This document shows, piece by piece, positions 1-54,912 of a stretch of DNA of 54,912 nucleotides. How positions within the stretch are numbered: the first letter of the stretch is position 1; the number at the start of each line of letters is the position of its first letter. The notes beneath the pieces were generated by a model. The model worked only from the letters and a program-made list of their open reading frames with translations, searched no databases and had not been told where the DNA came from. The stretch is from a virus. A program made the translations under genes and the position numbers. The stretch covers positions 1 to 54,912 of IMG/VR virus record IMGVR_UViG_3300008108_004142, one strand, 5' to 3'.

Positions 1-1
1 T

Positions 2-448
2 GTGATGTACAACTACATTGTTCAGAATGCTCGTAATGCTATCTACAAGGCCGCACGTAAGTACGAAGCACTGGATATGGCAGACAACCGCGGTGAAATG
101 GAAAAGTTCATCCAAGAGGAAATTGTTCGCAACTTGGCTGAAGAAAAGTTGGACGGTACTATTATGATTAGCCAAGTGTTGATTCGTAATGTTGTGCCAG
201 CAGACTCAGTTGTTGAAAGTGCCAATGCATTGGTTCGTGCTAAGAACGAACTCAAACAGAAAGAAGTTGAAGTAAAAACTGCTGAAGCCGAAAGTCGTCG
301 AATGGCAGCACTGGCCAACAACTCCGGTGCTAGTATTGCATTCATGCAAGCACAGGCCATGTTGAACATCTCTGAAGGTATCAAAAATGGTCAGGTGCAG
401 ACCATTGTGGTGCCTTCAAACTTCAACGCATTGATGATGAACAAATAA
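2..448 (+). CDS. SPFH/band-7 domain protein, C-terminal part (5' end outside window)
   Basis: The reading frame is open at the left edge, so this is the 3' part of a longer gene. The visible 148 residues match the second half of an SPFH (prohibitin/stomatin/HflC) domain: a segment ending in ISQVLIRNVVPADSVVESA, then an Ala/Glu/Lys-rich helix of coiled-coil type (about residues 75-105), then a conserved end containing IKNGQVQTIVVPS. SPFH proteins form membrane-bound rings; in bacteria HflK and HflC surround and control the FtsH protease. The N-terminal membrane anchor would lie upstream and cannot be seen. It is followed two bases later by the next gene and stands in one run with clpP. The family is secure. 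A role in controlling host proteolysis is inference from the neighbours. Confidence 0.85.
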   Translation: MMYNYIVQNARNAIYKAARKYEALDMADNRGEMEKFIQEEIVRNLAEEKLDGTIMISQVLIRNVVPADSVVESANALVRAKNELKQKEVEVKTAEAESRRMAALANNSGASIAFMQAQAMLNISEGIKNGQVQTIVVPSNFNALMMNK

Positions 449-449
449 A

Positions 450-704
450 ATGTTTGATTGGTTTAAAAAGCGTGAATATAGTAACGTAGTTAAGTTTCCA
501 GAACTTAAGGAGGTTCCTTACATCGAACCTCCTACTAAGGAAAAGGATCCAGTTATTCATTACACTATCGGACACACAGACGATAATCGTATAAGTTTTA
601 CAATGGGTTACACTACACTTACGATGAATAGACAAGGTGTAGCAATGCTTATCGATCAACTCGAGCTTTACAAAAATCAATTATATATAGAGGAAAAACA
701 ATAA
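450..704 (+). CDS. hypothetical protein, 84 aa
   Basis: Small gene between the SPFH gene and clpP: two bases after the first and sharing one base with the second (TAATG), which suggests coupled translation in one operon. The product starts with a basic FDWFKKRE segment and has a Pro/Glu-rich stretch around residues 20-33, then a probable beta-rich part and a helix near the end. There is no signal peptide, membrane segment or cysteine motif. I do not recognise the family. Confidence 0.75.
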   Translation: MFDWFKKREYSNVVKFPELKEVPYIEPPTKEKDPVIHYTIGHTDDNRISFTMGYTTLTMNRQGVAMLIDQLELYKNQLYIEEKQ

Positions 705-1324
705 TGCCACATTTGGTACCTACCGTTATCGAGACTGAAGCACGGGGCGAACGTGCATACGATATTTACAGCCGACTGCTCAAAGACCGTATTGTAATGT
801 TGGACACCGAAGTGGATCAGCATGCCGCTAGCCTTTTGGTTGCACAGTTGTTATTTCTCGAAAGTCAAGGCAGTGAAGACATTCATTTCTTTATTAACAG
901 TCCAGGCGGATCAGTAACTGCTGGTTTGGCTATCTACGATACCATGCAATTTATCAAACCCGATGTTTGCACCTATGTTGTTGGCCAGGCTGCTAGTATG
1001 GGCAGTTTTCTTGCACAAGCCGGTGCCAAAGGCAAACGACATGTACTACCAGAAAGCCGCACAATGATTCATCGTGTTAGTTCTGGTACTCCTAGTACAC
1101 GTGGTAGCATTCATGTGCAAGAACTAGAATTTGAAGACGCCAAGCGGCATTTTGAAGAATCTAAACGTTTGAATAAACGTCTAACTGAACTGTATGTCAA
1201 ACACAATTCAAAAGGTAAAAGCTATCAAGAACTGTTTGAAACAATGAAGTTTGACACTTATCTCAGTTCTCAAGAAGTTGTAGAATACGGACTAGCTGAT
1301 AAAGTTATCGACAAACGTCCGTAA
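704..1324 (+). CDS. clpP: ClpP-type serine protease
   Basis: ATP-dependent Clp protease proteolytic subunit, 206 aa, close to the bacterial length. The catalytic triad is visible: Ser98 in GQAASMGS, His123 in MIHR, and Asp184 in FDTYLSSQEVVEYGLAD. The FFINSPGGSV oxyanion strand is also present (residues 62-71). His to Asp spacing is 61 residues against 49 in E. coli ClpP, so the handle region carries an insertion of about 12 residues (around 125-145). Such an insertion could change ring stacking or pairing with host ClpP; that is inference. The start overlaps the previous gene by one base. A ClpA-type unfoldase with a ClpP-docking loop is encoded at 44339-46624, so the phage could supply a complete Clp protease. 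Confidence 0.95.
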   Translation: MPHLVPTVIETEARGERAYDIYSRLLKDRIVMLDTEVDQHAASLLVAQLLFLESQGSEDIHFFINSPGGSVTAGLAIYDTMQFIKPDVCTYVVGQAASMGSFLAQAGAKGKRHVLPESRTMIHRVSSGTPSTRGSIHVQELEFEDAKRHFEESKRLNKRLTELYVKHNSKGKSYQELFETMKFDTYLSSQEVVEYGLADKVIDKRP

Positions 1325-1349
1325 AAAATTAAGCTAGGCTTAAATTTTT
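1324..1349. terminator. bidirectional terminator between clpP and a convergent gene
   Basis: An 11-base arm AAAAATTAAGC (1324-1334), a TAG loop and a near-perfect complementary arm GCTTAAATTTTT (1338-1349, one bulged A) with T-runs on both strands. It sits between the ends of two converging genes, as expected for a two-way intrinsic terminator, although the stem is AT-rich. Confidence 0.6.
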
Positions 1350-1528
1350 AAGCTCTTTAGAATGCTGGCGCCGATACCATCGACGCTGGCATGAACAACA
1401 ACTTGCAAGACCATATCATTAACGTCAAAATCTACAGCACTAACATACATTGGTCCGTTATCTGTAGATACTTTGCCGCCACGATCAATATGTTCTAAAT
1501 GGCCTATTAGTTTTCTTAAATCATTCAT
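1340..1528 (-). CDS. hypothetical protein, 62 aa
   Basis: Short gene on the reverse strand, convergent with clpP, whose stop lies inside the shared terminator. The sequence looks like a real folded protein: a helical N-terminus (MNDLRKLIGHLEHID), then alternating hydrophobic strands (YVSAVDFDVND, VLQVVVHASVDG). Two things support it: a TATAAATA-like late box on the reverse strand 26 bases upstream of the start, and no plausible forward gene in the same stretch. Only a weak ribosome site is seen. Function unknown. Confidence 0.55.
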   Translation of the reverse strand: MNDLRKLIGHLEHIDRGGKVSTDNGPMYVSAVDFDVNDMVLQVVVHASVDGIGASILKSLKI

Positions 1529-1553
1529 TTTTAATCTCTAAAATGGTATTCAG

Positions 1554-1561
1554 TATTTATT
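1554..1561 (-). promoter_or_regulatory. T4-like late promoter candidate (AATAAATA)
   Basis: Read on the reverse strand this is AATAAATA, one change from the T4 late box TATAAATA. It lies about 25 bases before the start of the reverse-strand gene ending at 1528. The region is very AT-rich, so a chance match is possible. Confidence 0.35.
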
Positions 1562-1626
1562 ACGATTGAAAATGTTTAGTATAAATTGCCCATAAAATGC
1601 GTATATAATGGTTAGCCATAGTATAC

Positions 1627-1634
1627 TATAAATA
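1627..1634 (+). promoter_or_regulatory. T4-like late promoter (TATAAATA)
   Basis: Perfect match to the T4 late box TATAAATA, 19 bases before the metallopeptidase start at 1654. A good ribosome site AAGGAG (1642-1647) follows with 6-base spacing. It is the best match in the window. Confidence 0.65.
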
Positions 1635-1653
1635 GTGTTACAAGGAGTGTGCT

Positions 1654-2382
1654 ATGGCCCGCCAGGCGTTCAATTGGTCTTTACTGGATCGTTCGACCCT
1701 TTATTCCATGCTCTATCAGCTAAAATCCGAACTAGTTGATAGAAGACTTCCTATAGGTGAAATTACCAGTATAATAAGCCAACATATTAAATCACACCTT
1801 CCTATTAAGGTAAAAAGCAGCAGATTCAATCCTGTTAAAAAAGGTGAAATTTGGGTTGGTGGAGCATACTATAGTGATTTAGATAAAAAGGGCAGAAAGC
1901 GTTTTATCGAAATTGAACTGGCATATCCGCCTAAAACTGCCACTATGCGTATGAGCAACTATCGTTGGGAACGTGTTTGCCAACTGTTTGCCGATACAGT
2001 ATTGCACGAAGTCATCCACACACGCCAGTATCGTGCTAGAAATTTTAAAGCCATACCAGGATATCAAAGTACTGCCTACTATGCTCGAACTCGTAAAGAA
2101 CAAGAGTACTACGGTGATAGGGACGAAATGGGCGCACATGCCTTTAACCTAGCTCAAGATATGATTGATAAATTTGGTTGGGATACTCGAGCAATTAAAA
2201 TGTATTTAGATTCAAAAGTTCCAAAACGTGTTCGTCCAAACGGATGGGGACGTTTTATGAAAGCATTTGAGTATGACCACACCCATCCAAAAGTTTGCCA
2301 AATGAAGCGTAAAATAATGAATCAATTAGAATATGCTTACGACGGCAAACCATTTAAGACAACAAATCACTTGACTTACTAA
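1654..2382 (+). CDS. HEXXH zinc metallopeptidase-like protein
   Basis: A 242-aa protein with the zinc-protease signature HEVIH at residues 118-122, preceded by a hydrophobic helix (LFADTVL). A second conserved block around residues 152-168 (GDRDEMGAHAFNLAQDM) probably gives the third metal ligand through Asp157 or Glu158. This arrangement, HEXXH followed by a DxDExxAxAxxxA block, is known to me from T4-like cyanophage proteins annotated as metallopeptidase. The rest is basic and rich in aromatic residues. There is no signal peptide, so it acts in the cytoplasm or in particle assembly. Transcription probably starts at the late box 19 bases upstream. The substrate is unknown. It should not be called SprT without a profile search. 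Confidence 0.7.
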   Translation: MARQAFNWSLLDRSTLYSMLYQLKSELVDRRLPIGEITSIISQHIKSHLPIKVKSSRFNPVKKGEIWVGGAYYSDLDKKGRKRFIEIELAYPPKTATMRMSNYRWERVCQLFADTVLHEVIHTRQYRARNFKAIPGYQSTAYYARTRKEQEYYGDRDEMGAHAFNLAQDMIDKFGWDTRAIKMYLDSKVPKRVRPNGWGRFMKAFEYDHTHPKVCQMKRKIMNQLEYAYDGKPFKTTNHLTY

Positions 2383-2399
2383 TAGTCTGACTGTATAAT
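2371..2399 (+). promoter_or_regulatory. sigma70 promoter for the DNA ligase gene
   Basis: TTGACT (2371-2376), 17-base spacer, TATAAT (2394-2399). The -35 box lies in the last codons of the metallopeptidase gene. The ligase start at 2432 is 32 bases further on. Confidence 0.75.
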
Positions 2400-2431
2400 A
2401 GTTATTAGAACAGTTAACTATTGGAGTCAAC

Positions 2432-3763
2432 ATGAGCGTTTGTGCCAGCCACATTTGGGATTTAGAAACCCATAATTCACGTTTGGATAAAGAAGCGATT
2501 ATTAAGGCCATTGCCGAAAGTAGCGACCATGCTAAAGAATTCTTTGAAGGTTGTCGACTTGCATTAGATCCAATGATAACTTTTGGGCTTAAACAAATAC
2601 CGGAGAAAACTGATGAAGATGGTGCTGGCCTACCTTGGAGTAGTTTTACTCTCGCTCTTACTGGTTTTGTTACTCGCAACGTCACCGGTAATACAGCGAG
2701 GGATATGATTCAAGCAATGATGAAATCAGCCACTAAGAAAGAGTGGAATGGTTGGTATCGTCGTATCCTTATTAAAGACTTGCGTTGCGGCGTAAGCGAA
2801 AAAACAATTAACAAAGTGGTGGAGAAGAAATATGCTGATTACGCTATCCCTATATTCGGCTGTCAGCTTGCTCATGATAGTGCTAATCATGAAACTAAGG
2901 TGGCAGGAAAAAAACTTATCGAAGTTAAGCTCGACGGCGTTCGAGTTCTTACTATTGTTCGTGGTGATGGTCGCGTGGATATGTTCAGTCGAAATGGTAA
3001 AGAACTGGCTAATTTCCCCCACATAGTAGAACAGATTAGTGCAGTAGTCAAAACTAAAGGTACTGACAAAAACAAAGACGTTGTTCTTGATGGCGAAGTT
3101 ATGTCTAGTAGTTTCCAAGATCTTATGAAGCAAGTACATCGAAAGAGTGATGTGCAAAGCAAAGATGCCGTGCTTAATTTGTTTGATGTGATTCCACTAG
3201 AAGATTTTGAAAAAGGTATTTGGAATACGGATCAAAAGACACGTAGCGATATGGTTAAGTTTTGGGTTGATACCTATCAAGACATGCTACCAAATGTAAC
3301 CTACGTAGCTAACGAACTAGTTGACCTTGATACTAAAGAAGGGCAACAGCGTTTCAAGGCTATTAATCAAAAGGCCATCGACGGAGGCTACGAAGGCATT
3401 ATGATTAAAGATCCTAATGCTGGCTATGAATGCAAACGTAGTGTAAGTTGGCTTAAACTTAAACCATTCATTGAAGTATCTTTGTCGGTTGTTGACACAG
3501 AAGAAGGCACTGGCAAAAATGCAGGACGTCTTGGCGCACTTGTTTGTGAAGGTGTAGATGACGGTAAAGCCATTCGTGTTAATGTTGGTAGTGGACTTAC
3601 AGATGAGCAACGTGATGGCTTTTGGAAAGTTAAAGATGATTGTGTTGGCATGATAGCAGAAGTACGTGCCGATGCAGTAACACAGAATCAAGATGGAACG
3701 TATAGTTTGCGTTTTCCTCGATTCATGCGTTTTAGAGGGTTTGTTCCAGGAGAAAAGATTTAA
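2432..3763 (+). CDS. ATP-dependent DNA ligase (T4 gp30-like)
   Basis: A 443-aa NAD-independent DNA ligase that seals nicks during replication and repair. The nucleotidyl-acceptor Lys is Lys166 in motif I (EVKLDGVR, 164-171). Motif III is at MFSRNGKE, IIIa at VVLDGEVMS, motif IV at GYEGIMIKD and motif V at WLKLKP. An OB-fold-type C-terminal domain follows (GSGLTDEQRDGFW). An N-terminal helical domain of about 140 residues precedes the core, as in T4 gp30. The start is supported by a GGAG ribosome site and by the sigma70 promoter just upstream, which suggests early or middle expression. Confidence 0.95.
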   Translation: MSVCASHIWDLETHNSRLDKEAIIKAIAESSDHAKEFFEGCRLALDPMITFGLKQIPEKTDEDGAGLPWSSFTLALTGFVTRNVTGNTARDMIQAMMKSATKKEWNGWYRRILIKDLRCGVSEKTINKVVEKKYADYAIPIFGCQLAHDSANHETKVAGKKLIEVKLDGVRVLTIVRGDGRVDMFSRNGKELANFPHIVEQISAVVKTKGTDKNKDVVLDGEVMSSSFQDLMKQVHRKSDVQSKDAVLNLFDVIPLEDFEKGIWNTDQKTRSDMVKFWVDTYQDMLPNVTYVANELVDLDTKEGQQRFKAINQKAIDGGYEGIMIKDPNAGYECKRSVSWLKLKPFIEVSLSVVDTEEGTGKNAGRLGALVCEGVDDGKAIRVNVGSGLTDEQRDGFWKVKDDCVGMIAEVRADAVTQNQDGTYSLRFPRFMRFRGFVPGEKI

Positions 3764-3778
3764 TATGGAAGCACTAAC

Positions 3779-4021
3779 GTGAAGTTGCTCAAGTGGGCGT
3801 TTATTATTTGGTCAATAATCATGACCTTGCTTGTTATTTTGGCTGTACTTCATAGACCTAAAAACAATCGAGTTGAGACACATCTGTTTTGCGCCTATAA
3901 TCGAGTTTTTGTAGAGTTCCAAGAGGACGGCGGTCGATGGGGAACTTTGATGCTAGACTCCATAGGACGCCCAATACCCTGCTTTGAAAATGATGAAGTA
4001 AAAATTGAAAATACAATTTAA
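3779..4021 (+). CDS. small single-pass membrane protein, 80 aa
   Basis: GTG start preceded by GGAAG with 7-base spacing; the only upstream ATG gives a five-codon frame. One hydrophobic segment spans residues 6-24 (WAFIIWSIIMTLLVILAVL), followed by a basic turn and a mostly soluble tail of about 55 residues containing two cysteines. The N-in or N-out orientation is unclear. No family is recognised. It lies 15 bases after the ligase and 9 before the MazG-like gene, so it is probably co-transcribed. Confidence 0.65.
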   Translation: MKLLKWAFIIWSIIMTLLVILAVLHRPKNNRVETHLFCAYNRVFVEFQEDGGRWGTLMLDSIGRPIPCFENDEVKIENTI

Positions 4022-4030
4022 AGGAAATAT

Positions 4031-4402
4031 ATGACAAATCCATTTAGAGATCAAGAAAAGTTTATGAAGGCTTGCGACCAAACAGTTGAGGACTTTAATC
4101 AAAGTCAATTTAACATGTATCTAAAACTTATTGAAGAAGAAGCAGATGAGCTTGGTGTTGCAATCAATAATCACGACAAAGTAGAAACACTAGATGCATT
4201 AATTGACATTTTAGTTGTTACAATTGGTGCTATTCATAGTATGGGTGCAGATGCAGAAGGCGCATGGAAAGAAGTTATGAAAACTAACTTTGCCAAGATT
4301 GATAGTGAAACCGGAAAAGTTCGCAAGCGAGAAGATGGAAAAGTCTTAAAACCCGTGGGGTGGACCCCACCAGAATTAAATAATTATCTAACCAAGGAGT
4401 AA
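4031..4402 (+). CDS. MazG-like nucleotide pyrophosphohydrolase
   Basis: A 123-aa all-alpha protein with the MazG/HisE-type signature: the EEEADE block (residues 35-40) followed by a second acidic helix (LDALIDILVVTIGAI, 54-68) with Asp55 and Asp59. These would coordinate magnesium for cleaving nucleoside triphosphates to monophosphate and pyrophosphate. MazG-like proteins are frequent in marine phages, where alteration of the ppGpp or dNTP pool has been proposed; the substrate here cannot be read from sequence. A good AAGGA ribosome site precedes the start. Confidence 0.8.
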   Translation: MTNPFRDQEKFMKACDQTVEDFNQSQFNMYLKLIEEEADELGVAINNHDKVETLDALIDILVVTIGAIHSMGADAEGAWKEVMKTNFAKIDSETGKVRKREDGKVLKPVGWTPPELNNYLTKE

Positions 4403-4405
4403 CGT

Positions 4406-5077
4406 ATGTACGCAAGTGTTTATCGATCAGCAACTGAAATTAATAGTGCTATGGGGAGAGTCTACGGTCACATGGGGCTGGCAGTCATTACTTCAATGAT
4501 TGTAAGTTTTCTAGTTGGAAATAGTGCTTCCTTGATGACTTTCTTTTTTACAGGTGCTATGAAATGGGTTGTAATTTTTGCACCGTTAGTGGCAATTCTT
4601 GCTGTCAGTCTCAGCATGGAAAAGATGAGTAAGAGTGCTTTGCAAATTTTCTTACATGGATTTGCCGCATTAATGGGTTTGAGTTTTGCTACTATTTTTG
4701 TAGTATATAATATGGGAAGCATTGTCAGTGCTTTTATGAGCGCGGCAGTATTGTTTGGTGTTATGAGTGGTTATGGTTATTTTACTAAAAAGAATCTAGA
4801 CAGTCTTGGACAATTTATGTTCATTGGTTTGATTGCCATTATCATTGCTAGTGTTATTAATATCTTTATTGGTAGTACTGTCATGCAAATGGTTATTAGT
4901 GCCATTGCTGTAATTGTGTTTTTAGGATTAACTGCCTACGACACACAGAAAATTCGTGAAATGGTCAGCTACGACAATGATGGTAAAGCAGAAGTAATGG
5001 GTGCATTGACGTTGTATCTTGACTTTATCAACTTGTTCTTGAGCTTACTACAACTATTCGGCGGAAAGAAGGATTAA
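4406..5077 (+). CDS. Bax inhibitor-1/YccA-family membrane protein
   Basis: A 223-aa very hydrophobic protein with about seven transmembrane helices (about residues 23-45, 52-70, 78-100, 103-122, 131-150, 155-175, 200-217). The family signature is near the C-terminus: LTAYDTQKI followed by ALTLYLDFINLFLSLLQLFG. Relatives include E. coli YccA, a substrate and inhibitor of the FtsH protease, YbhL, and eukaryotic Bax inhibitor-1. A phage copy may slow degradation of phage or membrane proteins by FtsH. That fits the SPFH (HflKC-type) gene at the left edge, but this role is inference. It starts 4 bases after the MazG-like gene. Confidence 0.88.
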   Translation: MYASVYRSATEINSAMGRVYGHMGLAVITSMIVSFLVGNSASLMTFFFTGAMKWVVIFAPLVAILAVSLSMEKMSKSALQIFLHGFAALMGLSFATIFVVYNMGSIVSAFMSAAVLFGVMSGYGYFTKKNLDSLGQFMFIGLIAIIIASVINIFIGSTVMQMVISAIAVIVFLGLTAYDTQKIREMVSYDNDGKAEVMGALTLYLDFINLFLSLLQLFGGKKD

Positions 5078-5080
5078 GAA

Positions 5081-5917
5081 ATGCGTAGTCATTATTGGAC
5101 GATTGGCCCATTTGCAGATTGGCTTCGGGGAACGCCAAAGCTCAAGTGCGGTACCAGTGAAGAATGGCATGAGTGGGAAGATCAAGCCAAGGCTGCACAC
5201 CCGATTCGTTGGTGGATTGCTGAAGAAGGGCTAGACTATCTTCAAACATTTGTTTATTACATTCCGGACAAGTTAAATGACATACGCTATTATATTAATA
5301 ATCGCTGGGTTTCTCACAGTCATCGTCTCACGGCACATCCTCGAGACATCAAACCTGGTAATTGGAGTGATGTTGGCAATCGCTTTCTTCCTTGTCTTTT
5401 CAACGAGCTTGTGGATTTTGTTGAAATAGAACAAGCGTGGCATCACTGCCTGTGGAGTGATGACATGAAAACCAAATATAACGTGCCTTGGTATCGTAAG
5501 GGATGGTTACGTTGGCGTACATGGCGTTGTCCGGAAGCCGGTCTAGAGTATCTCAAGTGGGCAAGTGGTCTTACTGTTGGGGAAGATATGGGTGCCGAAC
5601 CAGGTAGCAAAGGTTACGGAGAGCCAACATACCAAGCTAAGGCCGCTAAAGAAATTATCGAACTCTACACTTGGTGGACTGTTACCTATCGTAATCGTCC
5701 AGACCCATACGATGTAAGTGGATGGACCGAATATTGTGAAGCCAGCCGACTAGCCAACGGTGGTCGACTAAGTTTCAGCAGTGACAAAAATCCTGAGCTA
5801 AAGAAAATGAGTGATAAAGCTCACAAGCTACTTACTAAGATCGAAAAGGCATATACCAAAGAAGATGAAGAAATGATGATTCGTCTTATTAAAATTCGAG
5901 AATCACTTTGGACATAG
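5081..5917 (+). CDS. hypothetical Trp-rich protein, 278 aa
   Basis: A soluble protein unusually rich in Trp, Tyr and His, especially in the first 150 residues (WHEWEDQ, RWRTWRCPEAG). The C-terminal 70 residues are charged and helical. The start ATG is 4 bases after the YccA-like gene and the end overlaps the next gene by 10 bases. No catalytic motif or known domain is recognised. The aromatic content resembles phage proteins of unknown function seen in large aquatic phages. Confidence 0.75.
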   Translation: MRSHYWTIGPFADWLRGTPKLKCGTSEEWHEWEDQAKAAHPIRWWIAEEGLDYLQTFVYYIPDKLNDIRYYINNRWVSHSHRLTAHPRDIKPGNWSDVGNRFLPCLFNELVDFVEIEQAWHHCLWSDDMKTKYNVPWYRKGWLRWRTWRCPEAGLEYLKWASGLTVGEDMGAEPGSKGYGEPTYQAKAAKEIIELYTWWTVTYRNRPDPYDVSGWTEYCEASRLANGGRLSFSSDKNPELKKMSDKAHKLLTKIEKAYTKEDEEMMIRLIKIRESLWT

Positions 5918-6141
5918 AATGTCGTAAAGGACATCGAACGTGGATTGCAGAAGTTTGGAGCGATGATACATCTGAACCTCTAGTTGAACAAGGGTTTAAC
6001 GAGCCTTATCCCGAAGAAACTTATACAGAAATGAATCAGTGGTGTATTGATACACTGGGTTATCATGCTCGTACAGCTTATCATATTTTTGAGTTTAAAA
6101 AACGTTCAGACTTAGACTGGTTTATTTTAAGGTGGCAATAA
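5908..6141 (+). CDS. hypothetical small protein, 77 aa
   Basis: Frame opening with TTG at 5908 and overlapping the end of the previous gene by 10 bases; the first in-frame ATG is 38 codons later and would cut the protein in half. The end of the product (AYHIFEFKKRSDLDWFILRW) resembles a widespread type of small T4-like phage protein that ends in an aromatic FxLRW segment. Two cysteines are present but not as a metal motif. Start uncertain, function unknown. Confidence 0.6.
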   Translation: MDIECRKGHRTWIAEVWSDDTSEPLVEQGFNEPYPEETYTEMNQWCIDTLGYHARTAYHIFEFKKRSDLDWFILRWQ

Positions 6142-6148
6142 TTACAAT

Positions 6149-7516
6149 ATGACTAAAGATATTATCTGGCTGAGACAAGCAAAAACAATACTGGACAGGA
6201 CCGGTCCTGGAATGTGTCTTGCAAAATGGTTGCAGGTTACCTTGCACTTGCAAAATGGCCACACCCATAGTTGTCATCACCCTAACACTCATAAGATTCC
6301 CTTGGAGGAAATTGCTGAGGATCCCAGTGCTTTACATAACACTAAATTCAAAAAACAGCAACGTGAGCTAATGATGACTGGTAGTAGACCAGAAGAATGC
6401 CACTTTTGTTGGCAAGTAGAAGATACTGCACCAGCAGACAGTGACATCTTTAGCGACAGGGTGTATAAAAGTGCAGACACATGGGCTGGAAAAGATCAAT
6501 ATTTTAATGTAATGTATGCAGGCCATGAACGCAATATCAAGCCTACATATTTAGAAGTTAGTTTTAGTCATGCCTGTAATTTTAAATGTTCATATTGCAG
6601 TCCTCACATTAGTTCTAAATGGATGGAAGAAATTGAAAAGTTTGGAGGGTACCCAACTACGTTACAATACAATAATCTTGAGCATACTAAACATCAAGAT
6701 AAAATGCCTATTCCATTGAAGGAAGACAATCCTTATGTTGAAGCATTTTGGAAATGGTGGCCTGAGGTTTATTCAACCCTCCACACATTTAGAATTACCG
6801 GCGGCGAGCCACTAATGAGTAAAGATACATTTAAAGTACTCGATTACATTATTGAAAATCCAAATCCTAATTTAGAATTAGCTATTAACAGTAATTGCGT
6901 ATTACCAGACAAATTGTTTGATAAGTTTCTTGAAAAAATTAAAATTATTCAAGAAAACAAAATGGTTAAAAAATTCACTTTGTTTACTAGTGCAGAAGCA
7001 TATGGTGCAAAAGCCGAGTACATTCGTAACGGCATGGACTACCAAGTTTGGTTGGATAATTGTCATAAATTTTTAGAACAAGTTCCTAGTGCTAATTTTA
7101 GCATAATGTCAACATACAATGCTCTTTCAATAACTTCTTATACAGAATTTTTAAAAGATGTATTGATAATGAAATTAAAATACTATAAAGAGGATCGTTC
7201 GATTAGTTTGGATATTCCTTATTTGGACAATCCAAAATGGATGAGTGTACGTATATTGCCAATCGAATATATTGATATGTTATTGTTACAAGTTCAATTT
7301 ATGAAAGCTAATCATTGCGATGGTAAAGGATTTCAAGATTGGGAAATTAATAAATTGGACAGGATTCAATATTTGATTAAACCAACTAAAGATCCAAATC
7401 ATTTAAAAGATTTTGCTTTATTTTTTGATGAACACGATCAGCGCCGACAAACCAATTTTTTGGAAACGTTTCCTGAATTAACCAAATTGTATAACTACTG
7501 TAAAAGCATCACTTGA
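6149..7516 (+). CDS. twitch-type radical SAM protein
   Basis: A 455-aa radical S-adenosylmethionine enzyme. The [4Fe-4S] motif CxxxCxxC is Cys143-Cys147-Cys150 (CNFKCSYC) and the SAM-binding GGEP is at 218-221 (RITGGEPLMS). Extra N-terminal cysteines (Cys23, Cys42 and the Cys84/Cys87 CHFC pair) may bind an auxiliary cluster or zinc. The N-terminal block around residues 20-90 is typical of phage proteins annotated as twitch-domain radical SAM. The substrate is unknown. Modification of a peptide, tRNA or nucleotide are all possible. It is not obviously QueE, although a QueD-type gene lies at 10403. Confidence 0.85.
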   Translation: MTKDIIWLRQAKTILDRTGPGMCLAKWLQVTLHLQNGHTHSCHHPNTHKIPLEEIAEDPSALHNTKFKKQQRELMMTGSRPEECHFCWQVEDTAPADSDIFSDRVYKSADTWAGKDQYFNVMYAGHERNIKPTYLEVSFSHACNFKCSYCSPHISSKWMEEIEKFGGYPTTLQYNNLEHTKHQDKMPIPLKEDNPYVEAFWKWWPEVYSTLHTFRITGGEPLMSKDTFKVLDYIIENPNPNLELAINSNCVLPDKLFDKFLEKIKIIQENKMVKKFTLFTSAEAYGAKAEYIRNGMDYQVWLDNCHKFLEQVPSANFSIMSTYNALSITSYTEFLKDVLIMKLKYYKEDRSISLDIPYLDNPKWMSVRILPIEYIDMLLLQVQFMKANHCDGKGFQDWEINKLDRIQYLIKPTKDPNHLKDFALFFDEHDQRRQTNFLETFPELTKLYNYCKSIT

Positions 7517-7541
7517 CATTCGTGTTTTTTGGTGTTATACT
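7513..7541 (+). promoter_or_regulatory. strong sigma70 promoter
   Basis: Consensus TTGACA (7513-7518), exact 17-base spacer, TATACT (7536-7541). The -35 box contains the stop codon of the radical SAM gene. The following gene starts at 7573 after an AGGAG site (7562-7566). Confidence 0.85.
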
Positions 7542-7572
7542 ACTAGTATTGTAAATTAATTAGGAGCTCTGA

Positions 7573-8763
7573 ATGGCTAAGACAGCAACCAAAACTCGTG
7601 TAACCAAAAAGCAAGTAATTGCACATCGCAGCAAGACTCCCAAAGACCACAGTCCAACTTGGGATAACTGTGAGCAAATGGACGCCAGTCAATTTTTGCG
7701 TCATTGGCATGGTGCAATGAGTTACTACCGCATGGAATTTAGCGGCAAAGATTTGAAGCCTGCTATTGTTAAATGGATGACTACAGTTGGTTGTACTAAA
7801 GAAGATGTTACGGCTTTCAAGAAAACCAAAGATAATCGTTGCAACGTTACAATGGGCGCCATTGCAAGTTGTTTGCTTCGCGGCATGCCTGCTATCCGTG
7901 CTGATTTTAATCAAGGCCGTGATACTGCTGCTTGGTTACGTGAATCTATTAACGAAGTTATAGAGCAAGGTAAACATGACGTTGAAGATGAAGTTGTTGT
8001 TGATAGTAAACCCGCTGTCGTACAACCAAGTATCCAAGACCGTGTACGTGAATCAGCTTACAAAATGACCGAAGAAATTGAAGACGCCATTGAAGGCTTT
8101 CAAGCTGACCCGGAAAACTTTGATCCAAAAGCATTCAAAGTTTTGAATTTGCTCAAAGGTAAAGAAGCCAAAGCAGCTCATGCTCGTATTATCAAAGGAT
8201 TTTACAGCCGTGATTTAGCCGAGCTTGAAGAACTTGCTAGCGGCAAAGCAGACGAGCAGTTGCGCGAGGGTTACAGTCATCGTAGCCGTAAACAGATTAA
8301 GAATCTGATTGCATTCTATCAAGAAATTATGAGTGCTTGTGATATGCTTGGACAAGAAGCTAAAGTTAATCGCAAGCCACGCAAAGCCAAAGTTGTTCCT
8401 AAGGACAAAATTGTTGCTAAACTCAAGTTTAAAAAGACTGATGAGCCTTTGAAACTTGTAAGTATTAATCCTGCTGACATTATTGGTAGCAAAGAATTGT
8501 GGATTTTTAACACAAAGACACGTAAACTTGGCAAATATGTTGCCAATGAATACATGGAATTGGGTGTTAAAGGCACTACAATCACAGGGTTTAACGAACA
8601 TACTAGTATTCAAAAAACTATTCGTAAACCTGAAGAAAAGCTCAAAGAGTTTAAAGCAGCAGGTAAAGTACAGTTGCGTAAGTTCTTAGAAGATATTAAC
8701 GCTACAGACACTAAGATGAACGGTCGTATTAACGAAGAAACTGTACTACTCAAAGTAGCATAA
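7573..8763 (+). CDS. hypothetical protein, 396 aa, monocistronic
   Basis: A single gene with its own near-consensus sigma70 promoter, a good AGGAG ribosome site with 6-base spacing and a strong terminator, so probably abundant early after infection. The N-terminus is very basic (KTATKTRVTKKQ); residues about 30-125 form a helical Trp/Cys-containing region; a helical middle follows (EEIEDAIEGF); then a Lys/Arg-rich linker near 265-290; and a C-terminal part with alternating strands and helices. The overall basic character suggests nucleic-acid or ribosome binding, but no domain is recognised. Confidence 0.85.
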   Translation: MAKTATKTRVTKKQVIAHRSKTPKDHSPTWDNCEQMDASQFLRHWHGAMSYYRMEFSGKDLKPAIVKWMTTVGCTKEDVTAFKKTKDNRCNVTMGAIASCLLRGMPAIRADFNQGRDTAAWLRESINEVIEQGKHDVEDEVVVDSKPAVVQPSIQDRVRESAYKMTEEIEDAIEGFQADPENFDPKAFKVLNLLKGKEAKAAHARIIKGFYSRDLAELEELASGKADEQLREGYSHRSRKQIKNLIAFYQEIMSACDMLGQEAKVNRKPRKAKVVPKDKIVAKLKFKKTDEPLKLVSINPADIIGSKELWIFNTKTRKLGKYVANEYMELGVKGTTITGFNEHTSIQKTIRKPEEKLKEFKAAGKVQLRKFLEDINATDTKMNGRINEETVLLKVA

Positions 8764-8767
8764 ACAA

Positions 8768-8794
8768 AATAGGGCCTACGGGCCCTATTTTTTT
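8768..8794 (+). terminator. intrinsic terminator
   Basis: Nine-base perfect stem AATAGGGCC / GGCCCTATT with a TACG loop, followed by a T-run to 8794. It lies 5 bases after the stop of the 396-aa gene. Confidence 0.92.
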
Positions 8795-8818
8795 GGCTGT
8801 ACGTTACTCTTAGTCTAA

Positions 8819-8826
8819 GATAAATA
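8819..8826 (+). promoter_or_regulatory. T4-like late promoter candidate (GATAAATA)
   Basis: GATAAATA, one change from TATAAATA, 19 bases before the tail-fibre-like gene at 8846 and just after a strong terminator. The spacing is the same as at 1627. Confidence 0.6.
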
Positions 8827-8845
8827 CTGGACAAGAGACCTTATT

Positions 8846-10297
8846 ATGAGCCAAATTTTTACCATCCAAGACGACAAAGTTATTATTAAAAAACTCGCTG
8901 TAGACGAAATACAAGGCGATGTAACCCTTGCAGGTACGCTTACTGTAAACTCATTAAATGTATTAGATCAAGAGCCGCAAACCGCACTCGCGGTAGACTT
9001 TGGCCAGTGGAGCAGTTTAGAAGAAACAGACTTATACGATAAGGGAATAACATGGACGTGGGGCGCACAGACCGTAACTTTAGGTTATAGAAGCGGTGCT
9101 CGCATGTGGTCCAGTGCAGATTTTGATCTTGCTAACAACAAGTCTTTTATGATAGAAGGCGTGCCTGTACTGAGCAAAGATAGTCTAGGTGGCGGGATTA
9201 CAAAAAGTAACTTAAAAGAACTAGGATCACTTCGTCAACTACGAGTCAACGGTGATGCAACTATCGCAGATTTTGCAGTTTTTAATAGCTCGTTTGGACG
9301 TCTCGGACTTAATACTGACAGCCCTAACGGTGTTCTTAGTATTGTCGATAACAATGTTGAAGTGGTCATCACGTCACCAAGAGATAATTTAGCACAAATT
9401 GGTACATTCACCAATCATGATCTAGAACTGATTTCAGATAATCTGCCAAGAGTAACTCTTAAAAATAACGGACAAGTTATTTTTGGTAACGAACAAACAA
9501 AAAATGCAGATGTTAAGATATATGGAACACTAACTGTCGATACTGTTGTAGCAGACAATCGAATTGACCGCTACAGTCCTTTAGAATTTAAGACAAGTAA
9601 AGATAGAGGAATTTATGGCCAAGGATTAATTTGGACTGGTACTGGTGATATGCGTCAGTTTATCATGATGGCCAATCCTGACAGAATACTTAGCAGTGAA
9701 TCAATTGACTTAGCCGAAAGCCAAAGTTACATGATTGATGGTAAGACAGTAATTTCTGCTGCAAGTTTAGGTAATTCTATTACTCAATCAAACATATCAA
9801 AACTAGGAACCCTAGAAGAATTAAATGTTGCGGGCGAAGCAACTTTTTATGAAAGACTTAATGCTACAAGGGCAGTTGTTGATGCAAGAGTAATTAGATT
9901 TTTAGATACTTCTGAATTTACTATCAGTAACGGACTCTTAAGTTCAAATAATAAGATAACCTTCCAAGTAAATGGCATTGATAAATTCTATGCGGATAAT
10001 AACGAAACTATTATTGGCGATGTAAGAAACAATAGAAATGTAATTAAAGTATTTGGTTCAATGTCAGTTGGTATCAATAATCCCCCTGAAGATGTTGATC
10101 TAGCGGTAAAAGGAAATATCCAATTTGCTGATAAAAAATTTGTAACTGGATCTTCAATCCCATCAGCAGGAGATTTTTCTAAAGGCGACATTTGCTGGAA
10201 CTCTAATCCAACTCCAGACAATTATGTTGGTTGGATTTGTACTGAATCAGGAGCGCCAGGAAATTGGTTACCATTTGGTATGATTTCTCGCCAATAA
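8846..10297 (+). CDS. tail-fibre-like virion protein with internal duplication
   Basis: A 483-aa protein rich in beta-strand-forming residues. It has the typical phage-fibre phrase of short strands near the N-terminus (GDVTLAGTLTVNSLNV) and again at KIYGTLTVDTVV and KVFGSMSVG. Two long segments are related to each other: about residues 65-140 and 253-332, both with an IxWT element, a MIDGK/MIEGV turn, a SLGxxIT element and a LGxLxxLxVxGxAT end. The C-terminus (GDICWNSNPTPDNYVGWICT) resembles a small domain common at the ends of phage tail proteins. It is expressed from a late-type promoter. Receptor-binding or decorating fibre is likely; the exact position in the virion is not known. Confidence 0.75.
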   Translation: MSQIFTIQDDKVIIKKLAVDEIQGDVTLAGTLTVNSLNVLDQEPQTALAVDFGQWSSLEETDLYDKGITWTWGAQTVTLGYRSGARMWSSADFDLANNKSFMIEGVPVLSKDSLGGGITKSNLKELGSLRQLRVNGDATIADFAVFNSSFGRLGLNTDSPNGVLSIVDNNVEVVITSPRDNLAQIGTFTNHDLELISDNLPRVTLKNNGQVIFGNEQTKNADVKIYGTLTVDTVVADNRIDRYSPLEFKTSKDRGIYGQGLIWTGTGDMRQFIMMANPDRILSSESIDLAESQSYMIDGKTVISAASLGNSITQSNISKLGTLEELNVAGEATFYERLNATRAVVDARVIRFLDTSEFTISNGLLSSNNKITFQVNGIDKFYADNNETIIGDVRNNRNVIKVFGSMSVGINNPPEDVDLAVKGNIQFADKKFVTGSSIPSAGDFSKGDICWNSNPTPDNYVGWICTESGAPGNWLPFGMISRQ

Positions 10298-10299
10298 TA

Positions 10300-10327
10300 T
10301 TGACCTTACCTTATAATAGTGTATAAT
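10300..10327 (+). promoter_or_regulatory. sigma70 promoter for the queD-uvsE operon
   Basis: TTGACC (10300-10305), 16-base spacer, TATAAT (10322-10327) preceded by TG. A second TATAAT at 10312-10317 is too close to this -35 box. About 70 bases of leader separate it from the queD start. Confidence 0.7.
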
Positions 10328-10335
10328 TAATATAT

Positions 10336-10375
10336 TGCGGACTTAGACGCTCATCCCGCATTATAAACTCTGCGT
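10336..10375 (+). ncRNA. structured leader of the queD-type gene, possible pseudoknot
   Basis: The leader contains a 5-bp stem TGCGG (10336-10340) / CCGCA (10356-10360). Its 15-base loop holds ACGC (10347-10350), which can pair with GCGT (10372-10375) after an A-rich segment (TTATAAAC). A stem, a loop paired to a downstream tail and an A-rich linker form the general layout of small H-type pseudoknots such as preQ1 riboswitches. The primary sequence does not match the class I consensus I remember. The pairing is only 4-5 bp in each helix, so this is a candidate, not a call. Confidence 0.3.
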
Positions 10376-10402
10376 GTCATTGCTAAATCTTAGGAGATAA
10401 CA

Positions 10403-10927
10403 ATGGCAAAATATCTTTCGACAAAAACTTACGGTAACGACAGAGGGCTGTCATGCTGTTTTAGACAGTGGCGTAGTACACATAGTCACTGCTCATTACT
10501 ACACGGATACTCAATTGGTATCAAATTAATTTTTGAATCTGAAACATTAGATGATCGCAATTGGGTCATGGACTTTGGTGGACTCAAGGCATTTAAAGAA
10601 TGGAGTGAATGGCAGTTCGACCACACTACTGTAATGGCTTTAGATGATCCGCATCTTCCAAAATTCAAAGAACTTGCCAAGTTAGGCAAGCAAGCAGAAG
10701 GCGGCGTACTAGATTTACGTCTGGTAGAAGCTGTGGGCTGTGAAAAGTTTGCTGAATTGACTTACAAGACTATGAACGAAATTCTAGAAGCATATAAGGC
10801 AGGCCGTGGTTGGACGCATCCAGATGGACGTATATTTGAAGCACGTTATCCTGTTGGTCAAGGTGTTCGCTTACGTTCAGCAGAAGTATTTGAACATGCA
10901 GGTAACTCAGCAACCTATGAAGGATGA
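10403..10927 (+). CDS. queD: 6-carboxytetrahydropterin synthase (QueD/PTPS family)
   Basis: A 174-aa member of the 6-pyruvoyl-tetrahydropterin synthase family, which converts dihydroneopterin triphosphate to 6-carboxytetrahydropterin on the way to queuosine and other 7-deazaguanines. Family marks seen: the Cys-xxx-His-Gly block (Cys30 and His34 in HCSLLHGY), WVMDFGGLK (54-62), the FDHTTV catalytic His region (72-77) and an acidic C-terminal SAEVFEH. The usual first zinc His is replaced (LSCCF in place of FSAAH) and the last HxH is HGY, while His27 and His29 sit before the Cys. This is a variant subfamily that I recall from proteobacteria and phages. AGGAG precedes the start. No other queuosine genes are in the window. 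Confidence 0.8.
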   Translation: MAKYLSTKTYGNDRGLSCCFRQWRSTHSHCSLLHGYSIGIKLIFESETLDDRNWVMDFGGLKAFKEWSEWQFDHTTVMALDDPHLPKFKELAKLGKQAEGGVLDLRLVEAVGCEKFAELTYKTMNEILEAYKAGRGWTHPDGRIFEARYPVGQGVRLRSAEVFEHAGNSATYEG

Positions 10928-11091
10928 TTAGCCTAGAAAAAATTTGGCGCATTTGGGCCAAGGCTTTAGGAGAAAAATCAGGCAGTTCGGACGCAGAAGC
11001 GGACCGAATTGCTTGCATTAGAACGCTAATTGTGTTAATATACATTATCACAAACTTTTTTATAATTGCAGGCGTCATAAGGCATTGGTAA
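10924..11091 (+). CDS. small membrane protein, 55 aa
   Basis: Short gene fitted exactly between queD and uvsE: its ATG overlaps the queD stop (ATGA) and its TAA overlaps the uvsE start (TAATG), which strongly suggests coupled translation. The product has an amphipathic start (ISLEKIWRIWAKALGEKSG), an acidic turn (SSDAEADR) and one transmembrane segment (about residues 33-52, IRTLIVLIYIITNFFIIAGV). I recall small proteins with a similar WxxWAKALGEKSG start in T4-like marine phages, function unknown. Confidence 0.8.
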   Translation: MISLEKIWRIWAKALGEKSGSSDAEADRIACIRTLIVLIYIITNFFIIAGVIRHW

Positions 11092-12110
11092 TGGGCAAAA
11101 TAGGCTTTGCGTGTAAATGGATCGATCACGCCGATCAAGTAAACGGCATCAAGAAAGATGATGATGCCAAACAGTATAACACTGGTACAACTACCATAAC
11201 TTGGTTAAATAGACAAAGCAAGGACGTTGCTGAACAACGCTTGTGGGATCTAATGGTCCAAAATCTAGCGGCTACACAAAAACTAGTAGACCGTGTAGGA
11301 GAACTTGATGAAAATCTTAGGATGGTTCGCCTTAGTAGCGACATTCTTCCTGCTTATACCGAGCCTAGTTGGAGTTATTTTTGGCGCAAGCCTGACGTTG
11401 TCAGCTATCTTGAGCGCAATTTTAGCCTTATTGGTGATAGTGCTCGTGCAAGCAATACCCGTGTTTCTATGCATCCTGGCCAGTTTGTTGTTCTTGCTAG
11501 TATTAACGAAGGTATTGTTCAACGATCAATAGAGGAGTTTGAATATCATGCAGATATGGCCCGCTACATGGGTTTCGGTAAACAATTTCAAGACTTTAAA
11601 ATCAACGTCCACATCTCGGGTAAACAAGGTCCCGAAGGTATTCGAACTGCCTACAAAAGACTTACCCCCGAAGCAAGAAACTGTATCACTATCGAAAACG
11701 AAGAAAACGCCTGGGGCTTAGATGATTGCCTTACTATTTCTGATATTGTCCCTATTGTTCTTGATATACATCATCATTGGGTCCGAGAAGGAGAGTATAT
11801 CAATAGTCAAGACTCAAGAGTTAAACAGGTTCAAGCGAGTTGGCGTGGCGTTCGTCCTGCTATGCACTACAGCATATCTCGCGAAGATATACTCACCGGA
11901 CACAGTACAAACATTTTGCCAGATTACAAAGCTCTGTTAGAATCTGGATATAAAAAAGCAAAACTCAGGGCACACTCAGATTTTTATTGGAACAAGGAAG
12001 TTAACAATTGGGCAATAAGTTTTCTAGACCAGTTCGACATAATGTGCGAAAGCAAAGGCAAGAACCTCGCCAGTATGGAACTGTACAAACAATGGAAGGG
12101 AATTCAATGA
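11091..12110 (+). CDS. uvsE: UV DNA damage endonuclease (UvsE/UVDE)
   Basis: A 339-aa TIM-barrel endonuclease that nicks DNA 5' of UV photoproducts. Family marks in order: RMVRLSSDILP (77-87), SMHPGQFVVLAS (126-137) with His128, INVHISGK (171-178) with His174, ITIENEEN with Glu202/Glu204, and VLDIHHHW with Asp225 and the His cluster, all metal-binding positions. The start is ATG 11091 and shares a base with the upstream gene; the two codons upstream are unlikely to be used. The next gene overlaps its stop (ATGA). Photoprotection fits a phage living in sunlit water. Confidence 0.93.
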   Translation: MGKIGFACKWIDHADQVNGIKKDDDAKQYNTGTTTITWLNRQSKDVAEQRLWDLMVQNLAATQKLVDRVGELDENLRMVRLSSDILPAYTEPSWSYFWRKPDVVSYLERNFSLIGDSARASNTRVSMHPGQFVVLASINEGIVQRSIEEFEYHADMARYMGFGKQFQDFKINVHISGKQGPEGIRTAYKRLTPEARNCITIENEENAWGLDDCLTISDIVPIVLDIHHHWVREGEYINSQDSRVKQVQASWRGVRPAMHYSISREDILTGHSTNILPDYKALLESGYKKAKLRAHSDFYWNKEVNNWAISFLDQFDIMCESKGKNLASMELYKQWKGIQ

Positions 12111-12298
12111 TGACACGCGAAAAGCTAATAAATCATGTAGAACATTTAAAAGAAAAACATGATGAATTAGACAAGCAGATTCAGGTACTATACGAGCATC
12201 ATACAAACGATTTTAAAATTGAAGATCTTAAAAAGAAAAAACTCAAACTCAAAGATGAGATTGAGCAAACTAATAAAAAAATAAACGACATAAAATAA
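12107..12298 (+). CDS. YdcH-like (DUF465) small helical protein, 63 aa
   Basis: Starts at ATG 12107, overlapping the uvsE stop; a second ATG follows at 12110. The product is an almost entirely charged two-helix coiled coil: HLKEKHDELDKQIQ, a short turn, then IEDLKKKKLKLKDEIEQ. This pattern matches YdcH/DUF465 proteins, which are about 60-75 aa and of unknown function. It is followed at once by a terminator and ends the queD operon. Confidence 0.8.
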   Translation: MMTREKLINHVEHLKEKHDELDKQIQVLYEHHTNDFKIEDLKKKKLKLKDEIEQTNKKINDIK

Positions 12299-12320
12299 AA
12301 GGGCCAAGGGCCCTTTTATT
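12297..12320 (+). terminator. intrinsic terminator of the queD-uvsE operon
   Basis: Nine-base stem AAAAGGGCC / GGCCCTTTT with an AAG loop. Its T-run on the + strand is short (TTTTATT), and the A-run on the other arm would also allow function in reverse. Confidence 0.88.
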
Positions 12321-12471
12321 ATGCCTTAGGTTGTTTAGGAGCCCTTGGCTTACGAGGCTTTGCACTAGTTTGTTTTTTTGGTGCGCCTTGTTTCTTTGGG
12401 GCTGTTTTCTTAACAGGCTCTATACTAGCAACAACCGCTTCAGTTGCTTTTTCAGATACAGAAACTGGTGT
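12319..12471 (-). pseudogene. relic of a Lys/Pro/Ala-rich (histone H1-like) protein
   Basis: On the reverse strand 50 codons without a stop encode a strongly basic tail of the type KKTAPKKQGAPKKQ...KPRKPRAPKQPKA, ending in TAA at 12319-12321. The frame is closed upstream by an in-frame TAA (12472-12474) and contains no ATG, GTG or TTG, so it has no normal start. Beyond that stop the frame continues for 11 codons back to an ATG near 12507. The composition is typical of DNA-binding H1/HU-type tails. The simplest reading is the 3' remnant of a lost gene. A sequencing or assembly error is the alternative. Confidence 0.5.
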
Positions 12472-12501
12472 TTAGCGTAAATATGCTACTATTATTAAAT
12501 T

Positions 12502-13449
12502 ATGCATAAAAATATACCACTTGTTGTAATATCTTGTATTAGAGACATCGATATGCTTACTTTACAAGCTCACAGTCTATATGTCTACTACGAAAGTTGG
12601 TTGGCAGACGGCCAACGATCGGCAGATATTTATATTGTTGTTAATGAATCAGGCAACGATGTTAATACATGGAATGATCGATATCGCAATAGCATAGAAC
12701 AATGGCTTAAACCATTTAATGTAAAGTTGTTATATAAAGACGATTTTCTAGGCGACTGGCACTTATGGATTCCAAGTGTAGTTAATCCGTGGGCAGTTGG
12801 TTGGGAAGTACAACAGATACTAAAACTAGCTGTAGCTACACACATCGATGCCCCAGGATATTTAATTTTAGATAGTCAAAACTTTTTAGTTAATTTATGG
12901 AGTACAAAATTTTATCCGGTAGTTGATAACAAGATACCCTATAGGCCAGCAAATTTTAATATGCCAATTGACATGTGGCAAAGTTATTGCCGTGCATTAG
13001 AAATTAATATCGCACCCGATGAAAAAACTCTTAATATCTGTACTCCCTTATTCTTTCATACAAAACTAGTTCGATCCTTGTTATCATCAAAGAAAGACTT
13101 GATTGAGTTTACTCGTTGGTTTAAAACAATATCTAATTCAAAAAGCGAATTCACTTTGTATTATCTTTGGGCAGAAAAAAATGGAGGAATTGCAAAATAT
13201 CATTATGAAGCTCCTAGTTGGGGCGGATATTATTTGCGAGACAACCCTAACTTTGATCAGGAGTTTAAACACTACTTGTCAAATTTAAAAACAGTTGCGA
13301 GACATGCGTGGACTTCTATTAATCACCGGGCATGGGGAGATATGAACGAGCAACAGTATAAAGAGCTACAGGTAGAACTAGACAAGTTACACTTATATGG
13401 TGGTTATTTTGACGACTATCGTAGTAGTTATGTTAATATCAAATTCTAA
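12502..13449 (+). CDS. putative glycosyltransferase-like protein, 315 aa
   Basis: The N-terminus (IPLVVISCIRDIDMLTLQAHSL) followed by DIYIVVNESG, and later a YLILDSQNFLV strand near residue 120, resembles the nucleotide-binding half of GT-A-type glycosyltransferases, where a DxD motif is normally present; here it reads LDSQN. TPLFFHTKLVRSLL around residue 180 also fits relatives of DUF6492-type proteins. The C-terminus is helical and charged. No signal peptide. A small gap of AT-rich sequence precedes the start, with no clear ribosome site. Function is tentative. Confidence 0.55.
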   Translation: MHKNIPLVVISCIRDIDMLTLQAHSLYVYYESWLADGQRSADIYIVVNESGNDVNTWNDRYRNSIEQWLKPFNVKLLYKDDFLGDWHLWIPSVVNPWAVGWEVQQILKLAVATHIDAPGYLILDSQNFLVNLWSTKFYPVVDNKIPYRPANFNMPIDMWQSYCRALEINIAPDEKTLNICTPLFFHTKLVRSLLSSKKDLIEFTRWFKTISNSKSEFTLYYLWAEKNGGIAKYHYEAPSWGGYYLRDNPNFDQEFKHYLSNLKTVARHAWTSINHRAWGDMNEQQYKELQVELDKLHLYGGYFDDYRSSYVNIKF

Positions 13450-13567
13450 ATAAATATGCCAAGTACCGATTTGCCTGTAGTCACATTGACTGTATCACTT
13501 GAAAACTGGGAAAGCAGTGATTTTGGGATCCTCGGAAGCCCAGTTGACTACTTGGCAGAATATTTAT

Positions 13568-14122
13568 ATGTATAACTTTATCAAATACTGTATTAACGAA
13601 AACAAGAAAAAAACGCTAGTTCAAGCAAACCTACCCTATCCAAGAAATGGCCTGGGCAAAAGTTTGAGCAGGGCTGCTATTGACTACCATTATGGCAAAC
13701 TTTATAAAGCCTATGTAGATCGATATAACGAAGGCGAAGGTGATCCAACGTTTAACGAAGCTGGTGCGTTTTTACATGAGATTTATTTTACTCAATTTAA
13801 GCGTCCTACAAATTCAAATAAACCAGACGGATCAGCTGGTGAATTTATAAACAAACATTTCAAAACCTTTGAAAAGTTTCGCAGTGAGTTTGAAAAAACT
13901 GCCATGGGCATACAAGGCAGTGGCTGGGTCTATTTGTCCGACAAAGGACAAATAAAAACTATTGTTAATCACGAAATCAAGCAAGACATTGTTCTATTGA
14001 TTGATTGGTGGGAACATGCCTGGGCATTGGATTTTCAAGCAGACAAGAAAAAATATCTCGAAAATCAATGGAAAATCATTGACTGGAATGTAATTAGTTC
14101 TAGAGTTGGTCTATCGTCTTAA
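13568..14122 (+). CDS. iron/manganese superoxide dismutase
   Basis: A 184-aa protein with all four metal ligands of the Fe/Mn SOD family: His41 (DYHYGKLYKAYV, like the YHYGKHH motif of E. coli SodB), His70 (FLHEIYF), and Asp146 and His150 (DWWEHAWALDF). The conserved GSGWVYL (117-123) and the end YLENQWKIIDWNV also match. The residue four before His70 is Gly, as in Mn-type enzymes; His135 (VNHE) may stand where archaeal Fe-SODs have the outer-sphere His. It removes superoxide in the cytoplasm. The frame can be extended upstream to TTG 13499 or GTG 13517. ATG 13568 already gives more N-terminus than E. coli SodB, so it is preferred. No clear ribosome site. Confidence 0.85.
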   Translation: MYNFIKYCINENKKKTLVQANLPYPRNGLGKSLSRAAIDYHYGKLYKAYVDRYNEGEGDPTFNEAGAFLHEIYFTQFKRPTNSNKPDGSAGEFINKHFKTFEKFRSEFEKTAMGIQGSGWVYLSDKGQIKTIVNHEIKQDIVLLIDWWEHAWALDFQADKKKYLENQWKIIDWNVISSRVGLSS

Positions 14123-14387
14123 GACTGCTTACGGGCATATCCCACACCTTACGTGCTTCAACGCCCTTGCTCTGAGCAAACTTTTTAGCATCACAATTAC
14201 CACAAACATGATACACGTTATTAGTTAAACGTTTAGGATCCATGTTTCCCCTATCACGCTTGAACATACCGCTACAACAATCGCACTGAAATATCAGCAC
14301 CGTTTTTTTACGCATATAGGCATGCATAGTACCATACTTACTCTTGCGATAATGACATTGTTGGGCGTATTCTTGTCCTAAGTACAT
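14100..14387 (-). CDS. zinc-ribbon-like protein, 95 aa
   Basis: Reverse-strand gene convergent with the SOD gene and overlapping its last 23 bases. Two CxxC pairs 27 residues apart (CDCC near residue 35 and CGNC near 62) should bind one zinc, with the intervening loop basic (MFKRDRGNMDPKR). The N-terminus is Tyr/His/Lys-rich. Small zinc-ribbon proteins of this sort in phages often bind nucleic acid, but no named family is recognised. No forward gene competes for the stretch 14123-14387. Confidence 0.75.
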   Translation of the reverse strand: MYLGQEYAQQCHYRKSKYGTMHAYMRKKTVLIFQCDCCSGMFKRDRGNMDPKRLTNNVYHVCGNCDAKKFAQSKGVEARKVWDMPVSSLKTIDQL

Positions 14388-14421
14388 AATACTATTTACA
14401 TTAAGGTTATAAAAATCATTT

Positions 14422-14429
14422 GATAAATA
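14422..14429 (+). promoter_or_regulatory. T4-like late promoter candidate (GATAAATA)
   Basis: GATAAATA 17 bases before the Fe-S carrier start at 14447. The same 8-mer lies before the genes at 8846 and 47299. It would also drive the giant tail gene that follows 4 bases after the carrier. Confidence 0.6.
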
Positions 14430-14446
14430 TCATATCGAGGGCAATC

Positions 14447-14770
14447 ATGATAACAATTTCAGACTCAGCAAAGACAAAAATTAAAGATTTACTCTATGAA
14501 GAGGGCAATCCTAACTTAGCACTACGTACATTTGTACAAGGCGGAGGCTGTAGCGGATTTAGCTATGGTTTTACGTTTGATGAAGTGATGAACGAAGATG
14601 ATTTTGAAATTCCTTTAGATGAATTTAAATTGCTTGTAGACAGCATGAGTATGCAATATCTACAAGGCGCAGAAATAGACTACAAAGAAGAAATTATGGG
14701 TAGTTCTTTTACAATCAAAAATCCTAACGCAACTACTACTTGCGGTTGCGGATCAAGTTTCGGAGTATAA
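14447..14770 (+). CDS. A-type iron-sulfur cluster carrier (ErpA/IscA/HesB family)
   Basis: A 107-aa A-type carrier that receives and hands on Fe-S clusters. The three ligand cysteines are present: Cys35 in [11 protein letters not shown] and the CGC pair Cys99/Cys101 ([10 protein letters not shown]). Length matches bacterial ErpA/IscA. The start is ATG 14447 after CGAGG; a longer frame from TTG 14420 would begin within the late box and is rejected. The giant tail gene begins 4 bases after the stop, so the two are probably co-transcribed late. Carriers of this type occur in some marine phages. Confidence 0.92.
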
Positions 14771-14773
14771 TAA

Positions 14774-17700
14774 ATGGCAAAGCAGATAGTTGATATTGGT
14801 GTTCAGGGCAACGACGGTACTGGTGACAGTATTCGTGAATCGTTCCGCAAAGTAAATGAAAACTTTGGCGAACTGTATGCAGTTTTTGGTGTTGAAGGTG
14901 CTATTAATTTCACAGATTTAAGTGATGCTCCTAGTTCTTATGATGCTAATCAAGTTATTATGGCTAACCTTTCTGGCGACGGTTTGACTGCTAGAACGCT
15001 AATAGCAGAAGGCGCATTAGAAATTGATGACACCGACGAAACAAAATTAATTCTTAGTGTTGGCCAAAGAGGTCTTGCAGACGATACAAGCCCATCATTA
15101 GGGTATTCATTAAATGCCAATGGATTATCTATCTTTAATATGGCCACACCTACGTCGGCCATTGCACAGAATATCTTAGAAGACAATCCAACTATTGCAC
15201 CTAATATCAATGCTGTATTTGATAAAATGGTTATTAACAAAGAATATGCTGACGAGCATTATCTTGGCATTGATGAAAACGGAGCAGTTGTAGGAGCACT
15301 GGCCGTAAGAAATGAACCACAGTTTCCAGAGTTTACAAATCCAAACTACAATCCTGATTTAACTGGAAACTTTCTTAAAAATGAAGCTGTTCAACGCCAA
15401 CATGTTGTTTATCGTGGTGGAGACACCATGTCTGGGCCATTGTTTTTAAATGACCATCCTACACCGTTACAAGGATACGGCACACCTAACGGTGCAACAG
15501 ACTTACAAGCGGCTACTAAATTTTATGTAGACAATCAAACATTTTCAAGCGCAATAAACTTGTATGTTAGTACAGCCTCGGGCGATGATTTACAACAAAG
15601 AACTCCAGTTGGTAAAGAAGGTCGATTCTGGCAATATGCCTATAAATCAATTGGCGCAGCATGTTTAGCCGCTGAAAACTTACAAGACATTGCTAATTTT
15701 GAACCAGGTCCTTACAGACAAAGACTTAGTTATACTATTGGTCCAGATCAATTTTTTAGTACTATTTCTGATTTCGTATTACAAGATGGTAATACTGCGG
15801 TTGCTGGATATCAAGATGCGTTTGATTTATTGCAAATTAACAAAGACTTTATTCAAGCAGAAACTATTGCTTATGTTAACAACAAATATGTTAATACTTT
15901 TACCTATGACAAAGAAAAATGTCAGCGAGACGTTGCTTATATTTTAAATGCTGTTGGTTACGATATTGTTCTAAATACCACATTTAACAGCAACAGGGCC
16001 GCTACTTTTTACTTTAACGGAACAGGCGACAAGGTCATTGGATCACAACTGATACAAACTATCGAAGCCATCAAATATGCCAGAGACGAAATACTTAATT
16101 TCCAGTATAGTAATACTGCCCTTAGTTTATATATTGGTCAAATTATTGATGCTCTTTGCTACGATTTAGTTTTAAAAACTAACTACCAAAGTTTGCAGAT
16201 AGCTAACATATTTGGATTCTCAGGTTCTAATATAAGTGTTGCTGAGTTAGTCGAAGTACTCTTAGACTTGCAGGCAAGTATTCTAGCACTTCCTTCTGTT
16301 TCATCTATACCTATAGCAGTTTCTTCTATACAAAATAACATTAATGCTATGATTAATGTTGTTACAGGAGACGAGTGGCCTGCTGTTGAGTTTACTGATC
16401 AGCCAGATTCTTCTGTTGGCCAAACTAGTGCTAGAGATTTAATGTTAGCAAACATCGATTTCTTGCAAGCAGAAACTACAGCATTCCTTGGATCAGAATT
16501 TCCAAACTTATCCTATGACAGAAACGCCTATAAAGACAATATTGAATATATTGCTTGGTCAGTAATTTATGACTTTATGTATGGCGGCAACAGTCAAAGT
16601 GTGTTTACAGGATTAACATTTTGGGACGGCTCGACTAGAAAAATCGAAGAGTACGAAGTTACACCATTTATAGCTCTGCTAGATTATATCAAAACTTTAA
16701 TTGTTGATATAGTCAATAGTGATAGCCCAACTACTGTTTATCAACAAAGTGTTAAACAATATAGAAATGAAACTCTTTTAAATGGTGGAGATGTTATTCC
16801 TTCTACCGATGCAAATATTGATATTATAAAAGATATTATACTTGATAAAACTGATGCTCCTTCTGTAGTATTTCCAGCATTTGTTTCTGCTGCTAGTGCG
16901 TTAAAAACAGCAAGGACATCAATTCTAACTAATAAATCTGGTTTCCAATCAGATGCAATTAACTACGTTGAAGACAATTTTCCTGTAATTAACGACCCGG
17001 ATATTTTAGATGATATCACTGATAAATTTCAAATAATCATTGACTTATTAACATTTGGTTTTTCAACTAGAGTTAATTCAACATATACTGCACCAGCTGG
17101 TATATCTGATTCGTATACAGATGCAAAAATATTAGCTATGGCTAATATTGACTTCATTGCTGACGAAACACTAGGATGGTTAACTACAAATGAACCTGCT
17201 TATGTGTCTGCTCCAACGTTTGATTCAGATGTTTTCAAACAACACATTAAAGATTGTGTGGAAGCTAGCATTTACGACCTTTACTATGGCGGCAATTCTG
17301 CAGCTAGATACAAAGGCGAGCAGTTAGAAATAGACGGACTAAACGACACTTCGTTCTTAAGTGCAGTAGAGTTTGCAGGTACATTACTAACATTAAACGT
17401 TGTTCAAAATACTGCTCCAGGAACTACATATAGTTCAACTCCTCAATTTATTGACGCAGTTTTATACCCGGACGGAGGCTTTGCTTCAGCACCGTTAGGT
17501 TTGTCATTTAGCTACATTAGTATTGTTGCAGACGGTGGGGAAGGTCCTACTGTTGCTTATCCTAATTTAGCAGGATATGACAGTGACTATATCAGTGCTA
17601 AAAACATCATAGATCTTAACACTGATGAAATTAAAGTAAACACAACCGACTGGTTAGATGTAAACTATAAAGGCGGATTTAATTACGACGAAGCCGTTTG

Positions 17701-20700
17701 CTATCGCGATGTAGGGTTAATTGTTGATGCTATGAGTATTGACTTGATTACCGGCGGTACCTATCAAAGTATTAATGCAGGTAAGAGTTATTATAGAAAT
17801 GCCAGTGCTCGTGCCATTGCTATTGGTACACAATATAAAGAAACATTAGATGCCATTAATTTTGCTAAAGAACTGCATTTACAAGTACTACAACAAATAA
17901 CTGCCAATAGATTTCAAACATTAGTTCCACAAGTTTTAAATCCTGCCAAAGTTGCGTCTTCTGCATCAATTGCCGATTTAACAACAAACGTTAATACTAT
18001 GATTAGTATCATAGAAGGAGGCGTTGGTGTAGCACCAACCCCAACATTTGGTACTGGTATATGGAATGTTATAATCAGTAACGGTGGAAATGGTTATGTT
18101 GACCAAGGTGCTCCAGGAAATAATGACATTATTGCTGCTAAAGTTTTAGTTGGTATAGATACTGCGGCTTACGGAAATATTGTAAAGTACACTCCAGGAA
18201 CTAGCTCAGGCGGCGACACTATTCAAGTAAGGTTAACAAAACCAGGATTTTTTACAATTGGTGAACAAATTGAGTTCGGTGAGACTGTACAAGACCAACA
18301 CATAACAATTTTTGTTGAAACTGGTATCTACTTCGAAGATTACCCAATCAAGTTACCTCCAAACACAAGTATTAAAGGAGACGAATTCCGTAGAACGATT
18401 GTTCGTCCAAAGGATAGGATTAGTCAAAGTCCATGGCGTAAAGTTTTCTTCTACAGAGATGCTGTTATCGATGCATTGGAACTGGGTCCTATTAATTATG
18501 GTACCGATTATGCAACATCTTCTAGTATAATCTTAGGCGGCACCACAGATAAAATTGTTATTACATTAGGTACCGGACAAGTTCCAAGTTCATGGGTTGG
18601 CAAAATTTTAATGGACGACAACGGAGCCAAGGAAGCAACTGGAACTTCTGTAACTAATAATAGAGTTACAACATTTACTCCGCACGGATTCGATGCAGGG
18701 GATCCTGTAATATTTAGAGGAACTACATTTGGTGGAGTTAATGAAGGAAAAATTTATTATGTATTAAGTACTCCAACTACTTCAACATTTACTATTACAG
18801 AAAAAGAAGGCAGTTCAATAGTAGTACCACTTACAACTGCAACTGGAAGTGTGCTAGTGATGAAGTCTAACAGAAGAGGTAAGGCTATTGTTGACTCTGT
18901 TAGCGGAAACTTCATGAACTGTAGCGTAATCTATCCATTCCAAACTGCAGCAACAATTTCTGGCGGTGACTGGCATTTATATGATCCGCTCAACTACGGA
19001 AGACATTATCTGTTGAACCCGCTAGATGCAACTAGCGAATCAAAAAATAATAAAGAAATCGATGCATTTTTATGTAACGATCAAACAAGAATTAGTAATC
19101 TAACATTCCAAGGACACGGCGGTTTTGCCATGGTACTTGACCCAGAAGGTCAGATTAAAACCAAGTCACCATACGGACAAGTTTGTTCATCATTCAGTCA
19201 ATCAAATAACCGTAAACGATTTGCTGGTGGACAGTTTGTTGACGGTTTCACTGGACGTCTTAGAGGAACTATTACAAAAGTTGAATACGATGGAGTTGAA
19301 AATTACGATTTAACTCAGTTAATTTCTGGTAGCGGGTATTTGCCTGCGACCGGAACAACTACTTACAACAATGTTCCAATTCAAGGAATTACTTTTACTG
19401 CTTCAAATACTTACACATCTGTAAATCAAGTTAAACTTGATACAGTAGTAAATCTTGTTGTAGGTAGTGCAATCACATTTACTGGAACAGTCTTTGGTGG
19501 AGTTGAAGAAGGAGTAAGATATTATATTACTAATATTGATTCACCAGTTGACAAATTAGTAAAAATTAGTAAAGTACAAGGTGGAACAAACGTTCAACTG
19601 ACTACAGCTTCGGGTACTATGACTGCCACCACAGGAGGTACTGGAGCGACTGCAAACGTCACTGTCACTAACGGTTTAGTCACAAACGTTGTTTCTAATG
19701 TTCCTGGAGAATATTATAAAACAGGCGAATGGATCTCGGTTGCTAATACCAATCTAGGCGGCTCTGGTTCTGGATTCCTAGTACCTGTTAATGGTGTTAA
19801 CGGTAAAGGAACAAAGATTACTGTACGAGGTTCAGTCAACAGCGGTTTAGATATTCGTCCTCCTCAACCACCATGTGCTTTCTTTGTTGAAGGTAGTCGT
19901 TATCAAATTAACGATGTTATAGCATGGAACCCTAACGCTTTTAATTACGACGAAGCTAAATGTAGCAGAGATGTAGGATACGTAGTTGAAGCGGTTATGT
20001 CAGACATTGTGTTTGACACAAATTATTCTTCTGTTGTAGCAGGTTTATCTTATATTAGAAGTTACAGCTCAGTAGTTACTACCAGTCAAAAAGAACAAAC
20101 TATTGCAGGCATGAATCGTGCTAGAGATTTAATTTACGATCTAGCTAATGACAATGCAACAAAAACTCAAATTAGAGCTAAGTTTAAAATTGTAACTGAT
20201 ATAATTAATGCGGTTAGTGCAAGTGCTGCACCAGCATTAACATTTACCAATCCAACTACAACAGCTCCAGTAATTGATTCTTTTGCAATTTTAGGAGCAA
20301 ATCGTCAATTTTTAATGGACGAAATTACTGCATACATTACTGACCAATCTATTACTATTGGTAGTTATGACGAAGATAGAGATGTAAGCGACTTAGTTAA
20401 TGCAATGGCATTTGATATATTGTATGGCGGCAATTCTGCTACAATTATTGCAGCTCGCGCATATTTTGACGGAACAAATCAAAACATAATTGCATCAGAA
20501 TTATCTTCCTATGTTGCTATCTTTAATCGTTTAAAAAATATTATCAATTATATTATATTAGGCGATGCTGTATCTTGGACAAAATCTACTGGAAACACAT
20601 CTACTCAGACAACTACAAGCCCTGGAGATTCTACAAATGCCACTAAGGCACAAACATTAACACAAATTGTTTTAGATATTATCCAAGGAATTTACGGAGA

Positions 20701-23700
20701 TACTCCAGTTCTTCCATCATATGCAGATGGTGCTGAATATGCAACAGCAGGTGATGACCAAACAACAATCCTTGGCAATATTGTTTCTGTTAAGAGCGGG
20801 GTAATAACTTTCCTTAATACAAACTACAAAGGCGGAGAAGTAGTTTTACAATTAGATAATGCAACACCTTATAATGCAGCAGGATTTTATAATAACGAAA
20901 TATGTTACAGAGATACTGGTTTAATTTTAGATGCTGTAACATATGATCTTGTAATTGGTTCTAACTATCAAACTGTAACTGCTGGTATTTCATATACACG
21001 TTCTACAGCATCTCTTGTATTAACTAATCAAAAATCTCCAACACTTGCTGGATTAAATTATGCAAGAGATTTAGCACTATCTGAATTGTCAGATGCATCA
21101 GCTATTGGGTCGTTAACAACATCTATGGCTGTCATTAATTCAGTTATAGAACAAGGTGTTGCAGCAGCACCAACTATAACATATCCAACTGCTTCTGGAA
21201 TCACAACTGCTGACGCAGAAAAATTAAAGAATAATCTAGTTGCTAATAGGGCGTTTATACAAAACGAACTTGTTTCCTATGTAGCTAGCTCGTATAATCT
21301 CAAAAATTATCCCTTGTATAGTTCAGTAAATGCTTCAAGAGATTTTGGATATATGCTAGATGCTATGGTGTACGACTTCATGTACGGAGGAAACTCCATG
21401 ACGTATGATGCCGCACAAGCGTATTATTCTAAAATAACAGGAGTAAGCACTATTGCTGGATTGCAGCCAATCTATATAGATGCATTTAGTAGATTGCAAA
21501 CTGTTTTACAACAGATAGCAGTCAACACAACTGTTACTAGATCAAGCGGCAATATTTTAGTTCAAACTGTAAATGCAGCTTTTGTTATTGGTTCTGGTAC
21601 AGCAGAATACGCTAAAATTGCTACCTTAGTTAGTATAGCTCAAGACTACATCTTAGACGGAGACTTTGATACTCCAACTACTAGAACTAGTCCCGATATC
21701 GCTGGCTTAGATCCTACTTTAGTAGCTGAAAAGGCAGCGGTGGATAGTGCCAAGACATCTATTCAACAGTCAGTTATAAATTATCTAAATGACGGTGGAC
21801 GCTTAACTATCAACATTGAAATGGGCGGTAACAAATCAATGTTGGCCAACGACTTTGCTATGATTAACGACTTGGGCTATGCTATTGTTTGTAAAAACGG
21901 TGGTGTATCAGAACAAGTGTCAACGTTTACATACTACTGTCATACTCACTATTGGGCTGCTGACGGCGGACAAATTCGTTCCGTTGCAGGTTCAAATGCA
22001 CATGGTACATACGGTCTACGTGCTTCAGGATTTGATATTACAGAAAAACCTGATTCGGTTAACCTTGCCAATGACATGGTTCAAGTTGCTCGTGTATATA
22101 AAGCAGGATCGTTCTCCAGCGAAATGACACCTACTGTAAACAAACAAGCTCTTAGTGTTTACATCTATGGTTACAGTTATACTCCAACTAATACTAGCGA
22201 ATTTGAAATTGATCATAGTATGGCTGGCGGTGCAATTACTCGTTATGAAATAAGCAGCGTAGAACATACAGTTGTTACTATTGGCGGTGTAAACGTACTT
22301 AAATGTAATCTAAGTACAGCAGGTAATAGTGGAACATCTAGTACTGGACTAGCATTTGCATTGTACGACGGTCAGATGGTTACAATTCGTGCATTACAGA
22401 ATGTTAAATTTAATAATATTGCTAACGTTAATCCAACTCGTCCAAGTACTGCACTACAATACAACGATAACTTAGCAGATATCTATCGTATTCTTGCTTA
22501 TAACTTAAACGATTCAACAGGAGAATTACTAGATAGTAATATTTCTATTCTTCAATCAGACAGTTCATTTGATTATTATAAATTTACAACAGATTTATCT
22601 AATGTTGGAACAGTAGACTGGGATGAAGCTATTTTAATTACAGGTGCAAGCGGTGATGGATCAACTGTTACTGTAACTTATGCCACACAATCAAGTGCTC
22701 CATTTATAGTTGGCGATTTTATTACAGTCAACGAAGTTGTTGATAGTGGTGTTTCAACAACTGCATATAACGGTGCGTACCGTGTTACTGCCTGTACAAC
22801 TACACAAGTACAATTTGCTAGTACAGTTACAGCAACGTATGTTGGTGGTGGTTATGTTGGTTCTAAGACACAAGGTTCGCGTGTTGGCGACAATAAGATT
22901 TCTATTCTTGAACTTAGTCAAGCCACAATTATTAATCAAATTAATAAAGGAATTTATCTGTTTGGTTGGCATGGCCGTACACACAGAATTGCAAGCTACA
23001 CACCTCCATTAAAAATTGCGCAGGCCAGCACTTTAGTAAGCTGGACTCCTGGTACAAGAACTTTAGTAGTTGATGTTGTAGCTGGAACTATTGAAACAGG
23101 AGACATATTAACAGGAACAGGTTGGCCTGTTACTACCCCAGTCTATGTTGAAAGTATAACACTTCCAGTAAGTCCTGCAACTCAATATACATTAGTAATA
23201 AATTCAGCTACTGGTGTAACAACACCAAGTGGTACTATTACTTTTGGTATATCAAGAAGCGGTTATCTAAATATTGATCCAAACTCTCTTACAAATATTT
23301 TAGGCGATGGTAGTACATTACCAGCCGTATCTTATATTAGTAAAACAGTACCTGCATCAGGTTTAAAATTTGCAACATACGAAGTTGCATGGCAACCTAA
23401 CTCTTTACCAATTGTTGATAACTGGTATAAATTTACTGGACAAACAACAAAGAACTATAACGACTGGAGACAGGTATCAAATGCTATTAGCGAAACACAA
23501 ATTGCTGTTAGTGACATAAGCGGTCTTCAAGTTGGAATGCTTGTAACCAGTTTAAGTCCTGGTGCATATATTCCTGAAGGTACTATTATTCAAAGCATCG
23601 ACAGTACAGCTAATACATTTACAGTAAGTCCTGCTTGCTGGGTACCAGCAGGGTCATTAGTTAGTTCGACTGTAGTTGCTACAGTAGCTAGTATTATAAT

Positions 23701-26700
23701 TACTAATGCAGGTACAGGATATACAACTCCTCCAATTATAAGCATTGGTACTTTCCCTGCGACCAACGGAGAAATTGCAAGAGCATTGGCAACATGTACC
23801 GTTAAAAACGGATCTATTGAAACTGTTACGTTGGTAAGTCCAGGTTACGGATATTCAAGTACTCCACTAATCACTTTAAGTGTTGGTAATGCTGTTCTTA
23901 CTGCTGTTCTAACATCTAGTCCAACAGTTAATACAACTGCTAGTGCAGGTATTAATACCAACAGAATTACAGTTGCATATCCAACTGATCCTGGAACATT
24001 TATATTAAATGATGTTGCATCAGTAACTGGTGCTATTGCTGACTCAGTTGGTGGAGTAAGTGCTGGTACTGTTCTCAATGTCACAGCAGTAAGCTCAGGA
24101 GTACTTAAAGTAGGTATGAGGCTGAGAGGCGATGGAATAAGTCCAAACACCTTTATTACTGCTTTTGATTCTGGTACTGGCGGAATAGGAACATATACAG
24201 TTAGTGTAAGTCAGTTACTTATTTCTTCAACAATTAATCTCGAAACAACTATAACTGGCTTTACCAGCAAAACTGGTCCTGCGGCATTTGAAGGAAGCAT
24301 TAGCGGAACTACACTAACTGTTTCATCTTTAACATCTGGAACAGTTGGTATTGGACAACGAGTCAAAGGTACAGGTGTTTCAAGCGGCACATACATTACC
24401 GCAGGATCGGGCTCAACTTGGACCGTAAGTGTAAGTCAAACAGTTGGAGCTGGCACTAGTCTTACAACAGACTTTGGAGTTACATTAGACATTAATACAG
24501 AAGCAGTTGCACCAACTGCTGGTGTTTGGTACGATATAGAGATGAGTAGTAATCCGTTGTACAACGGGTTGTATTATGCTGTTGTTACTACTACTAGCAG
24601 CATTACATTCAACTATTCGTATGATCCAGGCACTTGGAATTCACCTATTACTGTAAGTGCGTTTACTTCTAAAACAGGATCTGGACCATACTTAGTTACA
24701 CTTGAAATTCCTCTACAAGGCCAAGTGCCACAAATAGGAACACGTTGGGTAGTAGATGGTAATGGCACAGCCGATTACAATGGAACATTTGCTGTAACAG
24801 CTGCTACATCAACATCGATTACATTAAGTTACCCAAGTGATCCTGGCGCATATGGTGCGGGAACTACAACTTTAACTCCTGTAGTGAATGTCAGAAAACT
24901 GTCATTAAGTGCAACAAGCAGTCAACTAGGTTTAACAAAACCGTTTAGCTTAGGAACAGCCACAACCTTACGTGTAGGTTATCCAGCAGGTACACCTGCA
25001 CAAATTACTACACGTATTAGTACATGCCGTGCAACAGGGCATGACTTCTTAGATATTGGTACTGGCGGTTATTCAACAACTAACTATCCAGTTCAGATTT
25101 ATGGTAACCCTACACAAAGTAAACAACAGGCTAATGAAGTTTACGAAGAAGGTGTAGGTCGTGTATTCTACGTAACATCAGACCAAAACGGTATCTTCCG
25201 TGTAGGTCGATTCTTTACAGTTGACCAAGGCACTGGTACTGTTACATTCTCAGCGTCAATTGCGTTGAGTAACTTGGACGGTTTAGGATTTAAACGTGGT
25301 GTTGTTGTAAGTGAATTCTCAACAGATAGTTCAATGACTAACAACGCACCTGAAGTTGTTCCAGTACAAAGTGCTGTTCGTGGATACATTGATAAACGTC
25401 TAGGCCTGGATCACGGTGGCGGACCGGTTGCTTTAAGTAACTTAGTTGGTCCTGGATATATGGCCCTTAATGGTGCATTAACCATGAAGGGTAACATGAA
25501 CTTAGGTACATTTGCTATTACAAATTTAGCAACACCTATTAGTACAGATCCTGGAACAAATGCTGCTAATAAAACTTACGTTGATACCGCAATAGCCGAC
25601 TTCGATGAGTTTAATGAATTAAGAGATGTACAATGGACAAACTTACAAGAAGGTAATATTCCAGTATATGACCAAAGCACTTTAGTTTCTGTAGTTGGTG
25701 GTATTGGTAATGGAACAACTATTACACTTAACTTCTTAACACTAGCTAGTGCTCCGTTCCCAATTGGAAGTATTATTGTTGTAAGTGGTATCACTCCTGC
25801 AGGGTATAACGGAACATATATTGTAACTGGATGTACTACAAATAGTGTGAGTTATGCAAGCGTAGTAACCTTACCATATTCTAGTGGAGGAACTATTCTT
25901 GCTAATAAATGGCGTAATATTTTCCTACCAGACGACAGCGCAACTAGTGATGTATTGTTAACCTACAACGGTACAACAGGAAAAATAACTAGTACAATTC
26001 AAGCTCAAAAAATTGTCAACAGCATGGTTAGCCCAACTGCTGCAATCGCGCAGAGCAAATTGGCCATGAATGCTGCAACTTTAAGAGCAAATGCCACAAG
26101 CATTGCACAAGCAGATTTAGGTCTGGCATCGTTTAAATTAACCGAGTTTGATTCAACTAATGGTTGGATAGAATTAAAGAATGCAACTAGTTCTTCAACT
26201 GGTATTGTTTACAGCAAACTTCAATATGCTAGTCAAGGTACTGTCCTAGGCAGAGCCAAGACTGCTGGCACTGGCGCAATTGGTGAAATTGCGTTTGGAG
26301 ATATTATTTCTGGCGGTGACGGTATTAAAAATGCAAGTTTTGGTTCTGGAGCTACTCCACTAACTGGCTATGCTATGTTAGTCAGCTACGACGGATCAAC
26401 AACTAATAATAATACCTATAGTATAGTTAATGTAACAACTACTGGTCAAGCAAACAGTCTTGTTAAAACTGATGGAAGTAGTAATGTAAAAATTAACAGT
26501 GGACACGTAGATACTAGTGCAGGGTATTTTATTAGTACTAAGAAAATTATTGATGTTAATGGTTCTACAAATGCTGTACAATACTATACACCTGGCGGGC
26601 ATAATTACTCATCAACAATAGGTACTAGTGCGTTAAACACTACGACAACTATGACGGGTGTTTTAGATATCACTGGCGGAACATTAAAATCAGTATCCTT

Positions 26701-27271
26701 AACTACTGGTGCTACTGGAACAGGAGGGACAATAACAGGTGCATGGCAACTTTCTGCACTAAGTCAATTAGACCTTGCTACAAATAATAATAACTTCTTT
26801 AGTAAAACATTGTTAGCTGGCCCTAATGATAACGACCCTGGATCAATTAGAGGTTACTGGTCACTAAGCGGTTCAAGTCGTTTACAAGCTACCTATGCTG
26901 ACCTTGCAGAATACTACGAAGGTGATAGAGAATATAAACCTGGAATGGTATTAATATTTGGTGGTGACAAAGAAGTTACTACAACTACCACAATGAATGA
27001 TACTAGAGCAGCTGGTGTTGTTACAACAAATCCTGCTTATATTATGAACCAAGATCAAAAGGGTATTAAGGTTTGTATTGCCTTAGCAGGTAGGGTACCG
27101 TGTTGGGTAGTTGGACGGGTTAAGAAAGGGGACTTGTTGACAACAGCAACTACTGTTGGTTGTGCAATGAAGGCAAATAATCCGCAACTAGGTTCAATTA
27201 TTGGTAAAGCACTAGAGGATAAGGATTCAGGTGAAGCTGGTATTATTCAAGTTGCAGTAGGGAGAGTATAA
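14774..27271 (+). CDS. giant modular virion/tail protein, 4165 aa
   Basis: Single uninterrupted 12.5-kb gene, nearly a quarter of the window. The N-terminus (residues 7-36, with GNDGTGDSIRESFRKVNENF) is shared with the next genes and probably docks to the virion. Residues about 375-2260 carry at least eight related helical modules of two kinds: one with CxRDxGxxxDA and a YxS/G-SYxR element (near 378, 971, 1725, 2039), one with a YGGNS element (near 581, 815, 1864, 2180). Between them lies a beta-helix-like part (about 1175-1500). A block near 2385-2437 (TFTYYCHTHYWAADGGQ) is known to me from giant cyanophage structural proteins. Then come Ser/Thr/Gly-rich beta repeats, and a C-terminal domain from about 4040 (YADLAEYYEGD...GRV) shared by many tail fibres. 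It probably forms long tail or side fibres. Confidence 0.9.
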   Translation: MAKQIVDIGVQGNDGTGDSIRESFRKVNENFGELYAVFGVEGAINFTDLSDAPSSYDANQVIMANLSGDGLTARTLIAEGALEIDDTDETKLILSVGQRGLADDTSPSLGYSLNANGLSIFNMATPTSAIAQNILEDNPTIAPNINAVFDKMVINKEYADEHYLGIDENGAVVGALAVRNEPQFPEFTNPNYNPDLTGNFLKNEAVQRQHVVYRGGDTMSGPLFLNDHPTPLQGYGTPNGATDLQAATKFYVDNQTFSSAINLYVSTASGDDLQQRTPVGKEGRFWQYAYKSIGAACLAAENLQDIANFEPGPYRQRLSYTIGPDQFFSTISDFVLQDGNTAVAGYQDAFDLLQINKDFIQAETIAYVNNKYVNTFTYDKEKCQRDVAYILNAVGYDIVLNTTFNSNRAATFYFNGTGDKVIGSQLIQTIEAIKYARDEILNFQYSNTALSLYIGQIIDALCYDLVLKTNYQSLQIANIFGFSGSNISVAELVEVLLDLQASILALPSVSSIPIAVSSIQNNINAMINVVTGDEWPAVEFTDQPDSSVGQTSARDLMLANIDFLQAETTAFLGSEFPNLSYDRNAYKDNIEYIAWSVIYDFMYGGNSQSVFTGLTFWDGSTRKIEEYEVTPFIALLDYIKTLIVDIVNSDSPTTVYQQSVKQYRNETLLNGGDVIPSTDANIDIIKDIILDKTDAPSVVFPAFVSAASALKTARTSILTNKSGFQSDAINYVEDNFPVINDPDILDDITDKFQIIIDLLTFGFSTRVNSTYTAPAGISDSYTDAKILAMANIDFIADETLGWLTTNEPAYVSAPTFDSDVFKQHIKDCVEASIYDLYYGGNSAARYKGEQLEIDGLNDTSFLSAVEFAGTLLTLNVVQNTAPGTTYSSTPQFIDAVLYPDGGFASAPLGLSFSYISIVADGGEGPTVAYPNLAGYDSDYISAKNIIDLNTDEIKVNTTDWLDVNYKGGFNYDEAVCYRDVGLIVDAMSIDLITGGTYQSINAGKSYYRNASARAIAIGTQYKETLDAINFAKELHLQVLQQITANRFQTLVPQVLNPAKVASSASIADLTTNVNTMISIIEGGVGVAPTPTFGTGIWNVIISNGGNGYVDQGAPGNNDIIAAKVLVGIDTAAYGNIVKYTPGTSSGGDTIQVRLTKPGFFTIGEQIEFGETVQDQHITIFVETGIYFEDYPIKLPPNTSIKGDEFRRTIVRPKDRISQSPWRKVFFYRDAVIDALELGPINYGTDYATSSSIILGGTTDKIVITLGTGQVPSSWVGKILMDDNGAKEATGTSVTNNRVTTFTPHGFDAGDPVIFRGTTFGGVNEGKIYYVLSTPTTSTFTITEKEGSSIVVPLTTATGSVLVMKSNRRGKAIVDSVSGNFMNCSVIYPFQTAATISGGDWHLYDPLNYGRHYLLNPLDATSESKNNKEIDAFLCNDQTRISNLTFQGHGGFAMVLDPEGQIKTKSPYGQVCSSFSQSNNRKRFAGGQFVDGFTGRLRGTITKVEYDGVENYDLTQLISGSGYLPATGTTTYNNVPIQGITFTASNTYTSVNQVKLDTVVNLVVGSAITFTGTVFGGVEEGVRYYITNIDSPVDKLVKISKVQGGTNVQLTTASGTMTATTGGTGATANVTVTNGLVTNVVSNVPGEYYKTGEWISVANTNLGGSGSGFLVPVNGVNGKGTKITVRGSVNSGLDIRPPQPPCAFFVEGSRYQINDVIAWNPNAFNYDEAKCSRDVGYVVEAVMSDIVFDTNYSSVVAGLSYIRSYSSVVTTSQKEQTIAGMNRARDLIYDLANDNATKTQIRAKFKIVTDIINAVSASAAPALTFTNPTTTAPVIDSFAILGANRQFLMDEITAYITDQSITIGSYDEDRDVSDLVNAMAFDILYGGNSATIIAARAYFDGTNQNIIASELSSYVAIFNRLKNIINYIILGDAVSWTKSTGNTSTQTTTSPGDSTNATKAQTLTQIVLDIIQGIYGDTPVLPSYADGAEYATAGDDQTTILGNIVSVKSGVITFLNTNYKGGEVVLQLDNATPYNAAGFYNNEICYRDTGLILDAVTYDLVIGSNYQTVTAGISYTRSTASLVLTNQKSPTLAGLNYARDLALSELSDASAIGSLTTSMAVINSVIEQGVAAAPTITYPTASGITTADAEKLKNNLVANRAFIQNELVSYVASSYNLKNYPLYSSVNASRDFGYMLDAMVYDFMYGGNSMTYDAAQAYYSKITGVSTIAGLQPIYIDAFSRLQTVLQQIAVNTTVTRSSGNILVQTVNAAFVIGSGTAEYAKIATLVSIAQDYILDGDFDTPTTRTSPDIAGLDPTLVAEKAAVDSAKTSIQQSVINYLNDGGRLTINIEMGGNKSMLANDFAMINDLGYAIVCKNGGVSEQVSTFTYYCHTHYWAADGGQIRSVAGSNAHGTYGLRASGFDITEKPDSVNLANDMVQVARVYKAGSFSSEMTPTVNKQALSVYIYGYSYTPTNTSEFEIDHSMAGGAITRYEISSVEHTVVTIGGVNVLKCNLSTAGNSGTSSTGLAFALYDGQMVTIRALQNVKFNNIANVNPTRPSTALQYNDNLADIYRILAYNLNDSTGELLDSNISILQSDSSFDYYKFTTDLSNVGTVDWDEAILITGASGDGSTVTVTYATQSSAPFIVGDFITVNEVVDSGVSTTAYNGAYRVTACTTTQVQFASTVTATYVGGGYVGSKTQGSRVGDNKISILELSQATIINQINKGIYLFGWHGRTHRIASYTPPLKIAQASTLVSWTPGTRTLVVDVVAGTIETGDILTGTGWPVTTPVYVESITLPVSPATQYTLVINSATGVTTPSGTITFGISRSGYLNIDPNSLTNILGDGSTLPAVSYISKTVPASGLKFATYEVAWQPNSLPIVDNWYKFTGQTTKNYNDWRQVSNAISETQIAVSDISGLQVGMLVTSLSPGAYIPEGTIIQSIDSTANTFTVSPACWVPAGSLVSSTVVATVASIIITNAGTGYTTPPIISIGTFPATNGEIARALATCTVKNGSIETVTLVSPGYGYSSTPLITLSVGNAVLTAVLTSSPTVNTTASAGINTNRITVAYPTDPGTFILNDVASVTGAIADSVGGVSAGTVLNVTAVSSGVLKVGMRLRGDGISPNTFITAFDSGTGGIGTYTVSVSQLLISSTINLETTITGFTSKTGPAAFEGSISGTTLTVSSLTSGTVGIGQRVKGTGVSSGTYITAGSGSTWTVSVSQTVGAGTSLTTDFGVTLDINTEAVAPTAGVWYDIEMSSNPLYNGLYYAVVTTTSSITFNYSYDPGTWNSPITVSAFTSKTGSGPYLVTLEIPLQGQVPQIGTRWVVDGNGTADYNGTFAVTAATSTSITLSYPSDPGAYGAGTTTLTPVVNVRKLSLSATSSQLGLTKPFSLGTATTLRVGYPAGTPAQITTRISTCRATGHDFLDIGTGGYSTTNYPVQIYGNPTQSKQQANEVYEEGVGRVFYVTSDQNGIFRVGRFFTVDQGTGTVTFSASIALSNLDGLGFKRGVVVSEFSTDSSMTNNAPEVVPVQSAVRGYIDKRLGLDHGGGPVALSNLVGPGYMALNGALTMKGNMNLGTFAITNLATPISTDPGTNAANKTYVDTAIADFDEFNELRDVQWTNLQEGNIPVYDQSTLVSVVGGIGNGTTITLNFLTLASAPFPIGSIIVVSGITPAGYNGTYIVTGCTTNSVSYASVVTLPYSSGGTILANKWRNIFLPDDSATSDVLLTYNGTTGKITSTIQAQKIVNSMVSPTAAIAQSKLAMNAATLRANATSIAQADLGLASFKLTEFDSTNGWIELKNATSSSTGIVYSKLQYASQGTVLGRAKTAGTGAIGEIAFGDIISGGDGIKNASFGSGATPLTGYAMLVSYDGSTTNNNTYSIVNVTTTGQANSLVKTDGSSNVKINSGHVDTSAGYFISTKKIIDVNGSTNAVQYYTPGGHNYSSTIGTSALNTTTTMTGVLDITGGTLKSVSLTTGATGTGGTITGAWQLSALSQLDLATNNNNFFSKTLLAGPNDNDPGSIRGYWSLSGSSRLQATYADLAEYYEGDREYKPGMVLIFGGDKEVTTTTTMNDTRAAGVVTTNPAYIMNQDQKGIKVCIALAGRVPCWVVGRVKKGDLLTTATTVGCAMKANNPQLGSIIGKALEDKDSGEAGIIQVAVGRV
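15905..21420 (+). repeat. two interleaved families of diverged protein-level repeats in the giant gene
   Basis: Type A modules (CxRDxGxxxDAxxxD...YxS...SYxR) start near 15905, 17684, 19946 and 20888. Type B modules (YDxxYGGNS) have their core near 16570, 17285, 20425 and 21380. A and B alternate in three places. Conservation is at the protein level; the DNA has diverged, which indicates old duplications kept by selection rather than recent expansion. Confidence 0.75.
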
Positions 27272-28392
27272 TGGCTAGACTAAACATTAATATTGGAACT
27301 ACTAGTAACGACAAAACAGGCGATCCGTTACGCACAGCATTTGATAAAGTTAATCAAAACTTTGTTGAATTGTATAATCATGTCAGTGCTGATACACAGA
27401 TACCTGTGCAAACTGGAAATAACGGAAAGTATCTCACAACTAGCGGAACTGCCCTTAGTTGGAGTACAGTATCTGTACCAACACTAACAAGTCAATTAAC
27501 TAATGACAGTAACTTTATAGTAAAAGATACTGTTCCTGCAACACTAACTGGTTCAGAAGGAGATGTTGAAGGAACGGTTGCTTTTGACAATACTTACATT
27601 TACTACTGTACAGATGATTATGTAAATGCAGGTGGTGGCGGAGATGGAACGGCAACTCTTGTACCTAATCAACTAGGACAATCAGTAAATTCGTTGTCAA
27701 TTCAAAAAGCAGGCCCAAGTAATACCGACTGGGCAGTACCGCAAGTTGGTTGGACATTGACTGTCAATTCTACTACTGTTACTATTGAAGAAATTACTAC
27801 AGATGCAGATTTTGTTTATATAACTGTAAGCGGTTTTATAACATTGCCTATGACTGGTAGCATTACCTTTAACGAGGGCGGAGGAGTTCAACCAACTATC
27901 TGGGTAAGGCAACAGTGGGGAACTATTACCCAACTAGTTAACTCTACTCACAATGTAACATTAGATAGTAACGGTAATGTAACGTTTCCAGGCGGAATTA
28001 CTGTTGCCAATTCGGCCATGGTCTATTCCAATGATGCTTTACAAAAAGATACTGGTGCAATTAACTGCCAAGGCAACACTAGTACTGTAGTTTATACAGC
28101 ATCAGGTCAATATCAACACACTATAAAATTATTGATACAAGTTGAAGGAACTGTTGGTGCGTCTGCAGATATGGACACACAAGCGTGTGAAATGATCATA
28201 GCTAAAAGTTTTAGAGCCAATGCCATAGCCGCATCAGTGTACGGTGTTGTATATACCAGTGTAGCACCATTAGCAACATTTACAGCAGAGTGGAATGCAC
28301 TAACTAACAGAGTAGAAGTGCTATGTACTGCTCCTGGTGATAACAACGTGAATGTCAAGATATTCGCTACAGAAATTTATACATCAGACTAA
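27271..28392 (+). CDS. virion/tail protein with shared N-terminal docking motif, 373 aa
   Basis: Starts one base inside the stop of the giant gene (TAATG). The first 35 residues (SNDKTGDPLRTAFDKVNQNF) match the N-terminus of the giant protein and of the 198-aa protein downstream. A middle segment (GDVEGTVAFDNTYIYYCTDDY) resembles a small domain found in phage tail proteins and again at the end of the 906-aa protein. The C-terminal 120 residues look like a globular beta domain (VVYTASGQYQHTIKLLIQVEG). Probably a tail or fibre component made together with the giant protein. Confidence 0.8.
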   Translation: MARLNINIGTTSNDKTGDPLRTAFDKVNQNFVELYNHVSADTQIPVQTGNNGKYLTTSGTALSWSTVSVPTLTSQLTNDSNFIVKDTVPATLTGSEGDVEGTVAFDNTYIYYCTDDYVNAGGGGDGTATLVPNQLGQSVNSLSIQKAGPSNTDWAVPQVGWTLTVNSTTVTIEEITTDADFVYITVSGFITLPMTGSITFNEGGGVQPTIWVRQQWGTITQLVNSTHNVTLDSNGNVTFPGGITVANSAMVYSNDALQKDTGAINCQGNTSTVVYTASGQYQHTIKLLIQVEGTVGASADMDTQACEMIIAKSFRANAIAASVYGVVYTSVAPLATFTAEWNALTNRVEVLCTAPGDNNVNVKIFATEIYTSD

Positions 28393-28419
28393 CGGTAAAT
28401 ATTAAAAAGAGATAATAAC

Positions 28420-29016
28420 ATGCCCATTCAAACAATTAATTTAGGTAACTATGCAAATGATGGATCTGGCGATGACTTGCGTACAGCCTTTCAAAAAGTA
28501 AACTCTAATTTTGAATTAGTCGGAAGCACTTTAGGAATTATCAATGGAGAGAATCTTGGCTCTGGAGTTGGAATTTTTAAACGCAGGGATAACGACAACT
28601 TAACACTAGAATTTAAATCTTTAACTAGTACAGACAATAGTGTTGAAATTACTGCTAATCCAGACGGTAATACTGTAAATTTAAAAAATAATTCACTATT
28701 AGAAAACGATCCATCACCGTCACTAACAGCAGACTTAGAATTAAATGGAAATAATATTGTTGTTGGTAGCGAAGGATATGGAGATGTTCAAACTACTGTT
28801 TGGGGAATAGACGTAAGAAATGTTAACGGAATTCTTGAGATGTTGATTCAATCTGGATCAGTTACTTTAGATTTTGGATCGTTTGTAGACGGAACTACTG
28901 ATATTCCAGATGCTCCAACAAACATAGTCGATATGAACGGTAATATTCCTGATTTCTTAGGATTTTCAGTTCCTGATCCATCAGGCATAAATTTAAATTT
29001 TGGATCTATTGCATAA
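28420..29016 (+). CDS. virion/tail protein with shared N-terminal docking motif, 198 aa
   Basis: The shortest member of the local family: after the docking motif (NDGSGDDLRTAFQKVNSNF) it has only a modest beta-rich body (LTSTDNSVEITANPDGNTVNL, then LELNGNNIVVGS). A weak late-like box GGTAAATA (28394-28401) lies 18 bases upstream, followed by AAAGAG as ribosome site. Its small size suggests an adaptor between the larger fibre proteins; this is inference. Confidence 0.75.
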   Translation: MPIQTINLGNYANDGSGDDLRTAFQKVNSNFELVGSTLGIINGENLGSGVGIFKRRDNDNLTLEFKSLTSTDNSVEITANPDGNTVNLKNNSLLENDPSPSLTADLELNGNNIVVGSEGYGDVQTTVWGIDVRNVNGILEMLIQSGSVTLDFGSFVDGTTDIPDAPTNIVDMNGNIPDFLGFSVPDPSGINLNFGSIA

Positions 29017-29017
29017 T

Positions 29018-31897
29018 ATGTCATTAAATGTATGGACTAAACCAACCGGTTGGAATTTTGGTCAAGAGCCAGGTACGAACGTTACTGTGCCTTCAGGAAA
29101 TTTTATTCCTGGATATCAGTATGTTATTCAATCAGTAGGTACTACAGATTTTAAAAAAATAGGTGCCGAACAAAGTATAGTTGGAACTATTTTTACTGCC
29201 GTAAACAACGGTGCTAATTCAGGACCAGTACAAATTAATCCTGAAACTGGTTTGTCTTTTACTAGTCCTGGTTCTGGGACAGCATCAAGATTAGCGTTTA
29301 GTGAAAGAAGTATGCTGAACATTTTACTACCAGTTGTAAATGAAACTGGTGTTAATTTTAATATTATATCTGGAAAATTACCCGGCGGTTTAAGATTAAC
29401 TTATAACACAGAAATAAACAAGTGGGTTATTTTAGGATCTGCATTTGAAGTTCCAAGACTTACTACTTTTCAATTTTGTATACGAGCAAGTAAAAACGGA
29501 GAAATATCTGATAGAACCTTTTTTATGTCTATAGAAGGTGAAGACAAGCCTGAATTTATAACTAACGAAGGATTATTGGCGTTAGGAGACGATAACGAGC
29601 TTTTTGTTCCTGATAGCAGTTATGTAGATTTTCAAATTGAAGCAATTGATAAAGATACAACAACTGGTCAAAAATTAAGTTTTTTTATTGCTAAGGGCGA
29701 TGGACAACTTCCTCCAGGATTAATTTTAACAAACGACGGACGTATTGTTGGCTTTGTACAACCTATTTTAGCAATAAAACCAGTTGACGGTGACGGAACT
29801 TATTCTAATAGTTATTACGATGCAGTTGCCTATGATTTTGCATTTATTCCAACCAACGGTTACGACAGTTATATCTACGATAGTGTATTTTTTGATTTTG
29901 CTTTGCCGTCTGCAAAACCAAAAAAATTAAATAGAACTTACGAATTTTATGTTACAGTAACAGATGGCGATAGTTTTGAAAGAAGACGATTTAAAATATT
30001 TGTTGTAGGAGATGATTATTTTAGAGCGGACAACACAACGTTGTTAACAGGCGATCCTCTTTTTACAACAGACGTGACTTATCTGAGGCCGCCGACTTGG
30101 TTGACTCCTAGTTATTTAGGTTTATACAGAGCTAATAATTATATTACTCTAGTACTAGATACATACGATACAGAAAATATAATTTATGGTTTAGAACCAA
30201 TAAATGCTAATTGTAAAGCTACAACAAGAAAAATTTTGTCTTCCGATAACAGTCTTTCTGGAAATAAAATTACAATTACAAGAGCATCAGCACCGCCAAC
30301 AGTAGGACATTTTTTAACGTTTCAAGGTAAAGTTACTGGATTAACTCAAATTTATCAAGTTACTAATATCCTTAATTTAGGCAACAATGAATATAGATTA
30401 ACTGTAAACGATACGTTAGATGCTTCAATACCAGACGGTATTGAATTTTTAATAGGCACTATGAGTCAATTACCGCCAGGCATGCAATTTGACGAAAACA
30501 ATGCTGAGGTTCATGGACTAGTTCCTTATCAGCCAGCGATTACTAAAACTTATAATTTTACCGTAGTTGCTTCTAAACTTGGCGACGATGATGAACGTGC
30601 AAATACTTATAAAATATTTACAGTTGATTTATTAGGAGAAGTCGATAGTGTACTTTATTGGAATTCTAATTCTCAGTTAGGAACAATTAATGCAAACTTT
30701 GTTTCAACACTATCAGTAAACGCCACATCAAACATTGATAACAACACCATTTTGTATACATTAACGTCCGGAGAATTGCCTCCAGGGTTAACATTAGATT
30801 TAAATGGTGAAATAGTTGGTAAAGTTACCCAATATGCAACATTAGACACAAATGGAAATATTGTTATACCAGGCCTGACAACATTTGATTTTACAACAGA
30901 TGCAACTACATTCGATGGAGACTCAACAAGCACAGACAGGGTTTACGAGTTTACTGTCAAAGCACAAGACAAATACGGTTATAGTTCAATTACTAGAACT
31001 TTTTCAATAACAATTGAAACACCAAATCAGCAAGTTTTTAGCAACATCAGAGTTCAACCTTTATTAAAAACATCTCAAAGATCTTTGTGGAGAGAGTTTA
31101 TTGATAATGCTTCAATTTTTACACCAACTAGCATATATCGAGGTAACGATCCAAATTTTGGAATACAAACAGATTTATCTATGATAATATTTGCTGGAAT
31201 AGAAACTAAAGAAGCCGCAACTTATATTAGTGCTATGGGATTGAATCATAAAAGAAAACGTTTTCAATTTGGCGAAGTTAACAAAGCAGTTGCATATATT
31301 CCCGGTACTAAGACAGTATTGTATGAAATTATATATGTTGAAATGCTAGATCCTTTAGAACCCGGTGGCAAAGTTCTATCGCCAGAGTTAAAAAATCTTA
31401 GCAAAAATCCAGCAGGTATTACTGTCGATTCAAGTAATTCATTATGGAGTAGACAGCTTAGTGATTTGACAAAGGACGAGCCGTATAGTAAACGTCCAGA
31501 AAACAGTATAACTGTTGACAGTCAGGGGTATCAGGTGTCCGATCCAAATTTTGATACATATTTCCCTAATAGTGTAAGTATATGGAGACAGCGATTCAGC
31601 GACTGGAGCAATCAAGGAGATTCGTTTGCGGTGGAAAGAAACTACTTACCGCTATGGATGCGAAGTATTCAGCCAGGCTCCAAACAAGAAATTGACTTTA
31701 AATTAGCAATTCCTTTATGTTATTGTAAAGACGGCTTAGCCGATGATATCTTGCTTAATATAAAAAATTACATAAGAACTACAAATTTTAGCTTTAACCA
31801 GCTGGACTATACTGTAGACCGATACATAATTGATTCCGTTGAAGGATCAACCGCAGATAAATATCTAGTATTTAGAAATGATAGGATAACAATATGA
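29018..31897 (+). CDS. large virion protein with Ig-like domains, 959 aa
   Basis: Start ATG 29018, directly after the previous stop; a frame from TTG 29000 overlapping that gene is less likely. The N-terminal part has a GTTDFKKIGAE...GTIFTAVNNG module common in phage tail proteins. Four or more segments have the LPPGLxLxxxGxIxG signature of putative Ig/cadherin-like folds (LPGGLRLTYN, LPPGLILTNDGRIVG, LPPGMQFDENNAEVHG, LPPGLTLDLNGEIVG), each followed by a YxFxVxAxD strand. The last 250 residues are a different, more mixed domain (SLWREFIDNASIF...). Resembles large structural proteins of T4-like cyanophages. Overlaps the next gene by 4 bases. Confidence 0.85.
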   Translation: MSLNVWTKPTGWNFGQEPGTNVTVPSGNFIPGYQYVIQSVGTTDFKKIGAEQSIVGTIFTAVNNGANSGPVQINPETGLSFTSPGSGTASRLAFSERSMLNILLPVVNETGVNFNIISGKLPGGLRLTYNTEINKWVILGSAFEVPRLTTFQFCIRASKNGEISDRTFFMSIEGEDKPEFITNEGLLALGDDNELFVPDSSYVDFQIEAIDKDTTTGQKLSFFIAKGDGQLPPGLILTNDGRIVGFVQPILAIKPVDGDGTYSNSYYDAVAYDFAFIPTNGYDSYIYDSVFFDFALPSAKPKKLNRTYEFYVTVTDGDSFERRRFKIFVVGDDYFRADNTTLLTGDPLFTTDVTYLRPPTWLTPSYLGLYRANNYITLVLDTYDTENIIYGLEPINANCKATTRKILSSDNSLSGNKITITRASAPPTVGHFLTFQGKVTGLTQIYQVTNILNLGNNEYRLTVNDTLDASIPDGIEFLIGTMSQLPPGMQFDENNAEVHGLVPYQPAITKTYNFTVVASKLGDDDERANTYKIFTVDLLGEVDSVLYWNSNSQLGTINANFVSTLSVNATSNIDNNTILYTLTSGELPPGLTLDLNGEIVGKVTQYATLDTNGNIVIPGLTTFDFTTDATTFDGDSTSTDRVYEFTVKAQDKYGYSSITRTFSITIETPNQQVFSNIRVQPLLKTSQRSLWREFIDNASIFTPTSIYRGNDPNFGIQTDLSMIIFAGIETKEAATYISAMGLNHKRKRFQFGEVNKAVAYIPGTKTVLYEIIYVEMLDPLEPGGKVLSPELKNLSKNPAGITVDSSNSLWSRQLSDLTKDEPYSKRPENSITVDSQGYQVSDPNFDTYFPNSVSIWRQRFSDWSNQGDSFAVERNYLPLWMRSIQPGSKQEIDFKLAIPLCYCKDGLADDILLNIKNYIRTTNFSFNQLDYTVDRYIIDSVEGSTADKYLVFRNDRITI

Positions 31898-34614
31898 GTA
31901 GCCAAATAGACAACGTAGGTATCGATAGCACATTTCCTGAAGCCGGAAAAGATAACGATAGCCAGGGTTTTAGAGATAACTTTGCTTCAATTAAAAATAA
32001 CTTTGCTTATGCCAAAGACGAAATTGAAGATTTACAAAATAAAGTTATTTTAAAATCGGCATTAGAAGGTGAAAATCTTAATAATGATTTAGGCGGAAGT
32101 AATATTTCAAATGGAAATCATACTAATTTTCACGGTACTTCTTATTCTCAAACAGTATCTGGGACAGCAAACATAGATGTGTCAAAAGGATCAATGCAAT
32201 CCTTTACCCTAACAACAAATTCTACTTTTACCTTTACTAATTGGCCCGATACTGGCATCCATGCTACTGTAAGAGCACATTTTAAAAATAACGGATCTAT
32301 TATAAATGTTGGTAACGATGTAGTAACTGGAAAACGTTATACTATCAATGAAGTTAATAATACCAACTTTATTTCAATGGGCGCACAGCCAACTACAATT
32401 TTTGTTGGTTCTATATCCGGTAATACTTTAACAGTTAGTTCAAAATCGTCCGGAACCATTACAAAAGATACTTTCCTTATTGGAGCTGGCATAACTGCTG
32501 GAACCAAAATTATTGCTACAAGTGCTGACAATCCATCATTAACAGGCACAGGTGGAACAGGTACATATACTATTGATATTGTACAATCTTCACCATCAAC
32601 TACTATTAATGGTATTACTACTGGTATTATTTTTACAGCTACAAATAAAGGATCTGGAACTGGTAAAGTTCAACCTTGGAGAGAGGTAATACTAAGCACA
32701 GAAGGAACAGGAACTATTGTTCCTGGATCTGATTTTGATTTACCGTTACTGCTTAATCCTAACGGATCTGAACAAGTCATTGAAGCGTGGTGTGCAACAG
32801 GTTCAACTACTACACGAGTATTTGTTAGTTATGTCAGTAACTTAGATAGTACAAATACTAATTACACCAATTTAAATGTAGGAACACTCAGTGTTGACGA
32901 ATTAACAGAGTCAACTACAACTACTTCAGGAGCTCTGCAAGTTAGAGGTGGCGCTGGCATTGTTAAAAATTTAAATGTTGGTGGAGATGTTGTTGTAGAT
33001 GGAAACTTGTTAGTCAGTGGAAATACAACCCTTACTACATCTTCTATTACTATTGCAGACATTGGAAATATCACAAACGTAGAAATCCAAGATCCAAGAA
33101 ACGGTGATCTACTGAAATATGACTCTAACTTAGATAGTTGGTCTAATAACGTTGACCTTGTAACCTATGCTGTTACCGTTGACAGTAATGTAGGTCCTGG
33201 CTTAGGCGGACAAGGCGTATTTTATATTGACGATGTTCCGTTATCAACAGATACAGGCAATCAGATCAGTAATCTTAAGAATTTTGCAATTGGTAAAAAG
33301 TATAGATTTTTACAAACTGACAGCTCAAACATTGGATACGATTTACGATTTTCAACAACACCTGATACAACAGTCAACCCTGACAACAATCCTGGTTTAA
33401 GAACAATTTTACCGTATACTGAAAATGTTACTATAGAAGGTGAAGCAGGCGGTGCTGGGGCATATACTGAAATTTTAATTACAGAAGATACGCCAAGTCC
33501 ACTATATCTATATGCAGATATGGGCAACCCTGCGTTAGAAGTCGATAGTGGCATTGGCAATTTAAGTAATCTAGCGATAACAGGAACAGCAGGACAGTTT
33601 ACTATCAGTCCATCTGCAACACTCACAACTAATAAACCAATTCGTATTAGCGGCACATGGAGCGGATCTACAGCACCATTTGGTTATAATTCTGCTGGCA
33701 CTATATATTACATTGCTGTTGGAGGAACTGGTACTGCTTTTCAACTGTTACAGACACCTGGCGGTACTCCTGTAAACACGTCTGTTGGCACACCAAATGG
33801 AACTTTGATAACAGTTAGTCCGTTAAAAAATGTATCAGGCTATACTAATACAAATAAAATTGGTGCTGAATATCCTATTACAGTTGCAAACGGTCCTGTA
33901 AAAATTGTTACAGATTATACAGTACCAGGTAGTCAAACTATAATTGCAGATACTACTGCTGGTGATATTACTATTACTTTACCTTTAGCACCATCCGTTG
34001 GAACTATTATTAATATTTTTGATGCTGGATATGCAGGAACCAATGGTATAGAAATAGACCCAGGAAGTGCTTCTGTACAAATCAATGGCTCAACTGGAAA
34101 TGTTTTTATAAACGGTGACTACGGATCTGTTACGCTAGTAAGCGATGGCGCTAACTGGACTATCGCAAGACTTTCGTTTAGTGGAAGTGAAGATGTTGTT
34201 GCTTCTGGATCGGTAGATTTATCAACTTCTGTTAGTTACTTTAGCACATCTGGAGTAGAATCATGCACTTTGCTTGACGGGAAAGAAGGTCAAGTTAAAA
34301 CACTAATAATGAAAAATGCATCTGGTGCAATGACAGTTTCAGTTGCAAATGCAGGTTGGAAAACTTCCGGCGGTGGAACTATTACTTTTACAAATACCGG
34401 CGATGCATGTATTCTTCAATACATTCAAGGAAAATGGTATGTGGTTGCTAACGATAAGTGTACTGTAGAAACCTCAACTCCTGTTCAAATAGTAACTACA
34501 CCTATAACTGCATCTAGCCCAGGCACCCCAGGGCAAATGGCATATGATGCAAATTACATTTATGTTTGTGTTGCCACAAACACATGGAGAAGAGCAACTA
34601 CCGCTACATGGTAA
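31894..34614 (+). CDS. large modular tail protein, 906 aa
   Basis: Begins with a variant of the docking region (GFRDNFASIKNNFAYAKDEI, residues about 25-45) in a helix. Residues about 145-265 hold a GKRYTINEVNNTNFISMGA...GIIFTATNKGSGTG module that is interrupted by a second module (VGSISGNTLTVSS...GTYTIDIVQ) also found in the giant protein. A fibre-type strand set follows (LNVGTLSVDELTE, LNVGGDVVVDGNLLVSGNTTL). The end (GQMAYDANYIYVCVATNTWRRA) is a small domain frequent at the ends of tail proteins. It overlaps the upstream gene by ATGA. Likely a fibre or baseplate-attached protein. Confidence 0.85.
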   Translation: MSSQIDNVGIDSTFPEAGKDNDSQGFRDNFASIKNNFAYAKDEIEDLQNKVILKSALEGENLNNDLGGSNISNGNHTNFHGTSYSQTVSGTANIDVSKGSMQSFTLTTNSTFTFTNWPDTGIHATVRAHFKNNGSIINVGNDVVTGKRYTINEVNNTNFISMGAQPTTIFVGSISGNTLTVSSKSSGTITKDTFLIGAGITAGTKIIATSADNPSLTGTGGTGTYTIDIVQSSPSTTINGITTGIIFTATNKGSGTGKVQPWREVILSTEGTGTIVPGSDFDLPLLLNPNGSEQVIEAWCATGSTTTRVFVSYVSNLDSTNTNYTNLNVGTLSVDELTESTTTTSGALQVRGGAGIVKNLNVGGDVVVDGNLLVSGNTTLTTSSITIADIGNITNVEIQDPRNGDLLKYDSNLDSWSNNVDLVTYAVTVDSNVGPGLGGQGVFYIDDVPLSTDTGNQISNLKNFAIGKKYRFLQTDSSNIGYDLRFSTTPDTTVNPDNNPGLRTILPYTENVTIEGEAGGAGAYTEILITEDTPSPLYLYADMGNPALEVDSGIGNLSNLAITGTAGQFTISPSATLTTNKPIRISGTWSGSTAPFGYNSAGTIYYIAVGGTGTAFQLLQTPGGTPVNTSVGTPNGTLITVSPLKNVSGYTNTNKIGAEYPITVANGPVKIVTDYTVPGSQTIIADTTAGDITITLPLAPSVGTIINIFDAGYAGTNGIEIDPGSASVQINGSTGNVFINGDYGSVTLVSDGANWTIARLSFSGSEDVVASGSVDLSTSVSYFSTSGVESCTLLDGKEGQVKTLIMKNASGAMTVSVANAGWKTSGGGTITFTNTGDACILQYIQGKWYVVANDKCTVETSTPVQIVTTPITASSPGTPGQMAYDANYIYVCVATNTWRRATTATW

Positions 34615-34620
34615 TATTTT

Positions 34621-34851
34621 ATGCATCCATTAATTGGCGATTTATCAAATTTAAAAGATAACGAAGTAGAGACAAGACTCAGTGAGTTGACTCGAAAATA
34701 CTTCGCTACGAATAACTTTGAGCTCAGAGAACAGCTCGTTATGGTACTTAATACCTATAAAGAAGAAATGGCTAAAAGACAACAACGAGCTTACGAAAAA
34801 ATGATGTCAAATCGCAATAAAGATCTTGACAAATTGATCAAAGTCAACTAA
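34621..34851 (+). CDS. small helical phage protein, 76 aa
   Basis: Charged, almost fully helical protein: a start HPLIGDLSNLKDNEVETRL, then a Lys/Glu/Gln-rich helix to the end (KRQQRAYEKMMSNRNKDLDKL). I recall close relatives as conserved unknown genes of T4-like cyanophages located beside tail genes. The pattern suits a coiled-coil assembly or baseplate accessory factor, but there is no direct evidence. It begins 6 bases after the tail gene. Confidence 0.78.
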   Translation: MHPLIGDLSNLKDNEVETRLSELTRKYFATNNFELREQLVMVLNTYKEEMAKRQQRAYEKMMSNRNKDLDKLIKVN

Positions 34852-34860
34852 TATAGTTGA

Positions 34861-35367
34861 ATGCGATTAGACAAATACAGCAATCCAATCTTTAACGAAC
34901 AAGACATTTTTGAAGCCTTATACAAGGGCCAAACTTTGTCGCCTGAAATGTTTGTAGAATCAAATGACGAAATCAAAAATTTAGAAGCAACAGCAGAATT
35001 AAAGTTTTGGAAACCGTTAGATGACTACGATCTGTCGCTTGAAGATTACGACTCGTCGTTACAAACAGATTGGAACATGCCCGATGAGTATAAAACTCTG
35101 GATATTGAACAATGGGTTTGGGAGCAAACTCCTCCCTGGGATCCAAATCATACCAGAGTAGCAGAAGAATTAGAAGCGTACAAAGCAAGAAACATGCTAG
35201 ATTTGTTGCGCTGGCTCAAATATTTTGTAGATGTTTGCTCAAAAGAAAATATAGTTTGGGGTGTAGGGCGTGGAAGTAGTGTAGCCAGTTATGTACTTTA
35301 CATTATTGGGGTTCATAATATTGATTCGATCAAATATAATTTAGACTGGCAGGAATTCCTGAGATAA
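34861..35367 (+). CDS. stand-alone fragment related to bacterial DNA polymerase III alpha (DnaE)
   Basis: A 168-aa protein. The last 40 residues (from about 129) match the start of the DnaE/PolC palm: GVGRGSSVASYVLYIIGV (134-151) followed by IDSIKYNLDWQEFLR, equivalent to the GPGRGSxxGSLVxYxLGIT...DPLxxxLxFERFL block of DNA polymerase III alpha. The reading frame stops just before the position where DnaE carries its catalytic PDFDxDF aspartates, so it cannot polymerise. The N-terminal 110 residues are acidic and Trp-rich and not recognisable as DnaE. Similar short proteins occur in T4-like marine phages. It may bind DNA or nucleotide, or imitate part of host DnaE. Confidence 0.7.
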   Translation: MRLDKYSNPIFNEQDIFEALYKGQTLSPEMFVESNDEIKNLEATAELKFWKPLDDYDLSLEDYDSSLQTDWNMPDEYKTLDIEQWVWEQTPPWDPNHTRVAEELEAYKARNMLDLLRWLKYFVDVCSKENIVWGVGRGSSVASYVLYIIGVHNIDSIKYNLDWQEFLR

Positions 35368-35394
35368 GTAAAAGCATAATCCTAGGAGATTAAT

Positions 35395-35640
35395 ATGGCA
35401 ATGAAAGAACAACAAAGACAAGCATATCGCTCAATGCAAGGCAAAGAAGTAGATATGCAGAAACTAGTAATGGCTAACGAAATGACTGTAGCTGTTGGCA
35501 ACGTAAAAGTTAATGCTCGCGGCGACGAACTTGGCCCCGGTGGCAAAATTATCCGTAAACGAGAAGAAGTTATGCGTGAAGCACCAAATTCTACTGTTAA
35601 GAAAAATATTAAAGATATGGATCCAGAAGGTAACGAATGA
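35395..35640 (+). CDS. small basic phage protein, 81 aa
   Basis: Preceded by a good TAGGAG ribosome site. The product is basic with a helical first half (MKEQQRQAYRSMQGKEVDMQ), a Gly-rich turn (GDELGPGGKIIRKRE) and an acidic tail. It overlaps the co-chaperonin gene by 4 bases (ATGA), so the two are likely coupled. Small proteins with this GPGGKI turn are common in T4-like marine phages next to gene 31. Function unknown. Confidence 0.8.
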   Translation: MAMKEQQRQAYRSMQGKEVDMQKLVMANEMTVAVGNVKVNARGDELGPGGKIIRKREEVMREAPNSTVKKNIKDMDPEGNE

Positions 35641-36026
35641 AAGCCCAAGCTAGTAAAATAAGACCAATTCAAAAGCATATCTTGGTAAGAGATATGAATT
35701 TCGGTGAACAAAAAACCGCAGGCGGCATTGTGCTAATGAGCGATGATGGCAAATCTGAAGGTGTTAAACCCAGGTGGGCAAAAGTATTTGCAGTTGGCCC
35801 TAATCAAACTGATGTCAAAATTGGCGACTGGATACTAATAGAACACGGTCGTTGGACTCGAGGACTAGAAGTCGAAGAGGATGATGGCACTAAATTTACT
35901 ATCTGGCGAGTAGATCCTGAAGGTATTATGATGACTGCTGACGAAAGGCCTGCTGGAGCCGAGTTTGGTGTGTTTACTACAGCCTCACACGGTTCAGAAA
36001 TCCGTCCAGAAGACTTTATAAGATAA
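35637..36026 (+). CDS. GroES-like co-chaperonin (T4 gp31-like)
   Basis: A 129-aa GroES-fold protein that would cap host GroEL for folding of the major capsid protein. The N-terminal IRPIQKHILVRDM corresponds to the GroES first strands. Residues about 23-44 (EQKTAGGIVLMSDDGKSEG) form the mobile loop with the GGIVL docking tripeptide. It is followed by AKVFAVGPNQTDVKIGDWILIEHG, the conserved GroES barrel. A C-terminal extension of about 40 residues is present, as in T4 gp31. Ends before a terminator. Confidence 0.9.
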   Translation: MKAQASKIRPIQKHILVRDMNFGEQKTAGGIVLMSDDGKSEGVKPRWAKVFAVGPNQTDVKIGDWILIEHGRWTRGLEVEEDDGTKFTIWRVDPEGIMMTADERPAGAEFGVFTTASHGSEIRPEDFIR

Positions 36027-36040
36027 TTTATCTTTTGAAC

Positions 36041-36067
36041 AACAGGGCTATTGACTAGCCCTGTTTT
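36041..36067 (+). terminator. intrinsic terminator with a promoter -35 box in its loop
   Basis: Ten-base perfect stem AACAGGGCTA (36041-36050) / TAGCCCTGTT (36056-36065) with loop TTGAC, followed by TTTT. It ends the co-chaperonin operon. The loop plus the next base is TTGACT, the -35 box of the promoter that follows. Confidence 0.88.
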
Positions 36068-36079
36068 CGCCTGTATACT
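36051..36079 (+). promoter_or_regulatory. sigma70 promoter overlapping the terminator
   Basis: TTGACT (36051-36056), 17-base spacer, TATACT (36074-36079). It drives the operon beginning at 36101 (small membrane protein, nucleotidyltransferase, clamp loader, dCMP deaminase). AAAGGAG precedes the first start. Confidence 0.8.
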
Positions 36080-36100
36080 ATATGTATAAAGGAGAAATCT

Positions 36101-36334
36101 ATGAGTACATTTGACGAAGCAGTACAAGATATTAAAAAAGCAAAAAGCGTTTTAGAAGACCAACCAGTATCTGAAATAAAACATCCCGATCCAAAAAAAC
36201 ATTTATATATTAGTTTGGCTAAAAGCATTATTCGAATCGGTGCAGGCGGGTGTTTAATAGCAGGATTTCCAATCTGGTGCGGTGCTGGACTTATCGCTGC
36301 AGAGATACTAGGTATTTTTGAAGAACTAGTATGA
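36101..36334 (+). CDS. small membrane protein, 77 aa
   Basis: First gene after the sigma70 promoter. The N-terminal half is soluble and charged, with a helix (FDEAVQDIKKAKSVLEDQ). Residues about 44-73 form one long or two short hydrophobic segments rich in Gly and Ala (IRIGAGGCLIAGFPIWCGAGLIAAEILGIF), suggesting a hairpin in the inner membrane. The ending overlaps the next gene (ATGA). No family recognised. Confidence 0.75.
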   Translation: MSTFDEAVQDIKKAKSVLEDQPVSEIKHPDPKKHLYISLAKSIIRIGAGGCLIAGFPIWCGAGLIAAEILGIFEELV

Positions 36335-36765
36335 AAGTAGGATTTACTTGTAGCACATTTGATTTGTTTCATGCAGGGCATATTATGATGCTCAAAGAAG
36401 CAAAAACTCAGTGTGATTACCTAATTGTAGGACTGCAAACAGATCCAACAATAGACAGGCCAGAAACTAAAAACAAACCAATACAAAGTATTTTTGAAAG
36501 ATTTGTTCAACTACAGGCCTGTAAATTTGTAGACGAAGTTGTAGTGTATGCTACAGAAAAAGAGCTAATCGACATATTGCTTTCTTATCCAGTAGATGTT
36601 AGAATACTAGGAGAAGAATATGCAGGACAAGAATTCACTGGATGTGCTATTCCAATGGAGTTTTATTTTAATCAACGCAGACACAGTTTTTCAACATCGG
36701 AATTGCGTCAACGTGTTATAGAGGCAGAACATGAAAGAACTATGGGTAGAAAAATATCGTCCTAA
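36331..36765 (+). CDS. HxGH-type cytidylyltransferase-like protein
   Basis: A 144-aa nucleotidyltransferase of the TagD/RfaE-C type. It has the HxGH signature at residues 14-17 (FDLFHAGH), a DYLIVGLQTDP strand, and the FSTSELRQR segment near 124-132 that corresponds to the second signature (usually STTxxR) contacting the nucleotide phosphates. Such enzymes join CTP or ATP to a phosphorylated alcohol or sugar. The substrate is unknown. It overlaps the previous gene by 4 bases and the clamp loader gene by 35 bases. Confidence 0.85.
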   Translation: MKVGFTCSTFDLFHAGHIMMLKEAKTQCDYLIVGLQTDPTIDRPETKNKPIQSIFERFVQLQACKFVDEVVVYATEKELIDILLSYPVDVRILGEEYAGQEFTGCAIPMEFYFNQRRHSFSTSELRQRVIEAEHERTMGRKISS

Positions 36766-37531
36766 AAAACTAGACGGATATGTTTTTAGAGATGAGCATC
36801 AAAAGGATCAAATCCAACGTTGGGTCAAAGACGGGACTATTCCCCATCTACTATTCAGCGGCAATGCTGGTATTGGTAAAACAACATTGGCTAAAATTTT
36901 GTTTAACGAGTTAGATCTCAATCCGTTAGACGTTTTAGAAATTAACGCATCGCGTACTAACTCTGTTGAAGATGTCCGTGATAAAGTTGTAAATTTTGTC
37001 CAAATGATTCCGTTTGGTGATTTTAAGGTAGTACTACTAGATGAAGCAGATTATTTGTCGCCTAACGCACAAGCCGCCCTACGTGGGGTTATGGAAGAGT
37101 ATCACACGACCGCTAGATTTATTCTTACTTGCAATTATCCTAATCGTATTATTCCTGCCCTTCATAGTAGATGTCAAGGATTCCACATTGAACGGGTTGA
37201 TATCGCTGAGTTTACAATGAACAGTATGGATGGTAAATTACACACTCCAGAAAAAGGCGATACAGGTGAAGCTGACTACAAACTAGAAATGGTTAGTTTG
37301 TTTAAAGCAGGCAAGATTAGCGAAGCACGTAAACTTGTTTGTAGCCAAGCTCGTCCAGAAGAGATGGAGGAGATTTATCGCTGGTTATATGATAACGTGG
37401 CAATATTTGGTGACGAAGAAAAACAAAACAAGGCTATTTTAATTATTAAACAAGGACTTGTTGATCATACATTAGTCATTGACCCAGAAATTAACCTAGC
37501 CGCAACACTAATCAGATTAGCAGCAATATGA
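36731..37531 (+). CDS. sliding-clamp loader ATPase (T4 gp44-like), lid domain missing
   Basis: AAA+ ATPase that loads the polymerase clamp. Seen: EKYRP start, Walker A GNAGIGKT (44-51), Walker B LLDEAD (102-107), sensor-1 ILTCN (131-135) and the arginine-finger SRC (146-148). Then, after VDIAEFT (residue 162), the sequence jumps straight to MNSMDGKLHTPEKGD, which in relatives lies after the lid domain. About 50 residues, including the sensor-2 FPDxRK helix, are absent; 266 aa against 319 in T4 gp44 agrees. The C-terminal collar domain is intact (ARPEEMEEIYRWLYDN). The frame is open throughout, so this is either a real in-frame deletion or an assembly artefact. Confidence 0.88.
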   Translation: MKELWVEKYRPKKLDGYVFRDEHQKDQIQRWVKDGTIPHLLFSGNAGIGKTTLAKILFNELDLNPLDVLEINASRTNSVEDVRDKVVNFVQMIPFGDFKVVLLDEADYLSPNAQAALRGVMEEYHTTARFILTCNYPNRIIPALHSRCQGFHIERVDIAEFTMNSMDGKLHTPEKGDTGEADYKLEMVSLFKAGKISEARKLVCSQARPEEMEEIYRWLYDNVAIFGDEEKQNKAILIIKQGLVDHTLVIDPEINLAATLIRLAAI

Positions 37532-38046
37532 AAGAAAAGTTAAAACGAGCATATATGAAGACCGCAGAAACATTTGCGGAATTAAGTCATGCACGTAGAC
37601 TTCATGTAGGTGCCATTGTAGTCAAAGATGATAGGATTATCTCTATTGGCTACAATGGCATGCCCGCAGGTTGGGACAATAACTGTGAAGACGTTAAATG
37701 GGATTCAGGAGCTGGCGGATGGCTAAGTCCTGAAGAGATTCTAGAACAATATCCATACGAAGGGTGGCATGAACAAGCAGGTCGTAATGTGAGATATGGA
37801 TTAAAAACTAAACCCGAGGTACTACATGCTGAAACAAATGCGATTGCGAAACTTGCTAAGTCTAACGAGTCTGGTCTGGGTGCTACTATGTTTATTACCC
37901 ATGCTCCATGTTTGGACTGTGCCAAACTTATATACCAAAGTGGTATTGGGCACGTTCTATATAGGGACTCTTATAGGGATACTGGTGGTATCACGTTTCT
38001 TGAAAAATCAGGAATTAAAGTAGAACAAATTGAAAAGGACGCCTGA
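37528..38046 (+). CDS. dCMP deaminase
   Basis: A 172-aa zinc-dependent deoxycytidylate deaminase that makes dUMP for thymidylate synthesis. Catalytic motif LHAETNAI with His100 and Glu102, and PCLDC with Cys128 and Cys131 as zinc ligands. The N-terminal SHARRLHVGAIVVKDDRIISIGYNGMP matches the family. An insertion between residues 50 and 95 carries Cys53 and His81, as in T4-type dCMP deaminases with an extra structural zinc. It overlaps the clamp loader gene by 4 bases and ends in a terminator. Confidence 0.95.
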   Translation: MKEKLKRAYMKTAETFAELSHARRLHVGAIVVKDDRIISIGYNGMPAGWDNNCEDVKWDSGAGGWLSPEEILEQYPYEGWHEQAGRNVRYGLKTKPEVLHAETNAIAKLAKSNESGLGATMFITHAPCLDCAKLIYQSGIGHVLYRDSYRDTGGITFLEKSGIKVEQIEKDA

Positions 38047-38058
38047 GCGTCCTTTTTT
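38033..38058. terminator. bidirectional terminator between dCMP deaminase and phoH
   Basis: Ten-base stem AAAAGGACGC (38033-38042) / GCGTCCTTTT (38047-38056) with a CTGA loop, covering the stop codon of the deaminase gene. T-runs on both strands let it serve phoH from the other side. Confidence 0.9.
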
Positions 38059-38067
38059 ATTGATTCA

Positions 38068-38781
38068 TTAGTCGCCGTAAATTTCTAACACCTCCTTGAC
38101 GGCATCATGTCTTTCAATATCGTTCGAATCAAATTGAACAATATCAATATGTTTAGTTTGCTTACGTGCGAGTAGGTTGCAAAAATCTATCAATCCGTTA
38201 TCGCGTAATCTGTCTGCCTGAGCTAAATCGCCTGTCACTACCATCTTGGACCCTTCTCCCAAGCGTGTAAGTAGCATCTTCATTTGATTTATAGTAGTAT
38301 TCTGACATTCGTCAGCAATGATGTATGCGTTTTTGAATGTGCGTCCACGCATATACGCTAATGGGCTTATCTCGATAACTCCTTCCTCCAACATTTTTTT
38401 AATGTCTGTTTGTTTATAATACTCTGCAAATACGTCAAATATGGGTCTTGTCCAAGGTGCCATTTTTTCGTTCAAGTCACCTGGTAAAAACCCTAGATCT
38501 TCGTCCACAGAGACGGCGGGTCTTGTAACTATGATTTTGTCAACTAATCCGTCCTGGAATAGTTTAATACCGTTTTGCACAGCCAGCAACGTTTTACCTG
38601 TGCCTGCGGGCCCAATAGCAATAACAATACTGTTTTGCTCATCGTGCAGCTTGCTTAGGTATAGTTTCTGGTTAGGATTTCGTGCAGTGATTACTACACG
38701 CTGCTTCTTCGCGGGAAGATATGGTTCAAAATCAATTACTTTAACTTCTGATGTAAAGCGTTTCTTCACTCTTTTACTCAT
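38068..38781 (-). CDS. phoH: PhoH-like ATPase
   Basis: A 237-aa P-loop protein of the PhoH family, very common in marine phages. Walker A GPAGTGKT at residues 57-64, IVTRPAV near 84-90, the conserved EDLGFLPGDLNEKM block (94-107), Walker B-like IIADECQN (154-161) and the MVVTGD sensor strand. It is an RNA helicase/ATPase-type domain; despite the name, a role in phosphate starvation is unproven. It is one of few reverse-strand genes, convergent with the deaminase. A structured leader lies upstream; the start follows an AGGAG site contained in that structure. Confidence 0.95.
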   Translation of the reverse strand: MSKRVKKRFTSEVKVIDFEPYLPAKKQRVVITARNPNQKLYLSKLHDEQNSIVIAIGPAGTGKTLLAVQNGIKLFQDGLVDKIIVTRPAVSVDEDLGFLPGDLNEKMAPWTRPIFDVFAEYYKQTDIKKMLEEGVIEISPLAYMRGRTFKNAYIIADECQNTTINQMKMLLTRLGEGSKMVVTGDLAQADRLRDNGLIDFCNLLARKQTKHIDIVQFDSNDIERHDAVKEVLEIYGD

Positions 38782-38793
38782 CTAAGTTGTTCT

Positions 38794-38850
38794 CCTACTC
38801 GTAAAAGTAGGACTTGTAGCGACCGCCCTTGATAACTACAGAGGTCCTAC
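38794..38850 (-). promoter_or_regulatory. switch-like RNA leader of phoH with two exclusive hairpins
   Basis: Read 5' to 3' on the reverse strand: GTAGGAC (38850-38844), an inner stem TGTAG (38840-38836) / CTACA (38819-38815) around a 16-base loop, then GTCCTAC (38813-38807) closing a 7-bp outer stem. The same CCTACT bases (38811-38806) can instead pair with AGTAGG (38799-38794), which includes the ribosome site AGGAG. The first hairpin would therefore free the ribosome site and the second would hide it. About 12 bases of AACAACTTAG-type spacer separate the site from the ATG. Confidence 0.5.
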
Positions 38851-38940
38851 ACATTTATTTACTGTATTTGTCAAAAAGTAAACTGATATGTTATGATTTT
38901 AAACCAGCTAAATAAGTATAGAAACTTTCCAGGACTTAAC

Positions 38941-39531
38941 ATGTACGATATTTTAGACATTATACGCAATATTGATAACTTATACGAAAACAACACTAGC
39001 CTAGCTATTTTAAAGGATGTTGAGCGTGTTATTGATCAACTAGACATTTATGCTTATGAAAACTGGGAAAAGGGCGAGTTGGCCTACGGACCCCAGGTTG
39101 ATCGTCATTGGATAACAGCAGGATTCATGTGGCCTGCTAAAGAAATGCCAAATCCTACAGCAGCCAAACGATTACAAGAAATAGGATGCAAAATAAAGTA
39201 TCAACGTAGTCATTTGGTAGAACCTCGCAAAATTAAGACACATGAAGACATTAGACCCGGAACAAAAAAAGGTAAACTTGATCGTAAACCAATTTGGATT
39301 GTAGAAATACAAATGCCAAAAAAAGTAGCATTTGATATGTATCGTGGATACATGGATAGAATGAAAGCTGAAACTGAACCTGATAAATCAGAACAGAAAA
39401 AACAAGCAATGCCTGGAGCAATGCCAGGAGCGATGCCAGGAGCGATGCCTGGCATGCCGCCAACAGGTGGAGCAATGCCTGCCGCTCCAACACCAGGAGC
39501 AGCGCCAGCAATGCCAGGAGCACCAGTATAA
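38941..39531 (+). CDS. conserved phage protein with Met-Pro-Gly-Ala tail, 196 aa
   Basis: The start is placed at ATG 38941, which has AGGA upstream and a late-like box GCTAAATA at 38907-38914; a frame from ATG 38893 adds 16 residues but lacks a ribosome site. Domain of about 140 residues (MYDILDIIRNIDNLYENN...RPGTKKGKLDRKPIWIVEI), which I recall from T4-like cyanophages as a conserved unknown. The C-terminal 45 residues are low-complexity AMPG/APTPGA repeats, a flexible tail. The next gene begins inside its stop (TAATG). Confidence 0.8.
   Translation: MYDILDIIRNIDNLYENNTSLAILKDVERVIDQLDIYAYENWEKGELAYGPQVDRHWITAGFMWPAKEMPNPTAAKRLQEIGCKIKYQRSHLVEPRKIKTHEDIRPGTKKGKLDRKPIWIVEIQMPKKVAFDMYRGYMDRMKAETEPDKSEQKKQAMPGAMPGAMPGAMPGMPPTGGAMPAAPTPGAAPAMPGAPV
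39406..39453 (+). repeat. four 12-base tandem repeats coding for AMPG
   Basis: Units at 39406, 39418, 39430 and 39442 of the form GC(A/G)ATGCC(T/A)GG(A/C), in frame, giving (AMPG)4. The units differ at a few positions. Copy number may vary between relatives by slippage. Confidence 0.9.
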
Positions 39532-40259
39532 TGATTAATGAAAGTCTCAGGGCAAATGATCTTAGAGGGTTTGTTAAAAAAATCATCGAGATCGATGCAT
39601 TTAAAAGTAAAATTGGTGACGACGAAGATATTATAACCATATCCTTTACTGTTGACCAAGAAGATCCAGCAAAAGATTTAGAAAATTTTATTGAGATGGG
39701 TTTTGAGTTTGTATTAGATGCAGACGTCAGTCCAGGTGAACTAGATGATGGTACGTACCGAGTATATGTTGAATTAGAACGAAGTCGTCATGCTGCTGAA
39801 CAAATTATAGAAATACTTGACGGAGTTAAAAAAATTACAGGTATTGAAAATTTTAAATTTAGATATTTTAAAAATTTCAGAAGTCAAGAAGCAACGGAAG
39901 AAAATTTAAAGGTAGCTATTCCTTTAGATAAAAACAGTTATGAAATAGCAACTCAACGAAATAAAGTTGATAATTTTCAAGAATTTTTTAGCCGTAGTTA
40001 TGTTGATGACATTCAACTATTAGACGAATCGATTAGTTTTAAAAGAATTTACGGCGACAAAGTAGTATTTGATATTGTAACTAGTGGTTCAAAAACCGAA
40101 GTCTATGAACAACTTAGTGGACCAATCATGTTAGAAAGTTATAGCATGGCGGAAATAATGTTTCTTACAAAATATATTGGAAACTATAATATTACAAAAG
40201 TAGATAACACTTTTGTATTCGAAAACAACGGCTGGGCCGTTGCACTTAAAAGGAAATAG
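39531..40259 (+). CDS. conserved phage protein, 242 aa
   Basis: Starts one base inside the previous stop. Acidic protein with alternating strands and helices. The first third contains EDIITISFTVDQEDPAKDLENFI, then LDDGTYRVYVELERSRHAAEQIIEIL, resembling a ferredoxin-like alpha/beta unit. The second half (FQEFFSRSYVDDIQLLDESISFKR) is conserved in T4-like marine phages to my recollection. No motif points to catalysis. The position beside the 196-aa protein and before the lysis genes suggests a virion or morphogenesis role, but this is not shown. Confidence 0.75.
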   Translation: MINESLRANDLRGFVKKIIEIDAFKSKIGDDEDIITISFTVDQEDPAKDLENFIEMGFEFVLDADVSPGELDDGTYRVYVELERSRHAAEQIIEILDGVKKITGIENFKFRYFKNFRSQEATEENLKVAIPLDKNSYEIATQRNKVDNFQEFFSRSYVDDIQLLDESISFKRIYGDKVVFDIVTSGSKTEVYEQLSGPIMLESYSMAEIMFLTKYIGNYNITKVDNTFVFENNGWAVALKRK

Positions 40260-40261
40260 TA

Positions 40262-40894
40262 ATGAGTGGATTTGAGTTTGAATTTACATTAAAAAAGTTT
40301 AAAGAATGTGTTGGTGGGAATCCTCCACACGCAGACCATTGGTATGAAGCATTATGCCAAATACTTCCAGATTATGATATTCATACAGTACCACGTGTTG
40401 CAGCGTTCTTAGCACAAACAGCACACGAATCAGGTGGCTATCGTGCTATTAAAGAAAATTTAAATTATAAAGCAGAAAGTTTGATGAAAGTTTGGCCTAA
40501 ATATTTTCCAAATATTGATGTTGCTAGACAATACGCACATAACCAAGAAAAAATTGCTAATCGTGCTTATGGAAATCGTATGGGCAATGGTCCAGAGGAA
40601 AGCGGCGATGGTTGGAGATATTGCGGACGAGGATTAATTCAATTGACTGGTAAAAGTAACTACGAGCGTTATGCTGAAAGTTTAGAAATTTCAGTTGAAG
40701 AAGCTGGAGAACATTTAACAACTTTTGAAGGTTGTGTTCAATCAGCCGCATGGTTCTGGGAAGCTAACAACTTAAACCAGTGGGCTGACAAAGGCGATAT
40801 CCTTACACTAACCAAGCGTATTAACGGTGGCACAATTGGCTTAGAAGATCGCATCAAGCATTATAATCACGCATTACATGTATTAGGACACTAA
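40262..40894 (+). CDS. GH19 endolysin (chitinase-like muramidase)
   Basis: A 210-aa glycoside hydrolase family 19 protein that cuts peptidoglycan glycan strands at lysis. The catalytic acid is Glu56 in AQTAHESGGY. The second family block is GDGWRYCGRGLIQLTGKSNY around residues 115-134, and QSAAWFWEANNLNQWAD follows near 160-176. No signal peptide or membrane anchor, so it needs a holin. Followed at once by spanin-like and holin-like genes. Confidence 0.92.
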   Translation: MSGFEFEFTLKKFKECVGGNPPHADHWYEALCQILPDYDIHTVPRVAAFLAQTAHESGGYRAIKENLNYKAESLMKVWPKYFPNIDVARQYAHNQEKIANRAYGNRMGNGPEESGDGWRYCGRGLIQLTGKSNYERYAESLEISVEEAGEHLTTFEGCVQSAAWFWEANNLNQWADKGDILTLTKRINGGTIGLEDRIKHYNHALHVLGH

Positions 40895-40895
40895 A

Positions 40896-41366
40896 ATGTT
40901 TTGGCTATTAGCGTGGGTTCCTGACAGCGTATTACTATATGTAATACATACTATTTTAATTGTAGGTGCTGTAAGCTCATTTTTGAGTTTCTTTTTGCTA
41001 CATAAAATAGTTAGATGGTTTCCTGCTCTAGCACCATACCATCTTTTATTACAAATTATCAGTGCTGTACTATTAGTTGCTGGCATTTATTTTAAAGGCG
41101 GTTATGATACTGAGACAGAATGGCGTCAGCGTGTAGCCGAACTAGAAGCTAAAATACAAGAATCAGAAGAAAAGTCTAAACAGATCAACGAAAAAATTGT
41201 TGTACAATATAGAGACAGAGTAAAAGTAATTAAAGACACTCAAGTAGTTGTACAAGAAAAAATTAAAGAAGTTGAAAAAATTGTAGATGCAAAATGCGAA
41301 GTAGCTCCGGAGGCTATAAACATTTTAAATGAAGCAGCTAAAAAACCTGAAAGAGGGCAAAAATGA
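40896..41366 (+). CDS. probable inner-membrane spanin (Rz-like), 156 aa
   Basis: Two hydrophobic segments (about residues 9-36 and 50-67) are followed by a long Glu/Lys/Val-rich coiled coil (about 75-130). That layout fits an Rz-type inner membrane spanin, with one more transmembrane helix than usual. The next gene overlaps its end (ATGA) and encodes a small lipoprotein, as expected for a spanin pair. The extra helix could also mean a holin-like function. Confidence 0.7.
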   Translation: MFWLLAWVPDSVLLYVIHTILIVGAVSSFLSFFLLHKIVRWFPALAPYHLLLQIISAVLLVAGIYFKGGYDTETEWRQRVAELEAKIQESEEKSKQINEKIVVQYRDRVKVIKDTQVVVQEKIKEVEKIVDAKCEVAPEAINILNEAAKKPERGQK

Positions 41367-41629
41367 AAATAGTCCTAATTCTAGCAACTACAATATTACT
41401 AACAGGTTGTTTATCTACTCCTGTTAAAAGAAATTTTCCAGAAGTTCCAAAGGAACTAATAGAAATTTGTCCTAATTTAAAAGATGTGCCAGAAGGTACA
41501 ACTAAAATGAGTGAAGTTTTAAAAGTAGTAACTGAAAATTATAGTCAATACCACGAATGCCAATTTAAAAGCGAACTTTGGAAGGAATGGTATGAAATAC
41601 AAAAACAAAATTTTGATAGCGTAAAGTAA
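41363..41629 (+). CDS. probable outer-membrane spanin lipoprotein (Rz1-like), 88 aa
   Basis: Lipoprotein signal: Lys at residue 2, hydrophobic core IVLILATTILL, lipobox LTGC with the modified Cys at position 16. The mature protein is about 72 residues, with prolines near its start (STPVKRNFPEVPKE) and a helical C-terminus. It overlaps the inner-membrane spanin gene by 4 bases. The pair would link both membranes for the last step of lysis. It is longer and less proline-rich than lambda Rz1. Confidence 0.75.
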   Translation: MKIVLILATTILLTGCLSTPVKRNFPEVPKELIEICPNLKDVPEGTTKMSEVLKVVTENYSQYHECQFKSELWKEWYEIQKQNFDSVK

Positions 41630-41648
41630 ATAATCGAAAGGAGCACAA

Positions 41649-42212
41649 ATGTCAGTAGTCGATTCAGTATTGAAATTAATAAACAAAGAACCTAAAGACC
41701 CGGATGCGCCAAAGCCTCCAGCGGGATCACGTTCTGAGCGTGAAGCAAAAATCAAAGACAAAGCAGGTATGGTTATTTCTATATTTGCACTATTCCTTGC
41801 AGTGAATAGTTGGTACGGTGGTAAACTATCTAGCACAGTATTAAACAATACACTTGGGGCAAATAATGCTTGGGCACAGTATCAAGCAAAAAACAATCGT
41901 TTAGTTAGTTACGAAATTGCTAGTAAAACAACTAGCGATCCTGCATTAAAGAAAGAGTTTAAAGCAGAAGCAGAACGTATGGACAGTGACAAAAAAGAAA
42001 TTGCTACAAATGCTCGAAAGATGGAAGCAGATCGTGAAGTAGCGAAAAAGTCAAGTCCTTGGATTGGATATGCATCAACAGCATATCAATTGGCCATTGT
42101 TGTATTATCAGCAAGTATCCTTGCTGTTAGTATGCCAATGTTCTGGGGTAGTTTTGTAGTAGCAGCCGTTGGAGTACTATTAAGTGCTCAAGGCGTGTTT
42201 CTATTTTTATAA
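41649..42212 (+). CDS. DUF4337-like membrane protein, 187 aa
   Basis: Preceded by AAAGGAG. A soluble Pro-rich start (KEPKDPDAPKPPAGSRSERE), then a transmembrane helix (about 40-57), a region with the NNAWAQYQAKNNR motif typical of DUF4337 proteins (about 71-83), a charged coiled coil, and two hydrophobic segments at the end (about 144-163 and 167-187). Function unknown. Its location in the lysis cassette makes a role in membrane disruption or holin control possible. Confidence 0.75.
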   Translation: MSVVDSVLKLINKEPKDPDAPKPPAGSRSEREAKIKDKAGMVISIFALFLAVNSWYGGKLSSTVLNNTLGANNAWAQYQAKNNRLVSYEIASKTTSDPALKKEFKAEAERMDSDKKEIATNARKMEADREVAKKSSPWIGYASTAYQLAIVVLSASILAVSMPMFWGSFVVAAVGVLLSAQGVFLFL

Positions 42213-42226
42213 TTAGGAGTAGTTAA

Positions 42227-42730
42227 ATGGCAACAGCAGAAGAATACGCAAAAATGAGCGATGCTGAAAAGAAAAAAGAAGATTGGATGAATAACAAATG
42301 GCGTCCGATGATGGGTTGGATGTATATGTTAATATGTACTATGGACATGGTTATATTTCCAATCTTATGGAGTTTGTTACAAACAGTAACACACACTCCT
42401 ATTACACAATGGAATCCATTAACCCTTCAAGGTGCTGGATTATTCCATATCGCAATGGGTGCAGTTTTAGGTATTGCGGCGTTTGGTCGTACACAAGAAA
42501 AACTAGCAGGAGCAAACAACGGTGGAGCGGCAACAACACCAGCACCAGCGGCTCCAAGCAGTTTTAGCGCACCAAGTACGCCAAGTTTTGGAGCACCAAG
42601 TGCTTCAAGTAGTTTTGGTGGAAGCAGCACCGGAAGCGTATCTCCAGCACCGAGTTGGGGGACAACTCCTGTAGCAACTACCGCAAGTGGTAAAAAGATT
42701 GTGCCAACAGGCGATGATCCAGTTTTATAA
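42227..42730 (+). CDS. holin-like 3-TM protein with Ser/Pro/Ala-rich tail, 167 aa
   Basis: Three hydrophobic segments in the first 90 residues: about 25-45 (RPMMGWMYMLICTMDMVIFPILW), 46-55 and 68-86 (LFHIAMGAVLGIAAFG), followed by GRTQEK. This resembles the three-TM holin family known from phages and gene transfer agents. The last 70 residues are Ser, Ala, Pro and Gly and probably unfolded. A GGAG ribosome site lies upstream. It would form the membrane lesion that releases the endolysin. Confidence 0.78.
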   Translation: MATAEEYAKMSDAEKKKEDWMNNKWRPMMGWMYMLICTMDMVIFPILWSLLQTVTHTPITQWNPLTLQGAGLFHIAMGAVLGIAAFGRTQEKLAGANNGGAATTPAPAAPSSFSAPSTPSFGAPSASSSFGGSSTGSVSPAPSWGTTPVATTASGKKIVPTGDDPVL

Positions 42731-42741
42731 AGGAAACTAAA

Positions 42742-42954
42742 ATGAAAAAGTTATTAGCGTTATTAGCGTTATGCGTTGCTACTACAGCATTTGCAGGCGG
42801 AGAAGTTAAAGAAGTTTGTAAAGACAAAGTTGGTAAGGACGGCAAGACTGTAATGGATAAGAAAACCAATAAGCCAGTACAAGAATGCAAGAAAATCAAA
42901 GTCCATAAAAAAGTGGAGGGTGAAAAAGTTCCGGAACCAGCTAAGAAGAAATAA
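42742..42954 (+). CDS. small secreted protein, 70 aa
   Basis: Clear Sec signal peptide: MKK, hydrophobic core LLALLALCVATT, cleavage after AFA (residue 18). The mature part is about 52 residues, very Lys-rich with two cysteines that could form a disulfide (VCKDK and ECKK). The basic, exported nature suggests binding to the cell wall or lipopolysaccharide. It ends the lysis cassette. Confidence 0.78.
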   Translation: MKKLLALLALCVATTAFAGGEVKEVCKDKVGKDGKTVMDKKTNKPVQECKKIKVHKKVEGEKVPEPAKKK

Positions 42955-42964
42955 TTTTTAGCTC

Positions 42965-42993
42965 TTGACAGGTCCAATTAAATAGTGTAGTAT
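42965..42993 (+). promoter_or_regulatory. sigma70 promoter inside a terminator
   Basis: TTGACA (42965-42970), 17-base spacer, TAGTAT (42988-42993), the latter a weaker -10. The -35 box overlaps the left arm of the terminator hairpin and the -10 box lies in its loop. It drives the dnaJ-def-clpA operon. Confidence 0.6.
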
Positions 42994-43018
42994 ACACATT
43001 ATTATTGGACCTGTTTTT
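42968..43018 (+). terminator. large inverted repeat, likely terminator
   Basis: Perfect 11-base inverted repeat ACAGGTCCAAT (42968-42978) / ATTGGACCTGT (43004-43014) followed by TTTT, with a 25-base AT-rich loop. It could stop transcription from the lysis cassette. Because it contains a promoter, it could also be an operator. Confidence 0.72.
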
Positions 43019-43024
43019 ACGACT

Positions 43025-43879
43025 ATGATAGACTATTATAAAACATTAGGGGTTAACCCAACAGCTACTCCGGATGAAATTAAAAAAGCCTACAGAAGTC
43101 TAGCCAACAAACATCATCCCGACAAAGGAGGAGATCAAGCTAGATTTAAAGATATTTCTGTAGCATACGACACACTAAGTGACGGTCAAAAACGTTCAGA
43201 ATATGACCAAATGCGTATGGGCGGCGGGCCGCAAACTAGATTCCAATCTGGAGATTTTCAAGAATTTGCAGATATGTTTGGCGGAGCATTTGATCCTTTT
43301 GGTCATAGGTCTAATCCATTTTATGATGTATTTGGCCGCGGAAGAAGAAATAGAGATTTAAACATTCAATGCCAACTTAGTTTACTCGATTCTTTTTTAG
43401 GTAAACAATTAGAAGCAAACTTTAGGTTGCCTAGCGGCAAGCCACAAACTGTAGTTATTAATGTTCCAGCAGGAATAAATCACGGAGAAACTATACGATA
43501 CCAAGGGCTCGGTGACGATAGTATTCCTAACGTACCTAGAGGAAGTTTAAATGTTACTATAATTGTTTTGCCAGATCCTAATTTTAGAAGAGAAGGCAAC
43601 GATCTATATACTACAGTAAACATAACTCCAATTGAAGCGATGATTGGTTGTAGGCGGAGAATAACATACATCACCGGTGAAGAAAAAGAACTTGACATAA
43701 GACCAGGCGTTGAAACAGGCATTGAGTTTGCTAGCCACGGGTATGGGTTTACTGATCATAGGACTGGACAAAAAGGCAGATTTGTTATTGTAGTAAACAT
43801 CAGAACGCCACACATATCTGATCCTGAAATTATTCGTAAACTTCGAGAAATAAATGATGAAATTAGTCTTAGATCCTGA
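43025..43879 (+). CDS. DnaJ-family co-chaperone (CbpA-like)
   Basis: A 284-aa Hsp40. J-domain in residues 3-60 with the HPD tripeptide at 31-33 (HHPDKGG). A Gly/Phe-rich linker follows (about 75-105, MFGGAFDPFGHRSNPF), then two beta-barrel client-binding domains (INVPAGINHGETIRYQGLGDD...). The four CxxCxGxG zinc repeats of true DnaJ are absent, so it is of the CbpA type. It would stimulate host DnaK. The end overlaps the peptide deformylase gene by 26 bases. Confidence 0.92.
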   Translation: MIDYYKTLGVNPTATPDEIKKAYRSLANKHHPDKGGDQARFKDISVAYDTLSDGQKRSEYDQMRMGGGPQTRFQSGDFQEFADMFGGAFDPFGHRSNPFYDVFGRGRRNRDLNIQCQLSLLDSFLGKQLEANFRLPSGKPQTVVINVPAGINHGETIRYQGLGDDSIPNVPRGSLNVTIIVLPDPNFRREGNDLYTTVNITPIEAMIGCRRRITYITGEEKELDIRPGVETGIEFASHGYGFTDHRTGQKGRFVIVVNIRTPHISDPEIIRKLREINDEISLRS

Positions 43880-44345
43880 TCCAGTTTTAAAACAATTAGC
43901 CGTTGAATGGGATTTTTCAGTTGATAAAGATGCTGAAAATATTGAAAAAGAAATGATAGACCTAATGAAAACATTTCATGGTCGAGGTCTTGCAGGCAAT
44001 CAAGTTGGGTTATTAAAGCGTATGTTTGTAATTAAACTTGAAAGCACAGGCCAAACTTTAGGTATGTTCAACCCAAAAGTAGTTAATCTTTCTGAAACCG
44101 AACAGAGCGCAGAAGAAGGGTGTTTAAGTTTTCCAGCTCTCTGGTTAAAAGTTAAGCGTCCAAACAAAATAGATATCGAATACCTTGACAAGCACGGAAA
44201 AGAATGTAAAATGACATTAACTGGCATCGATGCTAGATGTTTTTTACATGAGCTTGATCATTTGAACGGAATTACATTTACAAGTAAAGTAAGCTCAGCA
44301 AGCCTTATGTTAGCCAAAAAGAACCAAAGGAAAAATAAATGGTAG
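43854..44345 (+). CDS. def: peptide deformylase
   Basis: A 163-aa enzyme that removes the formyl group from new N-termini. Motif 1 GRGLAGNQVG with Gln50, motif 2 EGCLSFP with metal ligand Cys90, motif 3 HELDH with His132, Glu133 and His136. All active-site residues are present. It is shorter at the C-terminus than most bacterial enzymes, as usual for phage copies. Two adjacent ATG codons (43854, 43857) can serve as start. It overlaps both neighbours, indicating coupled translation. Confidence 0.94.
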   Translation: MMKLVLDPDPVLKQLAVEWDFSVDKDAENIEKEMIDLMKTFHGRGLAGNQVGLLKRMFVIKLESTGQTLGMFNPKVVNLSETEQSAEEGCLSFPALWLKVKRPNKIDIEYLDKHGKECKMTLTGIDARCFLHELDHLNGITFTSKVSSASLMLAKKNQRKNKW

Positions 44346-46624
44346 AACCAAGTGATAACCTACAAGCAGTTTTTGAACGAGCTATTGAAACTGCTAAAAA
44401 ACTACACCACGAGTATTTGACAATTGAACATTTGTTATTTGCTATACTAATGGAGGAAGGGTTTAATAAAACTCTGCAAGGATACGGCACAAATGTAGAT
44501 GACTTTAGGAAAAATTTGATCAATTATCTACAAACAAAGTGTCAAGAAATCACTGTACCAGATGTAGTTGTAAAACCAAAGAAAACGCAAAGTGTTGAAA
44601 GAATTCTTAACCGATCCTTTACTCAAGTGCTGTTCAATGGAAGACAACGTATCGAGCCAGCAGATGTCTTTTTATCTATGATGAGTGAAAAACGCAGTTG
44701 GGCGTTTTATTTCATTCAGCAGGCTAACATTGATAAAGATAAATTTGCAGACTATCTAAACAGTTCTGTAGAAGAAACGGAAGAGGAAGAAGATCCAAGA
44801 GAGGGTATGGCTAATAAAGCTCTTAGTGCATTTACTACTAACCTCAATGAACAGGTAAAGAAAAATAAAATTGATCCTGTCATTGGTCGTATAGATGAAT
44901 TAGAAAACATTTCCCTAGCAATGGGTCGACGAAACAAAAATAATGTTATCTTAGTAGGCGATCCGGGTGTGGGTAAAACAGCTATTGCTGAAGGTTTGGC
45001 ATATAATATTGTCAAAGGAGCAGTTCCCGACTTCCTAAAAGATTATACTGTTTTTAATTTAGATATCAGCAGTATGCTTGCAGGTAGCAAGTATCGTGGA
45101 GATTTTGAAGAACGATTCAAAGCTGTACTAAAAGGTCTTAACAAAAAAGGAAAGACTATACTGTTTATTGACGAAGCGCACATGATTAGTGGAGCAGGAT
45201 CTGCAAGCAATGGTGCAAATGATCTTGCTAACATGATGAAGCCTGCTCTGAGTAAGGGTAATATTAAAGTAATTGCTTCGACTACTTGGGAAGAGTACCG
45301 CAAGCATTTTGAAAAGGATCGTGCGTTGATGCGCCGTTTCCAACGCATTACTGTTGACGAGCCTACTCAAGAAGTTACTTTACAGATCTTAAAAGGACTT
45401 AAAAAATATTACGAAACGTTCCATAACGTTAAGATCAAAGACGATGCGCTCCAAGCATCTATTAAACTTAGTGTAAAATATCAAGCTGATAAGAAACTAC
45501 CCGACAAAGCTATTGACTTAATCGACCTAGCTTGTAGTCGTTTCAATCTTAAACTTGCAGACGAACGAGTAGTAACTCAGCATGAAATTGAACACGAACT
45601 TTCAAAGGTTGTGCAGCTTCCTGAAGAAATAGTCAGTGAAACTGAAAGTCACAACCTTGCAACTTTACAAGATAAACTGCAAAGAGATGTTTACGGACAA
45701 GATCTTGCAGTACAAGAAGTTGTAGATAGAATCATTATTGCACAAGCTGGATTGAAAAACGAAAACAAACCCATTGGTAGTTTTGTGTTTATGGGTCCGA
45801 CTGGCTGTGGTAAGACAGAAACTGCAAAAAGTCTTGCTAAACACCTAGGAGTTAAACTGTTACGTTTTGATATGAGTGAATATCAAGAAAAGCATAGTAT
45901 TAGTAAGTTGATTGGTAGCCCTCCAGGTTACGTTGGCTTTGAAGAAAATGCAGGCCAACTTATTACTAGCATTCAGGAAAATCCAAATGCTGTATTGTTA
46001 TTCGATGAAGTTGAAAAATCACATCCAGATGTGTCGACTGTACTACTACAAATGATGGATAACGGTTTTATTACAGGATCAAATGGAAAACGTGCAGATT
46101 GCCGTCAATTAGTTTTAATTCTAACTACTAATGCTGGCGCACAAGAAGCCGATAAAAATGCTATTGGGTTTGGTAGTCAGCAAAAGGAATACAGCGATAA
46201 AGAACTTAATAAATTCTTCACACCAGAATTCCGTAATCGACTAGATGGTATTGTTACTTTTAACAAACTAGGTAAGGATACTATGATAAAAGTCGTTGGT
46301 AAATTTATCGACGAGCTTAAAGAACAGGTTAAGGAAAAAGGAATCCGTGTTAAAGCTGATAAATCCGCTATTGATTGGTTAATTGAAAAAGGGTTTGACA
46401 GCAAAATGGGTGCTCGTCCTTTACAACGTGTCATTGATAAAGAAATCAAACGTGATCTTTCTAAAATGATGTTGTTTGGTGAGCTGAAGAACGGAGGCTG
46501 GTTAACTATCAGTGCAGATGATTCAAAACTCGTACTAATAGCTAAACCAAAAACTCCTAAAGTTCCGTTGTTAACTATTGAAAATATAGATACAACAATT
46601 GAAGATGTTAACGAAAACAACTAA
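44339..46624 (+). CDS. clpA: ClpA-type AAA+ unfoldase
   Basis: A 761-aa double-ring Clp ATPase. N-domain with Clp-N repeats (residues 1-145), first AAA module with Walker A GDPGVGKT (207-214) and ILFIDEAH, no long middle coiled-coil of the ClpB type, second AAA module with GPTGCGKT (486-493) and LLFDEVEK. An IGF tripeptide at 609-611 (NAIGFGSQ) matches the ClpP-docking loop of ClpA/ClpX, so this protein should feed a ClpP ring, and a phage ClpP is encoded at 704-1324. The start overlaps the deformylase gene by 7 bases. It ends inside the next gene. Confidence 0.94.
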   Translation: MVEPSDNLQAVFERAIETAKKLHHEYLTIEHLLFAILMEEGFNKTLQGYGTNVDDFRKNLINYLQTKCQEITVPDVVVKPKKTQSVERILNRSFTQVLFNGRQRIEPADVFLSMMSEKRSWAFYFIQQANIDKDKFADYLNSSVEETEEEEDPREGMANKALSAFTTNLNEQVKKNKIDPVIGRIDELENISLAMGRRNKNNVILVGDPGVGKTAIAEGLAYNIVKGAVPDFLKDYTVFNLDISSMLAGSKYRGDFEERFKAVLKGLNKKGKTILFIDEAHMISGAGSASNGANDLANMMKPALSKGNIKVIASTTWEEYRKHFEKDRALMRRFQRITVDEPTQEVTLQILKGLKKYYETFHNVKIKDDALQASIKLSVKYQADKKLPDKAIDLIDLACSRFNLKLADERVVTQHEIEHELSKVVQLPEEIVSETESHNLATLQDKLQRDVYGQDLAVQEVVDRIIIAQAGLKNENKPIGSFVFMGPTGCGKTETAKSLAKHLGVKLLRFDMSEYQEKHSISKLIGSPPGYVGFEENAGQLITSIQENPNAVLLFDEVEKSHPDVSTVLLQMMDNGFITGSNGKRADCRQLVLILTTNAGAQEADKNAIGFGSQQKEYSDKELNKFFTPEFRNRLDGIVTFNKLGKDTMIKVVGKFIDELKEQVKEKGIRVKADKSAIDWLIEKGFDSKMGARPLQRVIDKEIKRDLSKMMLFGELKNGGWLTISADDSKLVLIAKPKTPKVPLLTIENIDTTIEDVNENN

Positions 46625-47225
46625 AAGCCTATTTAACGGAAGGTATCAGTACAAACTAGTGTTAGTTTGTGCTGGTGCTAACTGGTTTCGCGGAGGAGAT
46701 TGGGCTGGTACTTTAGAAAATCTACAAAAAATAACTTTAAATGACAGTAAAACTTCGAGGACTGGTATCAAAACTCAAGAAGATCTCGATTACGCATTTA
46801 AATTACAATCTCAGTTAAAAAAACTAAAAGACATAACTGTAAGAGTAGAAACTCCGTGGATAAGTGTTTACAGCAATAACAAAGCTGAAATTGATTCACT
46901 TATAAAACTAGATAGAGCAAGGGTCAAGTACATCAGTGTTCCGCCGAGTAATAATACCTTAACAGAAGGTGTTATTATTTCACCCAAGGTAAACTACGAA
47001 TTCAAGGTCACTATGGGTAAGTCAGGTACACAACAGTCAGCTTTTGTATCCTGGGCAGAATCAAACCCTAAAGTTAAACTCACTAAAAGTTGCAAGAAAG
47101 AACTGAGCAGAGATCGCAGTTGGGGCGGCAGCTACTTCTATATAACGGGCGAAAAGAATCTTTTGTTAGCAAAAATGCACTTAGGCGGCTCAATAAACAA
47201 GATTGAGCGCATCGTCAAAGGCTGA
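46605..47225 (+). CDS. conserved phage protein of unknown function, 206 aa
   Basis: ATG 46605 lies in the last codons of clpA and is preceded by GAAG; a TTG two codons upstream is less likely. The product is basic with an alpha/beta pattern: KLVLVCAGANWFRGGDWAGTL, then DITVRVETPWISVYSNN, RVKYISVPPSNN and a C-terminal SWGGSYFYITGEKNLLLAKMHLGG. The aromatic and Gly-rich content suggests a compact fold. I recall similar unknown proteins in T4-like marine phages. Last gene of the dnaJ operon. Confidence 0.75.
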   Translation: MLTKTTKSLFNGRYQYKLVLVCAGANWFRGGDWAGTLENLQKITLNDSKTSRTGIKTQEDLDYAFKLQSQLKKLKDITVRVETPWISVYSNNKAEIDSLIKLDRARVKYISVPPSNNTLTEGVIISPKVNYEFKVTMGKSGTQQSAFVSWAESNPKVKLTKSCKKELSRDRSWGGSYFYITGEKNLLLAKMHLGGSINKIERIVKG

Positions 47226-47243
47226 ACCCTAAAACCTTTTTCC

Positions 47244-47251
47244 GATAAATA
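47244..47251 (+). promoter_or_regulatory. T4-like late promoter candidate (GATAAATA)
   Basis: GATAAATA 47 bases before the start at 47299, in the 73-base gap after the clpA operon. It would open the cluster of genes with capsid-targeting-like leaders. Confidence 0.55.
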
Positions 47252-47298
47252 GTATATTAATGCAGGATAACTGTGACTATAATTTACGGGCTTAAAAT

Positions 47299-47670
47299 AT
47301 GCGAATTAGAGAACTACTTGAAGGTAAAAAATTTAACGATTTAGATTTTGTCACCAAGGACCAGGACGGTGAAAGCATCAACTATGACTTAATTGAAGAT
47401 CTTACATTCTTCATGAATAACGACGACGATGCTTATAGACGTCATTTATACCCTAGTCTAGCTAAATGTTTAGATCAACTAAAATCAAAGAAAAACACAA
47501 CACCGTCCTTTTTTGAATCAGCGGTTGAAAACAGCTACAACGATTATTGTAAAAAATATCCTATTCGCCAACTTCCGTCTAGCATAGAAAAAGAAATGTT
47601 TGAAGAAATTTGCAAAAAATTACATGACGATGTTTGCAAAGATTACGAAGACGGAAAGTACAAGGACTAA
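47299..47670 (+). CDS. hypothetical protein with capsid-targeting-like leader, 123 aa
   Basis: The N-terminus MRIRELLE-GK is a short amphipathic helix ending in LxE, the type cut by the T4 prohead protease. The rest is charged, helical and acidic (LIEDLTFFMNNDDDAYRRH, then SSIEKEMFEEICKKLHDD), with four cysteines but no clear zinc motif. Two bases separate it from the next gene, which shares the leader. Function unknown; packaging into the head is inference. Confidence 0.72.
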   Translation: MRIRELLEGKKFNDLDFVTKDQDGESINYDLIEDLTFFMNNDDDAYRRHLYPSLAKCLDQLKSKKNTTPSFFESAVENSYNDYCKKYPIRQLPSSIEKEMFEEICKKLHDDVCKDYEDGKYKD

Positions 47671-47672
47671 CT

Positions 47673-48824
47673 GTGTTACTTCGAGAATTATTTTATTTTG
47701 AAAATGCTCCGGCAAAAAAGAAGTTAGGCCGTGCATTTAATCACCTCGAAGATTTGGTATTCTTTTACGGAAGTGCAGGAACACTCGAAGCGTTAGATCA
47801 TTTAAAAGATTTAGCAACAGCTGAAGGTGCAAAAAGTGTTAGAATGAAATGGGACGGCAATCCTCAAATATATTGGGGAAGAGAAACAGCCGGCGGTCCG
47901 TTAATACTTGCGGGACACAACGGTTGGAGTAGAGGCGCAAAATATTCTAATAAAAAAGATATCTATAATTTTATTGCACATCAAAGTGGTAGACCTGGAA
48001 CACCAGAGCAACAAAAAGAAAGAGAAACATTTGCTAAACAGTTTGCAAATCTCTATCCGTTGTTTGATGCTGCAACTCCAAGAGACTTTGTTGGATTTGT
48101 TTACGCAGACGGATTATTCTTACAAAGGCCGCAAGTAGATCAAGCAGGCGTTTATACTTTTTGTCCAAACCCAAATAGCCAAACTTGTTATCATGTAAAA
48201 GCGGAAAGCGAACTAGGTCAAAGAATTAGTCGAGCACAAGTAATGGTTGTAGGACATGCTTATTTTGAAAGTTTTGGTATGGACGACAGCGAACAACAGC
48301 CCATGGACGATTTTAGTACGTTTAATCAGACTGTAGGTTTGATTGTACAAGGGCCTATCTATAATCAAGCAGAGATAAAAATAGAAACACAAGAGATAGA
48401 TCAAGTTGAAAATTATCTGCAAAAACATTCTTCACAGATAGACGGATTTTTACAAGGTGTTCCTGGTATGAGTGACCTTAAAGACATTTTGTATAAGTTT
48501 GTCAATCAGACTGCTAAAGCAAAAAACTTAGATAATATAGGAACAGATTTATTTTTCCAATGGTTAAGTAGTAGCGGTGTTAGCGGACCAAAACAACAAA
48601 AGATAAATCAACTAAGTCAACAATTTAACGGCGCATTAGAAGCAATTTTTACACTAGTAAGACAAATACAAGATATTAAAGATAATGTAATTGATCAAAT
48701 CGAAGCAGGACACTCAGCAGATGTGTGGGATACTAACGGCGAAGGCCGTGTAAGATACGCTGGACCTAATAAAAAGTTTGGTAATATTAAATTAGTACCT
48801 AGAAAACGTTGGACACCAAAATGA
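47673..48824 (+). CDS. KxDG-containing phage protein with capsid-targeting-like leader, 383 aa
   Basis: The GTG start at 47673 has AAGGA upstream and gives the leader MLLRELFYFE; the frame extends further upstream but only through the previous gene. A KWDG motif at residues 59-62 (SVRMKWDGNPQIYWGR) is followed by a strand and a Gly-rich turn (LILAGHNGWSRG). This resembles motif I (KxDG) of ATP-dependent ligases and capping enzymes, where the Lys takes the nucleotide. The later ligase motifs are not clear, so a nucleotidyltransferase function is only possible. The C-terminal half is helical. It overlaps the next gene by ATGA. Confidence 0.75.
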   Translation: MLLRELFYFENAPAKKKLGRAFNHLEDLVFFYGSAGTLEALDHLKDLATAEGAKSVRMKWDGNPQIYWGRETAGGPLILAGHNGWSRGAKYSNKKDIYNFIAHQSGRPGTPEQQKERETFAKQFANLYPLFDAATPRDFVGFVYADGLFLQRPQVDQAGVYTFCPNPNSQTCYHVKAESELGQRISRAQVMVVGHAYFESFGMDDSEQQPMDDFSTFNQTVGLIVQGPIYNQAEIKIETQEIDQVENYLQKHSSQIDGFLQGVPGMSDLKDILYKFVNQTAKAKNLDNIGTDLFFQWLSSSGVSGPKQQKINQLSQQFNGALEAIFTLVRQIQDIKDNVIDQIEAGHSADVWDTNGEGRVRYAGPNKKFGNIKLVPRKRWTPK

Positions 48825-49828
48825 GATTAAGAGAATTATTTGAAAACATATACGAGATAGCTGACGACACAAAACCGTTTGACGGTGGTTTAAAAACTAT
48901 CGGCATTTGCTACGGGCGTTGGAATCCTCCACATCAAGGGCACAGAGAAGTATGGAAAGAAGCGTCTAAAAATCCTGTTTGGTTTGTAGGCACTAATCAA
49001 GATACAGCTGGTCCTAAAGATCCGTTGCCATATGAAGTGAAATTACAATGCATGGCTGCTGTTTGGCCAAAAGTTGCTGGGCATGTTATTCCAGAACAAG
49101 ATTTATTTGTAATGGCTACTCATATATACGAACAGTATGGTGAAAACGTAAATTTAAATGTCTATACAGACGAAGAATGGTTAGTTAGTAGTTTACAAAA
49201 ATACAACGGTTTAATGAATCAAAAACACGGTGGCTATAAATTTACACAAATTGATTGGAAGAAAACAAAACGTCTAGCTCGTGCTACTGATTTACGTAAT
49301 TCGGTTAGAGATGGAGATGCTGCAAAATTTTATAAAGATGCAGGTGTACCATCTAACACTATGATAGCATTAGGAGAGAAGTCATATCCTATGTTTGAGA
49401 TTGTAGCACATTTCTTAAACAAATATCCTGATAAAAGTAAAAAAGCCGCAGTAGCAGAAGGTTCAGTTGGTAAGGGCGGAACAAAAACTATCGACAAAGA
49501 AAAGAAAGCTGCTATGAAAAATGCTCTTACAATGCCTGATTTAAATATGAGCACTGGCCGCGGCGGCGCATATATGAATTATCGAATGGCAATTGCTCTA
49601 GCAGGTGCTCCTAATTTCCCAACTAAGATGGAAGCAGACAACTGGATTGGCGGCGATCCTTTGCTTAGTTCTTATACTGAAGAAGAATTTGAAATGGTCA
49701 AAGCTGCAGCCAAACAAGTTGGTGCTGGCACTATACAAAACTGGTCAGGCAATCGTAGTCAAGAAATCGCAGACGTAAATAAGACTAGTCCAGTTGCCAA
49801 GCCTAAAAAGAACAAATACGGAGTTTAA
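48821..49828 (+). CDS. NMN adenylyltransferase-like nucleotidyltransferase with capsid-targeting-like leader
   Basis: ATG 48821 overlaps the previous stop and gives the leader MRLRELFE-N; a TTG four codons upstream is rejected. Residues 26-45 (IGICYGRWNPPHQGH...) match the GRFxPxHxGH signature of NadM-type and related nucleotidyltransferases (His38, His41). The ATDLRNSV segment (about 155) corresponds to the second ATP-binding motif. The last 120 residues are a Lys/Ala-rich linker plus a small helical domain (MNYRMAIALAGAPNFPTKMEADNW). It may make NAD or another dinucleotide; the substrate cannot be read. Confidence 0.8.
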   Translation: MRLRELFENIYEIADDTKPFDGGLKTIGICYGRWNPPHQGHREVWKEASKNPVWFVGTNQDTAGPKDPLPYEVKLQCMAAVWPKVAGHVIPEQDLFVMATHIYEQYGENVNLNVYTDEEWLVSSLQKYNGLMNQKHGGYKFTQIDWKKTKRLARATDLRNSVRDGDAAKFYKDAGVPSNTMIALGEKSYPMFEIVAHFLNKYPDKSKKAAVAEGSVGKGGTKTIDKEKKAAMKNALTMPDLNMSTGRGGAYMNYRMAIALAGAPNFPTKMEADNWIGGDPLLSSYTEEEFEMVKAAAKQVGAGTIQNWSGNRSQEIADVNKTSPVAKPKKNKYGV

Positions 49829-49830
49829 AA

Positions 49831-50271
49831 GTGGAAGACGAAAAATATTTTGCAGCATTAAAAACAGCATTTGCCAGTGAGTACGCTTTTGCATTAAAAG
49901 CACAAAACTTCCATTGGAACATTGAAGGTCCAAACTTTCCACAGTATCATGCTTTGTTTGAAAAGATCTATGATGAAGTGTACGGCATAATTGATGACTT
50001 TGCTGAAAATCTACGTAAAGTAGGAACATATACACCTGCTAGTTTTTCACGTTTTAATATGTTGACTATGATTGAAGATGAAACACAAATGCTAGACGAA
50101 CGTTCTATGCTAGCCGAATTGTACGCAGACAGTGAAAAAATGGCCAATATCTTTAAAGCTATTTTTCAACTAGCCGAGGAACGCGGAGAGCATGGGTTAA
50201 GCGATTTCTTTGCTGCAAGACAAGATGCACACAAAAAACATAGTTGGATGCTAAGAGCAACACTAAAATAA
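49831..50271 (+). CDS. Dps-like ferritin
   Basis: A 146-aa four-helix protein of the Dps (DNA protection during starvation) family. The ferroxidase ligands are all present: His28 (NFHWN), His40 (QYHALFE), Asp55 and Glu59 (IDDFAENLRKVG). GTG start 2 bases after the previous gene. The N-terminal DNA-binding tail of E. coli Dps is missing, so it would mainly take up iron with peroxide and limit hydroxyl radical formation. Unlike its neighbours it has no capsid-targeting leader. Confidence 0.88.
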   Translation: MEDEKYFAALKTAFASEYAFALKAQNFHWNIEGPNFPQYHALFEKIYDEVYGIIDDFAENLRKVGTYTPASFSRFNMLTMIEDETQMLDERSMLAELYADSEKMANIFKAIFQLAEERGEHGLSDFFAARQDAHKKHSWMLRATLK

Positions 50272-50272
50272 T

Positions 50273-50503
50273 ATGGATGAACTAGCTCAAATTAAAAAGT
50301 TAGCCGGCATTAAACCTTTCCCAGGTTTAACAGAGTATTCTATCGAAGACGGTAGTAATATTAGTTTGACTGGCAACGAAAAAGGCGAGCTAATGAAAAA
50401 ACATAACATCAAACCTGGAACACCTGAATGGTTTCAATTATGGTTTAGTTTACCTAAACTTACAGGAGAAAAACCTGTTGGTCCAGGAATAAGGAAAAAG
50501 TAA
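50273..50503 (+). CDS. conserved small phage protein, 76 aa
   Basis: Starts one base after the Dps stop and ends sharing a base with the next start (TAATG). The N-terminal DELAQIKKLAGIKPF and the C-terminal PGTPEWFQLWFSLPKLTGEKP are known to me from marine T4-like phages as a small conserved unknown. The Trp/Phe-rich end suggests a binding motif. No catalytic residues recognised. Confidence 0.75.
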   Translation: MDELAQIKKLAGIKPFPGLTEYSIEDGSNISLTGNEKGELMKKHNIKPGTPEWFQLWFSLPKLTGEKPVGPGIRKK

Positions 50504-51039
50504 TGAAAGTTATAGAAATTTTATCAGAAATGAGAGGACGTAGAGATGCGTATCAACGTGATTACGATTCTAGCGTAATCGGAATGGGTAAGCGAGATAG
50601 CTACGCATATCAACAAGATGGCGGTGCTAATGACGAAGGTTGGGATCGTGAAGAACCTGCTAAAGATGCGCCACACGATGTACATATCGATGGCCGCAAA
50701 TGGAAAACGTTTGGGTCACGCGGCCACGCTAGTAATGTTGCTCGTAAACTACAATCTAAAGGTAAAAAAGCTACAGTACATAGATCATTAGATGAAACAG
50801 CAACACCTGGAGCTACAAGTGCAGCTAATGTAGGTACAGTAGATGCACCACATATTAGCCCAGGAAAATCTCGTGGAAAAAAGAGTTACATTGGCAGTCC
50901 TTGGGGTGGTAAATCGGGTACAAAATCCCCTGCACAACCCAAAGTAAAACAACCTAAAAAATCAGATGGCACAGCAGTAAACGGCTTAGACATAAAAGGC
51001 TCAAGTTTATTTGGTGGGCCGACCATTAAAAGAAGCTAA
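50503..51039 (+). CDS. basic phage protein with capsid-targeting-like leader, 178 aa
   Basis: The leader MKVIEILSE-M ends in an LxE site. A short folded element around residues 59-93 (DVHIDGRKWKTFGSRGHA, then ARKLQSKGKKATVH) is a recurrent module in phage proteins. The remaining C-terminal 85 residues are low-complexity Gly/Ser/Lys/Pro and basic. Such a basic, disordered, packaged protein would be analogous to the T4 internal proteins that bind DNA in the head, but that is inference. Confidence 0.72.
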   Translation: MKVIEILSEMRGRRDAYQRDYDSSVIGMGKRDSYAYQQDGGANDEGWDREEPAKDAPHDVHIDGRKWKTFGSRGHASNVARKLQSKGKKATVHRSLDETATPGATSAANVGTVDAPHISPGKSRGKKSYIGSPWGGKSGTKSPAQPKVKQPKKSDGTAVNGLDIKGSSLFGGPTIKRS

Positions 51040-51042
51040 ATA
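51035..51042 (+). promoter_or_regulatory. weak late-promoter-like box (GCTAAATA)
   Basis: GCTAAATA overlapping the end of the previous gene, 21 bases before the start at 51064. Two changes from TATAAATA. The same 8-mer stands before the gene at 38941. Confidence 0.35.
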
Positions 51043-51063
51043 TACAATAACGGAGTTTATACC

Positions 51064-52776
51064 ATGCACGACGACATGCAACCAGATACATTAAATCCAG
51101 TACCAGCTGGAGCACAACAAGATCACGAAGGCGCTATGGCCCGTGCTGATCTTTACAAATTAGCCAACTATTCGCTTAAATTATTTAAGAAATTAGATGA
51201 TTCTGCTCAACTAGAAGGTTGGGTACAGGCTAAAATTACTAAAGCAGCTGACTATGTTGCCAGCGTTTATCACTATATGGAATATGAAATGAAATTCAAC
51301 GAATATGGTGAACACTTGGCCAATGCTGAAGTTATGAGCGAAGGACAAAAAGCTCAAATTATTAATAAGTTAACTGAAGCTCGTCAAAAGGTTGCAGCAC
51401 TAAAGAAAATTCAAGCAGACAAGATGTCTGGTAAAAAAGTTGATGAAGGTGTACTTAGCGGTGGTGAACGTCCGTGTGCAGAGTGTGGTGGGAGCGGAAT
51501 GGTTTATGAAGAACCAAAAGCAGTTCCAGATCATGTTAAAGGTAAAGTAGACAAGTATAAGCGCCTAACTAAAGCTATGCATGCCGCCAGCAAGCGTTTG
51601 GATAGAAACAACAACGGTATTCCTGATCATTTAGAGAACGATCAAGAAGTAGGAGAAGACCAAGGCGACCTTAAAAAAGTTGGTGATACAACTAAAACTT
51701 CTAAAGGTGGCACCGTAACTAAAACTTCAACTGGTATCAAGCACGAGCGTGATCCAAGCAGTTATGATGACGGCGGTGATGCTGACGAAAAATCTGGAAA
51801 AGGCACCAAGAGTCATGCTAAAGCACAGTCTGCAGCTGAAAAGAAAGAACGTGCTCCTGCACAAAAACAGTCTAAGACTGGTACATGGGGCATGAAGGAT
51901 GGTGCTAAGTTTGACAATCGTAAGAAAGAAAAAGCTGTTGACGAAACATTTGGTCAAGGCGTTTACGCAGAAGGAAAAGGCAAGAAGCCAGACTTCTTAG
52001 ACATGGATAAAGATGGCGACAAAAAAGAGCCAATGAAAAAAGCTGTCGCTGATAAAAAAGCAGGTCCAAAGAAAGGTGTAAATCCTTTTGCTAAAAAAAC
52101 TAATGAAGCATTAAAAGGCGGTCAACATAAACTAGATGTAGACGATGATGGCGATATCGAAGGCGACGATCTAGCAGACTTACGTGCTGGTAAGAAAAAG
52201 AAAGAAAAGAAAGTTGACGAGTCAGGTAAAAAGACTATGAGTCAGGCCGCAAAAGGAAACGAAAAATACGGCAAGGATGGCATGAAGGCACTAGCTAAAG
52301 CAGGTCGCAATGGCGCAAGTGAAAAGAAATTAGATGCTATTCGTGACAAGCACGACAACTATTCAGAGTCATGGAAGCTAAAAGCTAAAGCTCTTAAAGA
52401 AAACTTAGATGCAATGACACCAGATCAAGATATGGAACTCAGTCTTGACGAAGCAGGTCAGATAGATTTAACAGCATTGTTACAGCAAATACAGCAAACA
52501 GATCCAAAAGGATTAGAGCAAGCCATTGCAGCTGAACAAACTACTCCTGGATCAATTGCAAAATTTATGGATTCTAAAATGAAAGGTGGCGCAAAACCTG
52601 GACAATCACCTACACCAGATGCAAGTGCAACACCAGCAAATCCTACACCTAATCCAACAATGGGTCAAGCACCAACAGCACAACAAGATACTGCTATGGA
52701 TGATCCAGCTAATCAAATCAACGAATCTTCTGAATTAGATCGCATGAAACAATTCTTAACAAGATTAAACGGATAA
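51064..52776 (+). CDS. multidomain charged virion/scaffold-like protein, 570 aa
   Basis: GGAG (51052-51055) precedes the start. N-terminal helical domain (residues about 20-125). A single CAECGGSG zinc-knuckle-like motif near 139 resembles one DnaJ CxxCxGxG repeat. Two calcium-binding-loop-like stretches: DRNNNGIPD near 180 and DVDDDGDIEGDD near 360. Very Lys/Asp/Glu/Gly-rich linkers contain recurrent pieces such as MDKDGDKKEPMKKA and GNEKYGKDGMKALAKAGR, known to me from T4-like marine phages. Several (I/L/V)xE-type sites. It is probably a prohead core or internal head protein; direct proof is lacking. Confidence 0.75.
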   Translation: MHDDMQPDTLNPVPAGAQQDHEGAMARADLYKLANYSLKLFKKLDDSAQLEGWVQAKITKAADYVASVYHYMEYEMKFNEYGEHLANAEVMSEGQKAQIINKLTEARQKVAALKKIQADKMSGKKVDEGVLSGGERPCAECGGSGMVYEEPKAVPDHVKGKVDKYKRLTKAMHAASKRLDRNNNGIPDHLENDQEVGEDQGDLKKVGDTTKTSKGGTVTKTSTGIKHERDPSSYDDGGDADEKSGKGTKSHAKAQSAAEKKERAPAQKQSKTGTWGMKDGAKFDNRKKEKAVDETFGQGVYAEGKGKKPDFLDMDKDGDKKEPMKKAVADKKAGPKKGVNPFAKKTNEALKGGQHKLDVDDDGDIEGDDLADLRAGKKKKEKKVDESGKKTMSQAAKGNEKYGKDGMKALAKAGRNGASEKKLDAIRDKHDNYSESWKLKAKALKENLDAMTPDQDMELSLDEAGQIDLTALLQQIQQTDPKGLEQAIAAEQTTPGSIAKFMDSKMKGGAKPGQSPTPDASATPANPTPNPTMGQAPTAQQDTAMDDPANQINESSELDRMKQFLTRLNG

Positions 52777-52780
52777 AAGC

Positions 52781-53098
52781 ATGGACACAGGTTTAAAATC
52801 AGATATAACTAAGTTTTTATCTATTATAGATAAAAATGATGTTTCTATTCTGAAAGAAGAACAGGATAATAATCGTGTGCTTAATGAGGGTGCAAACCCT
52901 CATAAAGTATCGTTGCCTGTTCAAATGGCCATGCAACATTATCAAAAAGATGCTGTTAAAAAAGATTCGGTGTTAAAAAAATATTTTAAAGAAGCAGAAG
53001 AATCTGCTTTACAAATAACAGCTGAAAGAAAAAAAATGTTGTCTCAATATGCACAAAAAATTTCTAATAAAATTTTAGAAAGATCTAGAGGTATTTAA
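52781..53098 (+). CDS. conserved phage protein, 105 aa
   Basis: Four bases after the previous stop. Two parts: a less conserved start (MDTGLKSDITKFLSIIDKND), then a block with HKVSLPVQMAMQHYQKD followed by a long charged helix (LKKYFKEAEESALQITAERKKMLSQYAQKI). The second part resembles a conserved unknown protein of T4-like cyanophages located near head genes. Coiled-coil character suggests a structural or scaffold role. Confidence 0.75.
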   Translation: MDTGLKSDITKFLSIIDKNDVSILKEEQDNNRVLNEGANPHKVSLPVQMAMQHYQKDAVKKDSVLKKYFKEAEESALQITAERKKMLSQYAQKISNKILERSRGI

Positions 53099-53131
53099 AC
53101 AACAAATTATAATTTGAATCAGGAAAATAAA

Positions 53132-54912
53132 ATGGATTTAAGATCACTTATTGATAAACTAGACACTATTGAACAGGAAAAACTATTGCTCGAATCTGAA
53201 GAGCTAATGGAAAGAGTTGGTCTTAGATTGTCAGACATTGAACAAGCTGTTGGAAGGGAACTTGATGGCAATAAACGTGCCGCAATAATTGGTGACTTTG
53301 CTCGCAAGTTTGGATATGCAGGTTTGTTTGATCCTGTTTCAGGCAAGTTTGTTAATAAAGATGGAAAATTTGCTAGTTTTGGTGCTTATCAAAGTGAAGT
53401 TGAACAATTAGAAGACGAAGGATTAATTCCTAATAGTGCAAAAACAGATGCACTACTTGGCTTCATGGGTAAAGACGAAAAAGCAGCCAAACCAAAAGCA
53501 TTTGCAAGAGCCGATTTAATGGGGGCAATTGACAAGGCAGACGGTTTACTCGACAAAGCTCTCGACGGTATGCTAGAAAGCAAAGGTATCGCTAACTCGT
53601 TATTAGAAGAGTTTGGCATTGATACACGCATATTAGAAGCCATTACGCCTGAAGAGCATCAATTCCTTAAAAAGACAGTTAAAGATGCTGAGCCAATTAA
53701 ACATAAAGCCGATGCTAATAATCTTATAACAAGATATAATCAAGTATACGTGCCTGCACGAAATAGACTTATTGCAAAGATCAAAGAAGTCATTGCCACA
53801 ATTAAGCCTGCAGCAAAAGCAGTTCCAGCGGCACCTGCAGCTAAAGACCAGCGTTCTGGGGCTGCTACTACAAAAGAATCTTTAACATTTGAAAATAAAG
53901 ATATTTTACTTGAAATCGAACTAACACCCAAAGGAAAACAAGCTAGAGCTAAAATTTATCAAGCAAGCTGGACGGGATATTTAAGTCCACAACAAAGTCA
54001 ACATAATCTTAACATGATTAAGAAAGGGTATGCTAGATATACTGTCGGGGATCATGTAGGACAGAACGTAAGAGATATTTTTAATGCACCTACAATGGGC
54101 GCAATGGATAAATTTCAAGCATGGGCAAGTAGTCGTAACGATCCTAACACATCGTATGAAAAAGAATTAGCAAAATTGCAAGGGCAAACTACAGCATACA
54201 ACAAAAGTAATCAAGCTGGAAATCTTCGTAATGCAGTAAAAGCTGTAACAGGTTACCAGATGGATAAAGACAATCCGTTTGGTAATATTACTCCTGGGGA
54301 TCTTATTGGTACGTTTGCAGGCGGAATGGGTTTATGGAACGCAGGTGTTAAAGTTGCTACAAAGTTAGGCGTACCAGGTGTAGTTGGTGGTCTTACAACT
54401 ACACTTGCAGCACCGTTGGCAGTAGCACAAGTTGGCAATGGTCGACAACCTAACAATCAACAACCTAACGATCAACAACCTAACAACGGTTGGCAACCTG
54501 GCGATAATAATCAACAATCTGGCAATGGTATGCTACTTGCTGGAAATCAATTTGCAATAATGAAAATGCAAAGAGACCTAAAAGCAGCAGGTGCAAATTT
54601 AGGTACGTATGGTCCTAACAAAGACGGTGTTGATGGTAAGATTGGTAAGTTTACTAGAGATGCAATGGCAAAATATCCAGAGATTGCCAAAAAACATGGA
54701 TTCGGTGGCGGTGTAGCAACACAGCCAGACAATCAATCCGACGACGGCTCCTATGATAGAGCAGAGGCAAGAAGATTATCTAACTATCCCGCCGACAATA
54801 CAGATACATATCAAACTGATATCAATACACGAGTTAGTCCAGAACAAGTACAAACTATGATGGCCGAACTTGGGATAACTGGAACTGAAATTACACCTGA
54901 TCAACTACTAGC
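53132..54912 (+). CDS. large internal/virion protein with peptidoglycan-binding-like domain (3' end outside window)
   Basis: The frame is open from ATG 53132 to the right edge (593 complete codons). The N-terminus MDLRSLIDKLDTIEQEKLLLESEE is helical with LxE-type sites. A FGYAGLFDPVSGKFV segment lies near 61-75, an Ala/Pro/Lys-rich linker near 222-240, and a Gly/Ala-rich hydrophobic stretch near 390-430. Then comes a QQPN repeat linker and a segment near 475-520 (MKMQRDLKAAGANLG...GVDGKIGKFTRDAM) with the spacing of peptidoglycan-binding PG_binding_1 domains. A packaged protein that acts on or at the cell wall during DNA entry is possible. The reverse-strand frames here are only shadows. Confidence 0.8.
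   Translation, partial: MDLRSLIDKLDTIEQEKLLLESEELMERVGLRLSDIEQAVGRELDGNKRAAIIGDFARKFGYAGLFDPVSGKFVNKDGKFASFGAYQSEVEQLEDEGLIPNSAKTDALLGFMGKDEKAAKPKAFARADLMGAIDKADGLLDKALDGMLESKGIANSLLEEFGIDTRILEAITPEEHQFLKKTVKDAEPIKHKADANNLITRYNQVYVPARNRLIAKIKEVIATIKPAAKAVPAAPAAKDQRSGAATTKESLTFENKDILLEIELTPKGKQARAKIYQASWTGYLSPQQSQHNLNMIKKGYARYTVGDHVGQNVRDIFNAPTMGAMDKFQAWASSRNDPNTSYEKELAKLQGQTTAYNKSNQAGNLRNAVKAVTGYQMDKDNPFGNITPGDLIGTFAGGMGLWNAGVKVATKLGVPGVVGGLTTTLAAPLAVAQVGNGRQPNNQQPNDQQPNNGWQPGDNNQQSGNGMLLAGNQFAIMKMQRDLKAAGANLGTYGPNKDGVDGKIGKFTRDAMAKYPEIAKKHGFGGGVATQPDNQSDDGSYDRAEARRLSNYPADNTDTYQTDINTRVSPEQVQTMMAELGITGTEITPDQLL
54446..54490 (+). repeat. three 15-base tandem repeats coding for QPNxQ
   Basis: Units at 54446, 54461 and 54476 of the form CAACCTAAC(A/G)AT-CAA, the last one diverged, inside the linker of the final gene. 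A looser copy follows (CAACCTGGCGAT). It marks a flexible linker prone to length change. Confidence 0.85.

Follow-up and report, generated by a model that had tools for sequence, protein, structure and literature searches.

The phoH gene of this virus is preceded by what is probably a new cis-acting RNA switch of a familiar type, absent from Rfam and from the literature that was searched. In the window (the whole stretch of 54,912 nucleotides analysed), the leader of phoH can adopt two folds, in one of which the SD sequence is hidden, and this probably controls the timing of phoH translation. The reading that we favour, and hold to be fairly probable, is that a bistable element forms the 5′ end of a late phoH mRNA and is predicted to gate its translation. 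Computation shows the conservation of the element, both of its helices, its exclusivity to phoH, the fixed spacing of a promoter-like core and the near-equal energies of the rival folds.

The phoH leader contains mutually exclusive helices

On the reverse strand, the sequence 5′ of phoH runs TAAATA-AATGT-GTAGGACCTCTGTAGTTATCAAGGGCGGTCGCTACAAGTCCTACTTTTACGAGTAGGAGAACAACTTAG-ATG, and comprises the following features.

38068–38781, reverse strand: phoH, presumably the gene under control; its 237-aa product belongs to the PhoH family PF02562 (E 1.6e-74)
38856–38861, reverse strand: TAAATA, candidate T4-type late promoter core (AGTAAATA), with a predicted +1 at 38850
38792–38850, reverse strand: the entire conserved RNA element, matching covariance model R1 (76.9 bits, E 1.1e-15)
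38844–38850, reverse strand: segment a, GTAGGAC; predicted mRNA 5′ end, serving both P1 and the a:b hairpin as their 5′ strand
38850–38844 with 38813–38807, reverse strand: P1, GTAGGAC with GTCCTAC, 7 bp
38840–38836 with 38819–38815, reverse strand: inner stem, TGTAG with CTACA, 16-nt loop
38815–38840, reverse strand: P2 hairpin, TGTAGT/GCTACA, a U.C mismatch, ATC/GGT and loop AAGGGC
38816–38824, reverse strand: segment b, GGTCGCTAC; finds its partner inside P2 or in the GTAGGACC of segment a
38850–38843 with 38824–38816, reverse strand: a:b hairpin, GTAGGACC with GGTC-G-CTAC; the alternative 5′ hairpin
38807–38813, reverse strand: segment c, GTCCTAC; strand common to P1 (with a) and P3 (with d)
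38792–38812, reverse strand: P3, TCCTACT(T) paired to (G)AGTAGGA; the hairpin that hides the SD, AGGAG (38796–38792), which it contains

A sequence-only reading of this DNA had proposed the 7-bp P1 stem, the inner 5-bp stem with its 16-base loop and a rival CCTACT/AGTAGG helix over the AGGAG of phoH, and all three were found where it placed them. The core of P3 (CCTACT 38811–38806 with AGTAGG 38799–38794) overlaps the SD and can be extended to 7–8 bp. That reading had missed the a:b alternative hairpin, as well as the upper P2 stem, ATC/GGT, which lies past a conserved U.C mismatch; the 3′ strand of P2 is part of segment b. Folded alone, the P1/P2 hairpin reaches −19.0 kcal/mol, a stability that 0 of 200 shuffles equalled (z = −3.2). 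The leader structure is far from chance.

Around the leader, phoH is the lone reverse-strand gene in its stretch of the window. Its divergent neighbour (38893–39531) is a PHROG 12928 virion structural protein ending in Met-Pro-Gly-Ala repeats, directly followed by a PHROG 13138 virion structural protein (39531–40259). A bidirectional terminator-like hairpin (38032–38057) separates phoH from a convergent deoxycytidylate deaminase-like gene. Elsewhere in the window, a single ORF of 4165 amino acids occupies 14774–27271.

Both helices appear to be under selection

Pairing was assessed across 40 distinct leaders. P1 and P2 together were paired in 97.2% of cells (96.9% for P2), with 7 cells changed on both sides compared to 1.6 in shuffles (0/500). 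For the alternative arrangement, a:b plus c:d, 95.6% of cells were paired and 5 were changed on both sides, compared to 1.5 in shuffles (6/500); P3 cells were paired in 95.9% of cases. Changes were then counted on a tree of the PhoH protein, which is independent of the leader. Pairing was kept in 53 of 59 changes in P1 (6 broke it), with 4 double changes, and in 72 of 86 changes in P3 (14 broke it), again with 4 double changes. In P2, 25 changes kept pairing and 8 broke it, with 1 double change. Controls in which the partner strand was slid along gave 0–1 double changes. For a:b, 8 changes kept pairing, 10 broke it and none was double, so that in the close family this hairpin is backed only by its retention, by folding and by the far group described below. 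Individual leaders also carry variants: L244 has a compensatory change in P2 (UAC/GUA), and in different relatives P3 is longer than the SD requires, its flanks being matched to each other (CTACATTCCCCAATGTAG, CTACTTCCCCAAGTAG).

An R-scape-like test of all pairs against a tree null gave no pair at E < 0.05. The family contains 237 inferred substitutions, and this test lacks power because the sequences are too conserved; our claim is therefore based on structure-specific counts, and not on de novo covariation. For the covariation check that the sequence-only reading had put forward, compensatory changes are seen in the structure-specific counts, and the all-pairs test is not significant. The switch-like logic of that reading, with one strand shared by two exclusive helices of which one contains the SD, is supported by comparative pairing, by the tree counts and by predicted refolding. 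From the leader alignments, both P1/P2 and the competing P3 appear to be kept by selection.

Distant relatives keep the rivalry for the 5′ end

The leaders of PhoH genes that are 61–69% identical no longer match the covariance model convincingly. Most start at the same distance from TAAATA, begin with GYAG and hold two complements of that segment; the loop sequence is replaced and the pairing logic is kept. We compared 24 far clusters to shuffles in which a and the SD were fixed, and found a second complement of a (Fisher p 4e-17), a pairing of a with the middle of the same leader that beats swapped pairing (p 5e-5) and a weak middle-to-SD pairing (p about 0.05–0.10), all of these p values being too small because the clusters are related by descent. 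As the far group keeps two complements while its SD pairing is weak, it is the competition for the 5′ end that has been kept most deeply. Hiding of the SD is clear in the close family and weaker in distant relatives. The distant relatives are largely marine, a reading taken from metagenome identifiers and not computed.

Several leaders depart from the common layout. In a 70%-identical group (L237, L239, L240, L241 and L471–L474) there is a 5′ hairpin only, GTAGTA...TACTAC with compensatory variants, and no P1 partner. L323, L327 and L329 carry the variant GCGGGACTGTAGGAAACGGTCCCTACAGTCCTGC, in which the P2 loop is shortened and the rival pairings GGGAC/GTCCC and P1 are both possible. In L249, L264, L288 and similar far leaders, a hairpin ACTCAT(AGGAGGACTTA)ATGGGT pairs the start codon and leaves the SD in its loop; judged from its layout, this would be a different route to initiation control.

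The element is confined to phoH

A PhoH protein search of IMG/VR returned 80 close relatives, all with the same leader or a close variant. The close family (phoH at least 68% identical), enlarged by searches from diverged PhoH queries, has 116 distinct leaders, and the leader was present in every close relative found. In a motif scan, 183 of 189 matches lay directly 5′ of a PhoH gene and the remaining six were cut by a contig end; among matches with enough flank to be tested, 183/183 preceded phoH. Covariance model R1, built from 40 leaders including that of the window, recovered the phoH leader and nothing else convincing in the window, and one strong copy in each of 22 viral records searched whole (28–400 kb). 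No copy before any other gene was found in the window, in the 22 whole records or among the motif matches. In bacterial and archaeal genomes there was no match beyond two chance ones, and bacterial copies were rejected on that ground. No Rfam 15 family reached its gathering threshold on the window, and literature searches on phoH leaders, RNA motifs and huge phages gave no description of the element. The best phoH matches in cultured phages are about 53–54% identical at most; the leaders of Phosso, PAC2 (PA5oct type) and Atu_ph07 are without the element. The same leader and phoH are carried by four contigs of 345–400 kb (G005, G018, G019 and G020; loci L038, L318, L351 and L329), and the window may therefore derive from the larger genome of a jumbo phage.

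This distribution bears on whether the leader could be a metabolite-binding translational riboswitch, in which a small molecule would stabilise P1/P2 and free the SD, using the conserved 3x1 internal loop, the U.C mismatch and the GGC loop. The leader has an aptamer-like domain with compensatory changes (the unbiased all-pairs test not being significant), conservation is strong at its unpaired nucleotides in the loop and mismatch, and its exclusive SD-hiding helix, evident from pairing counts, the tree and predicted refolding, forms an expression platform typical of translational riboswitches. However, riboswitches usually, if not obligatorily, serve several genes or lineages, and here we see the element only before phoH, in one copy per record, with just the two chance matches in bacterial and archaeal genomes and no Rfam family. 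Moreover, the loop sequence is replaced in distant relatives while the pairing logic stays. We consider a metabolite ligand unlikely. Confinement to the gene of its own regulator is what an autogenous operator would show, and the occurrence before phoH alone fits a gene-specific regulator at least as well as a metabolite riboswitch.

The helix starts at a predicted late mRNA 5′ end

The candidate T4-type late core TAAATA, missed by the sequence-only reading, lies 5 nt before P1, and TAAATA (in a few cases TAAGTA) is found 5′ of the leaders of nearly all relatives. The hairpin starts exactly 5 nt after this core in 53 of 61 leaders, and 4 or 6 nt after it in the rest; as extraction of these leaders required the core, the count tests spacing only, whereas the presence of the core is read from the close relatives. 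One relative (L126) has the complete TATAAATA. In T4, the late promoter TATAAATA occupies −13 to −6 (PMC1524935), which places the predicted +1 at the first base of P1. The same core occurs 20–55 nt 5′ of the start codon of several other window genes. The TTGACA hexamer noted in the sequence-only reading is indeed present at 38874–38869 on the reverse strand, but was rejected as a sigma-70 −35 box: it is not conserved among relatives and is thus unlikely to act as a promoter. The conserved element would instead be of the T4 late type, which explains why that reading had not come upon a −10 box. An intrinsic terminator was also rejected, as none was found at the leader and the T run reads CCCC in many relatives.

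Part of the structure could also act in mRNA stability, given that its helix begins where transcription is predicted to start. If this were its whole function, a helix sealing the first base would guard the late phoH mRNA from 5′-end-dependent decay and P3 would be merely a fixed translational damper. The predicted +1 is the first base of a:b as well as of a:c, at a constant distance from the promoter, and no part is conserved more deeply than the 5′ hairpin, which is all that L237–L241 and L471–L474 keep. However, neither a 5′ end with two competing partners nor a strand shared with an SD hairpin that shows compensatory changes is needed in a plain stabiliser, and as a full account it strikes us as improbable. 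A 5′ stabilising role may coexist with the switch.

Rival folds are nearly equal in predicted energy

For the window leader including the SD, the rival folds have predicted energies of −24.1 and −23.5 kcal/mol, within about 1 kcal/mol of each other; across leaders, E_A − E_B has a median of 1.4 kcal/mol (quartiles −0.6 to 3.1). Folding order was predicted for 116 leaders by equilibrium folding of growing transcripts, and is thus thermodynamic, not kinetic. With b freshly transcribed, the a:b hairpin is predicted in 97% of leaders. Transcripts that stop short of the SD give a:c (P1/P2) in 98%, and those that include it give a:b with c:d in 77–78%. With 15 nt of coding sequence added, c:d is still dominant in 59%; for the window leader, the predicted balance shifts from one fold to the other as more or less coding sequence is added. 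Some other window genes have SDs predicted to be as hidden as that of phoH.

The same predictions speak against the thermosensor that the sequence-only reading had entertained, in which warming would open the SD. The hairpin holding the SD is indeed of moderate stability and includes G.U pairs in many relatives, but the predicted median exposure of the SD is 0.11 at 10 °C and still just 0.24 at 37 °C (123 leaders), not the steep change expected of a thermometer, and in the window leader cold is predicted to favour P1/P2; we regard this explanation as very improbable. The idea that any CCT-rich segment would pair with an SD by chance, for which the modest c:d match taken alone in far leaders could be cited, has a negligible probability in view of 116 distinct leaders, compensatory changes, pairing and tree counts, and a P3 that extends past the SD with matched flanks.

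Discussion

The effect on translation, its direction and the kind of signal are inferred. With c paired to a (P1, with P2 on top), the SD would be left out of P3; with c paired to d, the SD would be buried in P3 and a taken up by b, since pairing of a with b sets c free for the SD. During transcription, a:b would form first and a:c would replace it before the SD is transcribed, giving way mostly to a:b with c:d, and a hidden SD, afterwards. As the equilibrium order ends in a:b with c:d, the full-length leader would by default be OFF or low, and whatever holds P1/P2 together would keep it ON. The likeliest signal would be a phoH-specific RNA-binding factor, be it PhoH itself, another phage protein or ribosome occupancy; because the element is confined to phoH, such a dedicated factor seems likelier than a general metabolite as the trigger. 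More tentatively, PhoH may bind or remodel its dedicated bistable leader and so control its own synthesis, the logic being kept and the sequence rewritten between freshwater and marine relatives; we offer this as a speculative possibility. An interaction between YbeZ, the E. coli relative of PhoH, and the endoribonuclease YbeY has been described, in a paper that gives the function of YbeZ as unknown (PMC5101352). A leader peptide was also considered, since ATG TGT AGG ... TAG is open in the window, and was rejected as unlikely because the loop lengths of relatives differ by non-multiples of three.

Translational riboswitches such as the preQ1 and SAM classes have a 5′ structured domain that rivals an SD-hiding helix via a shared strand, and the phoH leader shows the same competition. 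Unlike them, it has no Rfam match and a single target gene, its helix starts with the base predicted to be transcribed first, and its relatives keep the logic but not the sequence. The T4 autogenous operators (gp43, gp32 and RegA targets) act on one phage gene or a few at the ribosome-binding site, and the phoH leader is similarly dedicated; a protein that binds the phoH leader is putative. We know of no gp43, gp32 or RegA operator that is a two-state refolding leader of this design. Stabilising stem-loops of the ompA type have their stem right at the 5′ terminus of the mRNA, as is predicted for phoH, but the 5′ strand of the phoH leader has two rival partners, one of which also pairs the SD. 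Structured RNAs of T4-like phages and cyanophages include wcaG, PhotoRC-II and the glutamine riboswitch (PMC9964418). In contrast to these, the phoH leader is tied to phoH, and no Rfam family matches in the window.

Few marker genes of environmental viruses are as common as phoH. If our reading is correct, a dedicated and deeply conserved phoH switch would imply that it matters, late in infection, when PhoH is made or how much of it, and would offer a concrete handle on what PhoH responds to. The leader would then represent a family of structured RNAs, so far unlisted, in large uncultured phages, and its folding order is testable.

Follow-up and report, generated by a model that had tools for sequence, protein, structure and literature searches.

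A cluster of leader-bearing genes in a T4-like phage is predicted to encode capsid-targeted cargo, including a ligase-like and NadM-like enzyme pair

The window analyzed here is a 54,912-nt stretch of viral DNA, and its last part (positions 47299-54912) is likely to be part of an internal-protein island of a T4-like (Kyanoviridae-related) phage, in which short N-terminal leaders would act as capsid-targeting propeptides and the cargo behind them would be ejected. Judged from sequence, the proteins of this cluster are very probably T4-type capsid-targeted cargo; the tag and the principle are known from T4, and the cargo is largely new. In the proposed mechanism, the short N-terminal leader helix would dock each protein on the scaffolding core during prohead formation, a gp21-type prohead protease would cut after (L/I/V/F/Y)xE, leaving the processed form in the head with the DNA, to be ejected at infection.

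All genes of the cluster lie on the plus strand, and a sequence check confirmed the four leaders of 8 to 10 residues singled out by the original prediction. The first gene (47299..47670) has an ATG start and encodes a 123-aa protein of unknown function, with no significant family match in Pfam, PHROGs or NCBIfam; its leader, MRIRELLE↓G (47299-47322; the arrow marks the cleavage-type site), is present in most relatives, often with identical first 8 residues. A GTG start right after the preceding stop opens the gene for a DUF6267 protein, a predicted ligase/capping-type covalent nucleotidyltransferase (47673..48824; PF19782, 54 bits), with the leader MLLRELFYFE↓N (47673-47702). Its stop is overlapped by the ATG of the next gene (ATGA; 48821..49828), where MRLRELFE↓N (48821-48844) precedes a NadM/NMNAT-like nucleotidylyltransferase (residues ~24-203; phrog_3041, 2.7e-13) and a C-terminal module of ~120 aa. 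The fourth leader, MKVIEILSE↓M (50503-50529), begins at the ATG of a gene for a 178-aa protein (50503..51039). The endings at 47299 (LLE), 48821 (LFE) and 50503 (LSE) conform to the strict (L/I)xE of T4, from which the YFE of 47673 departs; relatives of the latter show LRE, LKE or LQE.

Two further genes carry prosegments that are longer than these leaders and end in the same type of site. The 105-aa protein at 52781..53098 has a variable prosegment up to LNE↓G (52781-52888), followed by the conserved NPHKVSLPVQMAMQHYQ, and its relatives likewise combine a variable upstream part, [VIL]xE↓[GSA] and a conserved downstream core. The looser start noted earlier for the gene at 53132, MDLRSLIDKL, is present, with an ATG start codon, in the prosegment MDLRSLIDKLDTIEQEKLLLE↓S (53132-53194), and close relatives retain L[TLQDFA]E↓[SAMN]; this gene encodes a large protein with a weak virion-protein match (phrog_24527, 0.0015) and runs off the window end (53132..54912). 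A 76-aa protein (50273..50503) shows a candidate site following residue 21 (LTE↓Y), upstream of a conserved NIS[VLI]TG core, which L[HTKQV]E precedes in 24 of 25 among the variants listed. The same gene run includes two proteins with no N-terminal leader, a Dps-like ferritin-fold protein (49831..50271; PF00210, 2.6e-21) and a 570-aa low-complexity protein with DxDxDG-like stretches (51064..52776; phrog_24078, 6.4e-6). Pfam, PHROGs and NCBIfam gave no function for 50503 or 51064, and PADLOC gave no defence-family matches. The start positions of the leader-bearing genes are the same in relatives. Internal (IP/Alt-like) proteins of T4 are recognized by an N-terminal propeptide of ~7-20 residues with (L/I)xE at its end, and such leaders here stand, in one phage, on otherwise unrelated proteins.

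The site is conserved while the leader varies. The pattern [LIVMFY]xE↓[AGSNTD] occurs within the first 22 residues of 91% of 44 non-redundant DUF6267 (47673-type) proteins, against 0-9% in other 22-aa windows of the same 44 proteins, on leaders as different as MLLRELFxxE, MRAREFLRE, MRLLELKELLE, MRLRQLFKE and MRFFEFREIIKE. Across the 2-kb bins flanking the start of the 47673 homologue, 49-59% of genes matched a strict leader pattern, compared with 3 of 285 genes from other genome parts of three relatives and none of 336 head-module genes or 133 minus-strand genes; both patterns were composed after the leaders had been seen, and the controls were scored with the same patterns. Within the window, 4 of the 59 called ORFs have a similar leader pattern, every one in this cluster. 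The clustering is not chance. A translation-initiation bias, whereby AT-rich, highly expressed starts favour similar N-terminal peptides, might draw on the window GC of 38% and on the ease with which short motifs are found, but we give it hardly any credence: the control counts (0/336 and 3/285) already make it unlikely, and the residues are kept despite synonymous codon changes (pN/pS 0.18-0.26, a downward-biased value, as the residues are set by the pattern).

Because the window, a fragment, contains no head genes, gp21 was looked for in relatives. The near-complete relatives G001, G002 and G005 encode gp21 (Peptidase_S77), the T4-type prohead protease on which the original prediction relied, together with gp23. 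The major capsid proteins of more than 70 relatives share the junction KYLxE↓S[AP]TAGATSAGN (L/I-x-E↓S). Short relatives of the 50503 protein begin MKITEIITE↓TATAGSTSAGN, a leader fused onto a major-capsid-type junction, and 50503 itself has a second site, LDE↓TATPGATSAANV (E98, codon 50794-50796), that resembles the capsid one. The gene between portal and gp67-like begins MILRELFYID and the scaffold gp22 begins MLDALKxLFENNV, both resembling the 47673 and 48821 leaders. When all N-termini were compared by BLOSUM similarity with gp22 and a 79-aa core protein, the likeness was clear for 47673 only (score 36), the 48821 leader scoring 18, not above an unrelated gene; these resemblances are short, and the idea that the leaders were copied from the scaffold therefore stays a suggestion.

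The leader might instead be a docking tag for another destination, such as a replication complex, the membrane or a partner enzyme, with the E site incidental. In relatives the island does adjoin the gene for DNA polymerase, and in cyanophages it sits amid replication genes, outside the head module; the late-promoter sequence TATAAATA is absent from the cluster. However, TATAAATA is rarer than chance throughout the window, so that expression timing is not informed by this result, and T4 IP genes too sit outside the head module. The junction is the same as that of the major capsid protein, the leaders resemble T4 gp24/IP propeptides, and the 48821 homologue of cyanophage S-SM1, a cytidylyltransferase-like protein, was detected in virions by mass spectrometry in 2010 (PMC3037559). 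We consider another destination improbable.

A different reading retains the prohead core as the target: the proteins would have an assembly role there and then be degraded or retained, with no delivery of active enzymes. The products of 50503, 52781 and 50273 would suit such a role, being small and having extra sites or long prosegments, and T4 core proteins are likewise cut to pieces by gp21 (PMC9026906). It is harder to square with the 47673 and 48821 proteins, which retain their catalytic residues, and with the presence of the S-SM1 homologue in mature virions. The pattern [LIVMFY]xE↓[AGSNTD] is nearly absent from mature DUF6267, which should therefore survive maturation. A purely core-bound role thus seems unlikely, and we prefer packaging followed by ejection.

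The enzyme assignments made beforehand were supported, by motifs for one protein and by fold for the other. For 47673, described as ligase/capping-like from a KxDG motif, K59-W-D61-G62, E357-G358 and K373 are invariant in 44 sequences, and we read the last two as motifs IV and V. Its structure model has a pLDDT of 90, with leader residues 2-16 below 50, and RNA/DNA ligases and capping enzymes account for almost all of its structural neighbours among the matches listed (Z ≤7.1); the best Foldseek match was weak (E 0.37), and the DUF6267 profile found nothing useful among PDB sequences. For 48821, described as NMN-adenylyltransferase-like, the motif GRWNPPHQGH is of the GxFxPxHxGH type, with W replacing the F of most relatives, and the fold is of the NMNAT/NadM type (Z 12.7, rmsd 2.7, 147 aligned); NCBIfam matches were well below cut-off. 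Since PPATs score nearly as high (Z 11.8), NMN is one candidate substrate of 48821 among others. Its C-terminal module is a gene of its own in G002 (136065-136448), with the leader MRAKEFIIEQ.

Genes of the 47673 and 48821 types are adjacent in every relative examined, the two enzymes are fused into one protein in S-PM2, and the profile phrog_455 covers both domains, all of which supports the view that they belong together. A phrog_455 fusion keeping an internal leader was considered and rejected, as 80 cyanophage loci have separate genes and S-PM2 has no leader between the domains. The two enzymes may act in one pathway and would most likely transfer AMP/NMP, repairing or modifying a nucleotide, a nucleic acid or a host target at the start of infection. 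We also considered whether 48821 makes NAD+ as an NMNAT and counters an NAD+-depleting defence from the onset of infection. Its best structural matches are indeed NMNAT/NadM, and NAD+ reconstitution by phages has precedent (NARP1; PMC12774641). This function is nevertheless doubtful, as PPATs follow closely, the ligase-like partner goes unexplained, and a nicotinamide/nicotinate phosphoribosyltransferase (NadV type; PF04095) was found in 0 of 11 records (the window and ten relatives, some of them fragments), which would leave NMN supply to the host.

The distant 48821 homologue of S-SM1 has the T4-like leader MKKFSAFLNE↓A, and this type of leader pattern is present in 80 of 80 cyanophage relatives. 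The S-SM1 and window enzymes are linked via that of Methylophilales phage Melnitz, at 31% to the window enzyme and about 35-46% to the cyanophage cytidylyltransferases. Predicted leader sequences in Melnitz, S-SM1 and Syn9 include MKKFSAFLNE, MKKFSEIIE and MLTLINFSKYITE. The original prediction spoke of a previously undescribed system; this holds for most of the cargo, but occurrence in virions was already on record for the cytidylyltransferase-like protein, whose gene PMC3037559 lists as core in all 16 cyanophages compared, with no assigned role. Relatives that lack the leader and keep the rest were to count against the original prediction, and some exist: 0 of 71 cyanophage DUF6267 proteins have a leader, and neither the P-HM1 enzyme nor the S-PM2 fusion has one.

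Leader-bearing kinase-like, amidoligase-like and HAD-like proteins are encoded by relatives, and new cargo may be recruited by attachment to a leader and a protease junction that resemble the ones on the phage's scaffold and capsid proteins. We tentatively speculate that T4-like phages of a widespread clade stock their heads with a modular set of enzymes made in advance and recruited through leader and junction, with the pair neutralising nucleotide-based immunity or repairing damage before phage gene expression begins. If so, an unannotated gene block of abundant T4-like phages could be read as head-delivered from its sequence alone, with leader plus capsid junction as the signature; it would point to proteins that may act as soon as infection starts, among them an enzyme pair also present in cyanophages, and would account for the cytidylyltransferase in virions.

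Among known systems, T4 IPI-III and Alt share with the cluster a short N-terminal leader with a gp21-type site at its end (IPIII, MKTYQEFIAE↓A; Alt, MELITELFDE), similar leaders on diverse unrelated cargo, and genes outside the head module. As predicted for part of the window cargo, Alt is an enzyme. In T4, D at position 10 stops processing while targeting persists (PMC9026906). Unlike in T4, the cargo comprises DUF6267 and NadM-like proteins, to which relatives add the three enzyme-like types above, many leader genes are clustered, the leaders are of the form LRELFxxE rather than MKTYQEFIAE, and cleavage and ejection are predicted. The T4 gp24 propeptide, MAKINELLRE↓S, is very near MKINELLTE↓A of G002 and MRIRELLE↓G of the window, although gp24, unlike the window cargo, is a vertex shell protein. 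Cyanophage S-SM1 has the same gene pair in the same order, the T4-GC190 cytidylyltransferase, with its CTP_transf_like domain, and T4-GC71; T4-GC190 has a T4-IP-like leader and is a virion protein, as in our model, whereas its C-terminal region differs and the DUF6267 partner lacks a leader. The available text of PMC3037559 reports T4-GC190 as a structural protein, with no leader or injection model. Genes 15-18 of Melnitz include neighbouring DUF6267 and cytidylyltransferase-like genes with leader-like starts up to ITE↓D and IIE↓A, but they are annotated as hypothetical and the neighbouring cargo is different. Finally, polyvalent or injected conflict proteins (PMC5512222) are enzymes that travel packaged in the head and are thought to be active at entry, as proposed here; they are large multidomain polypeptides, whereas in the window most modules are encoded individually, each behind a leader of its own.

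The record, a complete IMG/VR entry, is a linear fragment of 54,912 bases that carries T4-type genes. The four near-identical leaders described in the original prediction, MRIRELLE (47299), MLLRELFYFE (47673, from a GTG start codon), MRLRELFE (48821) and MKVIEILSE (50503), together with a looser one at 53132, all lie where they had been placed, and homologues from over 100 further viral loci maintain both leaders and start positions. The Dps gene (49831) and the gene at 51064 have no leader. Among 44 non-redundant DUF6267 proteins (the 47673 family), 91% hold [LIVMFY]xE↓[AGSNTD] within the first 22 residues (↓, predicted prohead protease cut), compared with 0-9% in other windows of the same proteins, and the leader occurs in at least five dissimilar versions. 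A strict leader pattern, drawn up after the leaders had been seen and run unchanged on controls, matches 49-59% of genes around the DUF6267 gene, and 0/133 on the minus strand, 0/336 in head loci and 3/285 in the rest of three genomes. The share of leader genes is 14% at +2-4 kb, 4% at +4-6 kb and 18% at +6-8 kb from the DUF6267 gene, and 0-2% more than 2 kb upstream. Two more leader-like starts, MKMKSFKEYLIES (G001 5548, L126) and MKLYEVLLEDKK (G002 71612, L138), lie outside the cluster in near-complete relatives.

A search of the window for gp21 gave no match; the homologue that the original prediction proposed to seek in related phages was found, as Peptidase_S77 and together with gp23, in three near-complete relatives. 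The gp21 frame of G001 (L128 5201-5835) is broken by one TAA and is intact in G002 and G005. The major capsid N-termini of relatives (n=79) carry, in all except five truncated at contig ends, KYL[MQLSI]E↓S[PA][TS][AT]G[AST]TSAGN (NIME↓SASAGATQAGN in G005), which reads as a T4-like (L/I)xE junction. The 50503 family shares this stretch, as LDE↓TATPGATSAANV in the window protein and immediately behind the leader, MKITEIITE↓TATAGSTSAGNI, in short relatives. The scaffold gp22 N-terminus, MLDALKxLFENNV, resembles MRLRELFENI of 48821, a resemblance that is not outstanding when compared over all window genes. We consider capsid targeting of the leader proteins highly likely.

Kept sites separate a variable N-terminal segment from a conserved core at 52781 (LNE↓G) and 53132 (LLE↓S), and LTE↓Y at 50273 may be another. 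Leader-bearing cargo in relatives includes a match to phrog_15752 (protein kinase, host transcription inhibitor; E 1e-5), a putative amidoligase, HAD-like proteins and several families of unknown function. An HNH/endonuclease VII-like neighbour begins MRINEL, with no clear cut site, and a candidate nucleotidyltransferase-like protein (G002 145131, G005 94504), named on its look alone, gave no convincing profile match.

The DUF6267 protein (model pLDDT 90, leader part low-confidence) has invariant K-W-D-G, E-G and C-terminal K residues, and its structural neighbours, though at Z ≤7.1, are almost exclusively RNA, tRNA and DNA ligases and capping enzymes. Residues ~24-203 of 48821, which contains GRWNPPHQGH, match NMNAT/NadM (Z 12.7) slightly better than PPAT (11.8); its leader and C-terminal module are of low confidence. 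In S-PM2 the end of DUF6267 continues in a single frame into the cytidylyltransferase, a fusion annotated as two genes because the old record (L323 3026-4805) splits DUF6267 by a frame change. Since the phrog_455 profile also spans both proteins, and a fold search with the DUF6267 model matches 591-915-aa phage proteins named cytidyltransferase, the two enzymes probably share a pathway, whatever the substrate. No nicotinamide/nicotinate phosphoribosyltransferase was found in 11 records, and an NAD role seems rather unlikely.

In cyanophages S-SM1, Syn9, P-HM1 and S-PM2 the pair is flanked by gp41/mazG and gp61; in Melnitz its flanking genes are helicase and primase. The original prediction expected relatives to keep the leader; this held in 80/80 cyanophage loci related to S-SM1 T4-GC190 (MKKFSAFLNE↓A), and failed for cyanophage DUF6267 (0/71), the P-HM1 nucleotidyltransferase and the S-PM2 T4-GC190 homologue. 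Leader-driven packaging is therefore lineage-dependent, given the first two of these exceptions. Sullivan et al. 2010 (PMC3037559) report T4-GC190 in purified S-SM1 virions by mass spectrometry and describe it as undetected in those of S-PM2, a contrast that fits capsid targeting weakly because other structural proteins, gp21 included, were also missed in S-PM2.

Elsewhere, a single 4165-aa open reading frame (14774-27271) fills over one-fifth of the fragment and matches nothing in Pfam at E 0.001. The window also encodes proteostasis proteins (ClpP, a ClpA/B-type AAA+ ATPase, DnaJ-like and GroES-like; 704-1324, 44339-46624, 43025-43879, 35637-36026), a Bax inhibitor-1 family membrane protein (4406-5077; PF01027, 2e-54), a QueD-like 6-pyruvoyl tetrahydropterin synthase family protein and an iron-sulphur assembly (Fe-S_biosyn) protein (10403-10927 and 14420-14770), and a second, leaderless CTP_transf_like cytidylyltransferase (36331-36765). 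A 168-aa protein (34861-35367) matches PF07733, the NTPase domain of DNA polymerase III alpha, despite the B-family polymerase gene adjoining the cluster in relatives.

Outside subscription journals we found no paper on DUF6267, and the titles and abstracts of a few papers on capsid targeting and cyanophages do not mention this system. By T4 precedent, the leader proteins would also be ejected, which we regard as likely. A small gene between the portal and gp67-like genes begins MILRELFYID, near-identical to the 47673 leader and having D as residue 10; aspartate at this position stops cutting in T4 and leaves targeting intact (PMC9026906). The T4 record itself gives the same style of leader as the cluster in gp24 (MAKINELLRE↓S) and IPIII (MKTYQEFIAE↓A).
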